DNA from: Blastococcus sp. CT_GayMR16
GTDB taxonomy: Bacteria; Actinomycetota; Actinomycetes; Mycobacteriales; Geodermatophilaceae
Length of the DNA stretch: 64,000 nucleotides
Direction: 5' to 3'
Assembly (NCBI RefSeq): GCF_004570875.1
Contig: NZ_SPQK01000011.1
Span: forward strand, 62,001 to 126,000
Numbering within the stretch: position 1 is the first letter of the stretch; each line of letters starts with the position of its first letter. This document shows, in pieces, positions 1-64,000 of this stretch. A model generated the notes under the pieces. The model saw only the letters and a program-made list of their open reading frames with translations, did not search any database and was not told the origin of the DNA. Position numbers and translations under genes: made by a program.

Positions 1-1130
1 CCTGTCCGGTCGGCGTCGCCACCCAGAACCCGGAGCTGCGCAAGCGGTTCACCGGCACGCCGGAGTTCGTCGTCACCTTCTTCGAGTTCCTGGCCGAGCA
101 GGTGCGCACCTACCTGGCCGAGCTGGGCTTCCGGACGATCGACGAGGCCATCGGCCACGCCGAGCTGCTCGACACCCGCAAGGCGGTCGGGCACTGGAAG
201 GCCGAGGGCCTGGACCTCTCGCCGATGCTGGTCGTGCCCGAGCTGCCCGAGGGGGCGCCGCTGCGCCGCGTGAAGTCCCAGGACCACGGGCTCGACATCG
301 CCCTCGACCAGACCCTGATCCAGCTCTGCGAGGGTGCGCTGCTGGACGCGCGGCCGGTCAGCCTGGAGCTGCCCGTCCGCAACGTCAATCGCACGGTCGG
401 GACGATGCTGGGCTCGATGGTCACCCGTCGCTTCGGCGGGGAGGGTCTGCCCGACGGCACGATCGACCTGACCTTCGGCGGGTCCGCCGGTCAGTCGTTC
501 GGCGCCTTCCTGCCGCGGGGCATCACGATGCGGCTCTACGGGGACGCCAACGACTACGTCGGCAAGGGCCTCTCCGGTGGCCGGATCGTCGTCCGGCCGT
601 CGCGCGAGGCGCCGTTCGCGGCGGAGGACAACGTCATCGCCGGCAACGTCATCGGCTACGGCGCGACCGGGGGCGAGATCTTCCTCCGCGGCCGGGTCGG
701 CGAGCGGTTCTGCGTGCGCAACTCCGGTGCCCTGGCCGTCGTGGAGGGCGTGGGCGACCACGCGCTCGAGTACATGACCGGTGGCCGCGCGGTGATCCTC
801 GGCGCGACCGGGCGGAACATCGCGGCCGGGATGTCGGGCGGCATCGGCTACGTGCTCGAGCTGGCCCGCCACCGGGTGAACTCCGAGATGGTCGACGTCG
901 AGCCGCTGGACGGCGAGTCGGCCCAGTGGCTGCGCGACGTCCTCGTGCGGTACGCCGCCGACACCGAGTCGACGGTGGCGCACGCGCTGCTGGCCGACTG
1001 GGGCCGCTGGTCGGAGCAGTTCAGCGTGATCATCCCGCGCGACTACCGGCGCGCGCTGGACGCCCAGCGGATGGCCGAGGCCAACGGAACAGATGTGGAT
1101 CTCGCCGTGATGGAGGCAGCTCGTGGCTGA
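1..1130 (+). CDS. gltB: Glutamate synthase large subunit, C-terminal part (5' end outside window)
   Basis: The open frame runs from base 3 to the TGA at 1128-1130 with no start in the window, so this is the last 375 residues of a protein of about 1500. It begins with the family motif CPVGVATQ, the end of the FMN/3Fe-4S synthase domain. It then enters the C-terminal right-handed beta-helix (GXGXG domain), visible as repeated glycine motifs such as [23 protein letters not shown] and [11 protein letters not shown]. GltB makes two glutamates from glutamine and 2-oxoglutarate in the cytoplasm, with electrons delivered by GltD, which is encoded next. The start at base 102 is internal. Identification is secure from motif and neighbour. 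Confidence 0.97.
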
Positions 1131-1194
1131 CACGCGGCACCCGACCGAACGGCTCACGGAGCTCGCGCAGAAGGAGGCAGCTCGTGGCTGACAC
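1112..1194 (+). repeat. 22-bp direct repeat duplicating the gltD translation start region
   Basis: The same 22 bases (starting GGAGGCAGCTCGTGGCTGAC) occur at 1112-1133 and 1173-1194, 61 bp apart. Each copy carries a GGAGG-like site and GTGGCTGAC. The first copy holds the gltB stop. The second holds the real gltD start at 1184. The upstream GTG (1123) opens a 22-codon frame that stops at 1191, and it is out of frame with gltD. Confidence 0.85.
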
Positions 1195-2683
1195 CACTGG
1201 ATTCCTGAAGTTCGACCGCGAGCTGCCGCCGCGCCGTCCCGTCGAGGTCCGGATCCGGGACTGGAAGGACGTCTACGTCGCCCGGCAGAACGGCGAGGAC
1301 CCGCTGTTCCCGACGGCCGAGGTGCGCAAGCAGGCTGCCCGTTGCATGGACTGCGGCATCCCGTTCTGCCACCACGCGTGCCCCGTGGCCAACCTGATCC
1401 CGGAGTGGAACGACCTCGCCCGCCGGGACGACTGGCACGACGCGATCGAGCGGCTGCACTCGACGAACAACTTCCCGGAGTTCACCGGGAAGCTCTGCCC
1501 TGCTCCGTGCGAGGGCTCCTGCGTGCTGAACCTGCAGGAGGCGCCCGTCACGATCAAGCAGATCGAGTGGGAGATCATCGACCGCGCCTACGACGAGGGC
1601 TGGGTCGAGCCGCAGACCCCGACCGAGCGGACCGGCCGGAAAGTCGCCGTCGTCGGCTCCGGGCCCGCCGGGCTCGCGGCTGCCCAGCAGCTCACCCGCG
1701 CCGGGCACGACGTCACCGTCTACGAGCGGGCCGACCGCATCGGTGGCCTGCTCCGCTACGGGATCCCCGAGTTCAAGATGGAGAAGGCCGTGCTCGACCG
1801 GCGGCTGGACCAGATGCGCGCCGAGGGCACGCGCTTCGTCACCGGCGTCGACGTCGGCGGCAGCAAGGACGGCGACCTGTCGGCCGAGCAGCTGCGGGCG
1901 GACTTCGAGGCCGTCGTCCTCGCCGGGGGTGCGACCGTCGGCCGTGACCTGCCCGCTCCGGGCCGCGACCTCACGGGCATCCACCTGGCCATGGAGTACC
2001 TGCCCTACGGCAACCTCCAGGCGCTGGGCGAGCTCGACGACCCGCCGATCAACGCGCGCGGCCAGCACGTCGTGATCATCGGTGGGGGCGACACCGGCGC
2101 CGACTGCCTCGGCACCGCGCACCGGCAGGGCGCCGCCTCGGTGACCCAGCTGGAGATCATGCCGACGCCGCCGGACCGCCGGGCCGAGACCAACCCGTGG
2201 CCCACCTACCCGATGATCATGCGCGTCTCCAGCGCGCACGAGGAGGGTGGCGAGCGGCTCTACTCGGTCAACACCGAGCGCTTCCTCGGTCATGAGGAGG
2301 GCCCCGCCCACGGCCGGGTGCGGGCGCTGCTCCTGCACGAGGTCGAGATGGTCGAGGGGCGCTTCACCAAGATCGAGGGCACCGAGCGCGAGGTCCCGGC
2401 CGACCTGGTCTTCCTGGCCATGGGCTTCACCGGGGCTCAGCGCGAGGGCCTGATCGACGCACTCGGCGTGCAGGTCGACGGGCGCGGCAACGTGGCGCGC
2501 GACGAGCAGTTCATGTCCACCGAGCCGGGCGTCTTCGTGGCCGGCGACATCGGCCGCGGGCAGTCGCTGATCGTCTGGGCGATCGCGGAGGGGCGCGCGG
2601 CGGCCGCTGCGGCGGACACCTTCCTGACCGGCGGTTCCGACCTGCCGCGGCCCGTCGCACCGACGGCGGTCGCGCTCCGCTAG
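1184..2683 (+). CDS. gltD: Glutamate synthase small subunit (NADPH-dependent)
   Basis: A 499-residue protein of normal length for the family. An N-terminal cysteine cluster (CMDCGIPFCHHAC, about residues 54-66) ligands the 4Fe-4S centres. A first dinucleotide fold (VVGSGPAGLAAA, near 155) binds FAD, and a second (IIGGGDTGADC, near 298) binds NADPH. The subunit oxidises NADPH and passes electrons to GltB. The GTG at 1184 is chosen because it follows AAGGAGG at 1171-1177 and gives the usual N-terminus; the frame stays open further upstream inside gltB, but that sequence is the gltB shadow. The gap to gltB is 53 bp, so the two form an operon. Confidence 0.96.
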   Translation: MADTTGFLKFDRELPPRRPVEVRIRDWKDVYVARQNGEDPLFPTAEVRKQAARCMDCGIPFCHHACPVANLIPEWNDLARRDDWHDAIERLHSTNNFPEFTGKLCPAPCEGSCVLNLQEAPVTIKQIEWEIIDRAYDEGWVEPQTPTERTGRKVAVVGSGPAGLAAAQQLTRAGHDVTVYERADRIGGLLRYGIPEFKMEKAVLDRRLDQMRAEGTRFVTGVDVGGSKDGDLSAEQLRADFEAVVLAGGATVGRDLPAPGRDLTGIHLAMEYLPYGNLQALGELDDPPINARGQHVVIIGGGDTGADCLGTAHRQGAASVTQLEIMPTPPDRRAETNPWPTYPMIMRVSSAHEEGGERLYSVNTERFLGHEEGPAHGRVRALLLHEVEMVEGRFTKIEGTEREVPADLVFLAMGFTGAQREGLIDALGVQVDGRGNVARDEQFMSTEPGVFVAGDIGRGQSLIVWAIAEGRAAAAAADTFLTGGSDLPRPVAPTAVALR

Positions 2684-2686
2684 GAG

Positions 2687-2742
2687 AAGGACCCCGTCCT
2701 CCTCACCCCTCGCAGGCTCGGGGCGAGCCTCTGGACGGGGCC
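2687..2742 (+). repeat. Family-1 hairpin repeat, copy A
   Basis: Begins AAGGACC three bases after the gltD stop. The outer stem is CCCCGTCC/GGACGGGG around a loop with CACCCCTCGCAGGCTCGG. It matches the copies at 5081, 32905 (inverted) and 36976 in layout and loop sequence, while the stem bases differ in a paired way. It probably acts as a terminator-like structure for gltBD; there is no T-run. Confidence 0.75.
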
Positions 2743-2791
2743 GGGCGGGGCGCGTCGGCCAGAAGTTCGGCTGCCCATTAGCGTTATCGCC

Positions 2792-4210
2792 ATGTCCCGC
2801 CGCGCCAAGATCGTCTGCACCCTCGGGCCGGCGACCAGCTCCCTCGAGCAGGTCACCGCCCTCGTCGAGTCCGGGATGGACGTGGCCCGGCTGAACTTCA
2901 GCCACGGGGCGCACGCCCACCACGCCACCGCCTACGAGCGGGTCCGGGCCGCCTCCGACAGCACCGGCCACGCGGTCGCCGTCCTGGCCGACCTGCAGGG
3001 GCCGAAGATCCGGCTCGGCACTTTCGCCGACGGCCCGGTCACCTGGGCGACCGGCGCCCAGGTCTGCATCACCGTCGAGGACGTGCCCGGCACCGCCGAG
3101 CGGGTGTCCACCACCTACAAGGGCCTGGCCGACGACGTCGTCGTCGGCGACCGGCTGCTCGTGGACGACGGGAAGCTCGCCCTGACGGTGGTCCGCGTCG
3201 AGGGTCCCGACGTGTTCTGCCTGGTCGTCGAGGGCGGGGAGGTGTCCAACAACAAGGGGCTGTCCCTGCCCGGCGTCGCGGTCAGCGTGCCCGCCCTCTC
3301 GGACAAGGACGAGGAGGATCTCCGCTTCGCGCTGCACCTCGGCGTGGACTTCATCGCGCTGTCCTTCGTCCGCTCCGCCGATGACGCCGAACTCGTCCGC
3401 GACATCATGCGGCAGGAGGACATCTACGTCCCCGTCATCGCGAAGCTGGAGAAGCCCGAGGCGGTCGAGAACCTCGAGGCCATCGTCGAGGCGTTCGACG
3501 CGATCATGGTGGCCCGCGGTGACCTCGGGGTGGAGCTGGCACTGGAGCAGGTGCCGCTGGTGCAGAAGCGCGCGATCCAGGCAGCCCGCGAGCGGAACAA
3601 GCCGGTCATCGTGGCCACCCAGATGCTCGAGTCGATGATCACGAACTCCCGGCCCACCCGCGCCGAGGCCTCCGACGTCGCCAACGCCGTCCTGGACGGC
3701 GCCGACGCGGTGATGCTGTCGGGGGAGACGTCGGTGGGTGCGCACCCGGTCGGCGCCGTCCGGACGATGGAACGGATCATCGACGCGGTCGAGAGCGACA
3801 CCACCATCTCCGTGCCGGACGTCGTGCGCCGGTCGCGGTCTCGCTCTGGTGCGATCGTTCGGGCTGCCAAGGACGTGGGCGAGGCGCTCGAGGTCAAGGC
3901 GCTGGCCACCTTCACGCAGACCGGCGAGACCGCCAAGCGGCTGGCCGCGCTGCACCCGCGCCAGCCCCTGCTGGCCTTCACCGTCGACGCCCGCGTGCGC
4001 AGCCAGCTGGCGCTGTCGTGGGGCGTGGAGACGTTCCTGGTGCCCTCCGTGGAGCACACCGACGACATGGTGGCGCAGGTCGACTTCTCGCTGCTGTCGA
4101 TCGGCCGGCTCAAGGTCGGCGACCGGGTCGTGGTCGTGGCCGGCAGCCCGCCCAACACCGTCGGGTCCACGAACCTCATCCGCGTGCACGAGGTGGGCAC
4201 CGACTCGTGA
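2792..4210 (+). CDS. pyk: Pyruvate kinase
   Basis: 472 residues, the standard length. It transfers phosphate from phosphoenolpyruvate to ADP in the last step of glycolysis. Visible motifs are the N-terminal KIVCTLGP strand, RLNFSHG (substrate/K+ site), GPKIRLG, the catalytic lysine region VIAKLEKPEAVENL and the Mg-binding signature end MLSGETSVGAHP. The remaining C-terminal part forms the usual alpha/beta domain. The ATG at 2792 gives MSRRAKIVCTLGP, matching the family. The stop overlaps the thioesterase start (GTGA at 4207-4210), so the two are probably co-transcribed, as pykA and tesB1 are adjacent in mycobacteria. Confidence 0.97.
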   Translation: MSRRAKIVCTLGPATSSLEQVTALVESGMDVARLNFSHGAHAHHATAYERVRAASDSTGHAVAVLADLQGPKIRLGTFADGPVTWATGAQVCITVEDVPGTAERVSTTYKGLADDVVVGDRLLVDDGKLALTVVRVEGPDVFCLVVEGGEVSNNKGLSLPGVAVSVPALSDKDEEDLRFALHLGVDFIALSFVRSADDAELVRDIMRQEDIYVPVIAKLEKPEAVENLEAIVEAFDAIMVARGDLGVELALEQVPLVQKRAIQAARERNKPVIVATQMLESMITNSRPTRAEASDVANAVLDGADAVMLSGETSVGAHPVGAVRTMERIIDAVESDTTISVPDVVRRSRSRSGAIVRAAKDVGEALEVKALATFTQTGETAKRLAALHPRQPLLAFTVDARVRSQLALSWGVETFLVPSVEHTDDMVAQVDFSLLSIGRLKVGDRVVVVAGSPPNTVGSTNLIRVHEVGTDS

Positions 4211-5082
4211 GCGAGGGTGACAACCAGGCTGCGGCGCTGATGTGGGTGCTCGGGCTGGAGGAGCGCGACATCGACCTCTTCGTCGGGCAGACGCCGGAGA
4301 CCCGCACGCAGCGCATCTTCGGTGGGCAGGTCGCCGGGCAGGCGCTGATGGCCGCCTCCAGGACCCTGCCCGAGGAGCGCAGCGTGCACTCGCTGCACGC
4401 CTACTTCCTCCGCCCCGGTGACCCGACCGAGGAGATCCGCTACGCCGTCGACCGGATCCGGGACGGGCGCACGTTCAGCACGCGCCGGGTGCTCGCGATG
4501 CAGCGCCGCAACGGTGCCGACGTCGCGATCTTCGCCCTGACCGCGGATGCGTCGGCGGGGGAGCAGCCGGTCGTCGAGCACTCGCTGCCGATCCCCGACG
4601 TGCCACGGCCGGAGGAGCTGCCGTCACTGCAGGAGCTCGTCGCGCCCTACGGGAAGCGGGCGGCCGTGGCCATGTCGATCAGCCGGGCGGTTGAGCAGCG
4701 ACTGCTCGAGGACCCGTTCGACCGCCGACCGAAGAGCCCGCCGGACACCAGCTCCTGGGCGTGGATGCGGGTCGCGGGGCGCCTGCCGCCGGAGCAGGCG
4801 GTGCACCGCGCGGCGCTGACCTTCGTCAGCGACCTCTCGCTCCTGTCGGCGGGTCTGGCGCGGATCGGCGGCGGCCTGGGTGGGGACTACGCCGGCTCGA
4901 GCCTCGACCACGCCGTGTGGTTTCACCAGCCGGTCCGCGCCGACGAGTGGTTCCTCTACCAGATCGACAGCCCCGCGGCGTCGGCCGGCCGTGCGCTCTG
5001 CTTCGGCCAGATCTGGGCGGCCGACGGCACCCACGTGGCCACGGTCGCCCAGCAGGGCCTCATCCGGCCGATGTCGGCGTAA
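4207..5082 (+). CDS. tesB: Acyl-CoA thioesterase II (TesB family)
   Basis: 291 residues forming a double hotdog fold. It hydrolyses acyl-CoA to free fatty acid and CoA in the cytoplasm. Family marks are RIFGGQVAGQAL near residue 37, HSLHAYFLRPGDP near 60, FSTRRVLAMQ, and SLDHAVWFHQPVRADEW near 237 with the conserved Asp of the active site. The GTG at 4207 is chosen because it overlaps the pyk stop by four bases and yields a normal N-terminus. The TAA stop at 5080 runs directly into repeat copy B. Pairing with pyk is conserved in actinobacteria. Confidence 0.94.
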   Translation: MSEGDNQAAALMWVLGLEERDIDLFVGQTPETRTQRIFGGQVAGQALMAASRTLPEERSVHSLHAYFLRPGDPTEEIRYAVDRIRDGRTFSTRRVLAMQRRNGADVAIFALTADASAGEQPVVEHSLPIPDVPRPEELPSLQELVAPYGKRAAVAMSISRAVEQRLLEDPFDRRPKSPPDTSSWAWMRVAGRLPPEQAVHRAALTFVSDLSLLSAGLARIGGGLGGDYAGSSLDHAVWFHQPVRADEWFLYQIDSPAASAGRALCFGQIWAADGTHVATVAQQGLIRPMSA

Positions 5083-5137
5083 GGACCCCTCTGCCCCCAC
5101 CGCTCACAAGCTCGCGGCGGGCCCCTGCAGAGGGGCC
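5081..5137 (+). repeat. Family-1 hairpin repeat, copy B
   Basis: Starts inside the TAA stop of tesB (AAGGACC). The outer stem is CCCCTCTGC/GCAGAGGGG, with the loop core CCACCGCTCACAAGCTCGCG. Read on the minus strand, its second half encodes the last dozen residues and the stop of the PLP decarboxylase. It sits between convergent genes and could terminate both. Confidence 0.8.
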
Positions 5138-6720
5138 GGGATCGCGTGATCGGCGGAGCGTGCCTGCTCCGCAGCACGCTCCTGCTCCGCGGCGGCTCGG
5201 GCCTGCTCCGCAGCTGCGCGGTCGCGCTCCTCCTCGGCGGCGTGTTCGGCGGCCGCAGCGGCGAAGTCGGCGGCCAGCCAGTCGTGGCCCTCGCTGAGCA
5301 GCGCCCACACCCGCTCGACGTGCGCCCGGGTCGTGGCCGGCGAGCCGATGGCGACCCGCAGCACCGCCGTCCCGCCGACGTTCGTGTGGGTCAGGAACAC
5401 CTCGCCGCCGTCGTTAAGCCGCTCCAGGAGCGTCATCGTCGCGACGTCGGCGTCCACGTCGTCCGCCCAGACGGGGCGAAGGCAGACGAGCGACAGCGGG
5501 TGTGCGGTGGCCACCTCGAACCGCCCGTCGGCTGCGGCCCAGCCCGCCAGTTCCTGGGCCAGGGCGACGTGCGAGCGGATGTGGGCCCGCAGGCCCTCGG
5601 CGCCGTACCACCGCAGGACGAACCACAGCTTGAGGGCGCGGAACCGGCGGCCGAGCGGGATCTGCCAGTCGCGGAAGTCGACGACGGCCCCGGCGTCCGT
5701 GGCGGCGTTGCGCAGGTACTCCGGGAGGATCGACAGCGCTCCGGTGAGCGCGGCGCGGTCAGCGACCCAGAAGAGCGTCGCGTCGAAGCCGGTGAGCAGC
5801 CACTTGTGCGCGTCGGTCGTGTAGCTGTCGGCCCACTCGACGCCGGCCTGCAGTTCGCGGAGCTCGGGGACGACGGCGCTGACGCCGGCATAGGCCGCGT
5901 CGACGTGCAGCCAGACCCCGTACTTCTGGCAGATCGGGCCGAGCTCGGCCAGCGGGTCGACCGCGGTCGTCGACGTCGTCCCGACCGTGGCGCAGACCAG
6001 CACCGGCGTGTAGCCGCGGGCGACGTCCCGCTCGAGCCGGGCGGCGAGTGCCGCCGGGCGCATCGCCAGGTCGCCGTCCACCTCGACGACGCGGACGGCG
6101 TCGGTGCCCAGGCCCGCGATCCGCACGGCCTTCTCCATCGACGAGTGCGTCTCCGAGGAGACGTAGACCGTCGCCCGGTCGGGATCGACGCCCTGGCGGA
6201 GCGACGCGCCCGTGCTGGACCGGTGCAGGGCGGCCAGCAGGGCCACCAGGTTGGCGCCGGAGCTGGAGTCCTGGACGACGCCGCCGCCGGGTCCGTCGGA
6301 GCGGAAGGACGCCGGGAGGCCCAAGAGGTCGGCCAGCCAGTCCATGACGTGCTGCTCGAGCTCGGTGGCCGCGGGGCTGGTCACCCACGACATCCCCTGG
6401 ACCCCGAGCCCGGCGGAGACGAGGTCGCCGAGCACCGACGGCCCGGAGGTGTTCGCGGGGAAGTAGCCGAAGAAGCCGGGGTGCTGCCAGTGCGTGACGC
6501 CCGGGAGCACGACCCGGTCGAGGTCGGCGAGGACGGCGGAGAACGGCTCGCCCTGCTCCGGGGGAGCAGCCGGCAGGGAGGCACGGACCTCGCCGGGGGA
6601 GACCTGCGAGCGCACCGGAAGCGACCCGATCCGGGTCCAGTAGTCGGCGATCCAGTCGACGACCTCGTGCCCGTGCTGCCGGAACTGCTCGGGCGTCATG
6701 TGCGGAACAGGCTCGGTCAC
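5104..6720 (-). CDS. Pyridoxal-phosphate-dependent aromatic-L-amino-acid type decarboxylase
   Basis: About 538 residues, group II PLP decarboxylase fold. The PLP lysine lies in TDAHKWLLTGFDATLF. Other marks are HWQHPGFFGYFPAN near the N-terminus, SSGANLVALLAA, VYVSSETHSSMEKA and HVDAAYAGV. The family removes CO2 from aromatic amino acids (Trp, Tyr, Phe); the substrate here cannot be read. The C-terminus is an Ala/Glu/Arg-rich helical tail (AAAEQARAAAEQERAAEQ) followed by residues encoded by repeat copy B, so the terminal tail looks acquired. Start: the GTG at 6720 is preferred over longer options because the family begins near TPEQFRQHG; the ATG at 6699 is the alternative. No clear ribosome site is seen. 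Confidence 0.85.
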   Translation of the reverse strand: MTEPVPHMTPEQFRQHGHEVVDWIADYWTRIGSLPVRSQVSPGEVRASLPAAPPEQGEPFSAVLADLDRVVLPGVTHWQHPGFFGYFPANTSGPSVLGDLVSAGLGVQGMSWVTSPAATELEQHVMDWLADLLGLPASFRSDGPGGGVVQDSSSGANLVALLAALHRSSTGASLRQGVDPDRATVYVSSETHSSMEKAVRIAGLGTDAVRVVEVDGDLAMRPAALAARLERDVARGYTPVLVCATVGTTSTTAVDPLAELGPICQKYGVWLHVDAAYAGVSAVVPELRELQAGVEWADSYTTDAHKWLLTGFDATLFWVADRAALTGALSILPEYLRNAATDAGAVVDFRDWQIPLGRRFRALKLWFVLRWYGAEGLRAHIRSHVALAQELAGWAAADGRFEVATAHPLSLVCLRPVWADDVDADVATMTLLERLNDGGEVFLTHTNVGGTAVLRVAIGSPATTRAHVERVWALLSEGHDWLAADFAAAAAEHAAEEERDRAAAEQARAAAEQERAAEQARSADHAIPAPLQGPAASL

Positions 6721-6844
6721 GAGGGACACCGTATTGGGGGAAGCCACGGCGCAGCCGGGTGGACCAGGCGCGGGGGCCCGGAGGGTCTCCCGGCGGGGAC
6801 ACGAGTGGGGCTCAACGCAGCTGGGGAACGCCTCCTGGCCGCGG

Positions 6845-6897
6845 TGCGGTCCGGAGGACCGCAATGTGATGGCCGCGGTGTCGTCCGGAGGACGACA
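6845..6897 (-). terminator. Two tandem hairpins downstream of tRNA-Leu
   Basis: Perfect 8-bp stems with a 3-nt loop at 6845-6863 (TGCGGTCC GGA GGACCGCA) and 6879-6897 (TGTCGTCC GGA GGACGACA). They share the core TCCGGAGGA, but the outer stem bases differ in compensating pairs. On the minus strand they start 11 nt after the tRNA 3' end, so they are likely tandem transcript-end structures for tRNA-Leu. Confidence 0.6.
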
Positions 6898-6907
6898 AAT
6901 TACGCAG

Positions 6908-6981
6908 TGCCCCCGGTGCGACTCGAACGCACACTGCGCGGGTTTTGAATCCGCTCCCTCTGCCGATTGGGGTACGGGGGC
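6908..6981 (-). tRNA. leuX: tRNA-Leu (CAA), short variable loop
   Basis: A 74-nt cloverleaf on the minus strand: acceptor GCCCCCG/CGGGGGC plus A, T-loop TTCGAGT, anticodon loop TTCAAAA (anticodon CAA). The anticodon stem closes with an A-C mismatch. Leucine tRNAs normally have a long variable arm; this one is class I in length. A similar 74-nt leuX beside the Rv1626 orthologue is what I recall from mycobacteria, so the context fits. CCA is not encoded. Confidence 0.9.
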
Positions 6982-7045
6982 GAGCCGGAGTGACCGGCTG
7001 CCGCCCGAGCAGCCTAGCGGGGAGGTGCGGTGGCGCCGACGTCGC

Positions 7046-7051
7046 TAGGCT
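7046..7051 (+). promoter_or_regulatory. -10 hexamer TAGGCT for the ANTAR regulator, leaderless
   Basis: TAGGCT is followed by 7 nt and then the GTG start at 7059. This spacing places the transcription start at or next to the start codon. No Shine-Dalgarno site is present. Confidence 0.65.
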
Positions 7052-7058
7052 CCCGCTC

Positions 7059-7658
7059 GTGAGCAGCGAGACGATCCGGGTCCTCATCGCCGAGGACGAG
7101 GCGCTCATCCGCCTCGACCTCAAGGAAATGCTCGAAGAGGAGGGGTACTCCGTCGTCGCCGAGGTCGGTGACGGTCAGCAGGCCGTCGACCGGGCGAAGG
7201 AACTCAATCCCGACCTCGTCATCCTGGACATCCAGATGCCGGTCCTCGACGGGCTGTCGGCCGCCGAGCAGATCGCCACCGAGCGGATCGCCCCGGTCAT
7301 CGTGCTGACCGCCTTCAGCCAGCGCGAGCTGGTCGAGCGGGCGCGCGACGCCGGTGCGATGGCCTACCTGGTGAAGCCGTTCTCCAAGAACGACCTCGTG
7401 CCGGCGATCGAGGTCGCCCGCGCCCGCTTCGCGGAGATGACGGCCCTGGACGGCGAGGTGCGCACCCTCGAGGAGCGCCTGGAGACCCGAAAGATCGTCG
7501 AGAAGGCCAAGGGCCGGCTCATGGAGGATCAGGGCATCACCGAGGCCGAGGCGTTCCGCTGGATCCAGCGGACGGCGATGAACCAGCGCACGTCCATGAA
7601 AGCCCTGGCGCAGTCGATCCTCGAGCCCGACGGCGCGGCCGAGGGCACCTCCGCCTGA
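7059..7658 (+). CDS. pdtaR: ANTAR-domain response regulator (PdtaR / Rv1626 type)
   Basis: 199 residues. The receiver domain spans residues 6-120, with acidic pocket E12-D13, phospho-acceptor D57 in VILDIQMP and the conserved lysine in YLVKPFS. A coiled linker follows, then a C-terminal ANTAR domain (about 135-190, KAKGRLMEDQGITEAEAFRWIQRTA region) that binds paired RNA hairpins and works by antitermination. No sensor kinase lies beside it; in mycobacteria the partner PdtaS is encoded elsewhere. The GTG at 7059 is preferred over upstream in-frame starts because those would run through tRNA-Leu and because a -10 box sits 7 nt upstream. Confidence 0.93.
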   Translation: MSSETIRVLIAEDEALIRLDLKEMLEEEGYSVVAEVGDGQQAVDRAKELNPDLVILDIQMPVLDGLSAAEQIATERIAPVIVLTAFSQRELVERARDAGAMAYLVKPFSKNDLVPAIEVARARFAEMTALDGEVRTLEERLETRKIVEKAKGRLMEDQGITEAEAFRWIQRTAMNQRTSMKALAQSILEPDGAAEGTSA

Positions 7659-7890
7659 GCCTCCGCCGGGGCGCCCTCGACGGATCCGAGGCGGGTCCAC
7701 GGCGGCGATGACGGGGGCAAATCACCGGATTTTCGGCCTGATGACGCCAGATGGCCAGGTCACGACCTAATCACAGTGTGCGAGACGGTGGCTCCGGGTC
7801 CCGACCCAGCGGCTACGTTTCAGCGCACTGATGGGGCTCCGTCGGCATCTGCCTGGCGGGGCCGCGGAGCGAGGACTGGGAGTCTTGTTT

Positions 7891-9225
7891 ATGCGCACAG
7901 GCAATTTCGCCCGCGCGTTCAGCGTCTCTACTGTCGCCCTGCTCGCTGTCACCGCGTGTGGCAGCGACAGTGACGACAGCGGCGGCGGGAGCGACAGCGG
8001 CGGCAGCAACGAGGCCGTCACCAACATCTACGGCTCCGACGGCAACATGGGCAGCGCCCTCGGTGACCAGTTCACCGACAAGGGTGCCTTGGCCGGTATG
8101 AAGGGCACGACCCCGCTGACCGACCTGAGTGCGGACTTCAAGGAGCGTCTCGACGCTCTGAACCCCGACCTCGGCGGCACGTACAACTACGCGGGCGAGT
8201 CCTACGACGCGGTCGTGCTCGTTGCCCTGGCCGCTCAGTCGGCCGGCACCAACGACGCCACCGCATTCGCGCCCTACATCAACGGGCTGACCAGCGGCGG
8301 GGACACCTGCACCGACTTCGCCAGCTGCCTCGAGATCCTCAACGAGGGTGGCGACGTCGACTACGACGGCGCGTCGGGTCCGCTCAGCTTCTCCGACCCG
8401 GGCGAGCCCGCGGTGGCGAGCTTCGGCCTGCTGCAGTTCGGTGAGGACAACAAGATCGACGACTCGCTCACCGAGTTCCAGGTCGCCGGTGACGAGGCGC
8501 AGGCCGCCACCGACGCCGGTCCGGCTCCGGTGGCTCCCGGCGCGACGGGTGGCCCGCTGGTCGTCGGCACGCTGCTGCCACTGACCGGTTCGCTCGCCTT
8601 CCTCGGCCCGCCCGAGGTCGCCGGCGTCCAGCTGGCGGTCCAGGAGATCAACGCGGCCGGTGGCGCCCTCGGTGCCCCCGTCCAGCTGGTCGAGGGTGAC
8701 TCGGGCGACACGTCGACCGACACCGCCAACACGACGGTCGACCGCCTGCTGGCGGCCAACGTCAACGCGATCATCGGTGCCGCGTCGTCCTCGGTGAGCC
8801 TCACCGTGATCGACAAGATCGCCGCGGCCGGCGTCGTGCAGTTCTCGCCGGCGAACACCTCCGACCAGTTCACCACCTACAACGACTCGGGGCTGTACTT
8901 CCGCACGGCGCCCCCGGACGTGCTGCAGGCGGTGCCGCTGGCCGACCTGGTGCTCAGCGACGGGAACACGACGGTCGGGATCCTCAACCTCAACGACGCC
9001 TACGGCACGGGCCTGGCCAAGAACGTGGCCGCCAACCTGGTCGACGGTGGGCTGAACGAGGACGACATCCTGTCCATCACCTACGACCCGACGGCCTCGT
9101 CGTACGACACCGAGGTCCAGCAGATGGTCGAGTTCGGTCCCGACGCCATCGTCGTGATCGGCTTCGACGAGTCGGCTCGCATCATCCAGGAGCTCAACGC
9201 GCAGGGCATCGGCCCCGCACGTTGA
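7891..9225 (+). CDS. Branched-chain amino-acid ABC transporter binding lipoprotein with swapped halves (circularly permuted)
   Basis: 444 residues. A lipoprotein signal ends at VTAC (Cys23), followed by a Ser/Gly/Asp linker. Residues 43 to about 205 then resemble the C-terminal part of a LivJ/LivK-type protein (YGSDGNMGSALGDQF, GGTYNYAGESYDAVVL, VDYDGASGPLSFSDPGEP, FGLLQFGEDN). A Pro/Ala linker leads at about 220 into what is normally the N-terminal part (PLVVGTLLPLTGSLAFLGPP, INAAGGALGAPVQLVEGDSG, IIGAASSSVSLTVIDKIAAA, IIQELNAQGIGPA), and the protein ends there. In the usual order GIGPA is followed by a stretch like NIYGSDGN. The reading frame is intact and the lipobox is correct, so the protein may fold as a permuted binding protein. 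It faces the convergent livF-livG-livM-livH cluster and is presumably its ligand receptor. An assembly error is the alternative. Confidence 0.85.
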   Translation: MRTGNFARAFSVSTVALLAVTACGSDSDDSGGGSDSGGSNEAVTNIYGSDGNMGSALGDQFTDKGALAGMKGTTPLTDLSADFKERLDALNPDLGGTYNYAGESYDAVVLVALAAQSAGTNDATAFAPYINGLTSGGDTCTDFASCLEILNEGGDVDYDGASGPLSFSDPGEPAVASFGLLQFGEDNKIDDSLTEFQVAGDEAQAATDAGPAPVAPGATGGPLVVGTLLPLTGSLAFLGPPEVAGVQLAVQEINAAGGALGAPVQLVEGDSGDTSTDTANTTVDRLLAANVNAIIGAASSSVSLTVIDKIAAAGVVQFSPANTSDQFTTYNDSGLYFRTAPPDVLQAVPLADLVLSDGNTTVGILNLNDAYGTGLAKNVAANLVDGGLNEDDILSITYDPTASSYDTEVQQMVEFGPDAIVVIGFDESARIIQELNAQGIGPAR

Positions 9226-9263
9226 TCTCCTGACAGGTGATCGACTAGCTCCACCGCACTGAC

Positions 9264-9300
9264 GCAGCGGCCCGGCACCCTCGAGGTGCCGGGCCGCTGC
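9264..9300 (+). terminator. Strong hairpin terminator after the binding lipoprotein
   Basis: A 16-bp perfect stem (GCAGCGGCCCGGCACC and its complement) with a CTCGA loop, 38 nt after the stop. It is preceded at 9244-9254 by ACTAGCTCCAC, the same 11-mer that precedes the rpsA terminator. Confidence 0.8.
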
Positions 9301-9357
9301 TGCGTCTGCGGGGCATGACGTCCCACCCCTGTGTGGGGCGGCCCAGGACCCGCCGGA

Positions 9358-9402
9358 CACGACGACGCCGGCCCCCCGATGAAGGGGGAGCCGGCGTCGT
9401 GT
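9358..9402 (-). terminator. Hairpin terminator of the liv operon
   Basis: A long stem of GACGCCGGC plus a C-run against a G-run plus GCCGGCGTC, with a short GATGAA loop. It lies just beyond the livF stop on the minus strand and between convergent units, so it may work both ways. Confidence 0.7.
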
Positions 9403-9416
9403 GTACGCGGGTTCTG

Positions 9417-10271
9417 CTACTGCGCCTTGGCCAGCGTGCCCAGGTACAGCTCGATGACCTTGGGGTCGTGCATCAGCGACTCACCGGTGTCGGTGTAGGC
9501 GTTACGGCCCTGGTCGAGCACGTAGCCGCGGTCGCAGATCTGCAGGCATCGCCGGGCGTTCTGCTCGACCATGATGATCGAGACGCCGGTCGCGTTGATC
9601 CGCCGGCAGCGGATGAACACCTCGTCCTGGTAGGCGGGTGACAGCCCGGCCGACGGCTCGTCGAGCAGCAGCACCGAGGGGTCCATCATCAGGGCCCGGC
9701 CCATGGCCACCATCTGGCGTTCACCGCCGGACAGGGAGCCCGCCTTGCCCTTGCGCCGCTCACCGAGCAGCGGAAACAGGTCGACGACATAGTCGAACCG
9801 GTTCTCGAACGTCTTCGGCCGCAGGTAGACGCCCATCTGCATGTTCTCCTCGATCGTCAGCGAGGGGAACACGTTGTTGTTCTGCGGCACGTACCCGACG
9901 CCGAGAGAGACCAGACGGTGCGCCGGCGCGGAGGTGATGTTCTCCCCGCGGAGGGTCACCGTGCCCGAGCGAACCGGGATCAGCCCGAACAGCGCCTTGA
10001 GCAGCGTCGACTTACCGGCTCCGTTGGGTCCGATGATCCCGACCAGCTCGCCGTCTTGCAGGTAGAAGTCACAGCCGCGAAGGATGTTCACACCCGGCAG
10101 GTATCCGGCGACCAGCTCGTCGGCGCGCATGAGGGCGCCCTCGGCCAGCCCCACGTGGCCCTCGCGCGTCGCTGCCTTCTCGGCGGGGGAGAGCTCGGCC
10201 GAGGAGGCCGCCTCGTCGGCACGGGTGAGGTCTTCGCCGGTCTCGTCGACCTCGAACAGTGGGTCACTCAT
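9417..10271 (-). CDS. livF: ABC transporter ATP-binding protein, LivF type
   Basis: 284 residues. Walker A GPNGAGKST, Q-loop in GYVPQNNNVFP, signature LSGGERQ, Walker B VLLLDEPSAGL and the switch His replaced by Gln in the IIMVEQNARR segment, which is usual for LivF. It forms one of the two nucleotide-binding subunits that power uptake of branched-chain amino acids or related amides. The first ~48 residues are an acidic extension not needed for the ABC core, which starts at about RADELVAGY. Its start overlaps the livG stop (ATGA), and it is the last gene of livH-livM-livG-livF. Confidence 0.93.
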   Translation of the reverse strand: MSDPLFEVDETGEDLTRADEAASSAELSPAEKAATREGHVGLAEGALMRADELVAGYLPGVNILRGCDFYLQDGELVGIIGPNGAGKSTLLKALFGLIPVRSGTVTLRGENITSAPAHRLVSLGVGYVPQNNNVFPSLTIEENMQMGVYLRPKTFENRFDYVVDLFPLLGERRKGKAGSLSGGERQMVAMGRALMMDPSVLLLDEPSAGLSPAYQDEVFIRCRRINATGVSIIMVEQNARRCLQICDRGYVLDQGRNAYTDTGESLMHDPKVIELYLGTLAKAQ

Positions 10272-11338
10272 CGCTCGGTCCTCCGCGGTTCGTCCTTCTC
10301 GGAGCTGAGGATCTCGCCTTCGGCGTTCTCCTCGCGGGCGATCTCTCGCTCGGCCTGGGCCAGGACCTTGTCCTCCTCCTCGACGGTGAGGGGTGCGTCG
10401 TGGTGCGCGCCGAGGTAGGCGTCGACGACGGCCCGGTTCTGGCTGATCGACTCAGGCGGCCCCTCGGCGATGATCCGGCCCGCAGCCATGACCACCACCC
10501 AGTCGCTGATGTCCCGGACGACGTCCATGTCGTGCTCGACGAAGATGACGGTCATCCCCTGCTCGCGTAGGTCCTTCACGTGGCCGAGGAGGCTCTGGGT
10601 GAGGGCGGGGTTCACGCCGGCCATCGGCTCGTCGAGCATGACGACCTGCGGGTCGCTCATCAGCGCGCGCGCCATCTCCAGCAGCTTGCGCTGGCCGCCG
10701 GACAGGGTGCCGGCGAAGTCGTCCTTCTTCGCGTCGAGCTTGAACCGCCGGAGCAGGTCCATCGCCTTCTCGGTGTTCGCCTTCTCCTCGCCCCTCCAGA
10801 TGCCGGGGACGAGAGCCCGGAAGAAGCCCTCTCCCCGCTGGTCCTGCGCCCCGAGCAGCATGTTCTGCAGCACGGACAGCCTGGACAGGGCCTTGGTCAG
10901 CTGGAACGTCCGGACGACGCCCAGCCGGGCCACCTGGTGGGGGGACAGCTTGCCGAGCGACTTCCCGTCGAAGGACCACGTGCCCGTGTCGGGCTGGTCG
11001 AAGCCGGTCAGCAGGTTGAACAGGGTGGTCTTGCCGGCGCCGTTCGGGCCGATCAAACCGGTGATCCCGCCGCGCTGGATCTCCAGGTGGTCGACCGAGA
11101 CGGCGGTGAGACCGCCGAACGTCCGGGTGACACCGTCGACCACGACCGCGGGGTCGGGCTTGGCGACGCCGATCTCCCACGGCAGGTCCTTCAGCGCGGC
11201 CTGCGCGAGGCGCCGCGGGGCATCGCCGCTCTGGAAGGAGCCCTGCGCCCCGGGGTGGTAGCCGGAACCAGGCGCACCGGCTCCTGATGTGCCGGCGCCG
11301 GATGCGGTCGCGCCGGTCGGCTTCGGGTCAGCGGGCAT
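10268..11338 (-). CDS. livG: ABC transporter ATP-binding protein, LivG type
   Basis: 356 residues, about 100 longer than the family core. A Gly/Ala/Pro-rich N-terminal extension (~60 residues) precedes the ABC domain: Walker A GPNGAGKTT, signature LSGGQRK, Walker B VVMLDEPMAGVNP, and the H-loop in VIFVEHDMDVV. After the core is an acidic tail rich in Glu and Arg. It pairs with LivF under the LivH/LivM channel. Its 5' end overlaps the livM 3' end by 11 bp, indicating translational coupling. Both nucleotide-binding subunits of this transporter carry charged extra ends, which may be a feature of the lineage. Confidence 0.93.
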   Translation of the reverse strand: MPADPKPTGATASGAGTSGAGAPGSGYHPGAQGSFQSGDAPRRLAQAALKDLPWEIGVAKPDPAVVVDGVTRTFGGLTAVSVDHLEIQRGGITGLIGPNGAGKTTLFNLLTGFDQPDTGTWSFDGKSLGKLSPHQVARLGVVRTFQLTKALSRLSVLQNMLLGAQDQRGEGFFRALVPGIWRGEEKANTEKAMDLLRRFKLDAKKDDFAGTLSGGQRKLLEMARALMSDPQVVMLDEPMAGVNPALTQSLLGHVKDLREQGMTVIFVEHDMDVVRDISDWVVVMAAGRIIAEGPPESISQNRAVVDAYLGAHHDAPLTVEEEDKVLAQAEREIAREENAEGEILSSEKDEPRRTER

Positions 11339-12344
11339 CGAGCATCACCTCTCGTCGATCCCCGATGATCCCCTGCGGGCGGAAGATCATGAGGAACATG
11401 ATCCCGAGACCGATGATGATGAAGCGCGCGTAGGCGACATCGGTCTGGGAGAACACCTCGTTGATCTGGAAGAGGCCGAAGAACGTCCGGTCGTCCGACA
11501 GCAGCGCGGAGAGGGCGCTGTCGGAGAACGCGATGATGAACCAGAGCAGCATCGCGCCGATGATCGGCCCCAGCACCGTGGCCGCGCCGCCGAGGATGAG
11601 TGCGCCGTAGGCCAGGAACGTGTTCGCGTTCTGGTACTGGTCGGGCTGGGCGGAGCCGGTGCCGACGGCGTAGACCATGCCGCCGAGGGCGCCGAACAGA
11701 CCGCCGAGGACCAGGGACTGCATCTTGTACGAGTAGACGTTCTTGCCCAGCGCGCGCGCCGCGTCCTCGTCCTCACGGACCGCCCGGAGCACCCGTCCCC
11801 ACGGGCTGCGCATGAGCAGGAAGACGAGGACGGACGTGAGGATCACGAGCGTCCAGCCGACCGTGATGACCCAGAGCTCGCCGCCGTTCCAGCGCGTGCC
11901 GAGGATGTTGTAGCGGCCGCTGGTGCCCCACGGGGACAGCCTGAGGAAGCCGCCGTTGAAGGCGGAGATGCCCAGCGTGCTGTTGGTGATCGGCGTCGCG
12001 GACACCGACCGGAAGAGCAGCCGTAGCGCCTCCGCGGCCGCGATCGTGACGATCGCCAGATAGTCCGCGCGCAGCCGGAGGGTCGGGAGGCCCAGCAGGA
12101 GTGCCAGCACGACCGCCGCGAGCAGGCCGACCAGGACGCCGGCCCAGAACGGCAGGCCCCACTTCGACACCGAGATCGCGATGCCGAAACCGCCGAGCAT
12201 GGCGAAGGCGATCTGCCCGAAGTTGAGCAGCCCGGTGTAGCCGAAGTGCACGTTCAGGCCGATGGCGAGGAGGGCGAAGAAGATCGCCTGATAGGTGAAC
12301 ATCGCCCGCACTCCGAGTGCGAAGGCGTCGAGCAGATCACTCAT
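11328..12344 (-). CDS. livM: ABC transporter permease, LivM type
   Basis: 338 residues, very hydrophobic, with about eight to ten membrane spans. Family landmarks are HFGYTGLLNFGQIAFAMLGGFG near the N-terminus, the LRLRADYLAIVTIAAAEALR loop in the middle, and the cytoplasmic segment RAVREDEDAARALGKNVYSYK that contacts the ATPase subunits. It forms the transport channel with LivH. The ATG at 12344 lies 6 bp after the livH stop. The C-terminus reads RPQGIIGDRRE, as usual for the family. Confidence 0.93.
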   Translation of the reverse strand: MSDLLDAFALGVRAMFTYQAIFFALLAIGLNVHFGYTGLLNFGQIAFAMLGGFGIAISVSKWGLPFWAGVLVGLLAAVVLALLLGLPTLRLRADYLAIVTIAAAEALRLLFRSVSATPITNSTLGISAFNGGFLRLSPWGTSGRYNILGTRWNGGELWVITVGWTLVILTSVLVFLLMRSPWGRVLRAVREDEDAARALGKNVYSYKMQSLVLGGLFGALGGMVYAVGTGSAQPDQYQNANTFLAYGALILGGAATVLGPIIGAMLLWFIIAFSDSALSALLSDDRTFFGLFQINEVFSQTDVAYARFIIIGLGIMFLMIFRPQGIIGDRREVMLDAR

Positions 12345-12350
12345 GGAGGC

Positions 12351-13706
12351 TCACCCGATCCGCGCGCGGCTGCCCAGGATGCCCTGGGGCCGGATGATGA
12401 GAATGACGATCAGGAGGAGCAGCCCTCCGACGTACTTCACGTCGTCGGGGATCACGAGCGTCGACATCTGGACGAAGATGCCGACGATCACGCTGCCGAC
12501 CAGGGCGCCGTACGCCGTCCCGAGACCGCCGAGCGTGACACCGGCGAACATCAGCAGCAGCAGCCGGAACCCCATGTCCCACTGGACCTGGTCCGACAGC
12601 CCGAGCAGCACGCCACCGAGTGCAGCGAGCGCGCCACCCATCACCCAGACGACCAGGATGACGCGGTTGACGTCGATGCCCGACGAGGCGGCGAGGTCGC
12701 GGTTGTCGGCGACAGCTCGCATGGCCTTGCCGATCCGGGTCCGCTGGAGCATCACCGCGACCGCGACCAGCACGATCACCGAGATGATGATCGAGTAGAG
12801 GTCGCGGTCGGTGAGCGTGAGGATCCCGTAGTCCCGGGCCCGCTGCGACTGGTAGTCGATGTAGGCGTTGGACCGGCCGCCGTAGAAGGTCTGGATCAGG
12901 TACCGGGCGGCCAGCGAGAGGCCGATGGAGACGACCAGCGCGGCGACCAGGCCCGTACCCCGGCGGCGCAGGGGTCGCCACAGCCCGAGTTCGTTCAGCG
13001 CACCGACCAGGCCGCCTACGACGACGGCGATCAGTCCCGCGGCGATCAGTGGAACACCGTGGGAGTTGATGAAGAAGGCCACCACCGCACCGAGGGTGAC
13101 CAGCTCCCCGTGCGCGAAGTTGGTGAGCCCGGTCGTCCCGAAGATCAAGGAGAGGCCGACGGCGCACATGGCGATCAGCAGCCCGAAGCGCAGGCCGTCG
13201 ACGAAGAGCTGAATGGCGAGGATCCGCCCCGAGCCGCCGGTGGTCCCGTCGGTGAGACCGAAGTTCACCGGGAGCCGGCGCCCGGTCTCGACGGTCACGG
13301 TGCGGGTATCACCGGCCGAGCCGACGTCCACGCCCTCGGGGAGCGAGTCGGCGTCGAGGCTGACGACGTAGTCACCCGGCCCCGGCAGGTCGACCGCGAA
13401 CCGCCCCGCCTCGTCGGTCTCCACCGAGTCGATCTCGTCGCCGTCCGGCGTCTCCACCGTGATGGTGACGCCCTCGATCGGGCCGGACGCGCTCGTGGTG
13501 AGCGTGCCCCGGACCTGTTCGCCCTCCGCGTGGGCCACCCCGGGCCCTACGGTGGCCAGCGCAGCCGCGAAGGCGGCGATCAGCAGGGCGAGGATCAGGG
13601 GACGGCGCCCCCCGGGGCGGCCGGCTGCGAATGGTGCCGCAGGCAACAGGCTCCGGGCGCTGCGGCGGTCACCGCGCCGACCGGCACGGTTCAGCGCGTG
13701 CGTCAC
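12351..13706 (-). CDS. livH: ABC transporter permease LivH fused to an N-terminal secreted carboxypeptidase-regulatory-like domain
   Basis: 451 residues, where plain LivH is about 290-310. The protein starts with a basic stretch and a signal-like hydrophobic segment ending AHAEGEQ (near residue 60). A beta-sandwich of the CarboxypepD_reg / SpaA-like type follows (VRGTLTTSASGPIEGVTITV to RRLPVNFG, about 65-150). The LivH permease comes next, with FGTTGLTNFAHGELVTLGA and the coupling loop RAVADNRDLAASSGIDVNR. The GTG at 13706 follows a strong AAGGAGGT site 4 nt upstream. The extra domain would lie outside the membrane beside the binding lipoprotein, so a docking role is a plausible inference. 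It is the first gene of the liv operon. Confidence 0.9.
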   Translation of the reverse strand: MTHALNRAGRRGDRRSARSLLPAAPFAAGRPGGRRPLILALLIAAFAAALATVGPGVAHAEGEQVRGTLTTSASGPIEGVTITVETPDGDEIDSVETDEAGRFAVDLPGPGDYVVSLDADSLPEGVDVGSAGDTRTVTVETGRRLPVNFGLTDGTTGGSGRILAIQLFVDGLRFGLLIAMCAVGLSLIFGTTGLTNFAHGELVTLGAVVAFFINSHGVPLIAAGLIAVVVGGLVGALNELGLWRPLRRRGTGLVAALVVSIGLSLAARYLIQTFYGGRSNAYIDYQSQRARDYGILTLTDRDLYSIIISVIVLVAVAVMLQRTRIGKAMRAVADNRDLAASSGIDVNRVILVVWVMGGALAALGGVLLGLSDQVQWDMGFRLLLLMFAGVTLGGLGTAYGALVGSVIVGIFVQMSTLVIPDDVKYVGGLLLLIVILIIRPQGILGSRARIG

Positions 13707-13896
13707 TCGACCTCCTTGGCGTGTGGCTGGGGGTGGGACGTTAGCCCAGTTGTGTTCCAGGGCTGTCTCTCCGCACTGACCCGTGACCTTTCCGGGACAC
13801 GCCGTTGTGGTAACAGCCTGTGTCCGTTCGGCGCGTCGTCGTGATCACGGCAGCTCAGGGGTGCAGTCTCCACGCACCGTCCAGGGGAGGACTCCT

Positions 13897-14523
13897 GTGT
13901 CAGGAACCGGTTCACGGTCTCGTGTAGTGACGCGCACCGCGCGTGCCGCTGACCTGCCCGCCGTGCTCGCGCTCGTCCGGCAGCACCGTGCCGACGCGCA
14001 CGCCGAGGACGTCCTCACCGGCCACACCCGGCTGAACGCGGCCGCGTCCGGGTTCCGCCGGCTACTCGACGACCCCGGGCACCGCGTCGTCCTCGCCGTC
14101 CTTCCGGGGCCCCATGCCGCCACGGCGGACGCCTCCGGTGAGGTGGCCGTCGGCCTCGCCGTCCTGGGGCTGGACCCGTTGTCCCTGGTGCTGGGCAACC
14201 CGCAGGTCACCGTGGACACCTTCGTCGTCGACCGGGAGCACCGGCGACAGGGCGCCGGCGTGCTGCTGCTCGCCGCCGCGGCTGCCTACGCGCAAGAGGC
14301 CGGCGCGGCCTACGTCGTGGCGTCGGTCGGCGGACACGAGGCCGAGCGGCAGCGGTTCTTCGCGCGCATGGGCTTCGCCCCGCTGACCACACGCCGCATC
14401 GTCAGCGTCGACTCCCTGACGCGGGCGCTCGTGTCGTGGCAGCGCCGCGGTGTGCCGCTGCCCGTCCCGCGGCGTGCCGCGGCGGTCCGCCGCCGGCCGA
14501 TGGCGCGGGGGCTGTCGGCCTGA
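13897..14523 (+). CDS. GNAT-family N-acetyltransferase
   Basis: 208 residues. The acetyl-CoA binding motif A is visible as VDTFVVDREHRRQGAGVLLLAAAAAYA, followed by the helix-strand VASVGGHEAERQRFFARMGFAPL typical of the GCN5 fold. The C-terminus is rich in Pro and Arg. The substrate is unknown. The start is GTG 13897, chosen because GGGGAGG at 13884-13890 sits 6 nt upstream. The gene stands alone, divergent from livH and convergent with the hotdog thioesterase, with only 6 bp between the two stop codons. Confidence 0.85.
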   Translation: MSGTGSRSRVVTRTARAADLPAVLALVRQHRADAHAEDVLTGHTRLNAAASGFRRLLDDPGHRVVLAVLPGPHAATADASGEVAVGLAVLGLDPLSLVLGNPQVTVDTFVVDREHRRQGAGVLLLAAAAAYAQEAGAAYVVASVGGHEAERQRFFARMGFAPLTTRRIVSVDSLTRALVSWQRRGVPLPVPRRAAAVRRRPMARGLSA

Positions 14524-14529
14524 GCCCGC

Positions 14530-14934
14530 TCAGGCCGGCAGGATCATGCAGGTCAGGCGTCCGCTGGCGGTCAGCTGGTCCTGGTCGTCGGTGACCTGGA
14601 TGAGGAAGGTGGCGAGGCTGCGGCCTCGGCGCACCGGCGTGCAGACCGCGGTCACCACCCCGGAGGTCGCTGCCTTCACGTAGCTGGCGTTCAGCTCGAT
14701 GCCGACCGCCTTGCGGCCCTCGCCGGCGCCGAGCATGGCCGCCCACGACCCGATCGACTCCATCAGCGCGCACGTGGCCCCGCCGTGCAGCAGGCCGAAC
14801 GGCTGCTGGTTGCCCTCCACCGGCATGGTCGCGACGAGCCGGTCGGGATCGAAGTCGAGAATCCGGATGCCGAGCTTGTCGTCGAGCGGACCGAAGGTGT
14901 CCGTCGGCGCCCAGGGCGGCGGTGGGGTCGTCAC
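14530..14934 (-). CDS. PaaI-family hotdog thioesterase
   Basis: 134 residues, a single hotdog domain. The family signature GLLHGGATCALMESIGSWAA contains the catalytic region, followed by GIELNASYVKAATSGVVTAV. It likely hydrolyses small acyl- or aryl-CoA thioesters; the substrate is unknown. The GTG at 14934 is preferred because TACCGT (a -10 hexamer) stands 6 nt upstream, giving a leaderless mRNA; the longer version from 14964 would include the promoter. It is divergent from polA with a very short shared promoter region. Confidence 0.88.
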   Translation of the reverse strand: MTTPPPPWAPTDTFGPLDDKLGIRILDFDPDRLVATMPVEGNQQPFGLLHGGATCALMESIGSWAAMLGAGEGRKAVGIELNASYVKAATSGVVTAVCTPVRRGRSLATFLIQVTDDQDQLTASGRLTCMILPA

Positions 14935-14940
14935 GAGGGC

Positions 14941-14946
14941 ACGGTA
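14941..14946 (-). promoter_or_regulatory. -10 hexamer TACCGT for the hotdog thioesterase, leaderless
   Basis: Read on the minus strand, TACCGT is followed by 6 nt and then the GTG at 14934. It is back to back with the polA promoter 20 bp away. Confidence 0.6.
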
Positions 14947-14965
14947 ACCAGTCAGCACCCGCACA

Positions 14966-14971
14966 TAGGAT
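14966..14971 (+). promoter_or_regulatory. -10 hexamer TAGGAT for polA
   Basis: TAGGAT is followed by 8 nt and then the polA ATG at 14980, so the transcript probably starts within a base or two of the start codon. No ribosome binding site is present. Confidence 0.6.
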
Positions 14972-14979
14972 CGGACCCG

Positions 14980-17718
14980 ATGTCCGCACCGGTCTCCACC
15001 TCAGCGCCCGCCGTCCCCACGATCTCGGGGGCGCGCCCGCGGCTGCTGCTCCTCGACGGGCACTCGCTCGCCTACCGCGCGTTCTTCGCGCTGCCGGTGG
15101 AGAATTTCTCGACGACGACCGGTCAGCCGACCAACGCCGTCTACGGCTTCACGTCGATGCTGATCAACATCCTGCGCGACGAGAAGCCCACGCACCTGGC
15201 CGTGGCGTTCGACGTCGGCCGCAAGACGTTCCGCAGCGAGATCTTCGCCGAGTACAAGGCGAACCGATCGGAGAGCCCGACCGACTTCCGGGGTCAGGTG
15301 AGCCTGGTCCAGGAGGTGCTGGCCGCGCTGCACGTGCCGGTCATCACCGCCGAGAACTACGAGGCGGACGACGTCATCGCCACCCTCACCGTGCAGGCGG
15401 TCGAGCAGGGCATGGACGTGCTCATCGGCACCGGTGACCGCGACGCCCTCCAGTTGGTGAACGACCACGTCACCGTGCTGTACCCGCGCAAGGGTGTCTC
15501 GGACATGACCCGATTCACGCCCGAGGAGGTCGAGACCAAGTACGGCCTGACCCCGGCGCAGTACCCCGACTTCGCGGCGCTGCGCGGCGACCCCAGCGAC
15601 AACCTGCCGAGCATCCCGAGCGTGGGGGAGAAGACCGCGGCCAAGTGGGTCCGCGAGTACGGCTCGCTGGACGCACTCGTCGACCAGGTCGACACCGTCA
15701 AGGGCAAGGTGGGGGAGAAGCTGCGCGAGCACCTGTCGTCGGTGATGCAGAACCGCCGGCTGACCGAGCTCGACCGCGCCGTCCCCCTGGATCTCGGGCC
15801 GGCCGACCTCGCCGTCCAGCCGTGGGACCGCAACGAGGTGCACACGCTGTTCGACAACCTGCAGTTCCGGGTGCTGCGCGACCGGCTCTTCGCGACGCTC
15901 ACCAGCGCCGAGCCCGAGGTCGAGGGCGGGTTCGACGTCGCCGAGGACGACGTCCCCGCCGGCGCCCTCGGCGACTGGCTGCAGGCCAACGCACGCACCG
16001 GCCGCACCGGCCTGATCTTCCGCGGCACGTGGGGCCGGGGCACCGGCGAGCTGACCGGCATCGCGCTGGCGGCCGCCAACGACCACGCCGCCTTCGTCGA
16101 CCTCGGTCCCGACCTCGACACCGCCGACGAGCAGGCGCTCGCCGCGTGGCTGGCCGATCCGGCGACCCAGAAGGTCGTGCACGAGGGGAAGGGCCCGTAC
16201 CTCGCGATCTGGGCGCGCGGCTGGGAGCTGCAGGGCGTCGTCAGCGACACAGCCCTGGCCGCCTACCTGGCGAATCCTGGGCAGCGGTCGTTCGACCTCG
16301 GTGACCTCGCGGTCCGGTACCTCAAGCGGGAGCTCAAGGACGCCGCGGAACCCGAGGGTCAGCTCACGCTGGACGGGCTCGGGCCGAGCGAGGACGACGT
16401 CGCCGCAGAGGCCGCGCACGCCGACGTCCTCAAGGCAGTCGCCGTCAACGACCTGTCCGACGCCCTCGAGACGGTGCTCGGCCAGCGTGGCGGCGATCGG
16501 CTGCTCGGTGCGATCGAGCTGCCCCTGACCCGGGTGCTCGCCGCGATGGAGTACCGCGGCATCGCCGCTGACGTCGAGTACCTGCAGGCACTGCAGCGCG
16601 AGTTCGCCGATGCCGTCGCCGCCGCGGCCGCGGAGTGCTACGCGGTGATCGGGCGTGAGGTGAACCTCGGCTCGCCGAAGCAGCTCCAGGCGGTGATCTT
16701 CGACGAACTGGGCCTGCCGAAGACGAAGAAGAACAAGACCGGCTACACCACCGACGCGGACGCCCTGACGTGGCTGTTCGAGCAGACCGGGCACCCGTTC
16801 ATGGAGCACCTGCTCCGGCACCGGGACGTCACCCGCCTGCGCACGGTCATCGACGGCCTGCTGCCGATGGTCGACGACGGCGGCCGCATCCACACCACGT
16901 ACGAGCAGACGATCGCCGCGACCGGCCGGCTCTCCTCCACCGACCCGAACCTGCAGAACATCCCGATCCGCACCGCCGAGGGCCGGCGGATCCGGCAGGC
17001 CTTCGTCGTCGGTCGGGGCTACGAGTCGCTGATGACGGCGGACTACAGCCAGATCGAGATGCGGATCATGGCCCACCTCTCCGGCGACGAGGGCCTCATC
17101 GAGGCGTTCACGTCGGGGGAGGACCTGCACTCCTTCGTCGCCTCCAAGGCCTTCGACATCCCGATCGAGGACGTCGATCCCGAGATGCGCCGCCGGATCA
17201 AGGCGATGAGCTACGGCCTGGCGTACGGGCTGTCCGCTTACGGGCTGGCCCAGCAGTTGCGGATCACCCCGGAGGAGGCGCGCGGACAGATGCACGCCTA
17301 CTTCGAGCGCTTCGGCGGGATCCGCGACTACCTCGACACAGTGGTGGAGGAGGCGCGGCTGACCGGGTACACCGAGACGACCCTCGGCCGGCGCCGCTAC
17401 CTGCCCGACCTCACCAGCGACAACCGGCAGCGCCGCGAGATGGCCGAGCGGATGGCCCTCAATGCGCCGATCCAGGGCTCGGCCGCGGACGTCATCAAGG
17501 TGGCGATGCTGAACGTCGAGAAGGCGATCGCCGCCGAGGGACTGTCATCGCGGATGCTGCTCCAGGTGCACGACGAGCTCGTGCTCGAGGTGGCGCCGGG
17601 GGAGAACGAGAAGCTGGAGGCCCTGGTCCGCCGCGAGATGGCGGGCGCCGCCGACCTCTCGGTCGCCCTGGAGGTCTCGGTGGGCTTCGGCGAGAGCTGG
17701 GACGCCGCGGCGCACTGA
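14980..17718 (+). CDS. polA: DNA polymerase I
   Basis: 912 residues. The 5' nuclease domain covers roughly residues 15-300 (LLLLDGHSLAYRAFFAL, DDVIATL, GTGDRDALQL, and helix-hairpin-helix SVGEKTAAKWV). The middle 3'-5' exonuclease-like domain lacks the recognisable DEDD metal ligands, as in other actinobacterial PolA, so proofreading is probably absent. The polymerase domain shows motif A (TADYSQIEMRIMAHLSGD), motif B (RRIKAMSYGLAYGLSAYGL) and motif C (LQVHDELVLE). Its role is gap filling and primer removal. The ATG at 14980 gives the family N-terminus and has a -10 box at leaderless spacing. It precedes rpsA and coaE as in mycobacteria. Confidence 0.97.
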   Translation: MSAPVSTSAPAVPTISGARPRLLLLDGHSLAYRAFFALPVENFSTTTGQPTNAVYGFTSMLINILRDEKPTHLAVAFDVGRKTFRSEIFAEYKANRSESPTDFRGQVSLVQEVLAALHVPVITAENYEADDVIATLTVQAVEQGMDVLIGTGDRDALQLVNDHVTVLYPRKGVSDMTRFTPEEVETKYGLTPAQYPDFAALRGDPSDNLPSIPSVGEKTAAKWVREYGSLDALVDQVDTVKGKVGEKLREHLSSVMQNRRLTELDRAVPLDLGPADLAVQPWDRNEVHTLFDNLQFRVLRDRLFATLTSAEPEVEGGFDVAEDDVPAGALGDWLQANARTGRTGLIFRGTWGRGTGELTGIALAAANDHAAFVDLGPDLDTADEQALAAWLADPATQKVVHEGKGPYLAIWARGWELQGVVSDTALAAYLANPGQRSFDLGDLAVRYLKRELKDAAEPEGQLTLDGLGPSEDDVAAEAAHADVLKAVAVNDLSDALETVLGQRGGDRLLGAIELPLTRVLAAMEYRGIAADVEYLQALQREFADAVAAAAAECYAVIGREVNLGSPKQLQAVIFDELGLPKTKKNKTGYTTDADALTWLFEQTGHPFMEHLLRHRDVTRLRTVIDGLLPMVDDGGRIHTTYEQTIAATGRLSSTDPNLQNIPIRTAEGRRIRQAFVVGRGYESLMTADYSQIEMRIMAHLSGDEGLIEAFTSGEDLHSFVASKAFDIPIEDVDPEMRRRIKAMSYGLAYGLSAYGLAQQLRITPEEARGQMHAYFERFGGIRDYLDTVVEEARLTGYTETTLGRRRYLPDLTSDNRQRREMAERMALNAPIQGSAADVIKVAMLNVEKAIAAEGLSSRMLLQVHDELVLEVAPGENEKLEALVRREMAGAADLSVALEVSVGFGESWDAAAH

Positions 17719-17720
17719 CG

Positions 17721-18266
17721 GTGACCGTCGCAGGGCAGCTGGCGGCGCGGCAGGTGAGCTATGCCCCCGTGGGCTCGACGCCGCCCGGGGACGACCGGTG
17801 GACGCCGCCGCACGGTTTCCGGCCGTACGAGCGGACCGTCGTCGTCGGTCGCGGCCAGGAGCACTGGGCAAGGCTGGCCGCCCTGCTGCTCGAGTGGGGC
17901 GTGAAGACGCGCAGCGGGTTCCGCATCGAGCCCGACGGAGCAACCGGGAAACGGGTCGAGCAGGGCGCGGACTACTGGCTGGTCGCCTCGTTCGGGCCCG
18001 TCTCTGTGCGGGAGCCCGCGCGGGTCGTGGCGGTCGTGGAGGAGCCCGACCGGTGCGGCTTCGCCTACGGGACCCTCGAGGGACATCCGGTCTCGGGGGA
18101 GGAGGCATTCGTCGTCTCCCGAACCCCGGAGGGGCAGGTCCTGCTCACCCTGCGGTCGATCACCCGGTCTTCCCCGGGCCGATGGCGTCTGCTCTTCCCG
18201 CTGATCCTCGTGGCCCAGCGCTGGTACCGGTCGCGCTACCTGCGGGCGCTGCTGCCCGACGGCTGA
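17721..18266 (+). CDS. DUF1990 family protein
   Basis: 181 residues, starting 3 bp after the polA stop, so probably co-transcribed. The conserved DUF1990 features are visible: VGRGQEHWARLAALLLEWGV, GADYWLVASFGPVSVREPARVV, CGFAYGTLEGHPVSGEEAF and a C-terminal QRWYRSRYLRAL. The last ~40 residues are hydrophobic with basic ends, possibly a membrane-associating helix. No biochemical role is established for this family that I know of. The GTG at 17721 is the first start after polA. Confidence 0.85.
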   Translation: MTVAGQLAARQVSYAPVGSTPPGDDRWTPPHGFRPYERTVVVGRGQEHWARLAALLLEWGVKTRSGFRIEPDGATGKRVEQGADYWLVASFGPVSVREPARVVAVVEEPDRCGFAYGTLEGHPVSGEEAFVVSRTPEGQVLLTLRSITRSSPGRWRLLFPLILVAQRWYRSRYLRALLPDG

Positions 18267-18422
18267 TGAACGCACCGCGACCGATGCACGCTGAGCGCCC
18301 TCTTGACACGCGTGAGGGGGCACTCACCCTGTGTCGGCCATCCGAGTGAGCGGAATCGGGGTTCGTGAGGGCAGGCAGAGCCCGACGTCCGCACCCTCGG
18401 CGAGCGCCGTCGCCCGGCGCGG

Positions 18423-19277
18423 TCAGACGGTCTTGGTGCAGACCAGGATCAAGGTGCCGGGGATCAGGGCGCCGCGTTCGGGGGACCACTGGCCCCACTC
18501 CTGGGTGCGCCCCGGCGTCCACTCCGGTTCGACCAGGTCCTCGACGACCAGGCCGGCGCCGACGACGGCCCGCACCCAGTCGCCGACCGTGCGGTGGTGC
18601 TCGACGTAGACGGTGCGGCCCCGGTCGTCGGTCTCGACGTAGGGCCGGCGGTCGAAGTAGGAGGAGACGACGCGGAGGTCTTCGGGGTCGGGGGAGTCGG
18701 GGAACGGCCAGCGCATCGGGTGGTTCACCGACGCCACGAACCGCCCGCCCGGACGCAGGACCCGGGCGACCTCGACCAGCGCCCCTTCGACATCGGCGAC
18801 GAACGGCAGCCCGCCGAAGGCCGAGCAGGCCACGTCCACCGATCCCGACGCCACCGGCAGCGCTCCGGCGTCGGCCTGGAGCAGCGGCACGTCGATGCCG
18901 GTGGACCGGTTCAGCTCCGCGGCACGGGCGAGCATCCCGGCCGAGAGGTCCAGCGCGACGACGTCGGCACCCGCCCGGCGCAGCCAGCGCGCGCACGGGG
19001 CCGAGCCACAGCCGATCTCCAGGACCCGCCGTCCCGCGACGTCCCCGAGCAGGTGTGCGTCGTCCTCGCGCAGGCCCTCCGGGCACCAGAGGAAGTCGAT
19101 GTCCCCGAGGTCGGACCCGTGCTCGGCGAGATAGGCCGGAGCCGCGGCGTCCCACCAGCGACGATTGGCCCGTGACGATTCCTCGTCGCCGGTCGTCCGT
19201 CGGTCCACGCCCCCGGCGGCCGGGTAGCCGTCACTGCCCAGGGCGAGGTGCGGGGGAGGGGACGACGGGTCGCTCAT
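18423..19277 (-). CDS. Class I SAM-dependent methyltransferase
   Basis: 284 residues. Motif [16 protein letters not shown] binds S-adenosylmethionine, [15 protein letters not shown] carries the acidic ribose-binding residue, and [26 protein letters not shown] and [21 protein letters not shown] follow in Rossmann order. The N-terminus has a [14 protein letters not shown] cap. The substrate is unknown; small-molecule methylation is likely. The ATG at 19277 (MSDPSS) is chosen because the longer in-frame extension has low-quality sequence and would overlap the rpsA promoter. It is convergent with the DUF1990 gene and divergent from rpsA. Confidence 0.88.
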
Positions 19278-19328
19278 GGCGCGCCGATCGTGACACGCCG
19301 GGGCAGGCGTCCGGTGCGCGCACCCAGG

Positions 19329-19498
19329 TGGACCGTGCCGTCTCGTCGTCCGTACGATGGGAATGCGCCAGAGGTCTGTCGTGCTGTTCCCTGCATGGGA
19401 ATCGGCCCGCGCCGGCTCTCCCCGCTGTTCCATCCCCACGGTCGGGCGACCGTGGGGAACCTGTCCCTACGCATCCACCGTCCGGAGCTACCAACCAC
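19329..19498 (+). promoter_or_regulatory. rpsA promoter and structured 5' leader
   Basis: A -35-like TGGACC (19329-19334) and -10 TACGAT (19353-19358) are 18 bp apart. The predicted leader of about 135 nt holds a small hairpin at 19387-19401 (TTCCC/GGGAA) and a strong 10-bp hairpin at 19434-19457 (CCCCACGGTC/GACCGTGGGG, loop GGGC), just upstream of rpsA. S1 is autoregulated in other bacteria, so a regulatory leader is plausible but unproven here. Confidence 0.5.
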
Positions 19499-20971
19499 AT
19501 GACCTCCACTCAGGTCCGTCCCGCCAGCACCACTCCCCAGGTCGCCGTGAACGACATCGGCACCGCCGAGGACTTCCTCGCAGCGATCGACCAGACGATC
19601 AAGTACTTCAACGACGGCGACATCGTCGAAGGCGTCATCGTCAAGGTCGACCGGGACGAGGTGCTGCTGGACATCGGCTACAAGACCGAGGGCGTCATCC
19701 CCTCGCGCGAACTCTCCATCAAGCACGACGTCGACCCCCACGAGGTCGTCAGCGTCGGCGACGAGGTGGAAGCCCTGGTCCTCCAGAAGGAGGACAAGGA
19801 AGGGCGGCTGATCCTCTCCAAGAAGCGCGCACAGTACGAGCGCGCCTGGGGCACGATCGAGGCCAAGAAGGAAGCCGACGAGGTCGTCACCGGCACCGTC
19901 ATCGAGGTCGTCAAGGGCGGCCTGATCCTCGACATCGGCCTGCGCGGGTTCCTTCCCGCCTCGCTGGTCGAGATGCGCCGCGTCCGCGACCTGCAGCCCT
20001 ACGTGGGCCGCGAGCTCGAGGCGAAGATCATCGAGCTCGACAAGAACCGCAACAACGTCGTCCTCTCCCGTCGGCAGTGGCTGGAGCAGACCCAGTCCGA
20101 GGTCCGCAGCGAGTTCCTCAACAAGCTCGCCAAGGGCCAGGTCCGCACGGGCGTCGTCTCCTCGATCGTCAACTTCGGTGCGTTCGTGGACCTCGGCGGC
20201 GTCGACGGCCTGGTGCACGTCTCCGAGCTGTCCTGGAAGCACATCGACCACCCGTCCGAGGTCGTCGAGGTCGGCCAGGAGGTCACCGTCGAGGTCCTCG
20301 ACGTCGACCTCGACCGTGAGCGGGTCTCCCTGTCGCTGAAGGCGACGCAGGAGGACCCGTGGCGTCAGTTCGCCCGCACGCACCAGATCGGGCAGGTCGT
20401 CCCCGGCAAGGTCACCAAGCTCGTCCCCTTCGGTGCGTTCGTGCGCGTCGACGAGGGCATCGAGGGCCTGGTGCACATCTCCGAGCTGGCCGAGCGCCAC
20501 GTGGAGATCCCGGAGCAGGTCGTGCAGGTCGGCGACGAGATCCTCGTCAAGGTCATCGACATCGACCTCGACCGTCGTCGCATCTCGCTGTCGCTGAAGC
20601 AGGCCAACGAGGGCGTCGTCGGCGACGAGGAGCAGTTCGACCCGGCCGCCTACGGCATGGCCGCGTCCTACGACGCCGAGGGCAACTACCTCTACCCGGA
20701 GGGCTTCGACTCCGACACCGGCGAATGGCGCGAGGGCTTCGACGCCCAGCGCGAGGAGTGGGAGAAGGCCTACGCCGAGGCCCAGACCCGCTTCGAGGCG
20801 CACCGCAAGCAGATCGCGGCCGCCAAGGAAGCCGACGCCGAGGCCGCTGCCGGTGGCAGCTACTCCAGCGACGACGCCGCGGGCAGCCCCGACGCTCCGA
20901 GCACCGGTGGCACGCTGGCCAGCGACGAGGCTCTTGCCGCGCTGCGGGCCAAGCTCGCCGGCGGTGAGTGA
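19499..20971 (+). CDS. rpsA: 30S ribosomal protein S1
   Basis: 490 residues, normal for actinobacteria. Four S1 RNA-binding domains are readable: about residues 36-105 ([26 protein letters not shown]), 122-187 ([25 protein letters not shown]), 208-276 ([23 protein letters not shown]) and 293-362 ([21 protein letters not shown]). An acidic, Ala/Ser-rich tail follows. It binds mRNA on the small subunit. The ATG at 19499 gives [10 protein letters not shown], matching the family; the longer upstream frame reads through the promoter and is rejected. A long leader and a strong terminator fit high expression. Confidence 0.97.
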
Positions 20972-20987
20972 GCACTAGCTCCACGGT

Positions 20988-21027
20988 CCAGAGGCCCGGC
21001 ATCCCTTCGGGGGTGCCGGGCCTCTGG
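20988..21027 (+). terminator. rpsA terminator hairpin
   Basis: A 14-bp perfect stem (CCAGAGGCCCGGCA with its complement) and 12-nt loop, 16 nt after the rpsA stop. It is preceded at 20974-20984 by ACTAGCTCCAC, identical to the 11-mer before the terminator at 9264. Confidence 0.8.
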
Positions 21028-21042
21028 CGTCGAGCAGCGCGC

Positions 21043-21082
21043 GAGAAAAGGGCCCGAGGACGACGTCCTCGGGCCCCTTCTC
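21043..21082 (-). terminator. Intrinsic terminator for the small minus-strand gene
   Basis: Stem AGGGCCCGAGGA/TCCTCGGGCCC with a CGACG loop. On the minus strand it is followed by TTTTCTC, one of the few T-rich tracts here, and begins 6 nt after the stop of the gene at 21089-21358. This supports that gene being real. Confidence 0.7.
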
Positions 21083-21088
21083 GTTCCC

Positions 21089-21358
21089 TTACAGGCTCAG
21101 GATGATCGCGAAGGCGGTGCGCGGGCGGCCGCCCGAACCCGCCAGGAAGCTCCAGGTGTGCCGTCCGGCGGCAGGTGCCTGGAACAGCCAGCGCGTGAAC
21201 GAGGCGCGGGGGGCGGCGGGCCGCTGGAACTGCATCCGCTCGCGCACGGCGGGGATGTCGCTGCAGCGGACGCCGGTGGGCGTGCCGAGGCGGTGTCGGC
21301 CTGCGCCACGACGGGCAGCGCGGGTCGTCGGGGAGTCGGCCTGCGTGGGACGGGACAT
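21089..21358 (-). CDS. Small hypothetical protein
   Basis: 89 residues starting MSRPTQADSPTTRAARR. The N-terminal half is basic and disorder-like. The C-terminal half has hydrophobic residues (ASFTRWLFQAPAAG, TAFAIILSL) with the family unknown to me. Support comes from a GAGAGG site about 12 nt before the ATG and a well-formed intrinsic terminator with a T-run right after the stop. A longer frame starting at 21397 exists but lacks a ribosome site. It lies between rpsA and coaE, an insertion relative to the mycobacterial order. Function unknown. Confidence 0.5.
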   Translation of the reverse strand: MSRPTQADSPTTRAARRGAGRHRLGTPTGVRCSDIPAVRERMQFQRPAAPRASFTRWLFQAPAAGRHTWSFLAGSGGRPRTAFAIILSL

Positions 21359-21511
21359 GATCGGGTTCTGCCTCTCTCGGCGGGGGAAGATCGCCACGGC
21401 GGACGCTATGGGCTGTTACTGGTGTGACTGGAGCGACGCGCCGGACAGGACGGGCGGGTGTTACTCGCCCGTGACCTTCGCCGTGAGCGGGTGCCCGGTA
21501 GACCGGGTCGC

Positions 21512-21517
21512 TACTGT
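21512..21517 (+). promoter_or_regulatory. -10 hexamer TACTGT for coaE, leaderless
   Basis: TACTGT is followed by 6 nt and then the GTG at 21524. Confidence 0.6.
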
Positions 21518-21523
21518 CCGGGC

Positions 21524-22120
21524 GTGCTGCGCATCGGGCTGACCGGCGGAATCGGGTCGGGGAAGAGCACCGTCTCCCGGCTGCTGGCCGACCGCGGGGC
21601 GGTCATCGTGGACGCCGACGCCATCGCCCGGGAGGTGGTCGAACCGGGCACTCCGGGGTTGGCGGCGATCGTCGAGACGTTCGGCTCCGCGGTCCTGGCC
21701 GCGGACGGGTCGCTGGATCGGCCGGCCCTCGCCGCAGTGGTGTTCACCGATCCCGACCAGCGCCGCAAGCTCGACGCGATCGTCCATCCACTGGTGCGTG
21801 AGCGGGCGATCGAGGTCGCCGCGGCCGCGCCACCGGACGCCGTCCTCGTCAACGACGTGCCCCTGCTCGCCGAGACCGGCCAGGAGGCCTCCTACGACCT
21901 CGTCGTCGTCGTCGTCGCCGATCCCGAGACCCGCGTCGCCCGCCTCGTGCACCGCGGGCTGACGGCCGAGGACGCCCGGGCCCGGATGGCCGTGCAGGCG
22001 ACCGACGAACAGCGCCGCGCCATCGCCGACGTCGTCCTGGACAACAGCGGCACCCCGGAGCAGCTCGCGGAGCAGGTGGAGCGACTCTGGGCCGAGCGCG
22101 TCGCCCCGGAGGTCGGCTGA
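21524..22120 (+). CDS. coaE: Dephospho-CoA kinase
   Basis: 198 residues. The P-loop [14 protein letters not shown] at residues 8-21 binds [17 protein letters not shown] holds the conserved Asp of the substrate site; HPLVRERA and [10 protein letters not shown] are family hallmarks, as is the lid region [16 protein letters not shown]. It phosphorylates the ribose of dephospho-CoA in the last step of CoA synthesis. Some actinobacterial CoaE proteins carry an extra C-terminal domain; this one has the kinase domain only. The GTG at 21524 is supported by the promoter spacing. It follows rpsA as in mycobacteria. Confidence 0.95.
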
Positions 22121-22130
22121 CCCGGAACGC

Positions 22131-22168
22131 AGAAGAGCCCCAGGTCCGCAGACCTGGGGCCCTCTTCT
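22131..22168 (-). terminator. Hairpin between coaE and the tRNA cluster
   Basis: A long stem: AGAAGAG then CCCCAGGTC, pairing with GACCTGGGG then CCCTCTTCT, with a CGCA loop and a small bulge. It begins 4 nt beyond the tRNA-Val 3' end on the minus strand and 10 nt after coaE on the plus strand, so it probably serves both. Confidence 0.7.
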
Positions 22169-22171
22169 TGG

Positions 22172-22243
22172 TGGGCGATACTGGGATCGAACCAGTGACC
22201 TCTTCCGTGTCAGGGAAGCGCGCTACCGCTGCGCCAATCGCCC
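22172..22243 (-). tRNA. tRNA-Val (GAC)
   Basis: 72 nt on the minus strand. Acceptor GGGCGAT/ATCGCCC plus A, anticodon loop CTGACAC (GAC), T-loop TTCGATC. It is the last of three tRNAs in order Gly-Cys-Val. CCA is not encoded. Confidence 0.95.
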
Positions 22244-22297
22244 CTTCCGGTCTCGCGACCGGACCCTCCTCCACGCTCGCGCTCCGCGGAGGAGACG

Positions 22298-22368
22298 AGG
22301 TGGAGACGGGATTTGAACCCGTGTAGACGGCTTTGCAGGCCGTTGCCTCGCCTCTCGGCCACTCCACC
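22298..22368 (-). tRNA. tRNA-Cys (GCA)
   Basis: 71 nt on the minus strand. Acceptor GGTGGAG/CTCCACC plus T, anticodon loop CTGCAAA (GCA), T-loop TTTGAAT. A separate hairpin (TCCTCC/GGAGGA) lies in the spacer to tRNA-Val and may be a processing or folding spacer. Confidence 0.95.
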
Positions 22369-22409
22369 GCACACGGGCCCGGGTCTCTCGACCAGGGCCC
22401 GAGGTTCCG

Positions 22410-22481
22410 AGCGGATGACGGGATTCGAACCCGCGACCCTCACCTTGGCAAGGTGATGCTCTACCACTGAGCCACATCCGC
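22410..22481 (-). tRNA. tRNA-Gly (GCC)
   Basis: 72 nt on the minus strand. Acceptor GCGGATG/CATCCGC plus T, anticodon loop TTGCCAA (GCC), T-loop TTCGAAT. It is the first gene of the Gly-Cys-Val cluster. Confidence 0.95.
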
Positions 22482-22578
22482 GTTGCGTGCAGAACTCTAA
22501 CCGACGGTTCCGGGGGGCCCCAAACAGGGGGGTCCCGCCCGATCGCTCCCCGGGACGGGACCGAGCCGTTCCCGCAGG

Positions 22579-23046
22579 TCAGCGGCCCGTCGGGTCCGCT
22601 CCGCCGTTGGAGAGCAGGACGAGCAGCTCGTCGTCGAGGTCGAGCAGGGCGCTCTCGGTGCCGGTCGGGACGAGGGTCTCGGTCTGGCGCAGGAAGGCGG
22701 CAACCGTCGCGCGGGAGAGCTCGAACAGCGCCTCACCGGAGGGTGCGCGCAGGTGCAGGAACAGGACGTCGGTGGCCGCGTGCGCTGGCCACAACCGCAC
22801 GTCACCGTCACCGGCGGGGCCGTCGAGGCCCGACTGGAGCAGTTCGCGGCTCAGGAGCCAGGCGATCCCGCCGTCCTCGAGGTCGACGATCCCGTTCTCG
22901 TCACCGACATCACCGAAGGCGATGCGGACGGCGAACGGGTCTGCTCCGTCGTAGCAGAGCAGCGCCGGTACCTCGGTCCACGACTGCGGGCCGACCAGCT
23001 GAAGCGTGATGGGGGAGGAGTACCCGGGGGTCCATCGGCTCGGCAT
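22579..23046 (-). CDS. SsgA-family sporulation and cell division regulator
   Basis: 155 residues. It matches the SsgA/SsgB family by length and pattern: ITLQLVGPQSW then PALLCYDGADPFAVRIAFGD, IAWLLSRELLQSGL, GDVRLWPA, and LHLRAPSGEALFELSRATVAAFLRQT. In morphologically complex actinobacteria SsgB helps place FtsZ during septation. The protein is cytoplasmic with no membrane segment. The exact start is uncertain by about ten residues; ATG 23046 is the first available. It is divergent from the sigma factor gene, leaving about 160 bp of shared upstream sequence. Confidence 0.85.
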   Translation of the reverse strand: MPSRWTPGYSSPITLQLVGPQSWTEVPALLCYDGADPFAVRIAFGDVGDENGIVDLEDGGIAWLLSRELLQSGLDGPAGDGDVRLWPAHAATDVLFLHLRAPSGEALFELSRATVAAFLRQTETLVPTGTESALLDLDDELLVLLSNGGADPTGR

Positions 23047-23206
23047 GTCAGGTCAACGACCGTCGGGTCTCGAAGTGACGTCCCATTGCACTTCCTTCAC
23101 ATCAGTCCCAACCGTCACATTTGACGGGTCCGTGTCGTCCGCTGTCATGCCCGATATGGGGCAGATGAACCGCCGGAACGGGGCGCTGCGAAGGATGCGT
23201 GTGACC

Positions 23207-23854
23207 ATGGGAGCTGTGAGCACCCCGGCACGGCGTCCCGAGGACGCCGCGGGGGACGCCGACGTCCTCCGACGCATCCGTGCGGGCGACCCGAGCGCGA
23301 TCGACGACCTCTACGAGCGGTTCCGCCGTCCGGCCTTCGCGTTGGCCCGGCGGATCCTGGCGGACGACGTGCTGGCGGAGGACGTCCTGCAGGAGGTCTT
23401 CCTCAGCGTCTGGCGCGATCCGTCGGCCTACGAGCGCGGCAAGGGCAGCGTCGCGTCGTGGCTGCTGGCCGTCGTCCACCACAAGGCCGTCGACGCCGTC
23501 CGCCGTGAGGAATCCCAGCGCCGGCGCCGGGCACTGGCCGAGGAGGAGTTGATCCTCGACGAGCCGGTCGCTGCTCGTGACGTCGAGGACGACGTGTGGA
23601 CCCGCATGGTCTCCCAGAAGGTCCGGACGGCCCTTGGCGAGCTGTCGCCACCACAGCGGGAGGCACTGACGTTGGCGTACTACGGGGGATACACGCAGCG
23701 CGAGGTGGCGGCACTGACCGGCGCCCCCCTCGGCACCGTGAAGACCCGGATGCTGTCCGGCATGCGCCGGCTGAAGCAGGAACTCGGCGACGCGGTCGCC
23801 GACATGACCGGCGGCGCACTCGGCGCCGCCTCGGCTCCGGAGGCCGGACGATGA
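23207..23854 (+). CDS. sigK: ECF sigma factor, SigK type
   Basis: 215 residues. Region 2 (YERFRRPAFALARRILADDVLAEDVLQEVFLSVW, with WRDPSAYERGKGSVASWLLAVVHHKAVD) recognises the -10 element. Region 4 (LGELSPPQREALTLAYYGGYTQREVAALTGAPLGTVKTRM) is the helix-turn-helix for the -35. The next gene overlaps by four bases and encodes an anti-sigma factor of the RskA kind, which supports the SigK assignment. The ATG at 23207 is chosen; the ATG at 23195 and the GTG at 23216 are also in frame. Upstream sequence to 23047 is the shared intergenic region with ssgA. Confidence 0.88.
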   Translation: MGAVSTPARRPEDAAGDADVLRRIRAGDPSAIDDLYERFRRPAFALARRILADDVLAEDVLQEVFLSVWRDPSAYERGKGSVASWLLAVVHHKAVDAVRREESQRRRRALAEEELILDEPVAARDVEDDVWTRMVSQKVRTALGELSPPQREALTLAYYGGYTQREVAALTGAPLGTVKTRMLSGMRRLKQELGDAVADMTGGALGAASAPEAGR

Positions 23855-24657
23855 ACGCCGACCACGCCCGGTACGACGAACTCGCCGTCGGCTGGGCCCT
23901 GCACGCCCTCGAGCCCGAGGACGAGTCGTCGTTCACCGCTCACCTGTCCGGCTGCGAGCGCTGCGCGCGGACCGTCGCCGAGACCGAAGAGGTCATGGGC
24001 GCCATGGCCACCGACCTGCCCCAGCCCGAACCCTCCGAGGGCCTGCGCCACCGCATCCGTGCCGCCGTCGAGCAGACCGAGCAGGTGCCGGAACCGGCTG
24101 CCCCGTCCGTGGCACCCGTGGTGCGGCCGATCGCGATCGCCCCGGAACCGCGGCGGGAGGTCGACCACCGCTCGCGCTGGCGCCGCGCGCTGCCGGCCGG
24201 GCTGGTCGCGGCAGGCATCGCCGCCATCCTGGCCATGGGTCTGTGGAACGTCGTCCTCACCTCCGACCGGCAGGAACTGCAGGCGACCGTCGCGGAGCAG
24301 AGCGCGGTCATGAACGGCCTGCTGGCCCCCGGGCAGGCGACCATCGCCCCCCTCGAGCACGACGGGCTCTCGGTGGCGACCGTGGTGGCCCGCGGGGACG
24401 AGGTGCAGGTGCTCACGCACGGCCTGTCGGTCAACGATGCCGACTCGACCAGCTACGTGCTCTGGGGCATGGGTGGTCAGACGGCACAGCCGCTCGGGAC
24501 GTTCGACGTCACCTCCGCACAGATGGCCCTCACAACCGTAGGCTCCGGGCTGACCGGCTTCGATCAGTTCGCCACCTACGGAATCAGCCTCGAACCCGGT
24601 CAGGAGGCTCCGTCGTTGCCGACGGAGGTCGTCGCGACCGGGCAGGTGACCAGCTGA
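23851..24657 (+). CDS. rskA: Anti-sigma factor, RskA type (zinc-binding, membrane)
   Basis: 268 residues. The N-terminal anti-sigma domain contains the zinc motif HxxxCxxC (AHLSGCERC, about residues 31-39). A single membrane helix lies at about 115-135 (LPAGLVAAGIAAILAMGLWNVVL). The outer C-terminal domain is the RskA fold (QATIAPLEHDGLSVATVVAR to VSLEPG-like end), ending VVATGQVTS. It holds the sigma factor inactive until regulated proteolysis releases it. ATGA overlaps the sigma gene, so the pair is translationally coupled. The RskA-type domain normally senses redox conditions or is cleaved by Rip1; which applies here is unknown. Confidence 0.9.
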   Translation: MNADHARYDELAVGWALHALEPEDESSFTAHLSGCERCARTVAETEEVMGAMATDLPQPEPSEGLRHRIRAAVEQTEQVPEPAAPSVAPVVRPIAIAPEPRREVDHRSRWRRALPAGLVAAGIAAILAMGLWNVVLTSDRQELQATVAEQSAVMNGLLAPGQATIAPLEHDGLSVATVVARGDEVQVLTHGLSVNDADSTSYVLWGMGGQTAQPLGTFDVTSAQMALTTVGSGLTGFDQFATYGISLEPGQEAPSLPTEVVATGQVTS

Positions 24658-25142
24658 GCGAACAGGAGACCGTCGCAGCGCCGGAACGCCGGCCGCAGCG
24701 GGAGACGCACGACGAGCGGCTCGCCCGCTACGACGCCGACGATTCGCACAGCCTGCGCGAACGGATCGCCGAGACCAGGTGGCGTCGCCGGATCGCCGCG
24801 CGCCGGTCGATCAACCACCCCTACCGGATCGCGGTGGGTGTCGTCGGTGGGCTGATCGTCGCGGTGGGTCTGGCGGCGATCCCGCTGCCGGGACCGGGCT
24901 GGCTGATCGTGATCGCCGGCCTCTTCGTCCTGGCGACGGAGTTCCTCTGGGCCGAGCGGCTGCTGGAGTTCACCAAGAAGCACGTGAAGCGCTGGACGGA
25001 CTGGGTCACCGACCAGCCGGTGTGGGTGCGACTGGTGATCGCCGTGGCCACGGCGGCCTTCGTCTACGGCGTCGTCGTCGTCACCCTGCACGTGACGGGT
25101 GTCCCCGACTGGGTGCCGGGGTGGGTGCCGCTCTGGCGGTGA
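24654..25142 (+). CDS. PGPGW-motif transmembrane protein (TIGR02611-like), probable CTG start
   Basis: 162 residues. The N-terminal ~55 residues are charged and cytoplasmic. Two or three membrane helices follow, with the family motif PLPGPGWLIVIAGL between the first two and a last helix near VRLVIAVATAAFVYGVVVV. No ATG, GTG or TTG exists in frame near the expected N-terminus. The CTG at 24654 overlaps the rskA stop as CTGA and has AGGTGA 4 nt upstream, so a CTG start with translational coupling is the best reading (LSEQETVAAPERR). Function unknown. The gene is probably part of the sigK-rskA operon. Confidence 0.75.
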   Translation: MSEQETVAAPERRPQRETHDERLARYDADDSHSLRERIAETRWRRRIAARRSINHPYRIAVGVVGGLIVAVGLAAIPLPGPGWLIVIAGLFVLATEFLWAERLLEFTKKHVKRWTDWVTDQPVWVRLVIAVATAAFVYGVVVVTLHVTGVPDWVPGWVPLWR

Positions 25143-25184
25143 CCGTCTGGCACAATCGGATGCGCATTCACCAATAACTGCACC

Positions 25185-25256
25185 GGGCGATTGGCTCAGC
25201 GGTAGAGCGCTTCGTTCACACCGAAGAGGTCACTGGTTCGATCCCAGTATCGCCCA
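25185..25256 (+). tRNA. tRNA-Val (CAC)
   Basis: 72 nt. Acceptor GGGCGAT/ATCGCCC plus A, anticodon loop TTCACAC (CAC), T-loop TTCGATC. It is nearly identical outside the anticodon arm to tRNA-Val(GAC) at 22172, indicating a common origin. It stands as a single gene. Confidence 0.95.
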
Positions 25257-25264
25257 CAGTTGTC

Positions 25265-25301
25265 GAACCCCAGGTCAGCCCGAGCGGCTGACCTGGGGTT
25301 C
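25265..25301 (+). terminator. Terminator of tRNA-Val (CAC)
   Basis: A perfect 16-bp stem (GAACCCCAGGTCAGCC and its complement) with a CGAGC loop, 8 nt after the tRNA 3' end. It also fixes the upstream limit of the HNH gene. Confidence 0.8.
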
Positions 25302-25322
25302 ATCCGTTTCCGGAGCGGTGCC

Positions 25323-25751
25323 GTGCGCGACCGCCGGCGGAAGCGGACGATCGTGGTGATGGCACTGGATCGCGCGGCCCGGCTCCGGGTCGCGCTCGAG
25401 CGCGACGGCGGCACCTGCATCTGGTGCGGGCGCGCCTTCACCGCCCAGATCACTCCCTCGACCGAGCACGTCGTCCCGCGGGTCAAGGGCGGGCCGTCGT
25501 GGCCGGAGAACGAGGTGGCGGCCTGCCGGCGGTGCAACGCCGACCGCGGGCACCGCGGCCCCGTCGAGTGGCTGGAGGAGTGCGAGCGCCGGGGCTGGGA
25601 ACCCGACGGGGCGCGGCTGGTCCGTGCACTGACCCAGCTGGTGGACGCGATCGCCCGCGAGGGCGGCCAGCGGCGTGCCCGCCCCTACGTGGACGCCCAG
25701 CTGCGCCGCCTCCGGCGCCGGGCCGCGCCCCGGGGCGCAGGGCTGGCATAG
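25323..25751 (+). CDS. HNH endonuclease family protein
   Basis: About 142 residues. The core shows a treble-clef HNH: CIWCGRAF (first zinc Cys pair), TEHVVPRVKGGPSWPENEVAAC (His of the HNH motif, with the Asn), and CRRCNADRGHR (second Cys pair). The flanking helices are basic. Such small stand-alone HNH proteins are common in actinobacterial core genomes and their cellular role is unclear. Start: GTG 25323 with GGAG just upstream is preferred; ATG 25359 is a shorter alternative. The TAG stop forms the first half of the next gene's -10 hexamer. Confidence 0.85.
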   Translation: MRDRRRKRTIVVMALDRAARLRVALERDGGTCIWCGRAFTAQITPSTEHVVPRVKGGPSWPENEVAACRRCNADRGHRGPVEWLEECERRGWEPDGARLVRALTQLVDAIAREGGQRRARPYVDAQLRRLRRRAAPRGAGLA

Positions 25752-25754
25752 CGT
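25749..25754 (+). promoter_or_regulatory. -10 hexamer TAGCGT for the MOSC gene, overlapping the HNH stop codon
   Basis: The HNH stop TAG (25749-25751) is the first half of TAGCGT. Seven nt later is the GTG at 25762. One triplet thus appears to serve both as stop codon and promoter. Confidence 0.6.
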
Positions 25755-25761
25755 CGCCGGC

Positions 25762-26310
25762 GTGGCACAGCAGGAGGACCGCGTCGTGGGCCGCGTCGAG
25801 CAGATCTGGGTGTATCCGGTGCGCTCCCTCGCCGGCACCGCGGTGACCGATGCCGAGGTGACCGGACACGGCCTGGCGGGCGACCGGGCGTGGACCGTCC
25901 TCGGGGACGACGACCGCGTCCTGCGTGCCAAGGACGAGCCGGGAATCGCCGACGTCCCCGGCACCGGCGACCCGGGGGTGGACGCCGGCTCGCTCGCGGC
26001 GGTGCTCGGTCGCGCCGTCCGCCTGGTGCCGACGCCCGAGGAGGCGACCGTGGCACCCGTCCACCTCGTCTCCCGGGGCGCGATCGAGCGGGCGGCCCAG
26101 GGCGAGGTGCCGGAGGGTTGCTCGGCGGACGACCCGCGGGCGAACCTGGTCCTGACCCTCGACGGTGACGAGCGCACCTGGGTCGGCCGTGAGCTCCGGG
26201 TGGGGGAGGCCGTCCTGGAGGTCACCCGGACGCCGAAGCACTGCCTCGGCGTCTACGCCGACGTCCGGCGGGCCGGCCGGATCAGCGTCGGGGACCCGGT
26301 TCTGCTCTAA
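25762..26310 (+). CDS. MOSC-domain protein
   Basis: 182 residues. The N-terminal beta-barrel part reads VEQIWVYPVRSLAGTAV and GLAGDRAWTVLG, as in molybdenum cofactor sulfurase C-terminal (MOSC) proteins. The C-terminal part reads NLVLTLDGDERTWVGRELRVGEAVLEVTRTPKHCLGVYADV, with the conserved cysteine in KHC. MOSC proteins carry sulfur for metal-sulfur cofactors or act in Mo-dependent reductions. It is shorter than the YcbX type and has no ferredoxin domain. The GTG at 25762 is supported by the promoter spacing; its TAA stop is the start of the following -10 box. Confidence 0.87.
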   Translation: MAQQEDRVVGRVEQIWVYPVRSLAGTAVTDAEVTGHGLAGDRAWTVLGDDDRVLRAKDEPGIADVPGTGDPGVDAGSLAAVLGRAVRLVPTPEEATVAPVHLVSRGAIERAAQGEVPEGCSADDPRANLVLTLDGDERTWVGRELRVGEAVLEVTRTPKHCLGVYADVRRAGRISVGDPVLL

Positions 26311-26313
26311 CCT
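26308..26313 (+). promoter_or_regulatory. -10 hexamer TAACCT for capA, overlapping the MOSC stop codon
   Basis: The MOSC stop TAA (26308-26310) is the first half of TAACCT, followed by 6 nt and the GTG at 26320. This is the second such stop/-10 overlap in a row. Confidence 0.6.
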
Positions 26314-26319
26314 GCCGCC

Positions 26320-27412
26320 GTGCCGAGCAGCCGAGCCGCGCTGCCGGGGCTCCTGCTCCTCCTGGCCGCCTGCAGGCCCGCCTCCCCGGCCGCGGCGCCC
26401 GCGCCGTCCTCGACCGCGGCAGCTCCGCAGAGCTTCACGCTGGTCGCGACCGGACGTCCTGATCCACCAGAACCGGGCGCTCACCGCCGGGGCCCTCCAG
26501 GACGACGGCACCTACGACTTCTCCGGCGTCCTCGCTCCCGTCGCCCCGCTGATCGAGGCTGCCGATCTCGCGATCTGCCACCTGGAGACGCCCGTCGCGC
26601 CGCCCGGCGGTCCGTACCGCGGCTACCCGAGCTTCGCCGTCCAGCCCGAGATCCTCGACGCCCTTGCCGGAGCCGGCTACGACCTCTGCTCGACCGCCTC
26701 CAACCACTCCCTGGACGACGGCGCCGACGGCCTGGCCCGCACCCTCGACGTGCTCGACGCGGCGAGGATCGCGCACTCCGGCACCTACCGGACGGAAACC
26801 GAGAGCGTCGAACCGACGATCGTCGACGCCGGAGGCGTGCGGGTCGGGCACGTCGCGGGCACCTACGCCCTCAACGGCGGTGGACCCCCGGCCGGCCGGG
26901 AGTGGTCGGTCGAGGTGGCGGCGGTGCCGGACGTCACCGGGATGCTGGCGGCCGCGGCTCGGGCGCGGGCTGCGGGGGCGCAGGTCGTCGTCGCGAGCCT
27001 GCACTGCTGCCTGGAGTACGACAACGACCCGACCGAGGCGCAGGTCGCCGCCGTCCGCGCGCTGCTCGCCTCCCCGGACGTCGATCTCGTGCTCGGCCAC
27101 CACGCGCACGTCGTGCAGCCGTACGAGCAGGTCGCGGGGGAGTGGGCCGCCTACGGGCTCGGCAACTCGATCGCCGAGCATGCGACCCGCGGCTATCCGA
27201 CCGAGGACTCGGTGATGGCCCGCTTCACCTTCACCCGCGGGGCGGAGGGCCGGTTCACCGTCACGCGCGCGGAGGCGGTCCCGCTGCAGATCGTCGTCGG
27301 GGGTGACGACGTGACGGTCCGACCGGCCGACGAGGCGAACTTCGACCGGGTCGCCGACGTGCTCGCGCGGAGGGGCGCCACAGCGGCGGGGCTGGATATC
27401 GTCCAGGGCTGA
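26320..27412 (+). pseudogene. CapA-family lipoprotein, broken by a 2-nt deletion
   Basis: The GTG at 26320 opens a lipoprotein signal (LPGLLLLLAAC) and Ala/Pro linker to FTLVATG in one frame. The rest of the CapA / metallophosphatase-like domain (DVLIHQNRALTAGAL, HLETPVAPPGG, STASNHSLDDGADGL, VVASLHCCLEYDNDPTEAQ, VLGHHAHVVQPYEQV, YGLGNSI) continues in another frame to 27412. The family needs TGDV at the join; the DNA reads ACCGGACGTC, so two bases appear lost between 26453 and 26454. All downstream residues are well conserved, so the lesion is recent or a sequencing error. Relatives take part in poly-gamma-glutamate or capsule synthesis. No slippery site is visible. Confidence 0.8.
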
Positions 27413-27427
27413 GCCGGAGCCGCGCAC

Positions 27428-27433
27428 TAGTCT
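27428..27433 (+). promoter_or_regulatory. -10 hexamer TAGTCT for the thrS-pimA operon
   Basis: TAGTCT lies 47 nt upstream of the thrS GTG, giving a short leader that contains AGGAG at 27471-27475. Contrast with the leaderless promoters nearby. Confidence 0.5.
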
Positions 27434-27480
27434 CGGGGGGCCTGCCCAGCCCGTGTTCCACAGACCTTCCAGGAGTTCCT

Positions 27481-29532
27481 GTGTCCGCCCCGCCCTCTCC
27501 GACCGCCGTCCTCCCGATCCGGGTTCCGGCCGGATCGACGGCGATGCAGGCGCTCAAGGAGGCCGGGATCCCGCTGAAGGGGCCCGACGGCGCCGTCGTC
27601 GTCCGGGACGTCGCCTCCGGTGACCTCAAGGACCTGAACTGGGCTCCGGACGCCGACGCGCAGGTCGAGCCGGTGCCGGCCGCCAGCGCCGACGGACGCG
27701 CGGTGATCCGGCACTCGACCGCGCACGTGCTGGCCCAGGCCGTGCAGGAGTTGTTCCCCGGCACGAAGCTCGGCATCGGCCCGCCCGTCGAGAACGGCTT
27801 CTACTACGACTTCGACCCGGAGCGGCCCTTCACCCCCGAGGACCTCACCGCGATCGAGAAGAAGATGCAGGAGATCGTCCGCGCGGGACAGAACTTCGCC
27901 CGACGCGAGATCAGTGACGCCGACGCGAAGGACGAGCTGGCGCACGAGCCGTACAAGCTGGAGCTGATCGGCCTCAAGGGCGGCGCCAGCGGGGACGGCG
28001 GAGCCGACGAGGGCGTTTCAGTGGAGGTCGGCGGCGCGCAGCTGACCATGTACGACAACCTCGACGCCCGCACCGGTGACCTGGTCTGGACCGACCTCTG
28101 CCGCGGCCCGCACCTGCCGCGCACCAGCACGATCCCGGCGTTCTCCCTCACCCGGAGTGCGGCCGCCTACTGGCGGGGCAGCGAGAAGAACCCCCAGCTG
28201 CAGCGCATCTACGGCACCGCCTGGGAGAGCAAGGACGCGCACAAGGCCTACCTGGAGCAGCTGGCCGAAGCCGAGCGGCGTGACCACCGCCGCCTCGGCG
28301 CCGAGCTCGACCTCTTCAGCTTCCCCGACGAGATCGGCTCCGGCCTGGCCGTCTTCCACCCCAAGGGCGGGGTGGTCAAGCGGGAGATGGAGGACTACGT
28401 CCGCGCCCGGCACATCCAGGAGGGCTTCGACTACGTCGGCACGCCGCACATCACCAAGGCCGGCCTGTTCGAGACCTCGGGGCACCTGCCGTACTACGAG
28501 GACACCATGTTCCCGGCCATGGACCTGGAGAACGCGAAGTACTACCTCAAGGCCATGAACTGCCCGATGCACAACCTGATCTTCCAGTCGCGCGGGCGGT
28601 CCTACCGCGAGCTGCCGCTGCGCTTCTTCGAGTTCGGGTCCGTCTACCGGTACGAGAAGTCCGGCGTCGTCCACGGCCTCACCCGCGTGCGGGGACTCAC
28701 CCAGGACGACTCGCACAGCTACGTCACCCCGGAGCAGGCGCCGGGGGAGATCCGCCACCTGCTCGCGTTCGTGCTCGGGCTGCTCCGCGACTTCGGCCTC
28801 GACGACTACTACCTGGAGCTGTCCACCCGCGGCGACGACCCGGAGAAGGCAGCCAAGTTCATCGGGTCGGAAGAGGAGTGGGTGGTCGCCACGAAGGTGC
28901 TGGAGGACGCGGCCAAGGAGACCGGCCTCGAGCTCGTGCCCGACCCCGGCGGCGCGGCGTTCTACGGGCCGAAGATCTCCGTGCAGGCCCGTGACGCGAT
29001 CGGTCGCACCTGGCAGATGTCGACCATCCAGTACGACTTCAACCAGCCCGCCCGGTTCGGCCTGGAGTACACCTCCGCCGACGGCGGCCGCGCGCAGCCG
29101 GTGATGATCCACTCGGCGAAGTTCGGGTCCATCGAGCGGTTCTTCGGCGTCCTCACCGAGCACTACGCGGGCGCCTTCCCGGCCTGGCTGGCCCCCGTGC
29201 AGGTCGTCGGCATCCCGATCACCGACGAGCAGGTGCCCTACCTGACCGACGTCGCCCTGCTGCTGCGGGAGAAGGGCATCCGGGTCGAGATCGACGACTC
29301 CGACGACCGGATGCAGAAGAAGATCCGCAACAGCAGCAAGCAGAAGATCCCGTTCGTCCTCCTCGCCGGGGCCACCGACGCCGAGGCCGGCGCGGTCTCC
29401 TTCCGCTACCGGGACGGCTCCCAGCGCAACGGCGTCCCGGTCGCGGACGCCGTCGCCCAGATCGCCGAGTGGGTGGCCGCCCGGCACAACGTCGACCCCT
29501 CGGCCGAGGGTGAGCAGGCGGCCGCCGGATGA
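27481..29532 (+). CDS. thrS: Threonyl-tRNA synthetase
   Basis: 683 residues. The N-terminal TGS domain (about residues 8-65) is followed by the editing-like second domain ([35 protein letters not shown], with the zinc/editing HxxxH). The class II catalytic core has [11 protein letters not shown] (zinc Cys), [16 protein letters not shown] (motif 2) and [13 protein letters not shown] (motif 3); the C-terminal anticodon domain is [13 protein letters not shown] onward. It charges tRNA-Thr. The GTG at 27481 has AGGAG 5 nt upstream. It is first in an operon with the lipid mannoside genes, as in mycobacteria. No T-box is visible in the short leader. Confidence 0.97.
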
Positions 29533-30161
29533 GCGACGGGCGGGCGGGGAACGAGACCGCGTACCGCGTCGCCGTCCCCTCCGACGACGGCGGCCCCGCT
29601 GTGACTCAGGCCCCCGGGCAGGCCTTCGAGCACCTCTGGACGCCGTACCGGATGGCCTACATCCGCGGGGAGGGCAAGCCCACGGGCGCACACGACTGCC
29701 CGTTCTGCGTCATCCCGACGATGAGCGACGAGGACGGACTGATCGTGGCCCGGGGGACGACGGTCTTCGCCGTCCTCAACCTGTACCCGTACAACGCCGG
29801 CCACCTGATGCTCGTCCCGTACCGGCACGTTCCCGACTACACCGACCTCACCCTCGACGAGGTCGCCGAGCTCGGCGCCTATACCCAGACGGCGATGCGG
29901 ACCGTCCGCTCGGTCAGCGGCGCGCACGGCTTCAACATCGGCATGAACCAGGGCTCGGTCGCCGGGGCCGGAATCGCCGACCACCTGCACCAGCACGCCG
30001 TGCCGCGCTGGGGCGGGGACACCAACTTCATGCCGGTCATCGGGCTCACCCGGGTGCTCCCGCAGGTCCTCAGCGAGACGCGGGCGCTGCTCGCGGACGC
30101 GTGGGCGGCGGCCGCGGTCCCGGCGTCCTCTGCCCGCCCCGGCACCCCGACGGAGGCCTGA
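29529..30161 (+). CDS. HIT-family AP4A phosphorylase-like protein
   Basis: 210 residues. The histidine triad [10 protein letters not shown] (residues near 155-164) is the nucleotide-binding active site. The zinc-type pair in CPFCVIP and the strand [21 protein letters not shown] are typical of the Rv2613c group, which cleaves diadenosine tetraphosphate with phosphate. The N-terminal ~35 residues and the Ala/Pro-rich C-terminus are extra. ATGA overlaps the thrS stop. Placement between thrS and pgsA is conserved with mycobacteria; the reason for coupling it to lipid synthesis is not known. Confidence 0.92.
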
Positions 30162-30794
30162 GTGCTCGGCGTCAACGCCCGACCGGTCGTGGCCAAGGTC
30201 GTCGCACCCGTCGTCGGGGGACTGGCCCGCGCCGGGGTCACGCCCGACATGGTCACCATCACGGGCACGGTCGGCGCCGTCGCCGGCGCCGTCGCCCTGT
30301 TCGGCACCGGGCACCTGTTCTGGGGCACCGTCGCCGTCACCTTCTGCGTCCTCCTCGACCTCCTGGACGGCGCCCTCGCCCGGGCCCGCGGGGGCGGGTC
30401 GGTGTTCGGTGCAGTGCTCGACTCCACCGGCGACCGCGCGGCCGACGCGGCCATCTTCGCCTCGCTGGCCTGGTGGTTCTCCGGCGGCGGCGACAACCGG
30501 CTGCTCGTCCTGCTGGCGCTGATCTGCCTGGTGCTGGGGGTGCTCACCTCCTACATCAAGGCGCGGGCCGAGGGCGTGGGCCTGTCCTGCGACGTCGGCG
30601 TCGTCGAGCGGACCGAGCGGCTGCTGCTGGTGCTGTTCGGCACCGGGCTGGCCGGGCTCGGGCTGCCCTACGCGCTGCACGTCGCGCTATGGGTCCTCCT
30701 CGTGGGCAGCGCCGTCACGGTGGGCCAACGCATCGTCGCCGTCCGCCGATCCGCGGCCGGCGCCCCGCTGGCCGCCCCGCCCGCAGCGCCGTGA
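30162..30794 (+). CDS. pgsA: CDP-alcohol phosphatidyltransferase, probable phosphatidylinositol phosphate synthase
   Basis: 210 residues, about six membrane helices. The CDP-alcohol signature DxxDGxxAR...GxxxDxxxD is complete (DLLDGALARARGGGSVFGAVLDSTGDRAAD, starting near residue 65). It joins CDP-diacylglycerol to inositol phosphate at the membrane, the first step of phosphatidylinositol and then PIM synthesis; that specificity is inferred from the downstream patA-pimA genes. The GTG at 30162 follows the HIT stop directly. The Ala/Pro-rich C-terminus is probably disordered. The stop overlaps the patA start. Confidence 0.92.
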   Translation: MLGVNARPVVAKVVAPVVGGLARAGVTPDMVTITGTVGAVAGAVALFGTGHLFWGTVAVTFCVLLDLLDGALARARGGGSVFGAVLDSTGDRAADAAIFASLAWWFSGGGDNRLLVLLALICLVLGVLTSYIKARAEGVGLSCDVGVVERTERLLLVLFGTGLAGLGLPYALHVALWVLLVGSAVTVGQRIVAVRRSAAGAPLAAPPAAP

Positions 30795-31747
30795 CCGGGA
30801 CCCTCCGGGCCCGGCTCACGGCCGGGGCCACCGACGCCGGCTTCGCGGCGGGGTGGCACGCCGTGCGCATGCTGCCCGAGCCCGCGGCCCGCGGAGCCTT
30901 CGACCGGGCCGGTCGCTGGGCGGCCGGCCGCGACGGCAAGGGCACCCGGCAGCTCCGGGCCAACCTGCGGGTCGTCACCGGCGGTGCGCTGTCCGAGCCG
31001 GAGCTGGCCGAGCTGACGACCCGCGGCCTGCGCTCCTACGCCCGGTACTGGCAGGAGGCCTTCCGGCTGCCCACGCTGAGCAGCCAGCGGATCGTCACCG
31101 GCACCGAGGTGATCGGGCTCGAGCACGTCCAGAAGGCACGCGACAGCGGGCGCGGCCTGGTGATGGTGCTGCCGCACAGCGGCAACTGGGACGCCGCCGG
31201 CGTCTGGTTCATCGACTTCCTCGGCGGGCCGTTCATGACCGTCGCCGAGCGCCTCAAGCCCGAGTCGCTCTACCGGCGCTTCCTCGACTACCGGGAATCG
31301 CTGGGCTTCCGGGTCGTCCCGCTCACCGGCGGCCGGCGGCCGAGCACCGACGTGCTCCGCGACTGGCTGAGCGAGGGTGGCGTCACCTGCCTGCTCGTCG
31401 ACCGCAACCTCGGCAGCGGCGGGGTACCGGTGGACTTCTTCGGCCGGCCGGCGACGATGCCCGGCGGCGCGGCGCTGCTGGCCTCCCAGACCGGGGCCGC
31501 GCTGATCCCGACCGTCTGCCAGTTCACCGAGCGGGGATGGCGGCTGATCTTCTCCCCGGAGATCCCCGTCGACGGGCCCGGCCGGCTCAAGGACCGGGTG
31601 GGCGGCGCGATGCAGTCGGTCGCCGACGCCTTCGTCGACGGGATCGCCCGGCAGCCCGAGGACTGGCACATGCTCGGCCGGATCTGGCCCGACGTCGCTG
31701 CCGATCCTCCCGCCTCCGGTCCCCGGGCAGATTCCGCGAGGTCCTGA
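30791..31747 (+). CDS. patA: Phosphatidylinositol mannoside acyltransferase
   Basis: 318 residues of the LpxL/HtrB-like acyltransferase family. The catalytic HxxxxD appears as HSGNWD near residue 130, preceded by GLVMVLP. LLVDRNLGSGGVPVDFFGRPATMPGGAALLA is the second conserved block. In mycobacteria PatA puts palmitate on the mannose of PIM1/PIM2 on the inner face of the membrane. The GTG at 30791 overlaps the pgsA stop (GTGA). The stop TGA shares one base with the pimA ATG. The order pgsA-patA-pimA is conserved. Confidence 0.92.
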   Translation: MTGTLRARLTAGATDAGFAAGWHAVRMLPEPAARGAFDRAGRWAAGRDGKGTRQLRANLRVVTGGALSEPELAELTTRGLRSYARYWQEAFRLPTLSSQRIVTGTEVIGLEHVQKARDSGRGLVMVLPHSGNWDAAGVWFIDFLGGPFMTVAERLKPESLYRRFLDYRESLGFRVVPLTGGRRPSTDVLRDWLSEGGVTCLLVDRNLGSGGVPVDFFGRPATMPGGAALLASQTGAALIPTVCQFTERGWRLIFSPEIPVDGPGRLKDRVGGAMQSVADAFVDGIARQPEDWHMLGRIWPDVAADPPASGPRADSARS

Positions 31748-32979
31748 TGCGGATCGGCCTGGTCTGTCCCTACCAGTGGGACGTCCCCGGTGGGGTCCAG
31801 TACCACGTGCGTGACCTGGCCGGGACGCTGCGCGGGATGGGTCACCACGTCGAGGTCCTGACGCCGGCCGAGCACGAGGAGTCGCTGCCCGAGCACGCGA
31901 CCTTCGCCGGGCGGACGGTCCCGATGCCCTACAACGGCTCGATGGCGAGCTGGCAGTTCGGCCCGGTCTCCGCGGCGCGGGTCCGCCGCTGGTTGCGGGA
32001 GGGGCACTTCGACGTCGTCCACGTGCACGAGCCGGCGCCGCCGTCGGTCTCCCTGCTGGTCTGCATGATCGCCACGGGCCCGATCGTCGCCACCTTCCAC
32101 GCCGCGACCACGCGCTCGAAGTTGCTGGCGGCCTGGGGGCCGGTCGTGCGCCCCTGGCTGGAGCGGATCACCGGGCGCATCGCGGTGTCGGACTTCGCCC
32201 GGCGCGTGCAGGTCGAGCACCTCGGCGGGGACGCGGTGATCATCCCGAACGGCGTCCACGTGGACGTCTTCGCGCACGGCCCCTCGCTGCCGGGCGTCAC
32301 GCGGGGCGTCGACGGCCCGACCATCGGCTTCCTCGGTCGCTTCGACGAGCCGCGCAAGGGCCTGCCGGTGCTCCTGGACGCGATGCGCACCGTCGTCCGC
32401 CGGCATCCGGACGCGCGGCTGCTCATCGCCGGACGCGGGGACGCCGCGGCGATCGACGAGCTGATCGGCTCCGACCTGCGCGCCCACGTCCGGCTGCTCG
32501 GGGAGCTGTCCGAGGCCGACAAGGCCGCCTTCCTCCGCTCGGTGGACATCTACTGCGCGCCCAACCTGCTCGGGGAGTCCTTCGGCGTCGTCCTGATCGA
32601 AGCGCTCGCCGCGGGGGCGCCGATCGTGGCCAGCGACCTGGACGCCTTCGCCCGGGTGCTCGAGGACGGCGCGGCCGGGGTGCTGGTCCGCCGCGGCGAC
32701 CCCGCCGCGCTCGCGGACGCGCTCTGCGGCCTGCTGGCCGACCCCGCGCGGCTCGCCGAGCTCTCGGCCGGCGGTGCGCGCGCCGCGGCCGTCTACGACT
32801 GGGACGTCCTGGCCCGGCAGATCCTCGCCGTCTACGAGACCGTCCTGCCTCCGGGCGGTGGTGAGGTGACCCTGGGTGAGGACGACGCCGGCGTGTCCTT
32901 CGGCGGCCCTCCTGCAGGGTCCCGCCGCGAGCTCGCGAGCGGTGGGGGGCAGGAGGGTCCTTACTCTGACATCCCGTGA
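31747..32979 (+). CDS. pimA: Phosphatidylinositol alpha-mannosyltransferase, tail encoded by a repeat
   Basis: 410 residues, GT4 glycosyltransferase of two Rossmann domains. N-terminal [14 protein letters not shown] and [13 protein letters not shown], then linker, [21 protein letters not shown], and the nucleotide-sugar motif [18 protein letters not shown] with its two Glu residues. It transfers mannose from GDP-mannose to phosphatidylinositol at the cytoplasmic face. The core ends near VYETVLP; residues 387-406 are read from family-1 repeat copy C (32905-32962), so the tail is repeat-derived. The ATG at 31747 matches the family start [16 protein letters not shown]. Confidence 0.93.
32905..32962 (-). 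repeat. Family-1 hairpin repeat, copy C (inverted, inside pimA)
   Basis: Reverse complement of the same layout as copies A, B and D: AAGGACCCTCCTGC to GCAGGAGGGCC with the loop CCACCGCTCGCGAGCTCGCG. The stem is CCCTCCTGC/GCAGGAGGG. It remains in frame in pimA and contributes 20 codons. Its right edge meets the -10 box of the LemA-like gene. Confidence 0.8.
32962..32967 (+). promoter_or_regulatory. -10 hexamer TACTCT for the LemA-like gene
   Basis: TACTCT inside the last codons of pimA, starting at the last base of repeat copy C, is followed by 8 nt and then the GTG at 32976. This suggests a separate leaderless start inside the operon. Confidence 0.45.
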
Positions 32980-33563
32980 CGCCCGAGGCCTGGATCCTGC
33001 TGGTCGGCGTCCTCGTTCTCCTGCTGGTCGCGTGGACCGCGTGGACCCTCGTCCGGCTCAACCGGCTGGAGGCCCGCGTCGACCAGGCCTGGACGACCCT
33101 GGACACCCAGCTGCAGCGGCGGGCGGGTCTGGCCGAGGAGCTGGCCCGCAGCTACCCGGCCGCCGTGGGCGAGGACCGCGCGGAGTACCTGGCCGCGTTC
33201 GCCGCGGATGCCCGGGCGCCCGTCGACGGCGACCGCGAGCTCGCCGAGAACCTGCTCGGTCGGGAACTGCGGGACCTGCCCGAGGGGCTGCCGGGCATCC
33301 CGGCGGCACTGCGCACCGACCTGGACGGGACCCGGACGCGGGTCGGGCTGGCCCGCCGGTTCTACAACGACGCGGTGCGCGACACCGCCGCGTTGCGCCA
33401 CCGCCGGCTGTCCCGGCTGCTCCGGCTGCACGGCTCGCGCCCGCTGCCGCGCTACTTCGACATCGACGACCGCCTGGACGGGGCGCGCGGCGGCCGGACG
33501 CCACCGGTCAGAGCGGTCGCCGACCGGCCGTACGATGTCGGGGTTCCACCCGCTCGTTCCTGA
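32976..33563 (+). CDS. LemA-like membrane-anchored protein
   Basis: 195 residues. One N-terminal membrane helix ([21 protein letters not shown], residues 5-25) is followed by a helical bundle: [44 protein letters not shown], and [19 protein letters not shown], which resembles the LemA fold (coiled anti-parallel helices). Function is unknown; LemA proteins are often tied to envelope stress proteases. The GTG at 32976 overlaps the pimA stop. The C-terminal end is Pro/Arg-rich and runs into the pdxS promoter. Confidence 0.8.
33531..33536 (+). promoter_or_regulatory. -10 hexamer TACGAT for pdxS
   Basis: TACGAT lies within the 3' end of the LemA-like gene, giving a predicted pdxS leader of about 50 nt with AAGGCAG before the GTG at 33593. 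Confidence 0.5.
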
Positions 33564-33592
33564 GTTTCCGTCGATCCGTAAGGCAGCATTCC

Positions 33593-34495
33593 GTGGCCAC
33601 CCCAGACACCACCCCGTCCACCGGCACCGAGCGCGTCAAGCGCGGCATGGCCGAGCAGCTCAAGGGCGGCGTCATCATGGACGTCGTCACTCCCGAGCAG
33701 GCCAAGATCGCCGAGGACGCCGGTGCGGTGGCCGTCATGGCGCTGGAGCGGGTGCCCGCCGACATCCGCGTGCAGGGTGGCATCGCCCGCATGAGCGACC
33801 CCGACATGATCGAGGGCATCATCGGCGCGGTCTCCATCCCGGTGATGGCCAAGGCCCGGATCGGCCACTTCGTCGAGGCCCAGGTCCTGCAGAGCCTGGG
33901 CGTCGACTACATCGACGAGTCCGAGGTCCTCACCCCGGCCGACGAGGCGCACCACATCGCCAAGAGCGAGTTCACCGTCCCCTTCGTCTGCGGCGCCACC
34001 GACCTGGGTGAGGCGCTGCGCCGCATCTCCGAGGGCGCGGCGATGATCCGGTCCAAGGGCGAGGCCGGCACCGGCAACGTCGTGGAGGCCACCCGGCACA
34101 TGCGGTCGATCCGCGCCGGCATCAAGCGCCTCGGCACCCTCGACGAGACCGAGCTGTTCGTGGCCGCGAAGGAGCTTCGCGCGCCCTACGACCTGGTCGT
34201 CGAGGTCGCTCGCCTGGGCAAGCTGCCCGTCGTGCTGTTCACCGCCGGCGGCATCGCCACCCCGGCGGACGCCGCGATGATGATGCAGCTCGGTGCCGAG
34301 GGTGTGTTCGTCGGCTCGGGCATCTTCAAGGCCGGCGACCCCGCGCTGCGCGCCGCCGCGATCGTGCAGGCGACGACCTTCCACGACGACCCCGCCGTCA
34401 TCGCCAAGGTCTCCCGCGGCCTGGGCGAGCCGATGGTCGGCATCAACATCTCCACGCTGCCCGAGAGCGAGCGGTACGCCACCCGCGGCTGGTGA
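33593..34495 (+). CDS. pdxS: Pyridoxal 5'-phosphate synthase, lyase subunit
   Basis: 300 residues, a (beta/alpha)8 barrel. [32 protein letters not shown] is the N-terminal signature; the catalytic lysines fall in the IMDVV-adjacent helix and in [15 protein letters not shown]; the phosphate-binding loop is [36 protein letters not shown]. With PdxT, it makes PLP directly from ribose 5-phosphate, glyceraldehyde 3-phosphate and glutamine-derived ammonia. The GTG at 33593 gives the usual N-terminus. Unlike the mycobacterial layout, two small genes lie between pdxS and pdxT here, on the opposite strand. Confidence 0.97.
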
Positions 34496-34517
34496 CCCCG
34501 AGCGGACCGGATCCGGC

Positions 34518-34898
34518 CTAGGCGTCGGATCGCGCGGAGTACGGCTTGCCCGGCCAGTACGCCCACTCCTCGAAGTCCTCGACCCGACCGTCCGGGGCGA
34601 ACCGCAGCACCCACAGGTCCCGGTACTCCTGCGCCACCGGCTCGCGATAGCGCACGTCGAGCCGGACCACTGCCTCCGGTCCCTCGACGGCGACCGGCTC
34701 CGCGGCCACCGAGAACGTCCGGCCCTCGTCGTCGAGCCAGAACTCCTGGATCCCCGCGTGACCGGCCTTCGGCTCCTCGTAGGGCGAGGTCCGATACCTC
34801 GCGTCCTCGGTGAACAGCCTGCTGACGGCGGTGCGGTCACCGGACCGCCACGCGCGCTCGTAGTCCGCGACCCACCGCATCACGCCGTCTCGATCCAC
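34518..34898 (-). CDS. NTF2/SnoaL-like protein
   Basis: About 126 residues with the cone-shaped NTF2 fold pattern: helix MRWVADYERAWRSGDRTAVSRLFTEDARYRTSPYEEPKAGHAGIQEFWL then strands EPVAVEGPEAVVRLDVRY and LWVLRFAPDGRVEDFEEWAYWP. Such proteins are small ligand-binding or enzyme domains; no specific role can be given. The start is uncertain: GTG 34898 is chosen over ATG 34880 because the longer end keeps VDRDGV. The stop lies 22 bp from the pdxS stop. It is 23 bp downstream of the flavin-type gene on the same strand, so the two form a small unit. Confidence 0.75.
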   Translation of the reverse strand: MDRDGVMRWVADYERAWRSGDRTAVSRLFTEDARYRTSPYEEPKAGHAGIQEFWLDDEGRTFSVAAEPVAVEGPEAVVRLDVRYREPVAQEYRDLWVLRFAPDGRVEDFEEWAYWPGKPYSARSDA

Positions 34899-34921
34899 GA
34901 GGTCACGCTGCCACGAACAGG

Positions 34922-35434
34922 TCAGGTGGTGGCCGGGAAGCGGTACCGGGTCTGCGCGAAGCGGCCCTTGGCGAATGCGAGCACCTTCGTGGGAGCGACC
35001 TCGAACACGACGGCTGATCCGCCGTCCCCGTGATGGAAGGACCCGTGCTCGACGGTGAAGTCCCAGTCGCCCCGGTACTTGCTGCGCCAGAGGTCGGCGA
35101 GGGTGCGCAGCCGGGCGTCGTCGCTGACCTGCACGGCGCTGCCTTCGACGACGAGGTCCAGTCCCTCCTTCCATCGGTTGGTGCCGGTGGTAAGGGCGAC
35201 GTGCGGGTTCGCTGTCAGGTTCACCGCCTTCTGCTCCGCCGGACCCGTGCAGAAGTGGAGCCGGCCTTCGGACCAGACGGCCGGCAGGGGTGTGACGTGT
35301 GGCCGGCCGTCGCCTCGTACCGTCGAGATCCAGAAGAGCTCGGCGGTCTCGAGCACGCGGAGCGCGTCCGACCATGGCGTCGGAGGCGACTCCGGATCGC
35401 CGAAGCGGGTGTCCTGCTCGGGTGTGGGTTCCAT
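34922..35434 (-). CDS. Pyridoxamine 5'-phosphate oxidase family (FMN/F420-binding split barrel) protein
   Basis: 170 residues with the split-barrel pattern: [56 protein letters not shown], then [25 protein letters not shown] and [24 protein letters not shown]. Members bind FMN, F420 or heme and many reduce quinones or other substrates. It lies between pdxS and pdxT, which is suggestive, but the sequence matches the general PPOX class rather than PdxH, so a role in vitamin B6 metabolism is not assumed. The ATG at 35434 is the only good start. Confidence 0.85.
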
Positions 35435-35458
35435 GCCTTTTCTGACACCCGGAACGGC

Positions 35459-35512
35459 AGCGATTCATCGGTGGCCCTCCGGGCCAGCGATTCATCAGTG
35501 GCCCTCCGGGCC
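35459..35512 (+). repeat. Tandem duplicate of a 27-bp unit
   Basis: Two adjacent copies (35459-35485 and 35486-35512) of a unit with the core AGCGATTCATC, GTGGCCCTCCGGGCC, differing at one base (G to A at the twelfth position). They lie in the divergent promoter region of the PPOX-like gene and pdxT, just before the pdxT -10 box. Each unit includes a GGCCCTCCGGGCC dyad. Confidence 0.8.
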
Positions 35513-35535
35513 TCCACCCCGGTTCGGGCCCCCCG

Positions 35536-35541
35536 TAGCGT
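35536..35541 (+). promoter_or_regulatory. -10 hexamer TAGCGT for pdxT, leaderless
   Basis: TAGCGT is followed by 8 nt and then the GTG at 35550. Confidence 0.6.
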
Positions 35542-35549
35542 GGACGGTC

Positions 35550-36224
35550 GTGTCCAGCCATACCGCCCGGCCCGTCATCGGGGTCCTCGCCCTGCAGGGC
35601 GACGTCCGTGAGCACCTGGCCGCGCTGCGCGAGCAGGGTGCCGACGCGGTGACCGTGCGCCGGCCCGAGGAGCTGGCCGCGGTGGACGGCCTGATCATCC
35701 CGGGCGGGGAGTCGACGACCATGGTCAAGCTGGCCGCCCGGTTCGAGCTGCTCGAGCCGCTGCGTGCCGCCGTCCGCGCCGGGCTGCCGGCCTACGGCTC
35801 GTGCGCCGGGATGATCCTGCTCGCCGATCGGATCCTCGACGCCCCGCCCGACCAGGAGACCATCGGCGGCCTGGACGTCACGGTCCGCCGCAACGCGTTC
35901 GGCCGGCAGGTGGACTCCTTCGAGTCCGACATCGCCTTCGAGGGCCTCGACGGCGGGGACGTGCACGCCGTCTTCATCCGGGCGCCGTGGGTGGAGGAGG
36001 CCGGCGAGCAGGTCGTCGTCCTCGGCCGGGTCGTGGGGGGACCGGCCGACGGTAAGATCGTGGCGGTCCGCCAGGGCAATCTGGTGGCGACGAGCTTTCA
36101 CCCCGAGCTGACCGGGGACCGCCGGGTGCACGCGATGTTCGCCGACATCGTCCGCAACCACTTGGCCGAGCAGGCCGGCAGCGTTCCGAATGGGGCCGCC
36201 GGGAACGAGAGGGGCAAGCCATGA
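35550..36224 (+). CDS. pdxT: Pyridoxal 5'-phosphate synthase, glutaminase subunit
   Basis: 224 residues, class I glutamine amidotransferase. [17 protein letters not shown] is the family start, [11 protein letters not shown] the oxyanion region, [11 protein letters not shown] holds the nucleophile Cys, and SFHPELTGD the catalytic His-Glu pair. It releases ammonia from glutamine and channels it to PdxS. The GTG at 35550 with a -10 box 8 nt upstream is chosen over longer frames. The stop overlaps the yebC start (ATGA), so they are co-transcribed, as in mycobacteria. Confidence 0.96.
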
Positions 36225-36973
36225 GCGGCCATTCCAAGTGGGCGACGACCAAGCACAAGAAGGCCGGCATCGATGCCAAGCGCGGCAAGCTCTTCGCCAA
36301 GCTGATCAAGAACATCGAGGTCGCGGCGCGCACCGGCGGCGGTGACCTCTCGGGCAACCCGACGCTCTTCGACGCCGTCCAGAAGGCCAAGAAGTCCTCG
36401 GTGCCCAACGACAACATCGACCGCGCGGTCAAGCGCGGATCCGGCGCCGAGGCCGGCGGCGTCGACTACCAGGGCATCACCTACGAGGGCTACGCGCCCG
36501 GCGGCGTCGCCGTCCTGATCGAGTGCCTCACCGACAACAAGAACCGCTCGGCCATGGAGGTGCGCACCGCCATGACCCGCAACGGCGGGTCGATGGCCGA
36601 CCCCGGCTCGGTCTCCTACCTCTTCACCCGCAAGGGCGTCATCGTGGTGCCGAAGTCCGACGGCGTCGACGAGGACGCCGTGCTCATGGCCGTCCTGGAC
36701 GCCGGCGCCGAGGAGGTCCGCGACCTCGGGGACACGTTCGAGGTGGTCTGCGAGCCGACCGACCTGGTCACCGTCCGCACCGGCCTGCAGGACGCCGGGA
36801 TCGACTACGACTCCGCCGAGGCCGGCTTCGTGCCCAGCGTCACCGTCGAGCTCGACGAGGACAGCGCAGGCAAGGTCTTCCGGCTGATCGACGCCCTCGA
36901 GGACTGCGACGACGTGCAGAACGTCTACGCGAACTACGACGTGTCCGACGAGGTCCTCGAGCGCGTCGGCTGA
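36221..36973 (+). CDS. yebC: YebC/PmpR-family protein
   Basis: 250 residues, normal length. The hallmark start is [37 protein letters not shown]; the middle domain has [36 protein letters not shown] and [20 protein letters not shown]. Family members act as transcriptional regulators and, as recently shown for relatives, can relieve ribosome stalling at proline stretches. It lies upstream of ruvCAB, as in many bacteria. The stop is followed by family-1 repeat copy D, which likely separates it from ruvC. Confidence 0.96.
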
Positions 36974-36975
36974 AC

Positions 36976-37031
36976 AAGGACCTCGTCCTCCCCACCCCTC
37001 GCACGCTCGCGGCGGTGCCCGGGACGAGGCC
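36976..37031 (+). repeat. Family-1 hairpin repeat, copy D
   Basis: Begins AAGGACC two bases after the yebC stop. The stem is CCTCGTCC/GGACGAGG; loop core CACCCCTCGCACGCTCGCGG. Placement right after a stop codon matches copies A and B. Confidence 0.78.
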
Positions 37032-37071
37032 GAAGAGGGCGTGTCGGCGCGGGTGGGTCGGTCTCGGCCGC

Positions 37072-37096
37072 TAGCCTCGGTCGAACAGGCGTTCGG
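37072..37096 (+). promoter_or_regulatory. ruvC promoter with LexA-type SOS box
   Basis: -10 hexamer TAGCCT (37072-37077) followed by TCGAAC-AGGC-GTTCGG (37081-37096), one base off the actinobacterial LexA consensus TCGAAC-N4-GTTCGA. The box would cover the transcription start, so LexA binding would block ruvCAB transcription until DNA damage. SOS control of ruvCAB is known in mycobacteria. Confidence 0.8.
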
Positions 37097-37114
37097 CTGA
37101 TCAAGGAGCTCGTC

Positions 37115-37684
37115 ATGCGGGTGCTCGGTATCGACCCCGGTCTCACCCGGTGCGGGTGGGGCGTGGTCGAGGGCCGCCCCGGGGCGCGACCCACCGCGAT
37201 CGGCGTCGGCGTGATCCGCACGATGGCCGAGCTCGACCTGGAGCTGCGCCTGCTGGAGCTGCACACGGCGGTGACCGCCCTCCTGCGCGAGCACCGGCCG
37301 GACGTGGTGGCGATCGAGCGGGTCTTCACCCAGAACAACAAGGGGACGGCGATGGGGACGGCGCAGGCCGCCGGCGTCGCCGCGCTCGCCGCCGCCCAGG
37401 CCGACCGGCCGGTCGCCTGGCACACCCCCAGCGAGGTCAAGGCCGCCATCTCCGGTAACGGCCGCGCCGACAAGGAGCAGGTCACCCTGATGGTCACCCG
37501 AGTGCTCGGTCTGGCCGAGGCGCCGAAGCCTGCCGACGCCGCCGACGCCCTGGCGCTCGCGGTCTGTCACGTCTGGCGCGGCCCGGCCCAGGAGCGGCTG
37601 CGCAAGGCCGCGATCGTCAGCGGCATCGGCGCCCCGGTCCGGCAGACGACCCTCCCGCGCTGGACGGGGGTGGCCGCCCGATGA
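37115..37684 (+). CDS. ruvC: Holliday junction resolvase
   Basis: 189 residues. The four acidic residues of the RNase H-like active site can be placed: D in [14 protein letters not shown] (residue 7), E in VAIERVF, and D residues in the [14 protein letters not shown] end. The dimer cuts symmetric strands at Holliday junctions. The ATG at 37115 has AAGGAG about 8 nt upstream. It is the first gene of ruvC-ruvA-ruvB under an SOS-type box; the stop overlaps ruvA. Confidence 0.96.
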
Positions 37685-38313
37685 TCGCGTCGGTGTCCGG
37701 CCGCGTGGCCGCGGTCTCCCCGGACGGCGCCGTCGTCGAGGTCGGCGGGATCGGGCTGGCCGTGCAGTGCACCCCGGGAACCATCGCGCGGCTGCAGGTG
37801 GGGGAGAACGCCCGGCTCTCGACCAGCCTGATCGTGCGCGAGGACTCCCTGACGCTCTACGGCTTCGCCGACGACGACGAGCGCAGCCTGTTCGAGCTGC
37901 TGCAGACGGCCAACGGCGTGGGCCCGCGGCTGGCGCAGGCAGTGCTGGCGATCCACCCGCCGCGCGAGGTCCGGCGGGCGGTCTCGATGGCCGACGTCAA
38001 GGCGCTGATGCTGGTGCCGGGCATCGGCAAGAAGGGCGCCGAGCGGCTGATCCTGGAGCTGCGCGACCGGCTCGGCGTCACGACCTCCGACACCTCGCTC
38101 GACGCCCCGCTGGGTCCGTCGCTGATCACTCCGGTCGCGCCGTGGAAGGACCAGCTGACCTCGGCCCTGGTCGGGTTCGGCTGGAGCGTGAAAGAGGCGG
38201 ACGGCGCGATCGCGCAGCTCGTCCCCGTCGCTGACGAGCAGATCGCGGCGAACGGCGGCGTGGAGATCGCCATCCTCCTGCGCCAGGCGCTGCAGCTCCT
38301 GGGCCGCGCATGA
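37681..38313 (+). CDS. ruvA: Holliday junction DNA helicase subunit RuvA
   Basis: 210 residues. Domain I is an OB-fold ([30 protein letters not shown], up to about residue 62). Domain II holds two helix-hairpin-helix motifs ([19 protein letters not shown] and [19 protein letters not shown]). A flexible linker leads to domain III ([19 protein letters not shown]), which binds RuvB. The tetramer grips the four-way junction. Start and stop overlap ruvC and ruvB by four bases each. Confidence 0.96.
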
Positions 38314-39455
38314 GTGCGCCCTTCGACCGCTCGCTCACCGGGGAGGTCGACGGCGGCCTGGGCCAGGACGCCGCGGTGTCCCCGCTGGCCGGCGACGAGG
38401 AGCGGGTCGTCGAGTCGGCGCTGCGGCCGCACTCCCTGACGGAGTTCATCGGCCAGCCCAAGGTCTCGCGGCAGCTGGCGCTGGTGCTCGAGGGCGCCAA
38501 GCGGCGCGGCCGGCCACCGGACCACGTGCTGCTCTCCGGCCCGCCCGGGCTGGGGAAGACCAGCCTGGCGCTGATCATCGGCTCCGAGCTGGGGACGGCG
38601 GTCAAGATCACCAGCGGCCCGGCGATCGAGCGCTCCGGCGACCTCGCCGCGATGCTGTCCAACCTCGCGCCCGGCGACGTCCTCTTCATCGACGAGATCC
38701 ACCGCATCGCCCGGCCCGCCGAGGAACTGCTGTACATGGCGATGGAGGACTTCCGGGTCGACGTCGTCGTCGGAAAGGGTCCCGGGGCGACGGCGATCCC
38801 CCTGGAGATCAGCCCGTTCACGCTCGTCGGCGCCACCACGCGCGCCGGGCTCCTCACCGGACCGCTCCGGGACCGGTTCGGCTTCGTCGGTCAGATGGAG
38901 TTCTACGAGGTGGCGGAACTGCAGCAGGTGCTGCGCCGCAGCGCCGCGCTGCTCGGGGTCGACCTGACCGACGAGGGGTCCGCGGAGATCGCCGGCCGCT
39001 CCCGCGGCACACCGCGCATCGCCAACCGGCTGCTGCGCCGGGTCCGCGACTTCGCCGAGGTCGAGGCCGACGGGCGGGTCACCCTGGCTGTGGCCCAGGC
39101 CGCGCTGGCGCTGTACGACGTCGACGACCTCGGCCTGGACCGCCTGGACCGGGCGGTGCTGGAGGCACTGGTCGTGCGCTTCGGCGGCGGACCGGTCGGC
39201 GTCGCGACGCTGGCGGTGGCCGTGGGGGAGGAGCCCAACACCGTCGAGGAGGTCTGCGAGCCGTTCCTCGTGCGGGCGGGCCTGCTCGCCCGCACCTCAC
39301 GGGGACGGGTGGCGACGGAGGCCGCATGGCACCACCTGGGCCGGCCGCTGCCCCGTGGTGGTGCCCTGCTCGGTGGGGCGGGTGGGGCGATCAGTGGCCT
39401 GACCGGTGCCCCGTCCACCCCGGGTGCGTCCCCAGAGCCCCTGTTCGGCGCCTAG
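38310..39455 (+). CDS. ruvB: Holliday junction branch migration ATPase RuvB
   Basis: 381 residues. Walker [10 protein letters not shown] near residue 77, Walker [11 protein letters not shown], sensor 1 GATTRAGLL, the arginine finger region GPLRDRFGF, and a C-terminal winged helix ([45 protein letters not shown]). It forms the hexameric motor for branch migration with RuvA. The C-terminal ~35 residues (Gly/Ala/Pro-rich, ending SPEPLFGA) extend beyond the usual end. The N-terminal ~30 residues are also extra. Confidence 0.96.
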
Positions 39456-39617
39456 ACTTCGACACGCTGGCGCGCAACTCGTCCGGCCGTGGCCGTGCGC
39501 GTCCCGTCCGGCCGTCCGTGCGCCTTGCACCAGACGCAGTCGACGTACCCGAGCGGTCCCGAACCGGGCCCGCACCCCACCGCGGAGCAGCACGCGCGGT
39601 AGAGAGGCACATCTGTC

Positions 39618-39965
39618 GTGGAGCAGTACTTCCCGATCGTCCTGATCGCCCTGTTCGCCGTCGTCCTGTTCGTGCTGCCGGCCCGGCAGCGCAAGCGGAT
39701 GCAGGCCCAGGCGCAGGCACTCCAGGAGTCCCTGGACATCGGTACGCCGGTCATGACCACCAGCGGCCTGCACGGCAACGTCGCCTCGATCGGTGACAAG
39801 ACGGTCGACCTCGAGATCGCCCCCGGCGTCGTGGTCACGTTCGCCCGGCAGGCGATCCTCGAGATCCGCAAGCCCCTCGGGACGACCGACGGCCTCACCG
39901 ACGAGGGCACCGACTCCGGTACGCCCGGCACGGCCGGCGGGCGTCCGGCCGACGGCGCCGTCTGA
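39618..39965 (+). CDS. yajC: Preprotein translocase subunit YajC
   Basis: 115 residues. One membrane helix (FPIVLIALFAVVLFVLPARQRKR, residues 5-24) is followed by the conserved small domain (GTPVMTTSGLHGNVASIGDKTVDLEIAPGVVVTFARQAI). A Thr/Gly/Asp-rich tail ends the protein. It associates with SecD-SecF at the Sec translocon. The GTG at 39618 follows AGAGAGG at 39601. The 162 bp before it, after ruvB, contain no gene and no obvious promoter. secD starts 14 bp downstream. Confidence 0.93.
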   Translation: MEQYFPIVLIALFAVVLFVLPARQRKRMQAQAQALQESLDIGTPVMTTSGLHGNVASIGDKTVDLEIAPGVVVTFARQAILEIRKPLGTTDGLTDEGTDSGTPGTAGGRPADGAV

Positions 39966-39979
39966 GCCGGGCGACCACC

Positions 39980-41629
39980 ATGGCCAACCGCTCGCTGCCC
40001 TCCGGCCGCTACTTCGGCGCATTCATCGCGATCGTCGCGATCCTGTACGGCCTGGTCTTCTTCACCGGGGCCAGCAAGACGCCCCAGCTCGGCCTGGACC
40101 TGCGCGGCGGCACCACGGTCACGCTCACCGCTCGCACCCCGAATGGCCAGGCGCCCGCGCAGGAGGATCTGGAGCTGGCGCGCCAGATCATCGAGCAGCG
40201 GGTGAACGGCCTCGGTGTCGCCGAGGCCGAGGTGGTCACCGAGGGCGACTCGAACATCGTCATCTCCGTTCCCGGGGACGACGGCGACCAGGCCCGCCAG
40301 CTCGGCCAGACGGCGCAGCTGCGGTTCCGGCCGGTCGTCACGGGCCCGGAGCCGGTCACGGCCGCCGCCGACGCCAGCGCGGCGCCGACGGACGGTGCGG
40401 CCCCGACGGACGCCGCGACCCCCTCCGACGCCGCGACCCCCTCCGACGCCGCGACGCCCACGGACGCGGCGGCCACCGACTCGGCCGCGCCCACCGGTCC
40501 GGCGTCCCCGTCGGTGGCCCCGGACGCACCACCGGTCACCCAGGAGCAGGCCGCGGCCACCTACGCCACGCTCGCCTGCGACACCGAGGCGACCGGCGCC
40601 GTCGACCGCTCCGACGACTATGTGGCCTCCTGCAGCGAGGACGGCAGCGTCAAGTACCTGCTCGGCCCCGCGGTGGTCGAGGGCACCGACGTCACCGATG
40701 CCAGCCCCGGCACGCGCCAGGGCACCGGCGAGTGGATCGTCCAGCTGGACTTCAACTCCTCGGGCTCGGCGGCGTGGGCCGAGTTCACCGGCGCCAACGT
40801 CGGCAAGCAGGTCGGCATCACCCTGGACGGCAAGGTCATCTCCGCGCCGACGATCAACCAGGCCATCGTCGGCGGCACCGAGATCTCGGGCACCTTCGAC
40901 CAGGCGTCGGCCACGGAGCTCGCCAACCAGCTCAAGTACGGCGCGCTCCCGCTGAGCTTCACGCAGGCGACCGCCCAGTCGATCTCGACCGAGCTCGGCG
41001 CCGAGCAGCTGAAGGCCGGCCTGATCGCCGGCGCCATCGGCATCGCCCTGGTCTTCCTCTACGCGCTGATCTACTACCGCCTGCTCGGCCTGGTCATGAT
41101 CGCCAGCCTCCTGCTCTCGGCGGTCGTGGTGTACGCGTGCCTGGTCCTGCTGGGCCGCCAGATCGGCTTCACCCTGAGCCTGGCCGGCATCGCCGGGTTC
41201 ATCGTCTCGATCGGCATCACGGCCGACTCGTTCGTCGTCTACTTCGAACGGCTCAAGGACGAGATCCGCGAGGGCCGGACGCTGCGGTCCGCCGTGCCCC
41301 GCGCCTGGGTCCGTGCCCGCCGGACGATCCTCTCGGCCGACGCCGTCAGCTTCCTCGCTGCCGCGATCCTCTACCTGCTCGCGATCGGGGACGTGAAGGG
41401 CTTCGCGTTCACCCTCGGCATGTCGACGGTGCTCGACCTCGTCGTCGTCTTCCTCTTCACCCATCCGCTGATGGCCGTGCTGGCCCGCTTCAAGTCCTTC
41501 GGCAGCAGCCGGATGTCCGGGCTCGGCCGGGTGGAGCACACCCGCCGGCCCGACGGCTCGGGACGGCCCGGGGACCGCGAACTCGTGGGTGCCGGCACCG
41601 GCGCCGGCACGGACAGGAGCACCTCATGA
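39980..41629 (+). CDS. secD: Protein translocase subunit SecD
   Basis: 549 residues. An N-terminal membrane helix, then motif D1 (LGLDLRGGTTVTL), a large outer domain (ELARQIIEQRVNGLGVAEAEV ... FNSSGSAAWAEFTGANVGKQVGI, ISAPTINQAIVGGTEISGTF) and five C-terminal helices with the RND-like DxxVVYFERLKDE. It uses the proton gradient to help secreted proteins leave the translocon. An Ala/Thr/Pro/Ser/Asp-rich insert of about 60 residues sits near 135-190 in the outer domain and arises partly from an 18-bp tandem repeat. The ATG at 39980 is clear; the stop overlaps secF (ATGA). Confidence 0.95.
   Translation: MANRSLPSGRYFGAFIAIVAILYGLVFFTGASKTPQLGLDLRGGTTVTLTARTPNGQAPAQEDLELARQIIEQRVNGLGVAEAEVVTEGDSNIVISVPGDDGDQARQLGQTAQLRFRPVVTGPEPVTAAADASAAPTDGAAPTDAATPSDAATPSDAATPTDAAATDSAAPTGPASPSVAPDAPPVTQEQAAATYATLACDTEATGAVDRSDDYVASCSEDGSVKYLLGPAVVEGTDVTDASPGTRQGTGEWIVQLDFNSSGSAAWAEFTGANVGKQVGITLDGKVISAPTINQAIVGGTEISGTFDQASATELANQLKYGALPLSFTQATAQSISTELGAEQLKAGLIAGAIGIALVFLYALIYYRLLGLVMIASLLLSAVVVYACLVLLGRQIGFTLSLAGIAGFIVSIGITADSFVVYFERLKDEIREGRTLRSAVPRAWVRARRTILSADAVSFLAAAILYLLAIGDVKGFAFTLGMSTVLDLVVVFLFTHPLMAVLARFKSFGSSRMSGLGRVEHTRRPDGSGRPGDRELVGAGTGAGTDRSTS
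40409..40470 (+). repeat. 18-bp tandem repeat within secD
   Basis: Units of the form GACGCCGCGACCCCCTCC repeat head to tail (two perfect, flanked by diverged copies such as GACGCCGCGACGCCCACG). They encode the repeating DAATPS/DAATPT segment. Unit number may vary between strains by slippage. Confidence 0.8.
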
Positions 41630-43026
41630 CCCGCCCCGACACGCCTGCCGGGACCACGCCGGAGCCCGACGAGGTCATTCCCGTCGGGAGCGACGCGGAC
41701 GAGCAACAGGACGCCGAGAGGGTGCTGGCGGAGGCCTCCGCGTCGGCGGACGAGGACGCGCTCGCCGACGCCGGGCTGCCGCGCGACGGCTCGGAGGCCG
41801 GCGAGGGTGCCGTCCGCCGTCCCGAGCGTCGCGCCTCGCTGTCGCACCGGCTCTACAACGGCGAGGCGGGCCTCGACGTCGTCGGCCGCAGCCGGCTGAT
41901 CTACAAGATCACTGCTGTCGTCCTCCTGCTGTGCCTGCTCTCGATGGTCGTCCGGGGCTTCAACTTCGGCATCGACTTCGAGGGCGGCAACAGCTTCCGG
42001 GTGGCCGGCACGAGCGAGCAGCTGGACGCGGTCCGCGCGGCCGCCGAGGACACCGGTGCCGACGTCGCGACCGCCCAGGTGGTCGGCGGGAACGAGATCC
42101 TGCTCCGCACCGGGCAGCTGGACACGGACGAGGAGCGCGCCGTCCGGGACGCCGTTGCCGGGGCGGTCGACGTCGATCCGACGGCGGTCACCGCGGATGC
42201 GGTCAGCGCCGAGTGGGGCAATGACATCACCGACCAGGCCCTGATCGCGCTGGTCGTCTTCCTGGTCGCCGTCATCGCCTTCCTCGCCCTGCGCTTCGAA
42301 CCCAAGATGGCCGTCGGCGCGATCGCCGCGCTGCTGCACGACATCGTCCTCACCGCCGGGGTCTACTCCCTGATCGGCTTCGAGGTGACGCCCTCGACCG
42401 TGATCGGCTTCCTGACGATCCTCGGCTTCTCGCTGTACGACACCGTCGTCGTCTTCGACAAGGTCGACGAGAACACCAAGGACCTCGAGCGCGGAGCGCG
42501 CATGACCTGGAGCGAGGCGGCGAACCTCGCGGTCAACCAGACCCTGATGCGTTCGATCAACACGTCGGTGATCGCGCTGCTGCCGGTGGCCGGGCTGCTG
42601 TTCGTGGGTGCCGGGATCCTCGGCGTCGGGACGCTGAAGGACCTCGCCCTGGTGCTGTTCGTCGGCCTCGCCGCCGGCGCCTACTCGTCGATCTTCCTGG
42701 CCACGCCGATCGCGGCAGACCTCAAGGAGCGCGAGCCGGAGCAGGTCGCGTTGCGGCGCCGGGTGCTGGCCCGCCGGTCGGCCCAGGTGCGCAAGGGTGC
42801 GGCCGTTCCGGCCGGTCCGGTCGCCAGTGCCCGTCGGGCCCGCAGTGGCTCCTCGGTCGCCGTCGCCGAGCGCGACCTGCCGGGTCAGGTGTCCGCCGAT
42901 GTCGTCGTGGAGTCGCCGTCCTCGGTCCGGCGCGAGCCCGGCAGTGGCGGGACGTCGACCCCGCGGCCGGGTGCCCGTCCGCAGCGGCCCGGTGGCGATC
43001 GCCGCTCGGGGAAGCGCCGCCGGTGA
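41626..43026 (+). CDS. secF: Protein translocase subunit SecF
   Basis: 466 residues. The first ~85 residues are an acidic cytoplasmic extension. The SecF core follows: YNGEAGLDVVGRSRLIYKITAVVLL (helix 1), FGIDFEGGNSFRV (signature), the outer domain, then helices with RFEPKMAVGAIAALLHDIVLTAGVYSLIGFEVTPSTVIGFLTILGFSLYDTVVVFDKVDEN, which carries the conserved Asp/Tyr residues of proton transfer. The long basic Pro/Arg/Ser-rich tail (residues ~370-466) exceeds the usual end and probably contacts acidic partners or lipids. It works with SecD in one complex. Confidence 0.95.
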   Translation: MTRPDTPAGTTPEPDEVIPVGSDADEQQDAERVLAEASASADEDALADAGLPRDGSEAGEGAVRRPERRASLSHRLYNGEAGLDVVGRSRLIYKITAVVLLLCLLSMVVRGFNFGIDFEGGNSFRVAGTSEQLDAVRAAAEDTGADVATAQVVGGNEILLRTGQLDTDEERAVRDAVAGAVDVDPTAVTADAVSAEWGNDITDQALIALVVFLVAVIAFLALRFEPKMAVGAIAALLHDIVLTAGVYSLIGFEVTPSTVIGFLTILGFSLYDTVVVFDKVDENTKDLERGARMTWSEAANLAVNQTLMRSINTSVIALLPVAGLLFVGAGILGVGTLKDLALVLFVGLAAGAYSSIFLATPIAADLKEREPEQVALRRRVLARRSAQVRKGAAVPAGPVASARRARSGSSVAVAERDLPGQVSADVVVESPSSVRREPGSGGTSTPRPGARPQRPGGDRRSGKRRR

Positions 43027-43616
43027 CGGCTGCCGCGGAGCAGCCGCTCGACGAACTGATCGCCGGCCTGGCGGTCGACGTCCCGGACTTCCCCGAACCG
43101 GGGGTGCTCTTCCGGGATCTGACCCCGGTCTTCGCCGACGGACCGGCCTTCCGCCGGGTCATCGACGGGCTGGCGGCGCCGTCGCTGTCCGATCCGCGCG
43201 CTGCCGCCCTGGCCGCGGCCGGCACCCACCCGGACGGCGACCCCGGCTTCGACGTGGTCGTCGGGGTCGAGGCGCGCGGCTTCCTGCTGGCGGCCGCGGT
43301 GGCCTACGACGCCGGGGTCGGCGTCGTCCTGGTGCGGAAGGCCGGCAAGCTGCCGCGCGAGCGGATGGCCGCCGACTACGCGCTGGAGTACGGGACGGCC
43401 ACCCTCGAGTTGCACACCGACTCGCTGCGACCCGGCCAGCGCGTGCTGATCGTCGACGACGTGCTGGCCACCGGGGGCACCCTCGGTGCGACCATCGCGC
43501 TGGTCGAGCAGGCCGGCGGCGTCGTCGCGGCGGTCTCGGTGATCATCGAGCTCGCTGCGCTCGGCGGGCGTGAGCGGATCGCGCCGCACGCCGTCCACGC
43601 GCTCTGGATTACCTGA
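43023..43616 (+). CDS. apt: Adenine phosphoribosyltransferase
   Basis: 197 residues. The PRPP-binding motif VLIVDDVLATGGT, the loop LVRKAGKLP and the ARGFLLAAAVA segment are those of Apt. DFPEPGVLFRDLTPVFADG is the N-terminal signature. It salvages adenine to AMP with PRPP. An Ala/Asp-rich insert (PSLSDPRAAALAAAGTHPDG) between the first helix and VVVGVEARG is longer than in E. coli Apt. The GTG at 43023 overlaps the secF stop by four bases. It lies between secDF and rel, as in mycobacteria. Confidence 0.93.
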   Translation: MTAAAEQPLDELIAGLAVDVPDFPEPGVLFRDLTPVFADGPAFRRVIDGLAAPSLSDPRAAALAAAGTHPDGDPGFDVVVGVEARGFLLAAAVAYDAGVGVVLVRKAGKLPRERMAADYALEYGTATLELHTDSLRPGQRVLIVDDVLATGGTLGATIALVEQAGGVVAAVSVIIELAALGGRERIAPHAVHALWIT

Positions 43617-43635
43617 CCGGGGGAGACCCGCCCCG

Positions 43636-43669
43636 GCCGGGCTCGAACGGCCGTTCGCCCGGCTAACAT
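43636..43669 (+). promoter_or_regulatory. rel promoter with a LexA-like dyad, or apt terminator
   Basis: TCGAAC-GGCC-GTTCGC (43643-43658) is one base off the LexA consensus and sits just before a -10 hexamer TAACAT (43664-43669). The same bases are the heart of a larger dyad with GCCGGGC/GCCCGGC outside, so it may instead be the apt terminator. Both roles are possible. Confidence 0.45.
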
Positions 43670-43708
43670 GGAGAGGGTCATCTCTCCTCCTCACCCGTTG
43701 GAGTCGCC

Positions 43709-46174
<2,466 letters not shown>

Positions 46175-46198
46175 CCAGCTTTTGGTACCAAAAGCTGG
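46175..46198. terminator. 24-bp perfect palindrome, bidirectional terminator
   Basis: A perfect 12-bp dyad with half-site CCAGCTTTTGGT, followed immediately by its complement. It lies exactly between the stop codon of rel (ending 46174) and the stop of the cyclophilin gene on the other strand (46199-46201), with no spare base. Both strands give GC stem plus a TTTT run inside the arms. Its A/T content stands out from its surroundings. Confidence 0.8.
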
Positions 46199-47044
46199 TC
46201 AGCCGACGGGGATGATCGAGTTGATCGTGACCGGCAGGTTCGGGGCCCCGCCGCCCGCCTGGGCCTCGAACGAGCCGTCGTTGCCCGCCGCGGCGACGGT
46301 GTCCAGCACAGCCAGCCCCGCCTCGTCGACGGTGCCCACCGGCGTGTAGTCCGGGCTGAGCTGGGTGTCGACGAAGCAGAGGAAGAACTGGCTGCCGGTG
46401 GAGTTCGGCTCGCCGGTGTTGGCCATCGCGATCGTCCCGCGCGGGTACGTCGTGCCCTCGGGGATCTCCTGCGCGAACTTGTAGCTGGGTCCGCCCGAGC
46501 CCGAACCGGTCGGGTCGCCGCACTGCAGGACGCCGAAGGTCGGCTGGTTGACCTCGCGGTGGCACGGGCTGCCGTCGAAGAACTTCTGCGAGGCCAGGTA
46601 GGCGAAGCTCGCCGTGGCACACGGGGCCTTGGCCCGGTCCAGCGTGAGCGTCAGGTCACCCTGGTCGGTGCTCATGAGCAGGGTCGCGGTGCCCTGGGTC
46701 GGGGTCGCCTCGGGCGCGGGCGGAGTGCCGACGTCGGTGAGGTTCGGGTTGCCGGAGTCGTCGGGCAGGTAGGTGCAGGCGACCGTGCCGTCGGCGTTGG
46801 TGGTGGCGGCCGCCGCACTGCTCGTGGCCGCCGTCGAGGACGTGCCCGCCGCGTCCGTGCTGTCGTCGTCGCCGCTGAAGACGCCGGTGATGATCAGGGC
46901 CGCCACGACCACGACGACGACGGCGACGCCGGTGGCCAGGATGCCCAGGTTGCGGCGGCGCTTCTTCGCCAGCTCGGCGCGACGCTCCAGCTGCTTCTGC
47001 AGGTGGCGCTGGGCAGCCTGACGACGCTGCTTGCTCGTGGGCAC
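46199..47044 (-). CDS. ppiB: Membrane-anchored cyclophilin-type peptidyl-prolyl isomerase
   Basis: 281 residues. Basic N-terminus with a QLERRAELAKKRRR helix, one membrane span (NLGILATGVAVVVVVVAALIITGVF, about 30-54), a Thr/Ala/Ser linker and the cyclophilin domain: FAYLASQKFFDGSPCHREV, GVLQCGDPTGSG, GTIAMANTGEPNSTGSQFFLCF, YTPVGTVDEAGLAVLDTV. The catalytic Arg of HRV is kept as HRE. Several cysteines replace usual residues and may form disulfides outside the cell. The GTG at 47044 is chosen because GAGGAG lies 8 nt upstream. It is convergent with rel, as Rv2582 is in mycobacteria. Confidence 0.9.
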   Translation of the reverse strand: MPTSKQRRQAAQRHLQKQLERRAELAKKRRRNLGILATGVAVVVVVVAALIITGVFSGDDDSTDAAGTSSTAATSSAAAATTNADGTVACTYLPDDSGNPNLTDVGTPPAPEATPTQGTATLLMSTDQGDLTLTLDRAKAPCATASFAYLASQKFFDGSPCHREVNQPTFGVLQCGDPTGSGSGGPSYKFAQEIPEGTTYPRGTIAMANTGEPNSTGSQFFLCFVDTQLSPDYTPVGTVDEAGLAVLDTVAAAGNDGSFEAQAGGGAPNLPVTINSIIPVG

Positions 47045-47208
47045 GGTCGAACTCCTCGATCGGGCGGGGTGTATCGGTGGGGCGGGCGGGGGAGGTGCGG
47101 CGGGGCGGGGCCGGCGATCCGGCAGCCGCAGCCCGCGGTCGAGGAACGAGTCTAGGGGGCGTGACTGAGCGTTCCCTGGCAGGACCGGGGCACGTCGGAG
47201 CTCCCGCG

Positions 47209-47214
47209 TAACCT
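47209..47214 (+). promoter_or_regulatory. -10 hexamer TAACCT for the metallo-hydrolase, leaderless
   Basis: TAACCT is followed by 6 nt and then the GTG at 47221. Confidence 0.6.
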
Positions 47215-47220
47215 GCACGG

Positions 47221-47916
47221 GTGCTCATCCGCTCCTTTCCCGCCGGCGCGTTCGGCACCAACTGCTACGCCGTCGCTCCCGGACCGGGTCAGGAGTGCGT
47301 GGTCGTCGACCCCGGGATGGATGCCGTCGAGCCACTGGCCCGGATGCTGGCCGAGGACGGGCTGAAGCCGGTCGCAGTCGTGCTCACGCACGGGCACCTG
47401 GACCACACGTTCTCCGTGCTGCCGGTCTGCGACGGCTACGACATCCCCGCCTACCTGCACCCGAGCGACTTCGGCATGCTGTCGGACCCCGGTCGCTGGC
47501 ACGGTCCCGCGCTGGCCCCGCTGATCACCGGCGTGCGGCTGCCCGACCCCTCCGACGTGCTCCCGCTCGACGACGGCGCCGTGCTCTCCCTCGCCGGGGT
47601 GGACCTGACCGTGCGGCACGCGCCGGGCCACACGCAGGGATCGGTGATGTTCTCCGTGGACCTGGGGGAGGCCCCGGGCCTGCTCGCCGGCGACGTGCTG
47701 TTCGCCGGCTCGGTCGGGCGGGTCGACCTGCCCGGCGGGTCGTGGGAGGCGATGCTGCGCTCCCTGCGGGACGTCGTCCTGCCCCTGGACGACGAGACCG
47801 TCGTGCTGCCCGGGCACGGGCCGGCCACCACCGTCGGCCGCGAGCGGGCGACGAACCCCTACCTGGCCGAGGCGGCCGCAGGTTCGGGACCGGCTCCGGC
47901 GGGGCGGGGACTGTGA
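47221..47916 (+). CDS. Metallo-beta-lactamase fold hydrolase (glyoxalase II-like)
   Basis: 231 residues. The metal motif HxHxDH is present as [11 protein letters not shown], followed by [15 protein letters not shown] (His), [20 protein letters not shown] (bridging Asp) and [10 protein letters not shown] (last His). It belongs to the group annotated as hydroxyacylglutathione hydrolase-like; actinobacteria use mycothiol, so the true thioester may be a mycothiol or other conjugate. The GTG at 47221 is supported by a -10 box at leaderless distance. It lies upstream of hisS, as in mycobacteria (Rv2581c). Confidence 0.9.
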
Positions 47917-48073
47917 GAACGACGGGCGAGGGAGCATCGCAGGGAGATGCCCGGAGCCGACAGGGAGTGAGCATCGCAGCGAGCGCCAGCGAGCGAGGAG
48001 CGGAGCGAGCGCGGAGGCGACTGACGGTCTCGACCGAGGAGCGGATCGAGTCCGGAGTCGAACGGGGAACACT
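47917..48073 (+). other. Purine-biased repetitive spacer before hisS
   Basis: 157 bp with strong G+A bias on the plus strand and reiterated GAGCG/AGCGAG units (47977-48020). GAGCATCGCAG occurs twice (47932-47942 and 47969-47979). ACTGTGAG marks both edges, at the upstream stop and the hisS GTG. There is no gene; the promoter for hisS must lie here or further upstream. Confidence 0.6.
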
Positions 48074-49336
48074 GTGAGCGACCTCCGGGCCCCGAAGGGC
48101 ACCTTCGACACGCTGCCGCCGGACTCCGAGCGGTTCCTCGCCGTCCGCGAGACGCTCACCGCGCCGCTGCGGCGGGCCGGCTACGGCTACGTCGAGACGC
48201 CGGTCTTCGAGGACACGGCCGTGTTCTCCCGCGGCGTCGGTGAGTCGACCGACGTCGTCTCGAAGGAGATGTACACCTTCGCCGACCGCGGGGGCCGCTC
48301 GCTGACCCTGCGCCCCGAGCTCACGGCGGGGCTGATGCGGGCGTTCATCGAGCACCGGCTGCACGACGGCGCGCTGCCGGTGAAGCTCTGGACGGTCGGC
48401 TCGGCGTTCCGGTACGAGCGCCCGCAGGCCGGCCGCTACCGGCACTTCACCCAGGTCGACATGGAGGCGCTCGGCGTCGACGACCCGGCGCTGGACGCCG
48501 AGGTCGTGGCGCTCGGGGTCCAGGGCTTCCGCGACCTCGGGCTGACCGACTTCGAGCTGCTGCTGACGTCACTCGGTGACTCCACGTGCCGCCCGCAGTA
48601 CCGCGAGCTGCTGGTCGATTTCCTGGCGAAGCTCGACCTCGACGAGGAGACCCGGCGCCGCGCGGAGATCAATCCGCTGCGGGTGCTCGACGACAACCGG
48701 CCGGAGGTGCAGGCGCAGCTCGACGACGCCCCGCTGATGGTCGACCACCTGTCGGACTCCACCAGAGCGCACTACGACGCCGTCCGCCAGCACCTCACCG
48801 ACCTCGGGGTCACCTGGACCGAGGCGCCGAAGCTGGTCCGCGGCCTGGACTACTACACCAGGACCACGTTCGAGTTCGTGCACAACGGGCTCGGGGCGCA
48901 GTCGGCGATCGGCGGCGGGGGCCGCTACGACGGGCTGTCCGCCGCGCTGGGCGGACCGGACGTGTCCGGCATCGGCTACGCCGTCGGGGTCGACCGGACG
49001 CTGCTCGCGGTCCAGGCCGAGGGGCTGGACGTCGTCACCTCGTCCGGGGTGCAGGCGTTCGTCGTCCCGCTGGGTGCCGAGGCCAAGCGGCTCGCCGTCC
49101 GGCTGGTCGGGCAGCTGCGCCAGGCCGGGATCGCCGCCGACACCGTCTACGGCGACCGCGGCCTGAAGGGCGCGATGAAGGCGGCCGACCGGTCCGGGGC
49201 CTCGCACGTCGTCGTCATCGGCGACCGGGACCTGGCCGCGGGCGTGGGCCAGCTGAAGGACCTGCGCACCGGCGAGCAGCACGCCGTCCCCGTGGACGAG
49301 CTGTTCGAGACGCTGCGTGGAACTGTGGGGGCGTGA
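48074..49336 (+). CDS. hisS: Histidyl-tRNA synthetase
   Basis: 420 residues. Class II core: [16 protein letters not shown] and [34 protein letters not shown], motif 2 [27 protein letters not shown], the histidine-specific [14 protein letters not shown], and motif 3 [10 protein letters not shown] ... [10 protein letters not shown]. The C-terminal anticodon domain begins near VQAFVVPLG. It charges tRNA-His. The GTG at 48074 has GGGGA 7 nt upstream. The stop overlaps or abuts the aldo/keto reductase start. Confidence 0.97.
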
Positions 49337-49338
49337 GC

Positions 49339-50322
49339 ATGGAACAGCGGCCCCTGAGGCGGACGGGCGCGGACGTATCGGTCATCGGGCTGGGCACGTG
49401 GCAGCTCGGCGGCGACTGGGGCGATGTCGACGACGACGCCGCGGCCGACGTCCTCGACGCCGCGCTCGACGCCGGCGTGACCCTGCTCGACACGGCCGAC
49501 GTCTACGGCGACGGGCGTTCGGAGGAGCGGATCCGCAAGGCCCTCGCCCCGCGCTCGGACCGCCCGTTCGTCGCGACCAAGGCCGGCCGCCGCGCCGACC
49601 CGTTCGAGGCCGAGCAGTACACAGCGGAGAACCTGCGCGCCTGGATCGACCGGTCCCGCCGGAACCTCGGGGTCGACACCCTCGACCTGGTGCAGCTGCA
49701 CTGCCCGCCGCCGGCCGTCTACTCCGACCAGCGGGTCTACGACACCCTCGACGCGCTCGTCGCCGAGGAGGCGATCGCCGCCTACGGCGTCTCGGTGGAG
49801 ACCGTCGCGGAGGGGATGACCGCGCTGCAGCACCCCGGCGTGCAGACCGTCCAGGTCATCCTCAACATCTTCCGGCGCAAGCCGCTGGAGGAGCTCCTGC
49901 CCGCGGCGGCGCAGGCCGGCGTCGGCGTCCTGGCGCGGGTGCCCCTGGCCAGCGGCCTGCTCACCGGCAAGTACGACGAGTCGACGACGTTCCCGGCTGA
50001 CGACCACCGCACCTTCAACCGCCACGGCGAGGCCTTCGACGTCGGCGAGACGTTCGCGGGTGTGCCGTTCGACGTGGGCGTCGCCGCGGCCCGGGAGGTC
50101 GCGGAGATCGCCGGCAGCGACGTGCCGACGTCGGCGTTCTCGCTCCGCTGGGTCATCGACCAGCCCGGCGTCACCACGGTCATCCCCGGCGCCCGCAACG
50201 TCACCCAGGTCCGCGGCAACGTCGCCGCCGCCACCCTCGCCCCGCTGACCGACTCCCAGCTCAGTGACCTCGAGCGCGTGTACGACGAGCGCATCCGCGC
50301 CCACGTGCACGACCGCTGGTAA
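49339..50322 (+). CDS. Aldo/keto reductase
   Basis: 327 residues, TIM barrel. The catalytic tetrad can be placed: Asp in [11 protein letters not shown] (with Tyr), Lys in FVATKAGR and His in LVQLHCPPP. The NADPH pocket end is [17 protein letters not shown]. It reduces carbonyl compounds; the substrate is unknown. The ATG at 49339 is taken; a GTG six bases earlier, overlapping the hisS stop as GTGA, is also possible. It lies between hisS and aspS and is probably read with hisS. Confidence 0.9.
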
Positions 50323-50339
50323 CCCGAAAGGCTCTTTCT

Positions 50340-52115
50340 GTGCTTCGCACCCACGACGCCGGGACGCTGCGCGCGTCCGACGCCGGTTCCACCGTCACCC
50401 TCGCCGGCTGGGTGGCCCGTCGCCGCGACCACGGCGGCGTGGTCTTCCTCGACCTGCGCGACGCCTCCGGGTACGTCCAGGTCGTCGTCCGCGAGGAGGA
50501 GGCCCACCACCTGCGCAACGAGTACTGCCTGCTCGTCACGGGGGAGGTGCGCCGCCGGCCCGAGGGCAACGAGAACCCGGAGCTGCCGACCGGCGAGATC
50601 GAGGTCGCGACCACCTCGCTGGACGTGCTGTCGACCGCGGCGCCGCTGCCGTTCCCGATCGAGAGCGACCAGGCCGCCAGCGACGACGTCCGGTACAAGT
50701 ACCGCTACCTCGACCTGCGCCGGCAGGGCCCGGCTCGCGCGATGCGGATCCGCTCCGAGATCAGCCGGATCGCCCGCGGGGTGATGCACACCCATGGCTT
50801 CGCCGAGGTGGAGACGCCGAACCTCACCCGCTCCACGCCCGAGGGTGCCCGCGACTTCGTCGTCCCGGTCCGGCTGCAGCCGGGCAAGTGGTACGCCCTG
50901 CCGCAGTCGCCGCAGCTGTTCAAGCAATTGCTGATGATCGGCGGGCTCGAGCGGTACTACCAGATCGCCCGCTGCTTCCGGGACGAGGACTTCCGCGCCG
51001 ACCGGCAGCCGGAGTTCACCCAGCTGGACTTCGAGATGAGCTTCGTCGACCGCGAGGACGTGCTCGCGATCGCCGAGGACGTCGTCCGCGCACTGTGGCG
51101 CGAGCTGGCCGCCTACGACGTGCCGGAGATCCCGCGGATGACCTACCGCGAGGCCATGGACCGCTTCGGATCCGACAAGCCCGACCTCCGCTTCGGCATC
51201 GAGCTGACCGAGCTGACCTCCTACTTCGCCGACACCCCCTTCCGCGTCTTCCAGGCGCCCTACGTGGGTGCGGTCGTCATGCCCGGCGGCGGCTCGCAGC
51301 CGCGGCGGGCGTTCGACGCCTGGCAGGACTGGGCGAAGTCGCGCGGCTCGCGCGGGCTGGCCTACGTGACGATCGCCGAGGACGGCACGCTCGGCGGACC
51401 GGTCGCCAAGAACATCTCCGACGCCGAGCGCGACGGCCTGGTCGAGGCCGTCGGCGCGAAGCCCGGGGACTGCGTCTTCTTCGCGGCCGGCGCCCGCCGC
51501 ACCTCCCAGGAGCTGCTGGGCGCCGCGCGCAACGAGATCGCCAAGCGGCTGGAGCTCATCGAGCCCGGCACCTGGTCGTTCCTCTTCGTCGTCGACTTCC
51601 CGATGTTCGAAGAGACCGAGAGCGGCGACTGGACGTTCATGCACCACCCGTTCACCTCGCCCACGCCCGAGTGGCGGGACCGGTTCGCCGACGACAAGGG
51701 TGCGGCGCTGTCGGACGCCTACGACATGGTGATCAACGGCAACGAGGTCATGAGCGGTTCGGTGCGTATCCACGACGCCGACCTGCAGGAGCGCGTCTTC
51801 GAGACCCTCGGCATGTCGCGCGAGGAGGCCCGCGAGCGCTTCGGGTTCTTCCTCGAGGCATTCGCCTACGGCCCGCCGCCCCACGCCGGTGCGGCACTGG
51901 GCTGGGACCGGCTCTCGGCGCTGCTCACCGGGGTCGAGTCGATCCGCGAGGTCATCGCGTTCCCGAAGACGGGCGCCGGCTTCGACCCCCTCACCGGTGC
52001 GCCGACGCCGATCACCGACGCCCAGCGCACGGAGGCGGGCATCGACGCCAAGCCCGACGAGCCGGCACTCCCCGGCGAGCCCGGTGCGCCGGGCCCCTCC
52101 GACCCGACGAAGTGA
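50340..52115 (+). CDS. aspS: Aspartyl-tRNA synthetase (bacterial type)
   Basis: 591 residues. N-terminal OB anticodon domain ([29 protein letters not shown]), class II core with motif 2 ([28 protein letters not shown]), the GAD insertion of bacterial AspRS (about residues 285-410) and motif 3 ([15 protein letters not shown]). The C-terminus is short and Pro/Gly-rich. The GTG at 50340 with GAAAGG upstream gives [10 protein letters not shown]. Whether it also charges tRNA-Asn depends on a GatCAB elsewhere in the genome and is not decidable here. Confidence 0.97.
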
Positions 52116-52120
52116 CCACC

Positions 52121-52150
52121 GACCGCGGGGGACGGCCGTCCCCCGCGGTC
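52121..52150. terminator. Bidirectional hairpin between aspS and the broken gene
   Basis: A perfect 13-bp stem (GACCGCGGGGGAC and complement) with a GGCC loop, 5 nt after the aspS stop and 4 nt before the original 3' end of the convergent gene. Confidence 0.8.
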
Positions 52151-52154
52151 CGCG

Positions 52155-52631
52155 TCAGCGGCGGCTGAGCGTCATCCGCCAGTTCTCCCGCCACGTCGCG
52201 CCGGAGTCGTAGGAGAAGGACTGCCGCCACACCGGCGAGCTGTCGTCGGCCATTCAGATGAAGCGCAGCCGCACCGGGCGTCCGGCGACCACGTCGTCGC
52301 ACTCGAACACACCGTGACCGTCGGTGAACCGACCGACGACCGGCGGATCCAGCCGCCCCGGGGCCCGGGTGGAGCTCCAGAAGATGCTCCAGGACTCCAG
52401 CGAGGGGTCGAACAGGCGCAGGGTCAGTCCCTCGAATCCGGGGCCGTCCGGGGCCTGGGGCACGTCCATCCGGTCGATGTGCCCGGCACCGTGCAGCACG
52501 GGAAAGACCTCGCTGGACGCGTCGAACTCGACCCACTCCTCGCAGGCCGGGTCCGTCACGTCCCTGAGCTTGCGGTTATGAACCGACCAGCGACCGAAGA
52601 GAAAGTCGAAGTCGCGCGCACCGCCAGTCAT
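52155..52631 (-). pseudogene. Conserved hypothetical protein interrupted by an in-frame TGA
   Basis: The ATG at 52631 opens MTGGARDFDFLFGRWSVHNRKL, a pattern of a widespread actinobacterial protein that describes a small beta-barrel (DFLFGRW, LTLRLFDPSLESWSIFWSS, GRLDPPVVGRF). The frame stops at 52254-52256 after FI (codon 126). The same frame then continues without a stop as MADDSSPVWRQSFSYDSGATWRENWRMTLSRR to the TGA at 52155. Homologues as I recall them carry Trp at the stop position, so TGG to TGA is the simplest change. The remaining 33 codons are still well conserved, so the mutation is recent, or it is a sequencing error. Function unknown. Confidence 0.75.
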
Positions 52632-52719
52632 GCGCGGACCGTCGCACGGGGGTCCGACACTCCGTCCGCTGGATCCCCGGGGAACCAGGACACCGACGGC
52701 GACCACCTCGCCGCCCCGG

Positions 52720-52725
52720 TAGCGT
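52720..52725 (+). promoter_or_regulatory. -10 hexamer TAGCGT for the aminotransferase
   Basis: TAGCGT is followed by 7 nt (which include GAGG) and then the ATG at 52733. The spacing is that of a leaderless start. Confidence 0.6.
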
Positions 52726-52732
52726 CGAGGAC

Positions 52733-53821
52733 ATGCCGTTGCGTGCCCGCACCCTGCTCGGACCCGGACCCTCCAACCCCTACCCGGAGGCCACCGTCGC
52801 CCTCGGGGAGCCGCTGCTGGGCCACCTCGACCCGGTGTTCCTCGGCATCCTCGACGAGACGTCCGAGGGGCTGCGCCAGGTGTTCGGCACGACCAACCGG
52901 CGCACCCTGCCCCTGTCGGCGACCGGCTCGGCCGGCATGGAGGCCGCGTTCGTCAACACGGTCGGACCGGGCGACGTCGTCGTCGTGGCGGTCAACGGCC
53001 TCTTCGGCCAGCGCATGGTCGAGGTGGCCTCGCGGTGTGGCGCCGAGGTGATCCCGGTCGAGCACGAGTGGGGGCAGCCCGTCGACGCCGACCGCGTGCT
53101 GGCGGCCCATCCGTCGCCGAAGCTCATCGCCGCGGTGCACGCGGAGACCTCGACCGGGGTGCTGTCGGACCTCCAGCCGCTCGCCGCGGGCAAGGGCGAC
53201 GCACTGCTGCTGGCCGACTGCGTGACCTCGCTCGGCGGCATCCCGGTCCGGCTGGACGACTGGGGCGTGGACCTCGCCTACTCCGGCTCGCAGAAGTGCC
53301 TCGGGGTCGCACCCGGGCTCGCGCCGTTCACGATCAACGACCGCGCGTGGGAGCGGCGGATCGAGAAGCCGCAGAGCTGGTACCTCGACCTCGGTCTGCT
53401 CGGGGGCTACGCGGGGGAGGCGGCCGGCTCCGGGCGGACCTACCACCACACCGCGCCGACGGGGATGGTCGTCTCGCTGCACGCTGGCCTCGGCCGGATC
53501 CTCGAGGAGGGTCTGGACGCCGTCCACGCCCGCCACGCCGAGGCCGGCCGGACCCTCCACGACGGGCTCCAGGCCATGGGGCTGGAGCTGTTCGCCGCCG
53601 AGGGCCACCGGCTGCCGGAGTTGACGACGGTGAAGGTGCCCGACGGCGTGGACTCCGCCGCCGTCCGCAAGGAGCTGCTCGAGCGCTACGACCTGGAGAT
53701 CGGCGGCGGGGTGGGCGCCTACGCGGCCACCGTCTGGCGGATCGGCCTCATGGGCGCGAACGCCACGCCGGACAAGGTGCTGCTGGTCCTCGCTGCCCTG
53801 AAGGAGATCCTCGCCCGCTGA
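52733..53821 (+). CDS. Alanine-glyoxylate / serine-pyruvate type aminotransferase
   Basis: 362 residues, class V PLP fold. LLGPGPSNPYPEATVALGEPLLGHLDPVFLGILDE is the family start; LSATGSAGMEAAFVNTVGPGDVVVV binds PLP phosphate; LLADCVTSLGGIPVRLDDWGVDLAYSGSQKCLG holds the Asp and the PLP lysine in GSQKC. It probably moves amino groups between alanine or serine and glyoxylate. The ATG at 52733 is supported by promoter spacing. Its stop is followed at once by repeat element E1. Confidence 0.92.
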   Translation: MPLRARTLLGPGPSNPYPEATVALGEPLLGHLDPVFLGILDETSEGLRQVFGTTNRRTLPLSATGSAGMEAAFVNTVGPGDVVVVAVNGLFGQRMVEVASRCGAEVIPVEHEWGQPVDADRVLAAHPSPKLIAAVHAETSTGVLSDLQPLAAGKGDALLLADCVTSLGGIPVRLDDWGVDLAYSGSQKCLGVAPGLAPFTINDRAWERRIEKPQSWYLDLGLLGGYAGEAAGSGRTYHHTAPTGMVVSLHAGLGRILEEGLDAVHARHAEAGRTLHDGLQAMGLELFAAEGHRLPELTTVKVPDGVDSAAVRKELLERYDLEIGGGVGAYAATVWRIGLMGANATPDKVLLVLAALKEILAR

Positions 53822-53823
53822 GA

Positions 53824-53907
53824 AGTTGATCATCGTCTGCCTGCTCCGTCGCGCGGCGTGCCGGCCGGACGAGCGGCGTGTCCCGTGCCCGCAGACGATG
53901 ATCAACT
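53824..53907 (+). repeat. Family-2 dyad-ended repeat, element E1 (84 nt)
   Basis: Perfect 17-bp inverted ends AGTTGATCATCGTCTGC (53824-53840) and complement (53891-53907) around a 50-nt centre containing GCGGCGTG twice. It aligns without gaps to E2 at 54864-54947 (59 of 84 identical by hand). The right end supplies the TGA stop of the DUF559-like gene on the minus strand, and the left end begins two bases after the aminotransferase stop. Confidence 0.85.
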
Positions 53908-54774
53908 CGCCTCCGGCGTCCAGCCTCGGTGGACCAGCGCCCGGCGGGTGCGGTCGACGATCGCGGAGCGACCGTGACGCGCGGCGAATCGGAGTACCAG
54001 CCAGTCGTCGGCCGCCATGAGCGAATACCGATCGATGTCCCGGGTGAACTGCTCGGAGTCGGCATGCTGGCGACCCTCGTACTCCAGCGCCACCTTCCAT
54101 CGGGGGTAGCCGAGATCGGCGTGGGCGACCTGGCGGCCCCACCGGTCGACGATCGGCAGCTGCAGCGCCGGCTCCGGTAGGTCGCTGTCCAGCAGCCAGT
54201 AGCGCATCAGGCTCTCCCGCGGCGAGGCCGCGCGGCCGTCGAGATGCGGCGCCCAGCGGCGTGCTCGCACGACCCCACGCACCCGGTCGGCGCGGACCAG
54301 CCGCCGGGCGAGGTCGTCGGGGTGCAGTCGACCCGCCCCCATCAGCCTGTCGCCGAGCACGAGCAGGTCGGGGGCAGGCAGCAGCGCCGCGAGGTCGAGA
54401 AATGTCTGCGCGCCCGACGTCACCCGGAGCCCGTGATGCTGCACGACGTCCTCGTCGTGGAGGCGGCGCACGTGGACCGTGAGGCCGGGCCGCTGGGGGA
54501 GGACCCGACGCGGACGCATGACGGCGTGCACGGTCGTCGACTCGCTGTCGGACGCCTCGTGGAGCACCGCGGCCGTGCGGAAGCCGAAGGCTGCGTCGGC
54601 CGGCAGCACCTTCGCCCACGCGGAACAGCGCTCCGCCAGGTCGGGCTCCACGGCCGACGACAGGTACAGGCCACGGCTGAGCTGGACGCCGTCCGCATGA
54701 ATCTGTCGTCGGGTCACTCCCAGTCGACGCGCTTCTGACCAGGTGTACGAGGGCCCCAGCGGTATTCCGTCCAT
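53902..54774 (-). CDS. DUF559 / AbiEi-like protein bracketed by dyad repeats
   Basis: About 290 residues from ATG 54774 (MDGIPLGPSYTWSEARRLGVTRRQIHADG). The N-terminal part is a winged-helix-like antitoxin/AbiEi-type domain (RGLYLSS, GFRTAAVLHEASDSESTTVHAVM). The C-terminal part is a DUF559 / Vsr-like nuclease fold: DLPEPALQLPIVDRWGRQVAHADLGYPRWKVALEYEGRQHADSEQFTRDIDRYSLMAADDWLVLRF, with D, E and the EGxxH motif as candidate catalytic residues. A longer version starting MINFRWGG at 54873 would begin inside repeat E2, and that start is artificial. The stop codon lies inside repeat E1. Many actinobacteria have several such proteins; no role is established. Confidence 0.8.
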   Translation of the reverse strand: MDGIPLGPSYTWSEARRLGVTRRQIHADGVQLSRGLYLSSAVEPDLAERCSAWAKVLPADAAFGFRTAAVLHEASDSESTTVHAVMRPRRVLPQRPGLTVHVRRLHDEDVVQHHGLRVTSGAQTFLDLAALLPAPDLLVLGDRLMGAGRLHPDDLARRLVRADRVRGVVRARRWAPHLDGRAASPRESLMRYWLLDSDLPEPALQLPIVDRWGRQVAHADLGYPRWKVALEYEGRQHADSEQFTRDIDRYSLMAADDWLVLRFAARHGRSAIVDRTRRALVHRGWTPEAS

Positions 54775-54863
54775 CGCCGCAGGCTGCGGGCGCCGGTGCC
54801 TCGCTGACCGAGGTCTGCGCGATCTGGGGACACGGATACCCCCTGTGGATCCGCCCCAGCGGA

Positions 54864-54947
54864 AGTTGATCATCGGCTGCGTGCAGGCACCGACGGCGTG
54901 TCCGGCTCATCGGGTGCGTGTTGCGTGCACCCGGACGATGATCAACT
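54864..54947 (+). repeat. Family-2 dyad-ended repeat, element E2 (84 nt)
   Basis: Homologous to E1 in the same orientation. Ends CGGAAGTTGATCATCG (54860-54875) and complement (54936-54951) form a 16-bp dyad. The 60-nt centre contains GCGTG several times in one orientation. The right end supplies the TGA stop of the second aldo/keto reductase. E1 and E2 are 1040 bp apart and enclose the DUF559-like gene. Confidence 0.85.
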
Positions 54948-55811
54948 TCCGTTCAGGCGGGCGATCTGGTCGGAGGAGAGGTCGAGGTCCGCGGCCGCCG
55001 CAGAGTCGATGATCGACACGGGACGGGAGGCACCGGGGATCGGCAGGACGACGTCGGCCTGCGCGAGGTGCCAGGCGAGCGTGACCCGGTAGACCGAGAC
55101 GTCGAGCTCGTCGGCCACCTCCGCGAAGGCGGGGGCCGTCGCGTCCAGCGAGCCCGCGGCAGACACCCCGCCGAACGGGCTCCACGGCAACCACGCCAGC
55201 CCGACCGCGGCACAGTGCACGAGCTCGACCGCCGAGGAGCGGTAGCCCGGCGAGAACTGGTTCTGCACGCTGACGAACGCGTCGCCGACGATCGCGCGGG
55301 CGGCGTCGATCTGGGCGACGTCCGCGTTCGAGATCCCGACCATCCGCACCAGGCCGTCGTCGACGAGCGACCGCACCGCGCCCATCGACTCCTCCCACGG
55401 CGTCGCCGGGTCGGGGCGGTGGAGCTGGTACAGCCCGATCGCGTCGACGTGCAGCCGCCGGAGGGAGGCCTCGCACGCCCGCCGGAGGTAGCCCGGCGAC
55501 CCGTCGAGCCCCCAGTCGCGGCCCTGCCGGGTGTGCCCGCCCTTGGTCGCCACGAGGACATCCGTCCGGCCGTAGGAGCGCAGGGCGTTGGCCACCAGCT
55601 CCTCGTTGTGCCCGAATTCGGACTCGTCGCGGGAGTAGGCGTCCGCGGTGTCGATCAGGGTCACCCCGGCGTCGAGGGCGGCGTGCACCACGGCCTCCGC
55701 CTCGGTGGGGGAGGGGCGGGCCTCCTTCGTGGACAGGGGCATCGCGCCGAGGCCGATTGCCCCGACGGACACGCGGCCGACGGTGGCGTTCCCGATGCTT
55801 CGCTGTCGCAC
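54942..55811 (-). CDS. Aldo/keto reductase (second)
   Basis: About 289 residues, TIM barrel. [23 protein letters not shown] has the catalytic Asp and Tyr, [12 protein letters not shown] the Lys, and [13 protein letters not shown] the His; [17 protein letters not shown] is the cofactor-binding end. It belongs to a different subgroup from the reductase at 49339. The start is probably GTG 55811; a longer frame to 55982 runs into rarA and is not favoured. The last codons (NGS and the TGA) are taken from repeat E2. It is divergent from rarA with a 35-bp gap. Confidence 0.85.
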
Positions 55812-55833
55812 GGGTTCCGTCGTGCCCCGCGGG

Positions 55834-55839
55834 TAGCGT
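55834..55839 (+). promoter_or_regulatory. -10 hexamer TAGCGT for rarA, leaderless
   Basis: TAGCGT is followed by 7 nt and then the GTG at 55847. Confidence 0.6.
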
Positions 55840-55846
55840 CGCAACC

Positions 55847-57181
55847 GTGAGTTCGCTGTTCGACGCGCCTGAGGACGGCGGGCCGGCCCCGGTCGACCCG
55901 GGTGCGCCCCTCGCCGTCCGCATGCGGCCGCGGGCGCTGGACGAGGTCGTCGGCCAGCAGCACCTGCTCGGCGAGCGGGCACCGCTCAGGAGACTGGTCG
56001 AGTCCGACGAGCCGATGTCGCTGGTCCTCTACGGCCCGCCCGGCACGGGCAAGACCACGCTCGCGCACGTCATCTCGCTGGCCACCTCGCGGCAGTTCGT
56101 GCAGCTGTCGGCCCTGGATTCCGGGGTCAAGGAGGTCCGCGCGGTCATCACCGCCGCCAAGCGGGAGCTGACCTACGCGGGCCGCCGCACGGTGCTCTTC
56201 ATCGACGAGGTGCACCGCTTCTCCAAGACCCAGCAGGACTCGCTGCTGAGCGCGGTGGAGGACCGGATCGTCAGCCTGATCGCGGCGACCACCGAGAACC
56301 CGTTCTTCTCCGTCGTGAGCCCCCTGCTCTCGCGCAGCCTGGTGCTGGCGTTGCAGCCCCTCTCCGACGACGACATCCGGGCCGTGCTGAAACGGGCGCT
56401 CAGCAGCGAACGCGGTCTCGACGGCGCGGTCACCCTCACCGAGGAGGCGCAAGCGCACCTGGTGCGGGTGGCCGGCGGGGACGCCCGCAAGGCCCTCACC
56501 GCGCTGGAGTCCGGGGCCGGAGCCGCGGTCGCCGCAGGCACCGAGGTTCTGGACCTGGAGACCCTGGAGACGGCGGTCGCGCAGGCCGCCGTCCGCTACG
56601 ACCGGCAGGGCGACCAGCACTACGACGTCGCCAGCGCGCTGATCAAGAGCATCCGGGGCAGCGACGTCGACGCCGCGCTGCACTACCTGGCCCGGATGGT
56701 CGAGGCGGGCGAGGACCCGCGCTTCATCGCGCGCCGACTGGTCATCTCCGCGAGCGAGGACATCGGCATGGCCGACCCGACGGCCCTGCTCACCGCGGTC
56801 GCCGCCGCCGACGCGGTCGCCTTCATCGGCATGCCCGAGGGGCACTTCCCGCTGGCCCACGCCGTCGTCCACCTGGCCACCGCGCCGAAGTCCAACGCCG
56901 TCACCCTGGCCATGGGGGAGTCCGTCGCCGACGTCCGTGCGGGGTTGGCCGGGCCGGTGCCGCCCGGCCTGCGGGACGCCCATTACGCCGGCGCGAAGAA
57001 GCTCGGCCACGGCAAGACCTACGACTATCCGCACGCCCATCCCGACGGCGTCGTCCCGCAGCAGTACCCCCCGGATGCGCTGATCGGCAAGGACTACTAC
57101 CGGCCCACCAACCGCGGCGCCGAGGCCCGGATCGGGGAACGGCTGGCCAAGCTGCGGGCGATCATCCGCCGGACTCGCTGA
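55847..57181 (+). CDS. rarA: Replication-associated recombination protein RarA (MgsA)
   Basis: 444 residues, AAA+ clamp-loader-like. [18 protein letters not shown], Walker [15 protein letters not shown], Walker [17 protein letters not shown], sensor 1 [20 protein letters not shown] (arginine finger), then the C-terminal tetramerisation domain ([51 protein letters not shown]). It acts at stalled forks. The GTG at 55847 is supported by the promoter. Placement before alaS follows the mycobacterial order. Confidence 0.95.
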
Positions 57182-57278
57182 GCTCACGCGGGGGACGGAC
57201 GCCGCACGGACCCCGCGACTACTGTGACGGGGCCGGGACGTCGCCGGTCAAGCCGCACACCTGAGAACAGGAGCACGC

Positions 57279-57704
57279 GTGTCCGTAGGAGAGATCGCCG
57301 GGCTGATCGCAGCCGGCGCCCTGGTGCTGCTGGTCGTGCTCATCGCCGTGCCGCTGCTGAAGCTCGGGCGGACGTTGGACGAGACGACGCTGACCATCCG
57401 TCAGGTGCGCGAGCAGAGCGCGCCGATCCTGAGCCAGGCGAACACCACGGTGACCCACGTGAACTCGAACCTCGAGCGCGTCGACGACATCACCGGCAAC
57501 GCCGCCAACGTCTCCAGCAACGTCGCCGCACTCACCAGCGTCGTCGCCGCCACCCTCGGCAGCCCGCTGATCAAGGTGGCCGCCTTCAGCTACGGCGTCC
57601 GCAGCGCGACCAAGAAGAAGCGTGAGGGACAGGCCCTCGCCGAGTCGGCCCGGCGGGACAGGGACGACCGGCGTGCGCGCCGCGCAGCTCGGCGGGCCGC
57701 CTGA
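57279..57704 (+). CDS. DUF948 membrane-anchored protein
   Basis: 141 residues. A membrane helix (IAGLIAAGALVLLVVLIAVPLLKLG, residues 5-29) is followed by a methyl-accepting-like coiled segment (LDETTLTIRQVREQSAPILSQANTTVTHVNSNLERVDDITGNAANVSSNVAALTSVVAATLGSPL), as in DUF948 proteins, and a basic tail rich in Arg. Function unknown. The GTG at 57279 has AGGAG about 6 nt upstream. It shares its stop with the next gene's start (TGATG) and lies before alaS, a conserved actinobacterial arrangement. Confidence 0.85.
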   Translation: MSVGEIAGLIAAGALVLLVVLIAVPLLKLGRTLDETTLTIRQVREQSAPILSQANTTVTHVNSNLERVDDITGNAANVSSNVAALTSVVAATLGSPLIKVAAFSYGVRSATKKKREGQALAESARRDRDDRRARRAARRAA

Positions 57705-57994
57705 TGCGGCGCCTGTTCTGGCTGGCCATGGGCATCACGATCGGCGCCCTCGTCGTGCGCAAGCTGAGCCGCGCCGCGGACAAGCTGACGCCGGGCGGGA
57801 TCGCGGGCTCCATCGCCGACGGGCTGCGTGACGTGGCGGACGCGATCGGCGACTTCGGCGCCGACATCCGCGCCGCCGCGGCCGAGCGCGAGGCGGAGCT
57901 GCGCGCGGGCACGGGCCTGGACGCACCGCTCCCGGCGGGTGACGAGATCCGGCTGCCCGGACGGCAGCGCGGCGCCCACTCCGCCGACCACTGA
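57704..57994 (+). CDS. Small membrane-associated protein (DUF6167-like)
   Basis: 96 residues. The N-terminal membrane helix (RLFWLAMGITIGALVVRKL) precedes an amphipathic helix (GGIAGSIADGLRDVADAIGDFGADIRAAAAEREAELR) and a short Gly/Pro/His tail. It is found next to DUF948 genes upstream of alaS in actinobacteria. Function unknown. The start overlaps the previous stop by one base. The family name is from memory and less certain than the overall description. Confidence 0.75.
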   Translation: MRRLFWLAMGITIGALVVRKLSRAADKLTPGGIAGSIADGLRDVADAIGDFGADIRAAAAEREAELRAGTGLDAPLPAGDEIRLPGRQRGAHSADH

Positions 57995-58058
57995 CCCCCG
58001 GCCGGTGACCCTGAGCTGTCCAGCTCCGGCGCCGGCCCCGCAGAACTGAGTTGACCTG

Positions 58059-60746
58059 ATGCAGACCGCCGAGATCCGCCGCCGATTCCTCGAGCACTTC
58101 GCCGAGCGCGGGCACACCGTGGTGCCCAGTGCCTCGCTGGTCTCCCCGGACCCGTCGCTGCTGTTCACCGTCGCCGGCATGGTGCCCTTCATCCCGTACC
58201 TGACCGGCCGTGAGCCCGCCCCCTACGCGCGGGCGACCAGCGTGCAGAAGTGCGTCCGCACCCTCGACATCGAGGAGGTGGGCAAGACCACCCGGCACGG
58301 CACGTTCTTCCAGATGAACGGCAACTTCTCCTTCGGCGACTACTTCAAGGAGGGGGCGATCTCCTACGCCTGGGAGTTGATCACCGGCTCCGTCGAGGAG
58401 GGCGGGCTGGGCTTCGACCCCGAGAAGGTCTGGGCGACGGTCTACCTGGACGACGACGAGGCCGCCGACGCCTGGCACCGCATCGCCGGCCTGCCCAAGG
58501 AGCGCATCCAGCGCCTGGGCATGGACGATAACTACTGGTCGACCGGCGCGCCCGGGCCGGCCGGCCCCTGCTCGGAGATCTACATCGACCGCGGCCCGGA
58601 GTTCGGGCCGGACGGCGGCCCGGCCGTCGACAAGGCCGGCGACCGGTTCCTGGAGATCTGGAACCTCGTCTTCATGCAGTACGAGCGGGGCGCGGGCGAG
58701 GGCAAGGACTTCCCGATCCTCGGCGAGCTGCCCAAGAAGAACATCGACACCGGCATGGGTCTGGAGCGGGTCTCCTACCTGCTGCAGGGCGTCGACAACA
58801 TGTACGAGATCGACGAGGTCGCCCCCGTGCTCCGCCGGGCGGCCGACCTGGCCGGCGTCACCTACGGCCGCGACCACGAGGCCGACGTCCGGCTCCGGGT
58901 GGTCGCCGACCACGTCCGCAGCGGGCTCATGCTCATCGGCGACGGCATCACACCCGGCAACGAGGGCCGCGGCTACATCCTGCGCCGGCTGCTGCGCCGC
59001 GCCGTCCGCTCGATGAAGCTGCTCGGGGTCGAGGACGCCTCGCTGCCCGAGCTGCTCCCGGTGTCCCGCGACGCGATGAGCGCCAGCTACCCCGAGCTGG
59101 CCACCGACTTCGCCCGGATCTCGGCGGTCGCCTACGCCGAGGAGGAGGCGTTCCGCCGCACCCTGTCGGCCGGGACGACGCTGTTCGACACCGCCGTCGC
59201 GAAGGCGAAGAAGGCCGGCACCCCGGCCCTCACCGGTGACCAGGCGTTCTCGCTGCACGACACGTACGGCTTCCCGATCGACGTCACCCTCGAGATGGCC
59301 GCCGAGCAGGGCGTGACCGTCGACGAGGAGGGCTTCCGCGAGCTGATGAAGCAGCAGCGCGACCGCGCCCGTGCCGACTCCCGCGCGAAGCGGACCGGCG
59401 CGGTCGACGTCCTGGCCTACCGCCGCCTGCTGGCCGACCACGGTCCCACCGACTGGCAGGCCTACGACACCCTGCACACCGACTCCCGGGTGCTCGCGCT
59501 CGTCTCCGACCTGGCCGGGGAGGACGACACCACCGAGGCCGCCGCGCCCGGCGAGATCACCCGCGTCGTCCTGGACCGGACGCCGTTCTACGCCGAGTCC
59601 GGTGGCCAGGTCGCCGACGCCGGCGTGCTCACCTGGGACGGCGGACGGGCCGAGGTCCTCGACGTCCAGCGGCCGGTCAAGGGCCTGGTCGTGCACCAGG
59701 TCCGCGTGCTCGAGGGGGAGCTGCGCGAGGGCGCGGAGCTCACCGCCGAGGTCGACTACGACTGGCGCCTGTCGGCGTGCCAGGCGCACTCGGGCACCCA
59801 CGTCGTGCACGCGGCGCTGCGGGAGGTGCTCGGCCCGCAGGCGCTGCAGTCGGGGTCCTTCAACCGCCCGGGCTACCTGCGGCTGGACTTCGCCTGGCAG
59901 GGCGGGCTCACCCAGCAGCAGCGGTCCGACATCGAGGACGTCGCCAACGCCGCCGTCCGGGCCGACCACCGCGTCACCGCGTCCTACATGACCCTGCCCG
60001 AGGCCCGGGCCTTCGGTGCGCTGGCGCTGTTCGGCGAGACCTACGGCGAGCAGGTCCGCGTCGTGGAGATCGGCGGCCCCTGGTCGCGCGAGCTCTGCGG
60101 TGGCACCCACGTGCGCGGCAGCGCGCAGATCGGCACCCTGGCGCTGACCGGCGAGTCGTCCGTCGGCTCCGGGTCCCGGCGCGTCGAGGCGGTCGTCGGA
60201 CTCGAGGGGTTCCGCTACCTGGCGCGCGAGCGCGACCTGGTCCGCCAGCTCGCCGACCTGCTGAAGGCGCCGCAGGACGGCCTGGTCGAGCGGGTCAGCG
60301 GGATGCTGGCGCGACTGCGCGACGTGGACAAGGAGCTCGCCGAGCTGCGGGGGCAGCAGTCGGTCGCCGCGGCCGGTCAGCTCGCCGCCGGGGCCACGGA
60401 CATCGACGGCGTCGCGCTGGTCACCGGCTCGCCGTCCGGTCTGGCCGGCGGGGACCTGCGCACGCTGGCGCTCGACGTTCGTGGCCGGCTTCCTGCCGAC
60501 AGGCCGGTCGTGGTCCTGCTCGCATCGGAATCCGGTGGCAAGGTGGCTCTCGTGGCCGCGCTGAACCAGGCCGCACTCGACCGCGGCCTGTCGGCCAACG
60601 ACGTGCTGCGGTCGGCCGCTCCGCCGGTCGGCGGGCGCGGCGGTGGCAAGGCGGACGTCGCCCAGGGCGGCGGAACGGATCCCGCGGGTATCCCCGCGGC
60701 ATTGCAGGCCGGCGAGCAGGCGGTTGCAGCCGCCACGGGAAGGTGA
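58059..60746 (+). CDS. alaS: Alanyl-tRNA synthetase
   Basis: 895 residues, full length. Class II core: RRRFLEHFAERGHTVVPSASLVSPDPSLLFTVAGMVPF, TRHGTFFQMNGNFSFGDYFKE and GPAGPCSEIYIDRG. The editing domain has HSGTHVVHAALREVLG and CGGTHVRGSAQIG (zinc His and Cys). The C-Ala domain is GLVERVSGMLARLRDVDKELAEL to the Gly-rich GGRGGGKADVAQGGGTDP end. It charges and proofreads tRNA-Ala. The ATG at 58059 is clear. The stop overlaps ruvX (GTGA). Confidence 0.97.
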   Translation: MQTAEIRRRFLEHFAERGHTVVPSASLVSPDPSLLFTVAGMVPFIPYLTGREPAPYARATSVQKCVRTLDIEEVGKTTRHGTFFQMNGNFSFGDYFKEGAISYAWELITGSVEEGGLGFDPEKVWATVYLDDDEAADAWHRIAGLPKERIQRLGMDDNYWSTGAPGPAGPCSEIYIDRGPEFGPDGGPAVDKAGDRFLEIWNLVFMQYERGAGEGKDFPILGELPKKNIDTGMGLERVSYLLQGVDNMYEIDEVAPVLRRAADLAGVTYGRDHEADVRLRVVADHVRSGLMLIGDGITPGNEGRGYILRRLLRRAVRSMKLLGVEDASLPELLPVSRDAMSASYPELATDFARISAVAYAEEEAFRRTLSAGTTLFDTAVAKAKKAGTPALTGDQAFSLHDTYGFPIDVTLEMAAEQGVTVDEEGFRELMKQQRDRARADSRAKRTGAVDVLAYRRLLADHGPTDWQAYDTLHTDSRVLALVSDLAGEDDTTEAAAPGEITRVVLDRTPFYAESGGQVADAGVLTWDGGRAEVLDVQRPVKGLVVHQVRVLEGELREGAELTAEVDYDWRLSACQAHSGTHVVHAALREVLGPQALQSGSFNRPGYLRLDFAWQGGLTQQQRSDIEDVANAAVRADHRVTASYMTLPEARAFGALALFGETYGEQVRVVEIGGPWSRELCGGTHVRGSAQIGTLALTGESSVGSGSRRVEAVVGLEGFRYLARERDLVRQLADLLKAPQDGLVERVSGMLARLRDVDKELAELRGQQSVAAAGQLAAGATDIDGVALVTGSPSGLAGGDLRTLALDVRGRLPADRPVVVLLASESGGKVALVAALNQAALDRGLSANDVLRSAAPPVGGRGGGKADVAQGGGTDPAGIPAALQAGEQAVAAATGR

Positions 60747-61423
60747 CCAACGTGTCCGACTCCAACTACAACCCCGAGGACACCGGCCCGGTCGGCGGAC
60801 GGCGGCGCGAGCTGCCGGCCGTGCCGCCGGCGCGCCCGCGCACCGCGGCGCCGCAGCCGACCTACCACCCGACGACGGAGCTCGATCTCGGTCGGGCCTT
60901 CCCGCCGGTCTCCAACGAGACCAGCGAGATCGACCTCAGCGGCGGGTGGCCCGAGCACCTGAAGATCCCGCCCCGGCCGCCGGCGGGACAGCCCCAGGGC
61001 GGCCGCGTCCTGGGCGTGGACGTCGGCACGGTGCGCGTCGGCCTGGCGCTCTCCGACCCGACCGGCACCCTCGCCAGCCCCCTGGAGACCCTCCGCCGGG
61101 CCAAGAACCACAGCGATCTGGACCGCCTCGCCGCGCTGGTGGTGGAACACGAGGTGACAGAGGTGGTCGTGGGGGAGCCGGTGCATCTGTCGGGTGCGTC
61201 GGGCGCGTCCGCGGCGGATGCGGGCAATTACGCTCAGGAACTAGCCGACCGCATTCCGGATGTGCCGGTGATCCTGATCGACGAAAGGCTTTCCACCGTG
61301 ACCGCAGCCAGTCACCTGCGCGAGGGCGGCATCGACAGCCGCAAGCAGCGCGCAGTGATCGACCAGGCGGCCGCCGTGGTCATCCTGCAACAGTTCCTCG
61401 ACAGCCGGCGGCCCCGATCGTGA
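60743..61423 (+). CDS. ruvX: YqgF/RuvX putative resolvase and pre-16S rRNA nuclease, with extended N-terminus
   Basis: 226 residues, where the family is about 140-160. The RNase H-like domain begins at about 88: VLGVDVGTVRVGLALSDPTG (Asp), VVGEPVHLSGASGAS, VILIDERLSTVTAASHL (Glu), and RAVIDQAAAVVILQQFLDS (Asp). The first ~85 residues are Pro/Arg/Thr-rich and disordered, an addition not needed for the fold. The E. coli relative finishes the 5' end of 16S rRNA. The GTG at 60743 overlaps the alaS stop; GTG 60752 is an in-frame alternative. It lies between alaS and mltG, as in mycobacteria. Confidence 0.92.
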   Translation: MTNVSDSNYNPEDTGPVGGRRRELPAVPPARPRTAAPQPTYHPTTELDLGRAFPPVSNETSEIDLSGGWPEHLKIPPRPPAGQPQGGRVLGVDVGTVRVGLALSDPTGTLASPLETLRRAKNHSDLDRLAALVVEHEVTEVVVGEPVHLSGASGASAADAGNYAQELADRIPDVPVILIDERLSTVTAASHLREGGIDSRKQRAVIDQAAAVVILQQFLDSRRPRS

Positions 61424-63339
61424 CCGACGGCGGGGACCGGCGCGGACGTTCCTCGTCCGGGAACGGGTTGCCCCCGTTCGGCGTGCCGACCTCCGAGATC
61501 CCCGGGTACGGCGTCCCGAGGTACGAGCCGGGCCGCTACGACCCGCCGAGCTGGCGCGCCGACCTGCCCCCCGTCCCCGTCCCCGACCGGTCGACCGGCG
61601 GCTTCGGGCGGGTCTCCGGCCTCCTCGACCGCCAGTTCGACGAGACCGATCCGGTCGTCGAGCCCGAGTGGTGGGCCTACGGCTCCAGCGACGACCCGCA
61701 CTACCCCCTCACCGCCCGCCACGGCGGCGACGACCGGCACGGCGCCCCCGACCGGGACTCCGGCTACGCCGACGACGAGGGCGCCGCCCAGCAGCACCCG
61801 TCCCTGCCCCTGCCGCCCCGGCCGCCGGGCGTGTGGGACCGGCTGCGTCCCCGCGAGGATGCCTCCGCCGACGACGACGCGACCGTCGCCCACGGGACCC
61901 TCGGCGGCACGCCGCTCGACAGGGATCCGCGTGGCGGCCAGACGTCCCGTCCCGTGGGCGGTCACCGCTCGGACGAGGACGACGACGACGTCGACGACTT
62001 CGACGACAGCACCGACGCGCACCCCATCGACGACGACCTGCGGGCCTGGGACGACCAGACCGGTGGGCTGGAGGTCATCGGCGCGCACGTCGAGGAGGAC
62101 GCGCCGCGCCCCCGGGGCCGCCGCGCCCGTCGCGAGGAGGCGCTCCGCGCAGAGGCCGCCTCGGCCGAACGCGCCCGTGCGCGGCGCTCGGACGACACCG
62201 GCCGCCACCACGACACCGGCCACGACGCGCTCGTGCACGACGAAGCGTTCGGCGAGGACATCCCGGTCAAGCCCTACGACCCCAGGACCGGCCGGGCCCG
62301 CCGCAAGCGCAGTCCGGTCGCCGTCCTGATCTCGCTGCTGGTGCTCGGCGGTCTCGTCTTCGGCATCGTCGTCGGCGGCCAGCGGCTGCTCGAGCTGATC
62401 AACCCGGCCTCGCAGGACTACGCCGGGCAGGGCACCGGCGAGGTGCAGGTCCGCGTCCAGGACGGCGACACGCTCAGTGACATCGCCCGGACGCTGGTGA
62501 CGGCCGACGTCGTCGCCTCCATCGGCCCCTTCGTCGACGCGGCCGAGGCCAACGCCGCCGCGGTGGGCATCCAGCCCGGCGTCTACGGGATGCGGCTGCA
62601 GATGAGCGGCCAGGCGGCCCTCGACCTGCTGCTCGACCCCTCGGCGCGGTTGCTCTCCCGGGTGACCCTGCCCGAGGGGCTCACCGTCACGCAGGCGCTG
62701 ACCCGCATCGCGGAGCAGACCGGCACACCGATCGCGGAGCTCGAGGCCGTGGCGGCCGACCCGGTGGCCCTGGGCCTGCCGGCCTACGCCAACGGCGTGC
62801 TGGAGGGCTTCCTCTTCCCGGCCACCTACGACATCGAGCCCGACGACGCCCCGGCCGACGTGCTGCGCCAGATGGTCGCCCGCGCGGTCCAGGCGCTCGA
62901 CGAGCTGCAGATCCCCGAGGACCAGCGGCTCACCGTGCTGACGAAGGCCAGCCTCGTGCAGGCGGAGGCCGGCTCGGTCGAGGACATGGGCAAGGTTGCC
63001 CGCGTCCTGGAGAACCGGCTCGCCGACGGCATGCCGCTGCAGCTGGACACGACGGTCAACTACGCGAACGGGAAGGGCGGGATCACCACCACCGCCCAGG
63101 ACCGGCAGAACCCCTCGCCGTACAACACCTACGTCCACCCCGGGCTGCCGCCGGGCGCCATCAACAACCCGGGTGAGGACGCACTGCGGGCGGTCCTCAG
63201 CCCGACGGCGGGCGACTGGCGGTTCTTCGTGGTCGTCGACCCCGACACCGGGGACACCCGGTTCGCCGTGACCGGCGAGGAGCACCAGCAGAACGTGCTG
63301 CTGTTCCAGCAGTGGTTGCGGGACAACCCCGAGGGATGA
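61420..63339 (+). CDS. mltG: Endolytic murein transglycosylase MltG with long acidic cytoplasmic domain
   Basis: 639 residues. The first ~300 residues are cytoplasmic, low-complexity and acidic (DEDDDDVDDFDDSTDAHPIDDD near 185-205), followed by a basic stop and one membrane helix (SPVAVLISLLVLGGLVFGIVVGG, about 305-325). The outside has a LysM-like segment (VRVQDGDTLSDIARTL), then the YceG domain: LPEGLTVTQALTRIAEQTG, GFLFPATYDIEPD, LTKASLVQAEAGSVEDMGKVARVLENRL (catalytic Glu), LQLDTTVNYANG and SPYNTYVHPGLPPGAINNPGEDAL. It cuts nascent glycan strands during wall growth. The GTG at 61420 overlaps the ruvX stop. Confidence 0.94.
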   Translation: MTDGGDRRGRSSSGNGLPPFGVPTSEIPGYGVPRYEPGRYDPPSWRADLPPVPVPDRSTGGFGRVSGLLDRQFDETDPVVEPEWWAYGSSDDPHYPLTARHGGDDRHGAPDRDSGYADDEGAAQQHPSLPLPPRPPGVWDRLRPREDASADDDATVAHGTLGGTPLDRDPRGGQTSRPVGGHRSDEDDDDVDDFDDSTDAHPIDDDLRAWDDQTGGLEVIGAHVEEDAPRPRGRRARREEALRAEAASAERARARRSDDTGRHHDTGHDALVHDEAFGEDIPVKPYDPRTGRARRKRSPVAVLISLLVLGGLVFGIVVGGQRLLELINPASQDYAGQGTGEVQVRVQDGDTLSDIARTLVTADVVASIGPFVDAAEANAAAVGIQPGVYGMRLQMSGQAALDLLLDPSARLLSRVTLPEGLTVTQALTRIAEQTGTPIAELEAVAADPVALGLPAYANGVLEGFLFPATYDIEPDDAPADVLRQMVARAVQALDELQIPEDQRLTVLTKASLVQAEAGSVEDMGKVARVLENRLADGMPLQLDTTVNYANGKGGITTTAQDRQNPSPYNTYVHPGLPPGAINNPGEDALRAVLSPTAGDWRFFVVVDPDTGDTRFAVTGEEHQQNVLLFQQWLRDNPEG

Positions 63340-64000
63340 TGCGAGCGGCGGTCCTCGGTCGCCCGGTGTCCCACTCGCTCTCCCCGGTGCTGCACCGGGC
63401 CGCCTACGCGGCACTGGGGCTGACCGACTGGACCTACGACGCCCTCGACATCGGTCCGGAGGACCTGCCGGTGCTGCTGGCCGGCCTCGGTCCGGAGTGG
63501 CGCGGCTTCTCGGTGACGATGCCGTGCAAGCAGGCTGCGGTGGACGTCGCCGACGCCGTGGAGCCGCTGCCGCGACTGCTGCACGCCGCCAACACGCTGG
63601 TCCGCACCGACGCGGGCTGGCGAGCCGAGAACACCGACGTCAGCGGCATCGGCATGGCGCTCCAGCTGGCCGGCGTCGAGAGCATCGGCGCGGCGACGAT
63701 CATCGGGGCCGGGGGCACGGCGGCCGCCGCGGCGGTCGCGGTGTCGTCCCTCGGCGCCGAGCACGTCGACGTGATCGTGCGGGACCCTGCGCGGGCGGGT
63801 GACGTCACCCGGGTGCTCGACGTCCTCGGGGTCCCCGCCACGGTGACCCCGTTCCCGAACGCCGTCCTGGACGCACCGCTGGTGATCAGCACCGTGCCGG
63901 TGGACGCCCAGCCGGCCGTGGTGGCGCTGCCCTGGAGCGCCGGGCACACGGTCCTCGACGTCCTGTACGCGCCGTGGCCGACGCCGCTGGCCCAGCGCGT
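63336..64000 (+). CDS. aroE: Shikimate dehydrogenase, N-terminal part (3' end outside window)
   Basis: Open from ATG 63336 to the window end. The substrate domain starts AAVLGRPVSHSLSPVLHRAAYAALGL; the segment GFSVTMPCKQAAVDVAD holds the catalytic Lys, with Met-Pro-Cys in place of the usual Thr-Pro-His; NTLVRTDAGWRAENTDVSGIG contains the Asp partner, with Val instead of the usual Gly. The NADP fold begins with ATIIGAGGTAAAAAVAVSSLG. It reduces 3-dehydroshikimate. ATGA overlaps the mltG stop; a second ATG follows at 63339. The substitutions fit the actinobacterial AroE subgroup, but whether activity is standard is not decided. Confidence 0.9.
   Translation, partial: MMRAAVLGRPVSHSLSPVLHRAAYAALGLTDWTYDALDIGPEDLPVLLAGLGPEWRGFSVTMPCKQAAVDVADAVEPLPRLLHAANTLVRTDAGWRAENTDVSGIGMALQLAGVESIGAATIIGAGGTAAAAAVAVSSLGAEHVDVIVRDPARAGDVTRVLDVLGVPATVTPFPNAVLDAPLVISTVPVDAQPAVVALPWSAGHTVLDVLYAPWPTPLAQR

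Follow-up and report, generated by a model that had tools for sequence, protein, structure and literature searches.

Natural circular permutations are usually regarded as ancient, one-off events that set distantly related proteins apart. Among substrate-binding proteins (SBPs), permuted members exist in cluster F (OpuAC/ChoX). The type I fold has its own example in TpMglB-2 (Tp0684) and the 'Type Ic / Cluster Bc' glucose-binding lipoproteins, described as naturally permuted, with a fourth crossover reported for TpMglB-2 (Brautigam 2016, PMC4990184). In that protein, the first three strands of the N-lobe have moved to the C terminus and the order of the C-lobe is intact (PMC4990184). Beyond binding proteins, transhydrogenases and DNA methyltransferases have independently acquired chain orders, for which duplication and fission-fusion models are discussed (PMC3320104). 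A permuted type I SBP as such has therefore already been published, and the surprising part of the present case is the apparent recurrence of permutation at a single locus. In the open PMC literature, neither permuted LivJ-type proteins nor recurrent permutation at one locus were found, subscription papers lying mostly outside this search.

Chain order of the window binding protein

The gene under study lies in a 64,000-nucleotide stretch of Blastococcus sp. CT_GayMR16, the whole of which is referred to here as the window. The gene, its parts, and its neighbors are as follows.

7891..9225, + strand: permuted type I substrate-binding lipoprotein (SBP), whole gene including the stop, 444 aa
7891..7959, + strand: signal peptide and lipobox by sequence reading, Cys23 at 7957-7959
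7960..8016, + strand: Ser/Gly-rich spacer between lipid anchor and new N-terminal strand (pLDDT <50 over most of residues 1-40)
8017..8505, + strand: block A, residues 43-205, the C-terminal part of the ordinary protein (after block B in native orthologs)
8506..8541, + strand: linker from the old C terminus to the old N terminus, ordered in the model
8542..9222, + strand: block B, residues 218-444, the N-terminal part of the ordinary protein, ending ...GIGPAR
7038..7658, + strand: response regulator with ANTAR domain, upstream of the SBP (Response_reg and ANTAR, Pfam)
9417..10271, - strand: LivF-type ATPase, convergent with the SBP (ABC_tran; conserved neighbor)
10268..11338, - strand: LivG-type ATPase (ABC_tran and BCA_ABC_TP_C)
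11328..12344, - strand: LivM-type permease (BPD_transp_2)
12351..13706, - strand: LivH-type permease with an N-terminal CarboxypepD_reg domain (PF13620 at 63-150, BPD_transp_2 at 168-433)

Sequence comparison confirms that the window protein is a LivJ-like type I binding lipoprotein in circularly permuted form. Against Peripla_BP_6 (PF13458; cut-off, 31.7) it scores 123.5 bits in two matched stretches that cover both halves, and the best stretch aligns residues 223-442 with profile positions 2-217, so that the start of the family profile falls in the second block of the protein. In L115, an ortholog of native order, a single run (residues 90-403) covers positions 2-314 of this profile. A PDB search with a profile built from 50 permuted proteins placed residues 219-440 on residues 5-222 of Streptococcus pneumoniae LivJ (4gnr) and, as a weak second piece of 7.8 bits, residues 50-133 on residues 229-320. 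The homology of block A is settled by eight native orthologs of family f8, in which the corresponding segment, 50-53% identical (138-147 bits, a similarity well past anything expected by chance), is placed after the other block. The ordinary chain order, with lobe 1 first, is not that of the window protein. Profile tools that keep residue order split such proteins or score half of each; the LivJ-type NCBIfam model NF011933 matched only residues 225-388, at 58.7 bits, far below its cut-off of 477, so no ligand name is drawn from that model.

The lipobox reads ...LLAVTAC with Cys23, and together with the signal peptide it predicts a secreted, lipidated protein. A lipobox-like motif precedes the first block in all 115 proteins assigned to the first of two cut sites (site 1, below) by regular expression, with a Cys-to-Tyr spacing of 16-50. 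Block A opens with VTNIYGSDGN, the YGSDGN strand standing at its start, and block B begins ATGGPLVVGTLLP. D50, G51, and N52 are invariant across 11 permuted proteins (Asp50 codon, 8038-8040), and the position of Asp50 in LivJ presumably faces the amino group of the ligand.

These results bear out most of what the first-pass annotation had read from the gene. The open reading frame, signal, and lipobox that it called correct are there on reading the sequence; the swapped blocks are seen in the Peripla_BP_6 registers, in the single run of L115, and in the opposite order of the f8 native orthologs; and the profile matches and native orthologs likewise support clean junctions and a genuine permutation. 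Its suggestion that a shared EA codon pair marks the rearrangement does not hold, as the joins in the near relative L034 read GED/VTN and DESMA/DTA. In the structure prediction that it had recommended for seeing whether a normal two-lobe fold forms, AlphaFold returned confident models for the window protein (pLDDT, 90.3; pTM, 0.87) and for a protein cut at the second site (pLDDT, 87.8; pTM, 0.86), and the linker region of the window model (residues 201-220; mean pLDDT, 91-92) is predicted to be ordered. Structure aligners matched block B and left block A without a match, a result that says nothing about block A itself; where block A belongs in the fold is thus argued from the orthologs and not from superposition.

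Conservation and surroundings of the permuted and native genes

A full-length, co-linear relative, 58-100% identical, was present in 92 of 112 genomes of the Geodermatophilaceae (family f1), with a partial relative in three further genomes (G066, G067, and G073) and none in the remaining 17. The permuted order occurs in named isolates of Goekera, Blastococcus, Modestobacter, Klenkia, Geodermatophilus, and Trujillonella, and at the same place also in single-contig assemblies. An assembly error, or a rearrangement of an ordinary LivJ gene peculiar to this strain, is refuted by this shared order and position in the 92 genomes and the named isolates; nothing was found in its favor, and it has next to no claim on the data. 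The recent, strain-level event that the first-pass annotation had envisaged likewise gives way to an old one. The annotation had named this order in all relatives as grounds for refuting it, and the outcome is divided: all Geodermatophilaceae orthologs found are permuted, whereas syntenic orthologs in other families are ordinary. Together these observations argue for an old rearrangement that has become fixed. NG86 dN/dS ratios of 0.23-0.49 for the window gene against five relatives fit purifying selection.

In the window genome, no native-order ortholog was detected, the four other matches being weak (E, 2.7e-8 to 2.5e-4) and confined to part of block B. A tblastn search of window positions 1-16000 with blocks A and B detected no remnant of a second copy beside the gene (best other hits, E of 0.40 and 1.6). 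In genus g8, four genomes (G075, G078, G082, and G083) carry a second permuted copy, 58-61% identical, beside a copy with 71-72% identity. Three Geodermatophilaceae genomes (L149, L150, and L151) have a native-order paralog, 36-45% identical per block, that ends a separate, co-directional livHMGF operon.

Outside the family, full-length co-linear relatives were found in at least 67 genomes of f16 (taken as Micromonosporaceae because named loci of Micromonospora, Asanoa, and Phytohabitans lie close to it), in 14 of 216 genomes of f41, in 3 of 119 genomes of the order containing f49, and in all 4 genomes of the order containing f39. Beyond the class of the window genome, Acidimicrobiia and Nitriliruptorales also have permuted genes. 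The scan of named relatives was run with a permuted query and comprised the best 80 of its 558 relatives, which biases it toward permuted genes.

The first 152 loci held 73 permuted and 61 native open reading frames, and both kinds shared the same surroundings, namely an ANTAR regulator, the SBP gene, a convergent LivF gene, and LivG, LivM, and LivH genes; because of these common surroundings, most of the permuted genes are positional orthologs of the native ones. At the one locus, several independent pairs of ordinary and permuted orthologs show 50-67% identity in each block. The conserved locus also carries tandem SBP copies, native in L133, L134, and L197 and permuted in L291. Upstream of the ANTAR regulator in the window, the frame at 5104-6864 (- strand) resembles, by eye, a pyridoxal phosphate (PLP)-dependent decarboxylase. 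The CarboxypepD_reg domain of the window LivH precedes the membrane part and could sit outside the membrane, close to the SBP.

Retention of the transporter, which the first-pass annotation had assumed, agrees with the LivFGMH genes adjoining the window SBP gene. Whether the permuted protein might instead have become a lipid-anchored sensor or scaffold, no longer serving import, was weighed against the wider set of loci. Among distinct loci with flanks, those with a convergent LivF gene (>50% identity) no more than 3 kb downstream number 53 of 60 for the native order, 60 of 80 for site 1, and 12 of 16 for site 2 (44/60, 41/80, and 11/16, respectively, at a stricter 700-base limit), and LivG, LivM, and LivH follow beyond it in most of the loci listed. 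This retention speaks against a sensor or scaffold. In its favor are the ANTAR regulator adjoining the SBP gene in many loci (among distinct loci with flanks, a same-strand neighbor in 59 of 80 for site 1, 30 of 60 for the native order, and 0 of 16 for site 2), an Acidimicrobiales frame in which an Hsp70 domain and a permuted SBP are fused, and the Micromonosporaceae copies that stand alone without liv genes. We consider such a change of role unlikely.

The solitary copies make up 15 of the 17 site-1 loci that have enough flank yet lack LivF. In these Micromonosporaceae loci (L094-L101, L288, L290, L292, L293, and L295-L297), the neighbors of the permuted SBP gene vary, and a Pfam search of nine open reading frames flanking orphan copies of Micromonosporaceae and Asanoa detected no transporter genes. 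Neither of the two Nitriliruptorales loci is arranged convergently, the liv genes of Salsipaludibacter lying upstream. The Hsp70-containing frame (L291:1031-4000, + strand; Acidimicrobiales MAG SJ307) has 990 codons, with the Hsp70 domain at 48-394, a site-2 permuted SBP at 750-985, and, by eye, a hydrophobic stretch between them; it adjoins the second permuted copy of that locus.

Cut sites and number of order changes

The permuted proteins are opened at two sites. Site 1 falls between GxGPxx-stop and xxxYxxDGN and is common to three separated groups: the proteins end two to four residues past GxGP (or its equivalent in f16) and start just ahead of the strand (I/L/V)Y-x-x-DGN. Site 2, found in Acidimicrobiia and Nitriliruptorales, lies about 20 residues downstream, the proteins ending after DGN(M/I)GNALGExF and starting ahead of LxGMKGT; L277 and one L291 copy lack the motif by which this cut is placed and were left out. 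Among 134 distinct permuted open reading frames, 115 were assigned to site 1 and 17 to site 2, and 2 with site-1-like ends were missed by the pattern. VIA-align put the site-1 end at about residue 220 and the site-2 end at about residue 241 of 3ipc/3ip5, both of which we take to lie in lobe 2. The linkers that join the old ends vary from group to group.

For the trees, every protein was re-registered to the ordinary order (block B and then block A), near-identical rows were thinned, and no root was imposed, so gains cannot be told from returns and both count as changes of chain order. An 82-row tree required four order changes, and a single permuted clade was rejected at a cost of 153 log units (AU p, 2.9e-5). 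An 87-row tree also required four, at least three of them forced by starred branches; in it, the 14 f41 permuted genes form one clade (99/95) nested in f41 natives (100/99), the f49 and f39 permuted genes stand together (100/98), and f1, f13, and f16 group with the f8 and f15 natives (98/96). Addition of the site-2 proteins, giving three orders, raised the count to five, with a single permuted clade again rejected (p, 1.4e-72), and addition of more distant natives, with L278 left out here and from one further tree because of an apparent frameshift, raised it to six. Block B alone gave four changes and block A alone gave six, three being forced in each. On these trees, then, the permuted proteins do not form one clade, and four to six order changes are required. 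The number of events behind f1, f13, and f16 is less clear: a single origin of the three is compatible with the data (AU p, 0.55), and with the f8 and f15 natives interspersed they could represent one gain or a gain followed by a return.

Alternatively, one permutation could have spread horizontally and then been overwritten by recombination with resident native genes until it looked native to each lineage. The opening of the same six-residue loop in three separated groups would be expected from such a history, as would the behavior of f49 and f39, which join in the whole-protein and block B trees and separate in the block A and LivF trees, as exchange would leave them. Because the block A and LivF trees disagree with block B, the history of f49 and f39 does appear mixed. 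However, both blocks of the f41 permuted genes fall within f41 (block B, 100/100; block A, 89/90), even though these genes form a weak single clade in block B (76/4) and no single clade in block A, and LivF proteins of native and permuted f41 loci form one clade (98/87). Overwriting both blocks while sparing the two joins would take many exact crossovers, the linkers vary between groups, and the second cut site demands an additional event regardless. We therefore regard transfer from a single origin as quite unlikely.

The permuted order could also be ancestral in Actinomycetota, with several native groups representing returns. This is compatible with the occurrence of permuted genes beyond the class, in Acidimicrobiia and Nitriliruptorales, and with an unrooted tree in which permuted groups lie on either side of the midpoint. 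Yet all 20 of the more distant loci fetched have the native order, the matched solved LivJ-type structures are native as well, and the f41 permuted genes are nested in natives; furthermore, each return would itself be a permutation, which leaves the event count no lower. An ancestral permuted order is accordingly unlikely. We conclude that the permutation is real and old, looks functional, and appears to recur.

A proposed model and its relation to known systems

The reading that we prefer, with a probability of about 0.82, is that the window gene encodes a functional permuted SBP of a LivFGMH-type importer, fixed in order within its family and representing one of several permutations that arose in situ. 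The export signal and lipobox would have been kept at the 5' end, so that the protein is exported and lipidated on Cys23. The chain would then start in lobe 2, a few residues ahead of the conserved Asp50, continue to the old C terminus, pass through the ordered linker from lobe 2 to the old N terminus in lobe 1, and end after the helix that formerly preceded the cut. As a consequence, the lipid tether, formerly on lobe 1, would now sit on lobe 2. The protein would still capture its ligand and hand it to LivHM in the usual way. The first-pass annotation had expected a rewired hinge, and this is right in part: a fourth lobe-to-lobe connection like that of TpMglB-2 would be added, and the usual three should persist, judging from type I topology and TpMglB-2. 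Each permutation possibly arose by tandem duplication followed by loss of the redundant ends. The tandem copies in L133, L134, L197, and L291 may agree with what permutation by duplication leads one to expect (PMC3320104); among the loci examined, none had a fused or half-duplicated gene that could be an intermediate.

More broadly, the syntenic SBP gene of Actinomycetota is probably a hot spot of circular permutation, with three chain orders, at least four to six in-place changes, and two adjacent loops opened. The fold would then behave as a closed ring in which the opening and the lipid tether can switch lobes while the transporter is kept, and the two opened loops would flank a strand and helix bearing the conserved ligand-side acid. 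Such a reshuffled locus amounts to a natural experiment in how protein chain order changes. Pairs of ordinary and permuted orthologs at one locus allow one to ask how the order changes (duplication, cut and paste, or exchange), why one loop was reopened repeatedly, and how an anchor on the other lobe affects ligand closure and docking.

In comparison with known systems, the window protein shares the Peripla_BP_6 family, the fold of block B, and an adjacent liv operon with LivJ/LivK (HAAT-type; 4gnr, 3ipc, and 1z15) and differs from them in chain order. Like transhydrogenases and DNA methyltransferases, the SBP family has more than one chain order (PMC3320104); in contrast to those families, its orders alternate at one syntenic gene, and no duplicated or split intermediate was seen. 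The closest parallel is TpMglB-2, also a permuted type I/cluster B, lipid-tethered SBP tied to an ABC importer (PMC4990184). Here, however, about 220 residues have moved and the cut lies at about residue 220 of 3ipc rather than in the N-lobe, the subfamily is different, and there are several apparent origins with old-order orthologs at the same locus. By analogy with what is described for TpMglB-2, the window protein would work like that protein without belonging to its group and is best regarded as a separate variant of the permuted type I binding lipoprotein.
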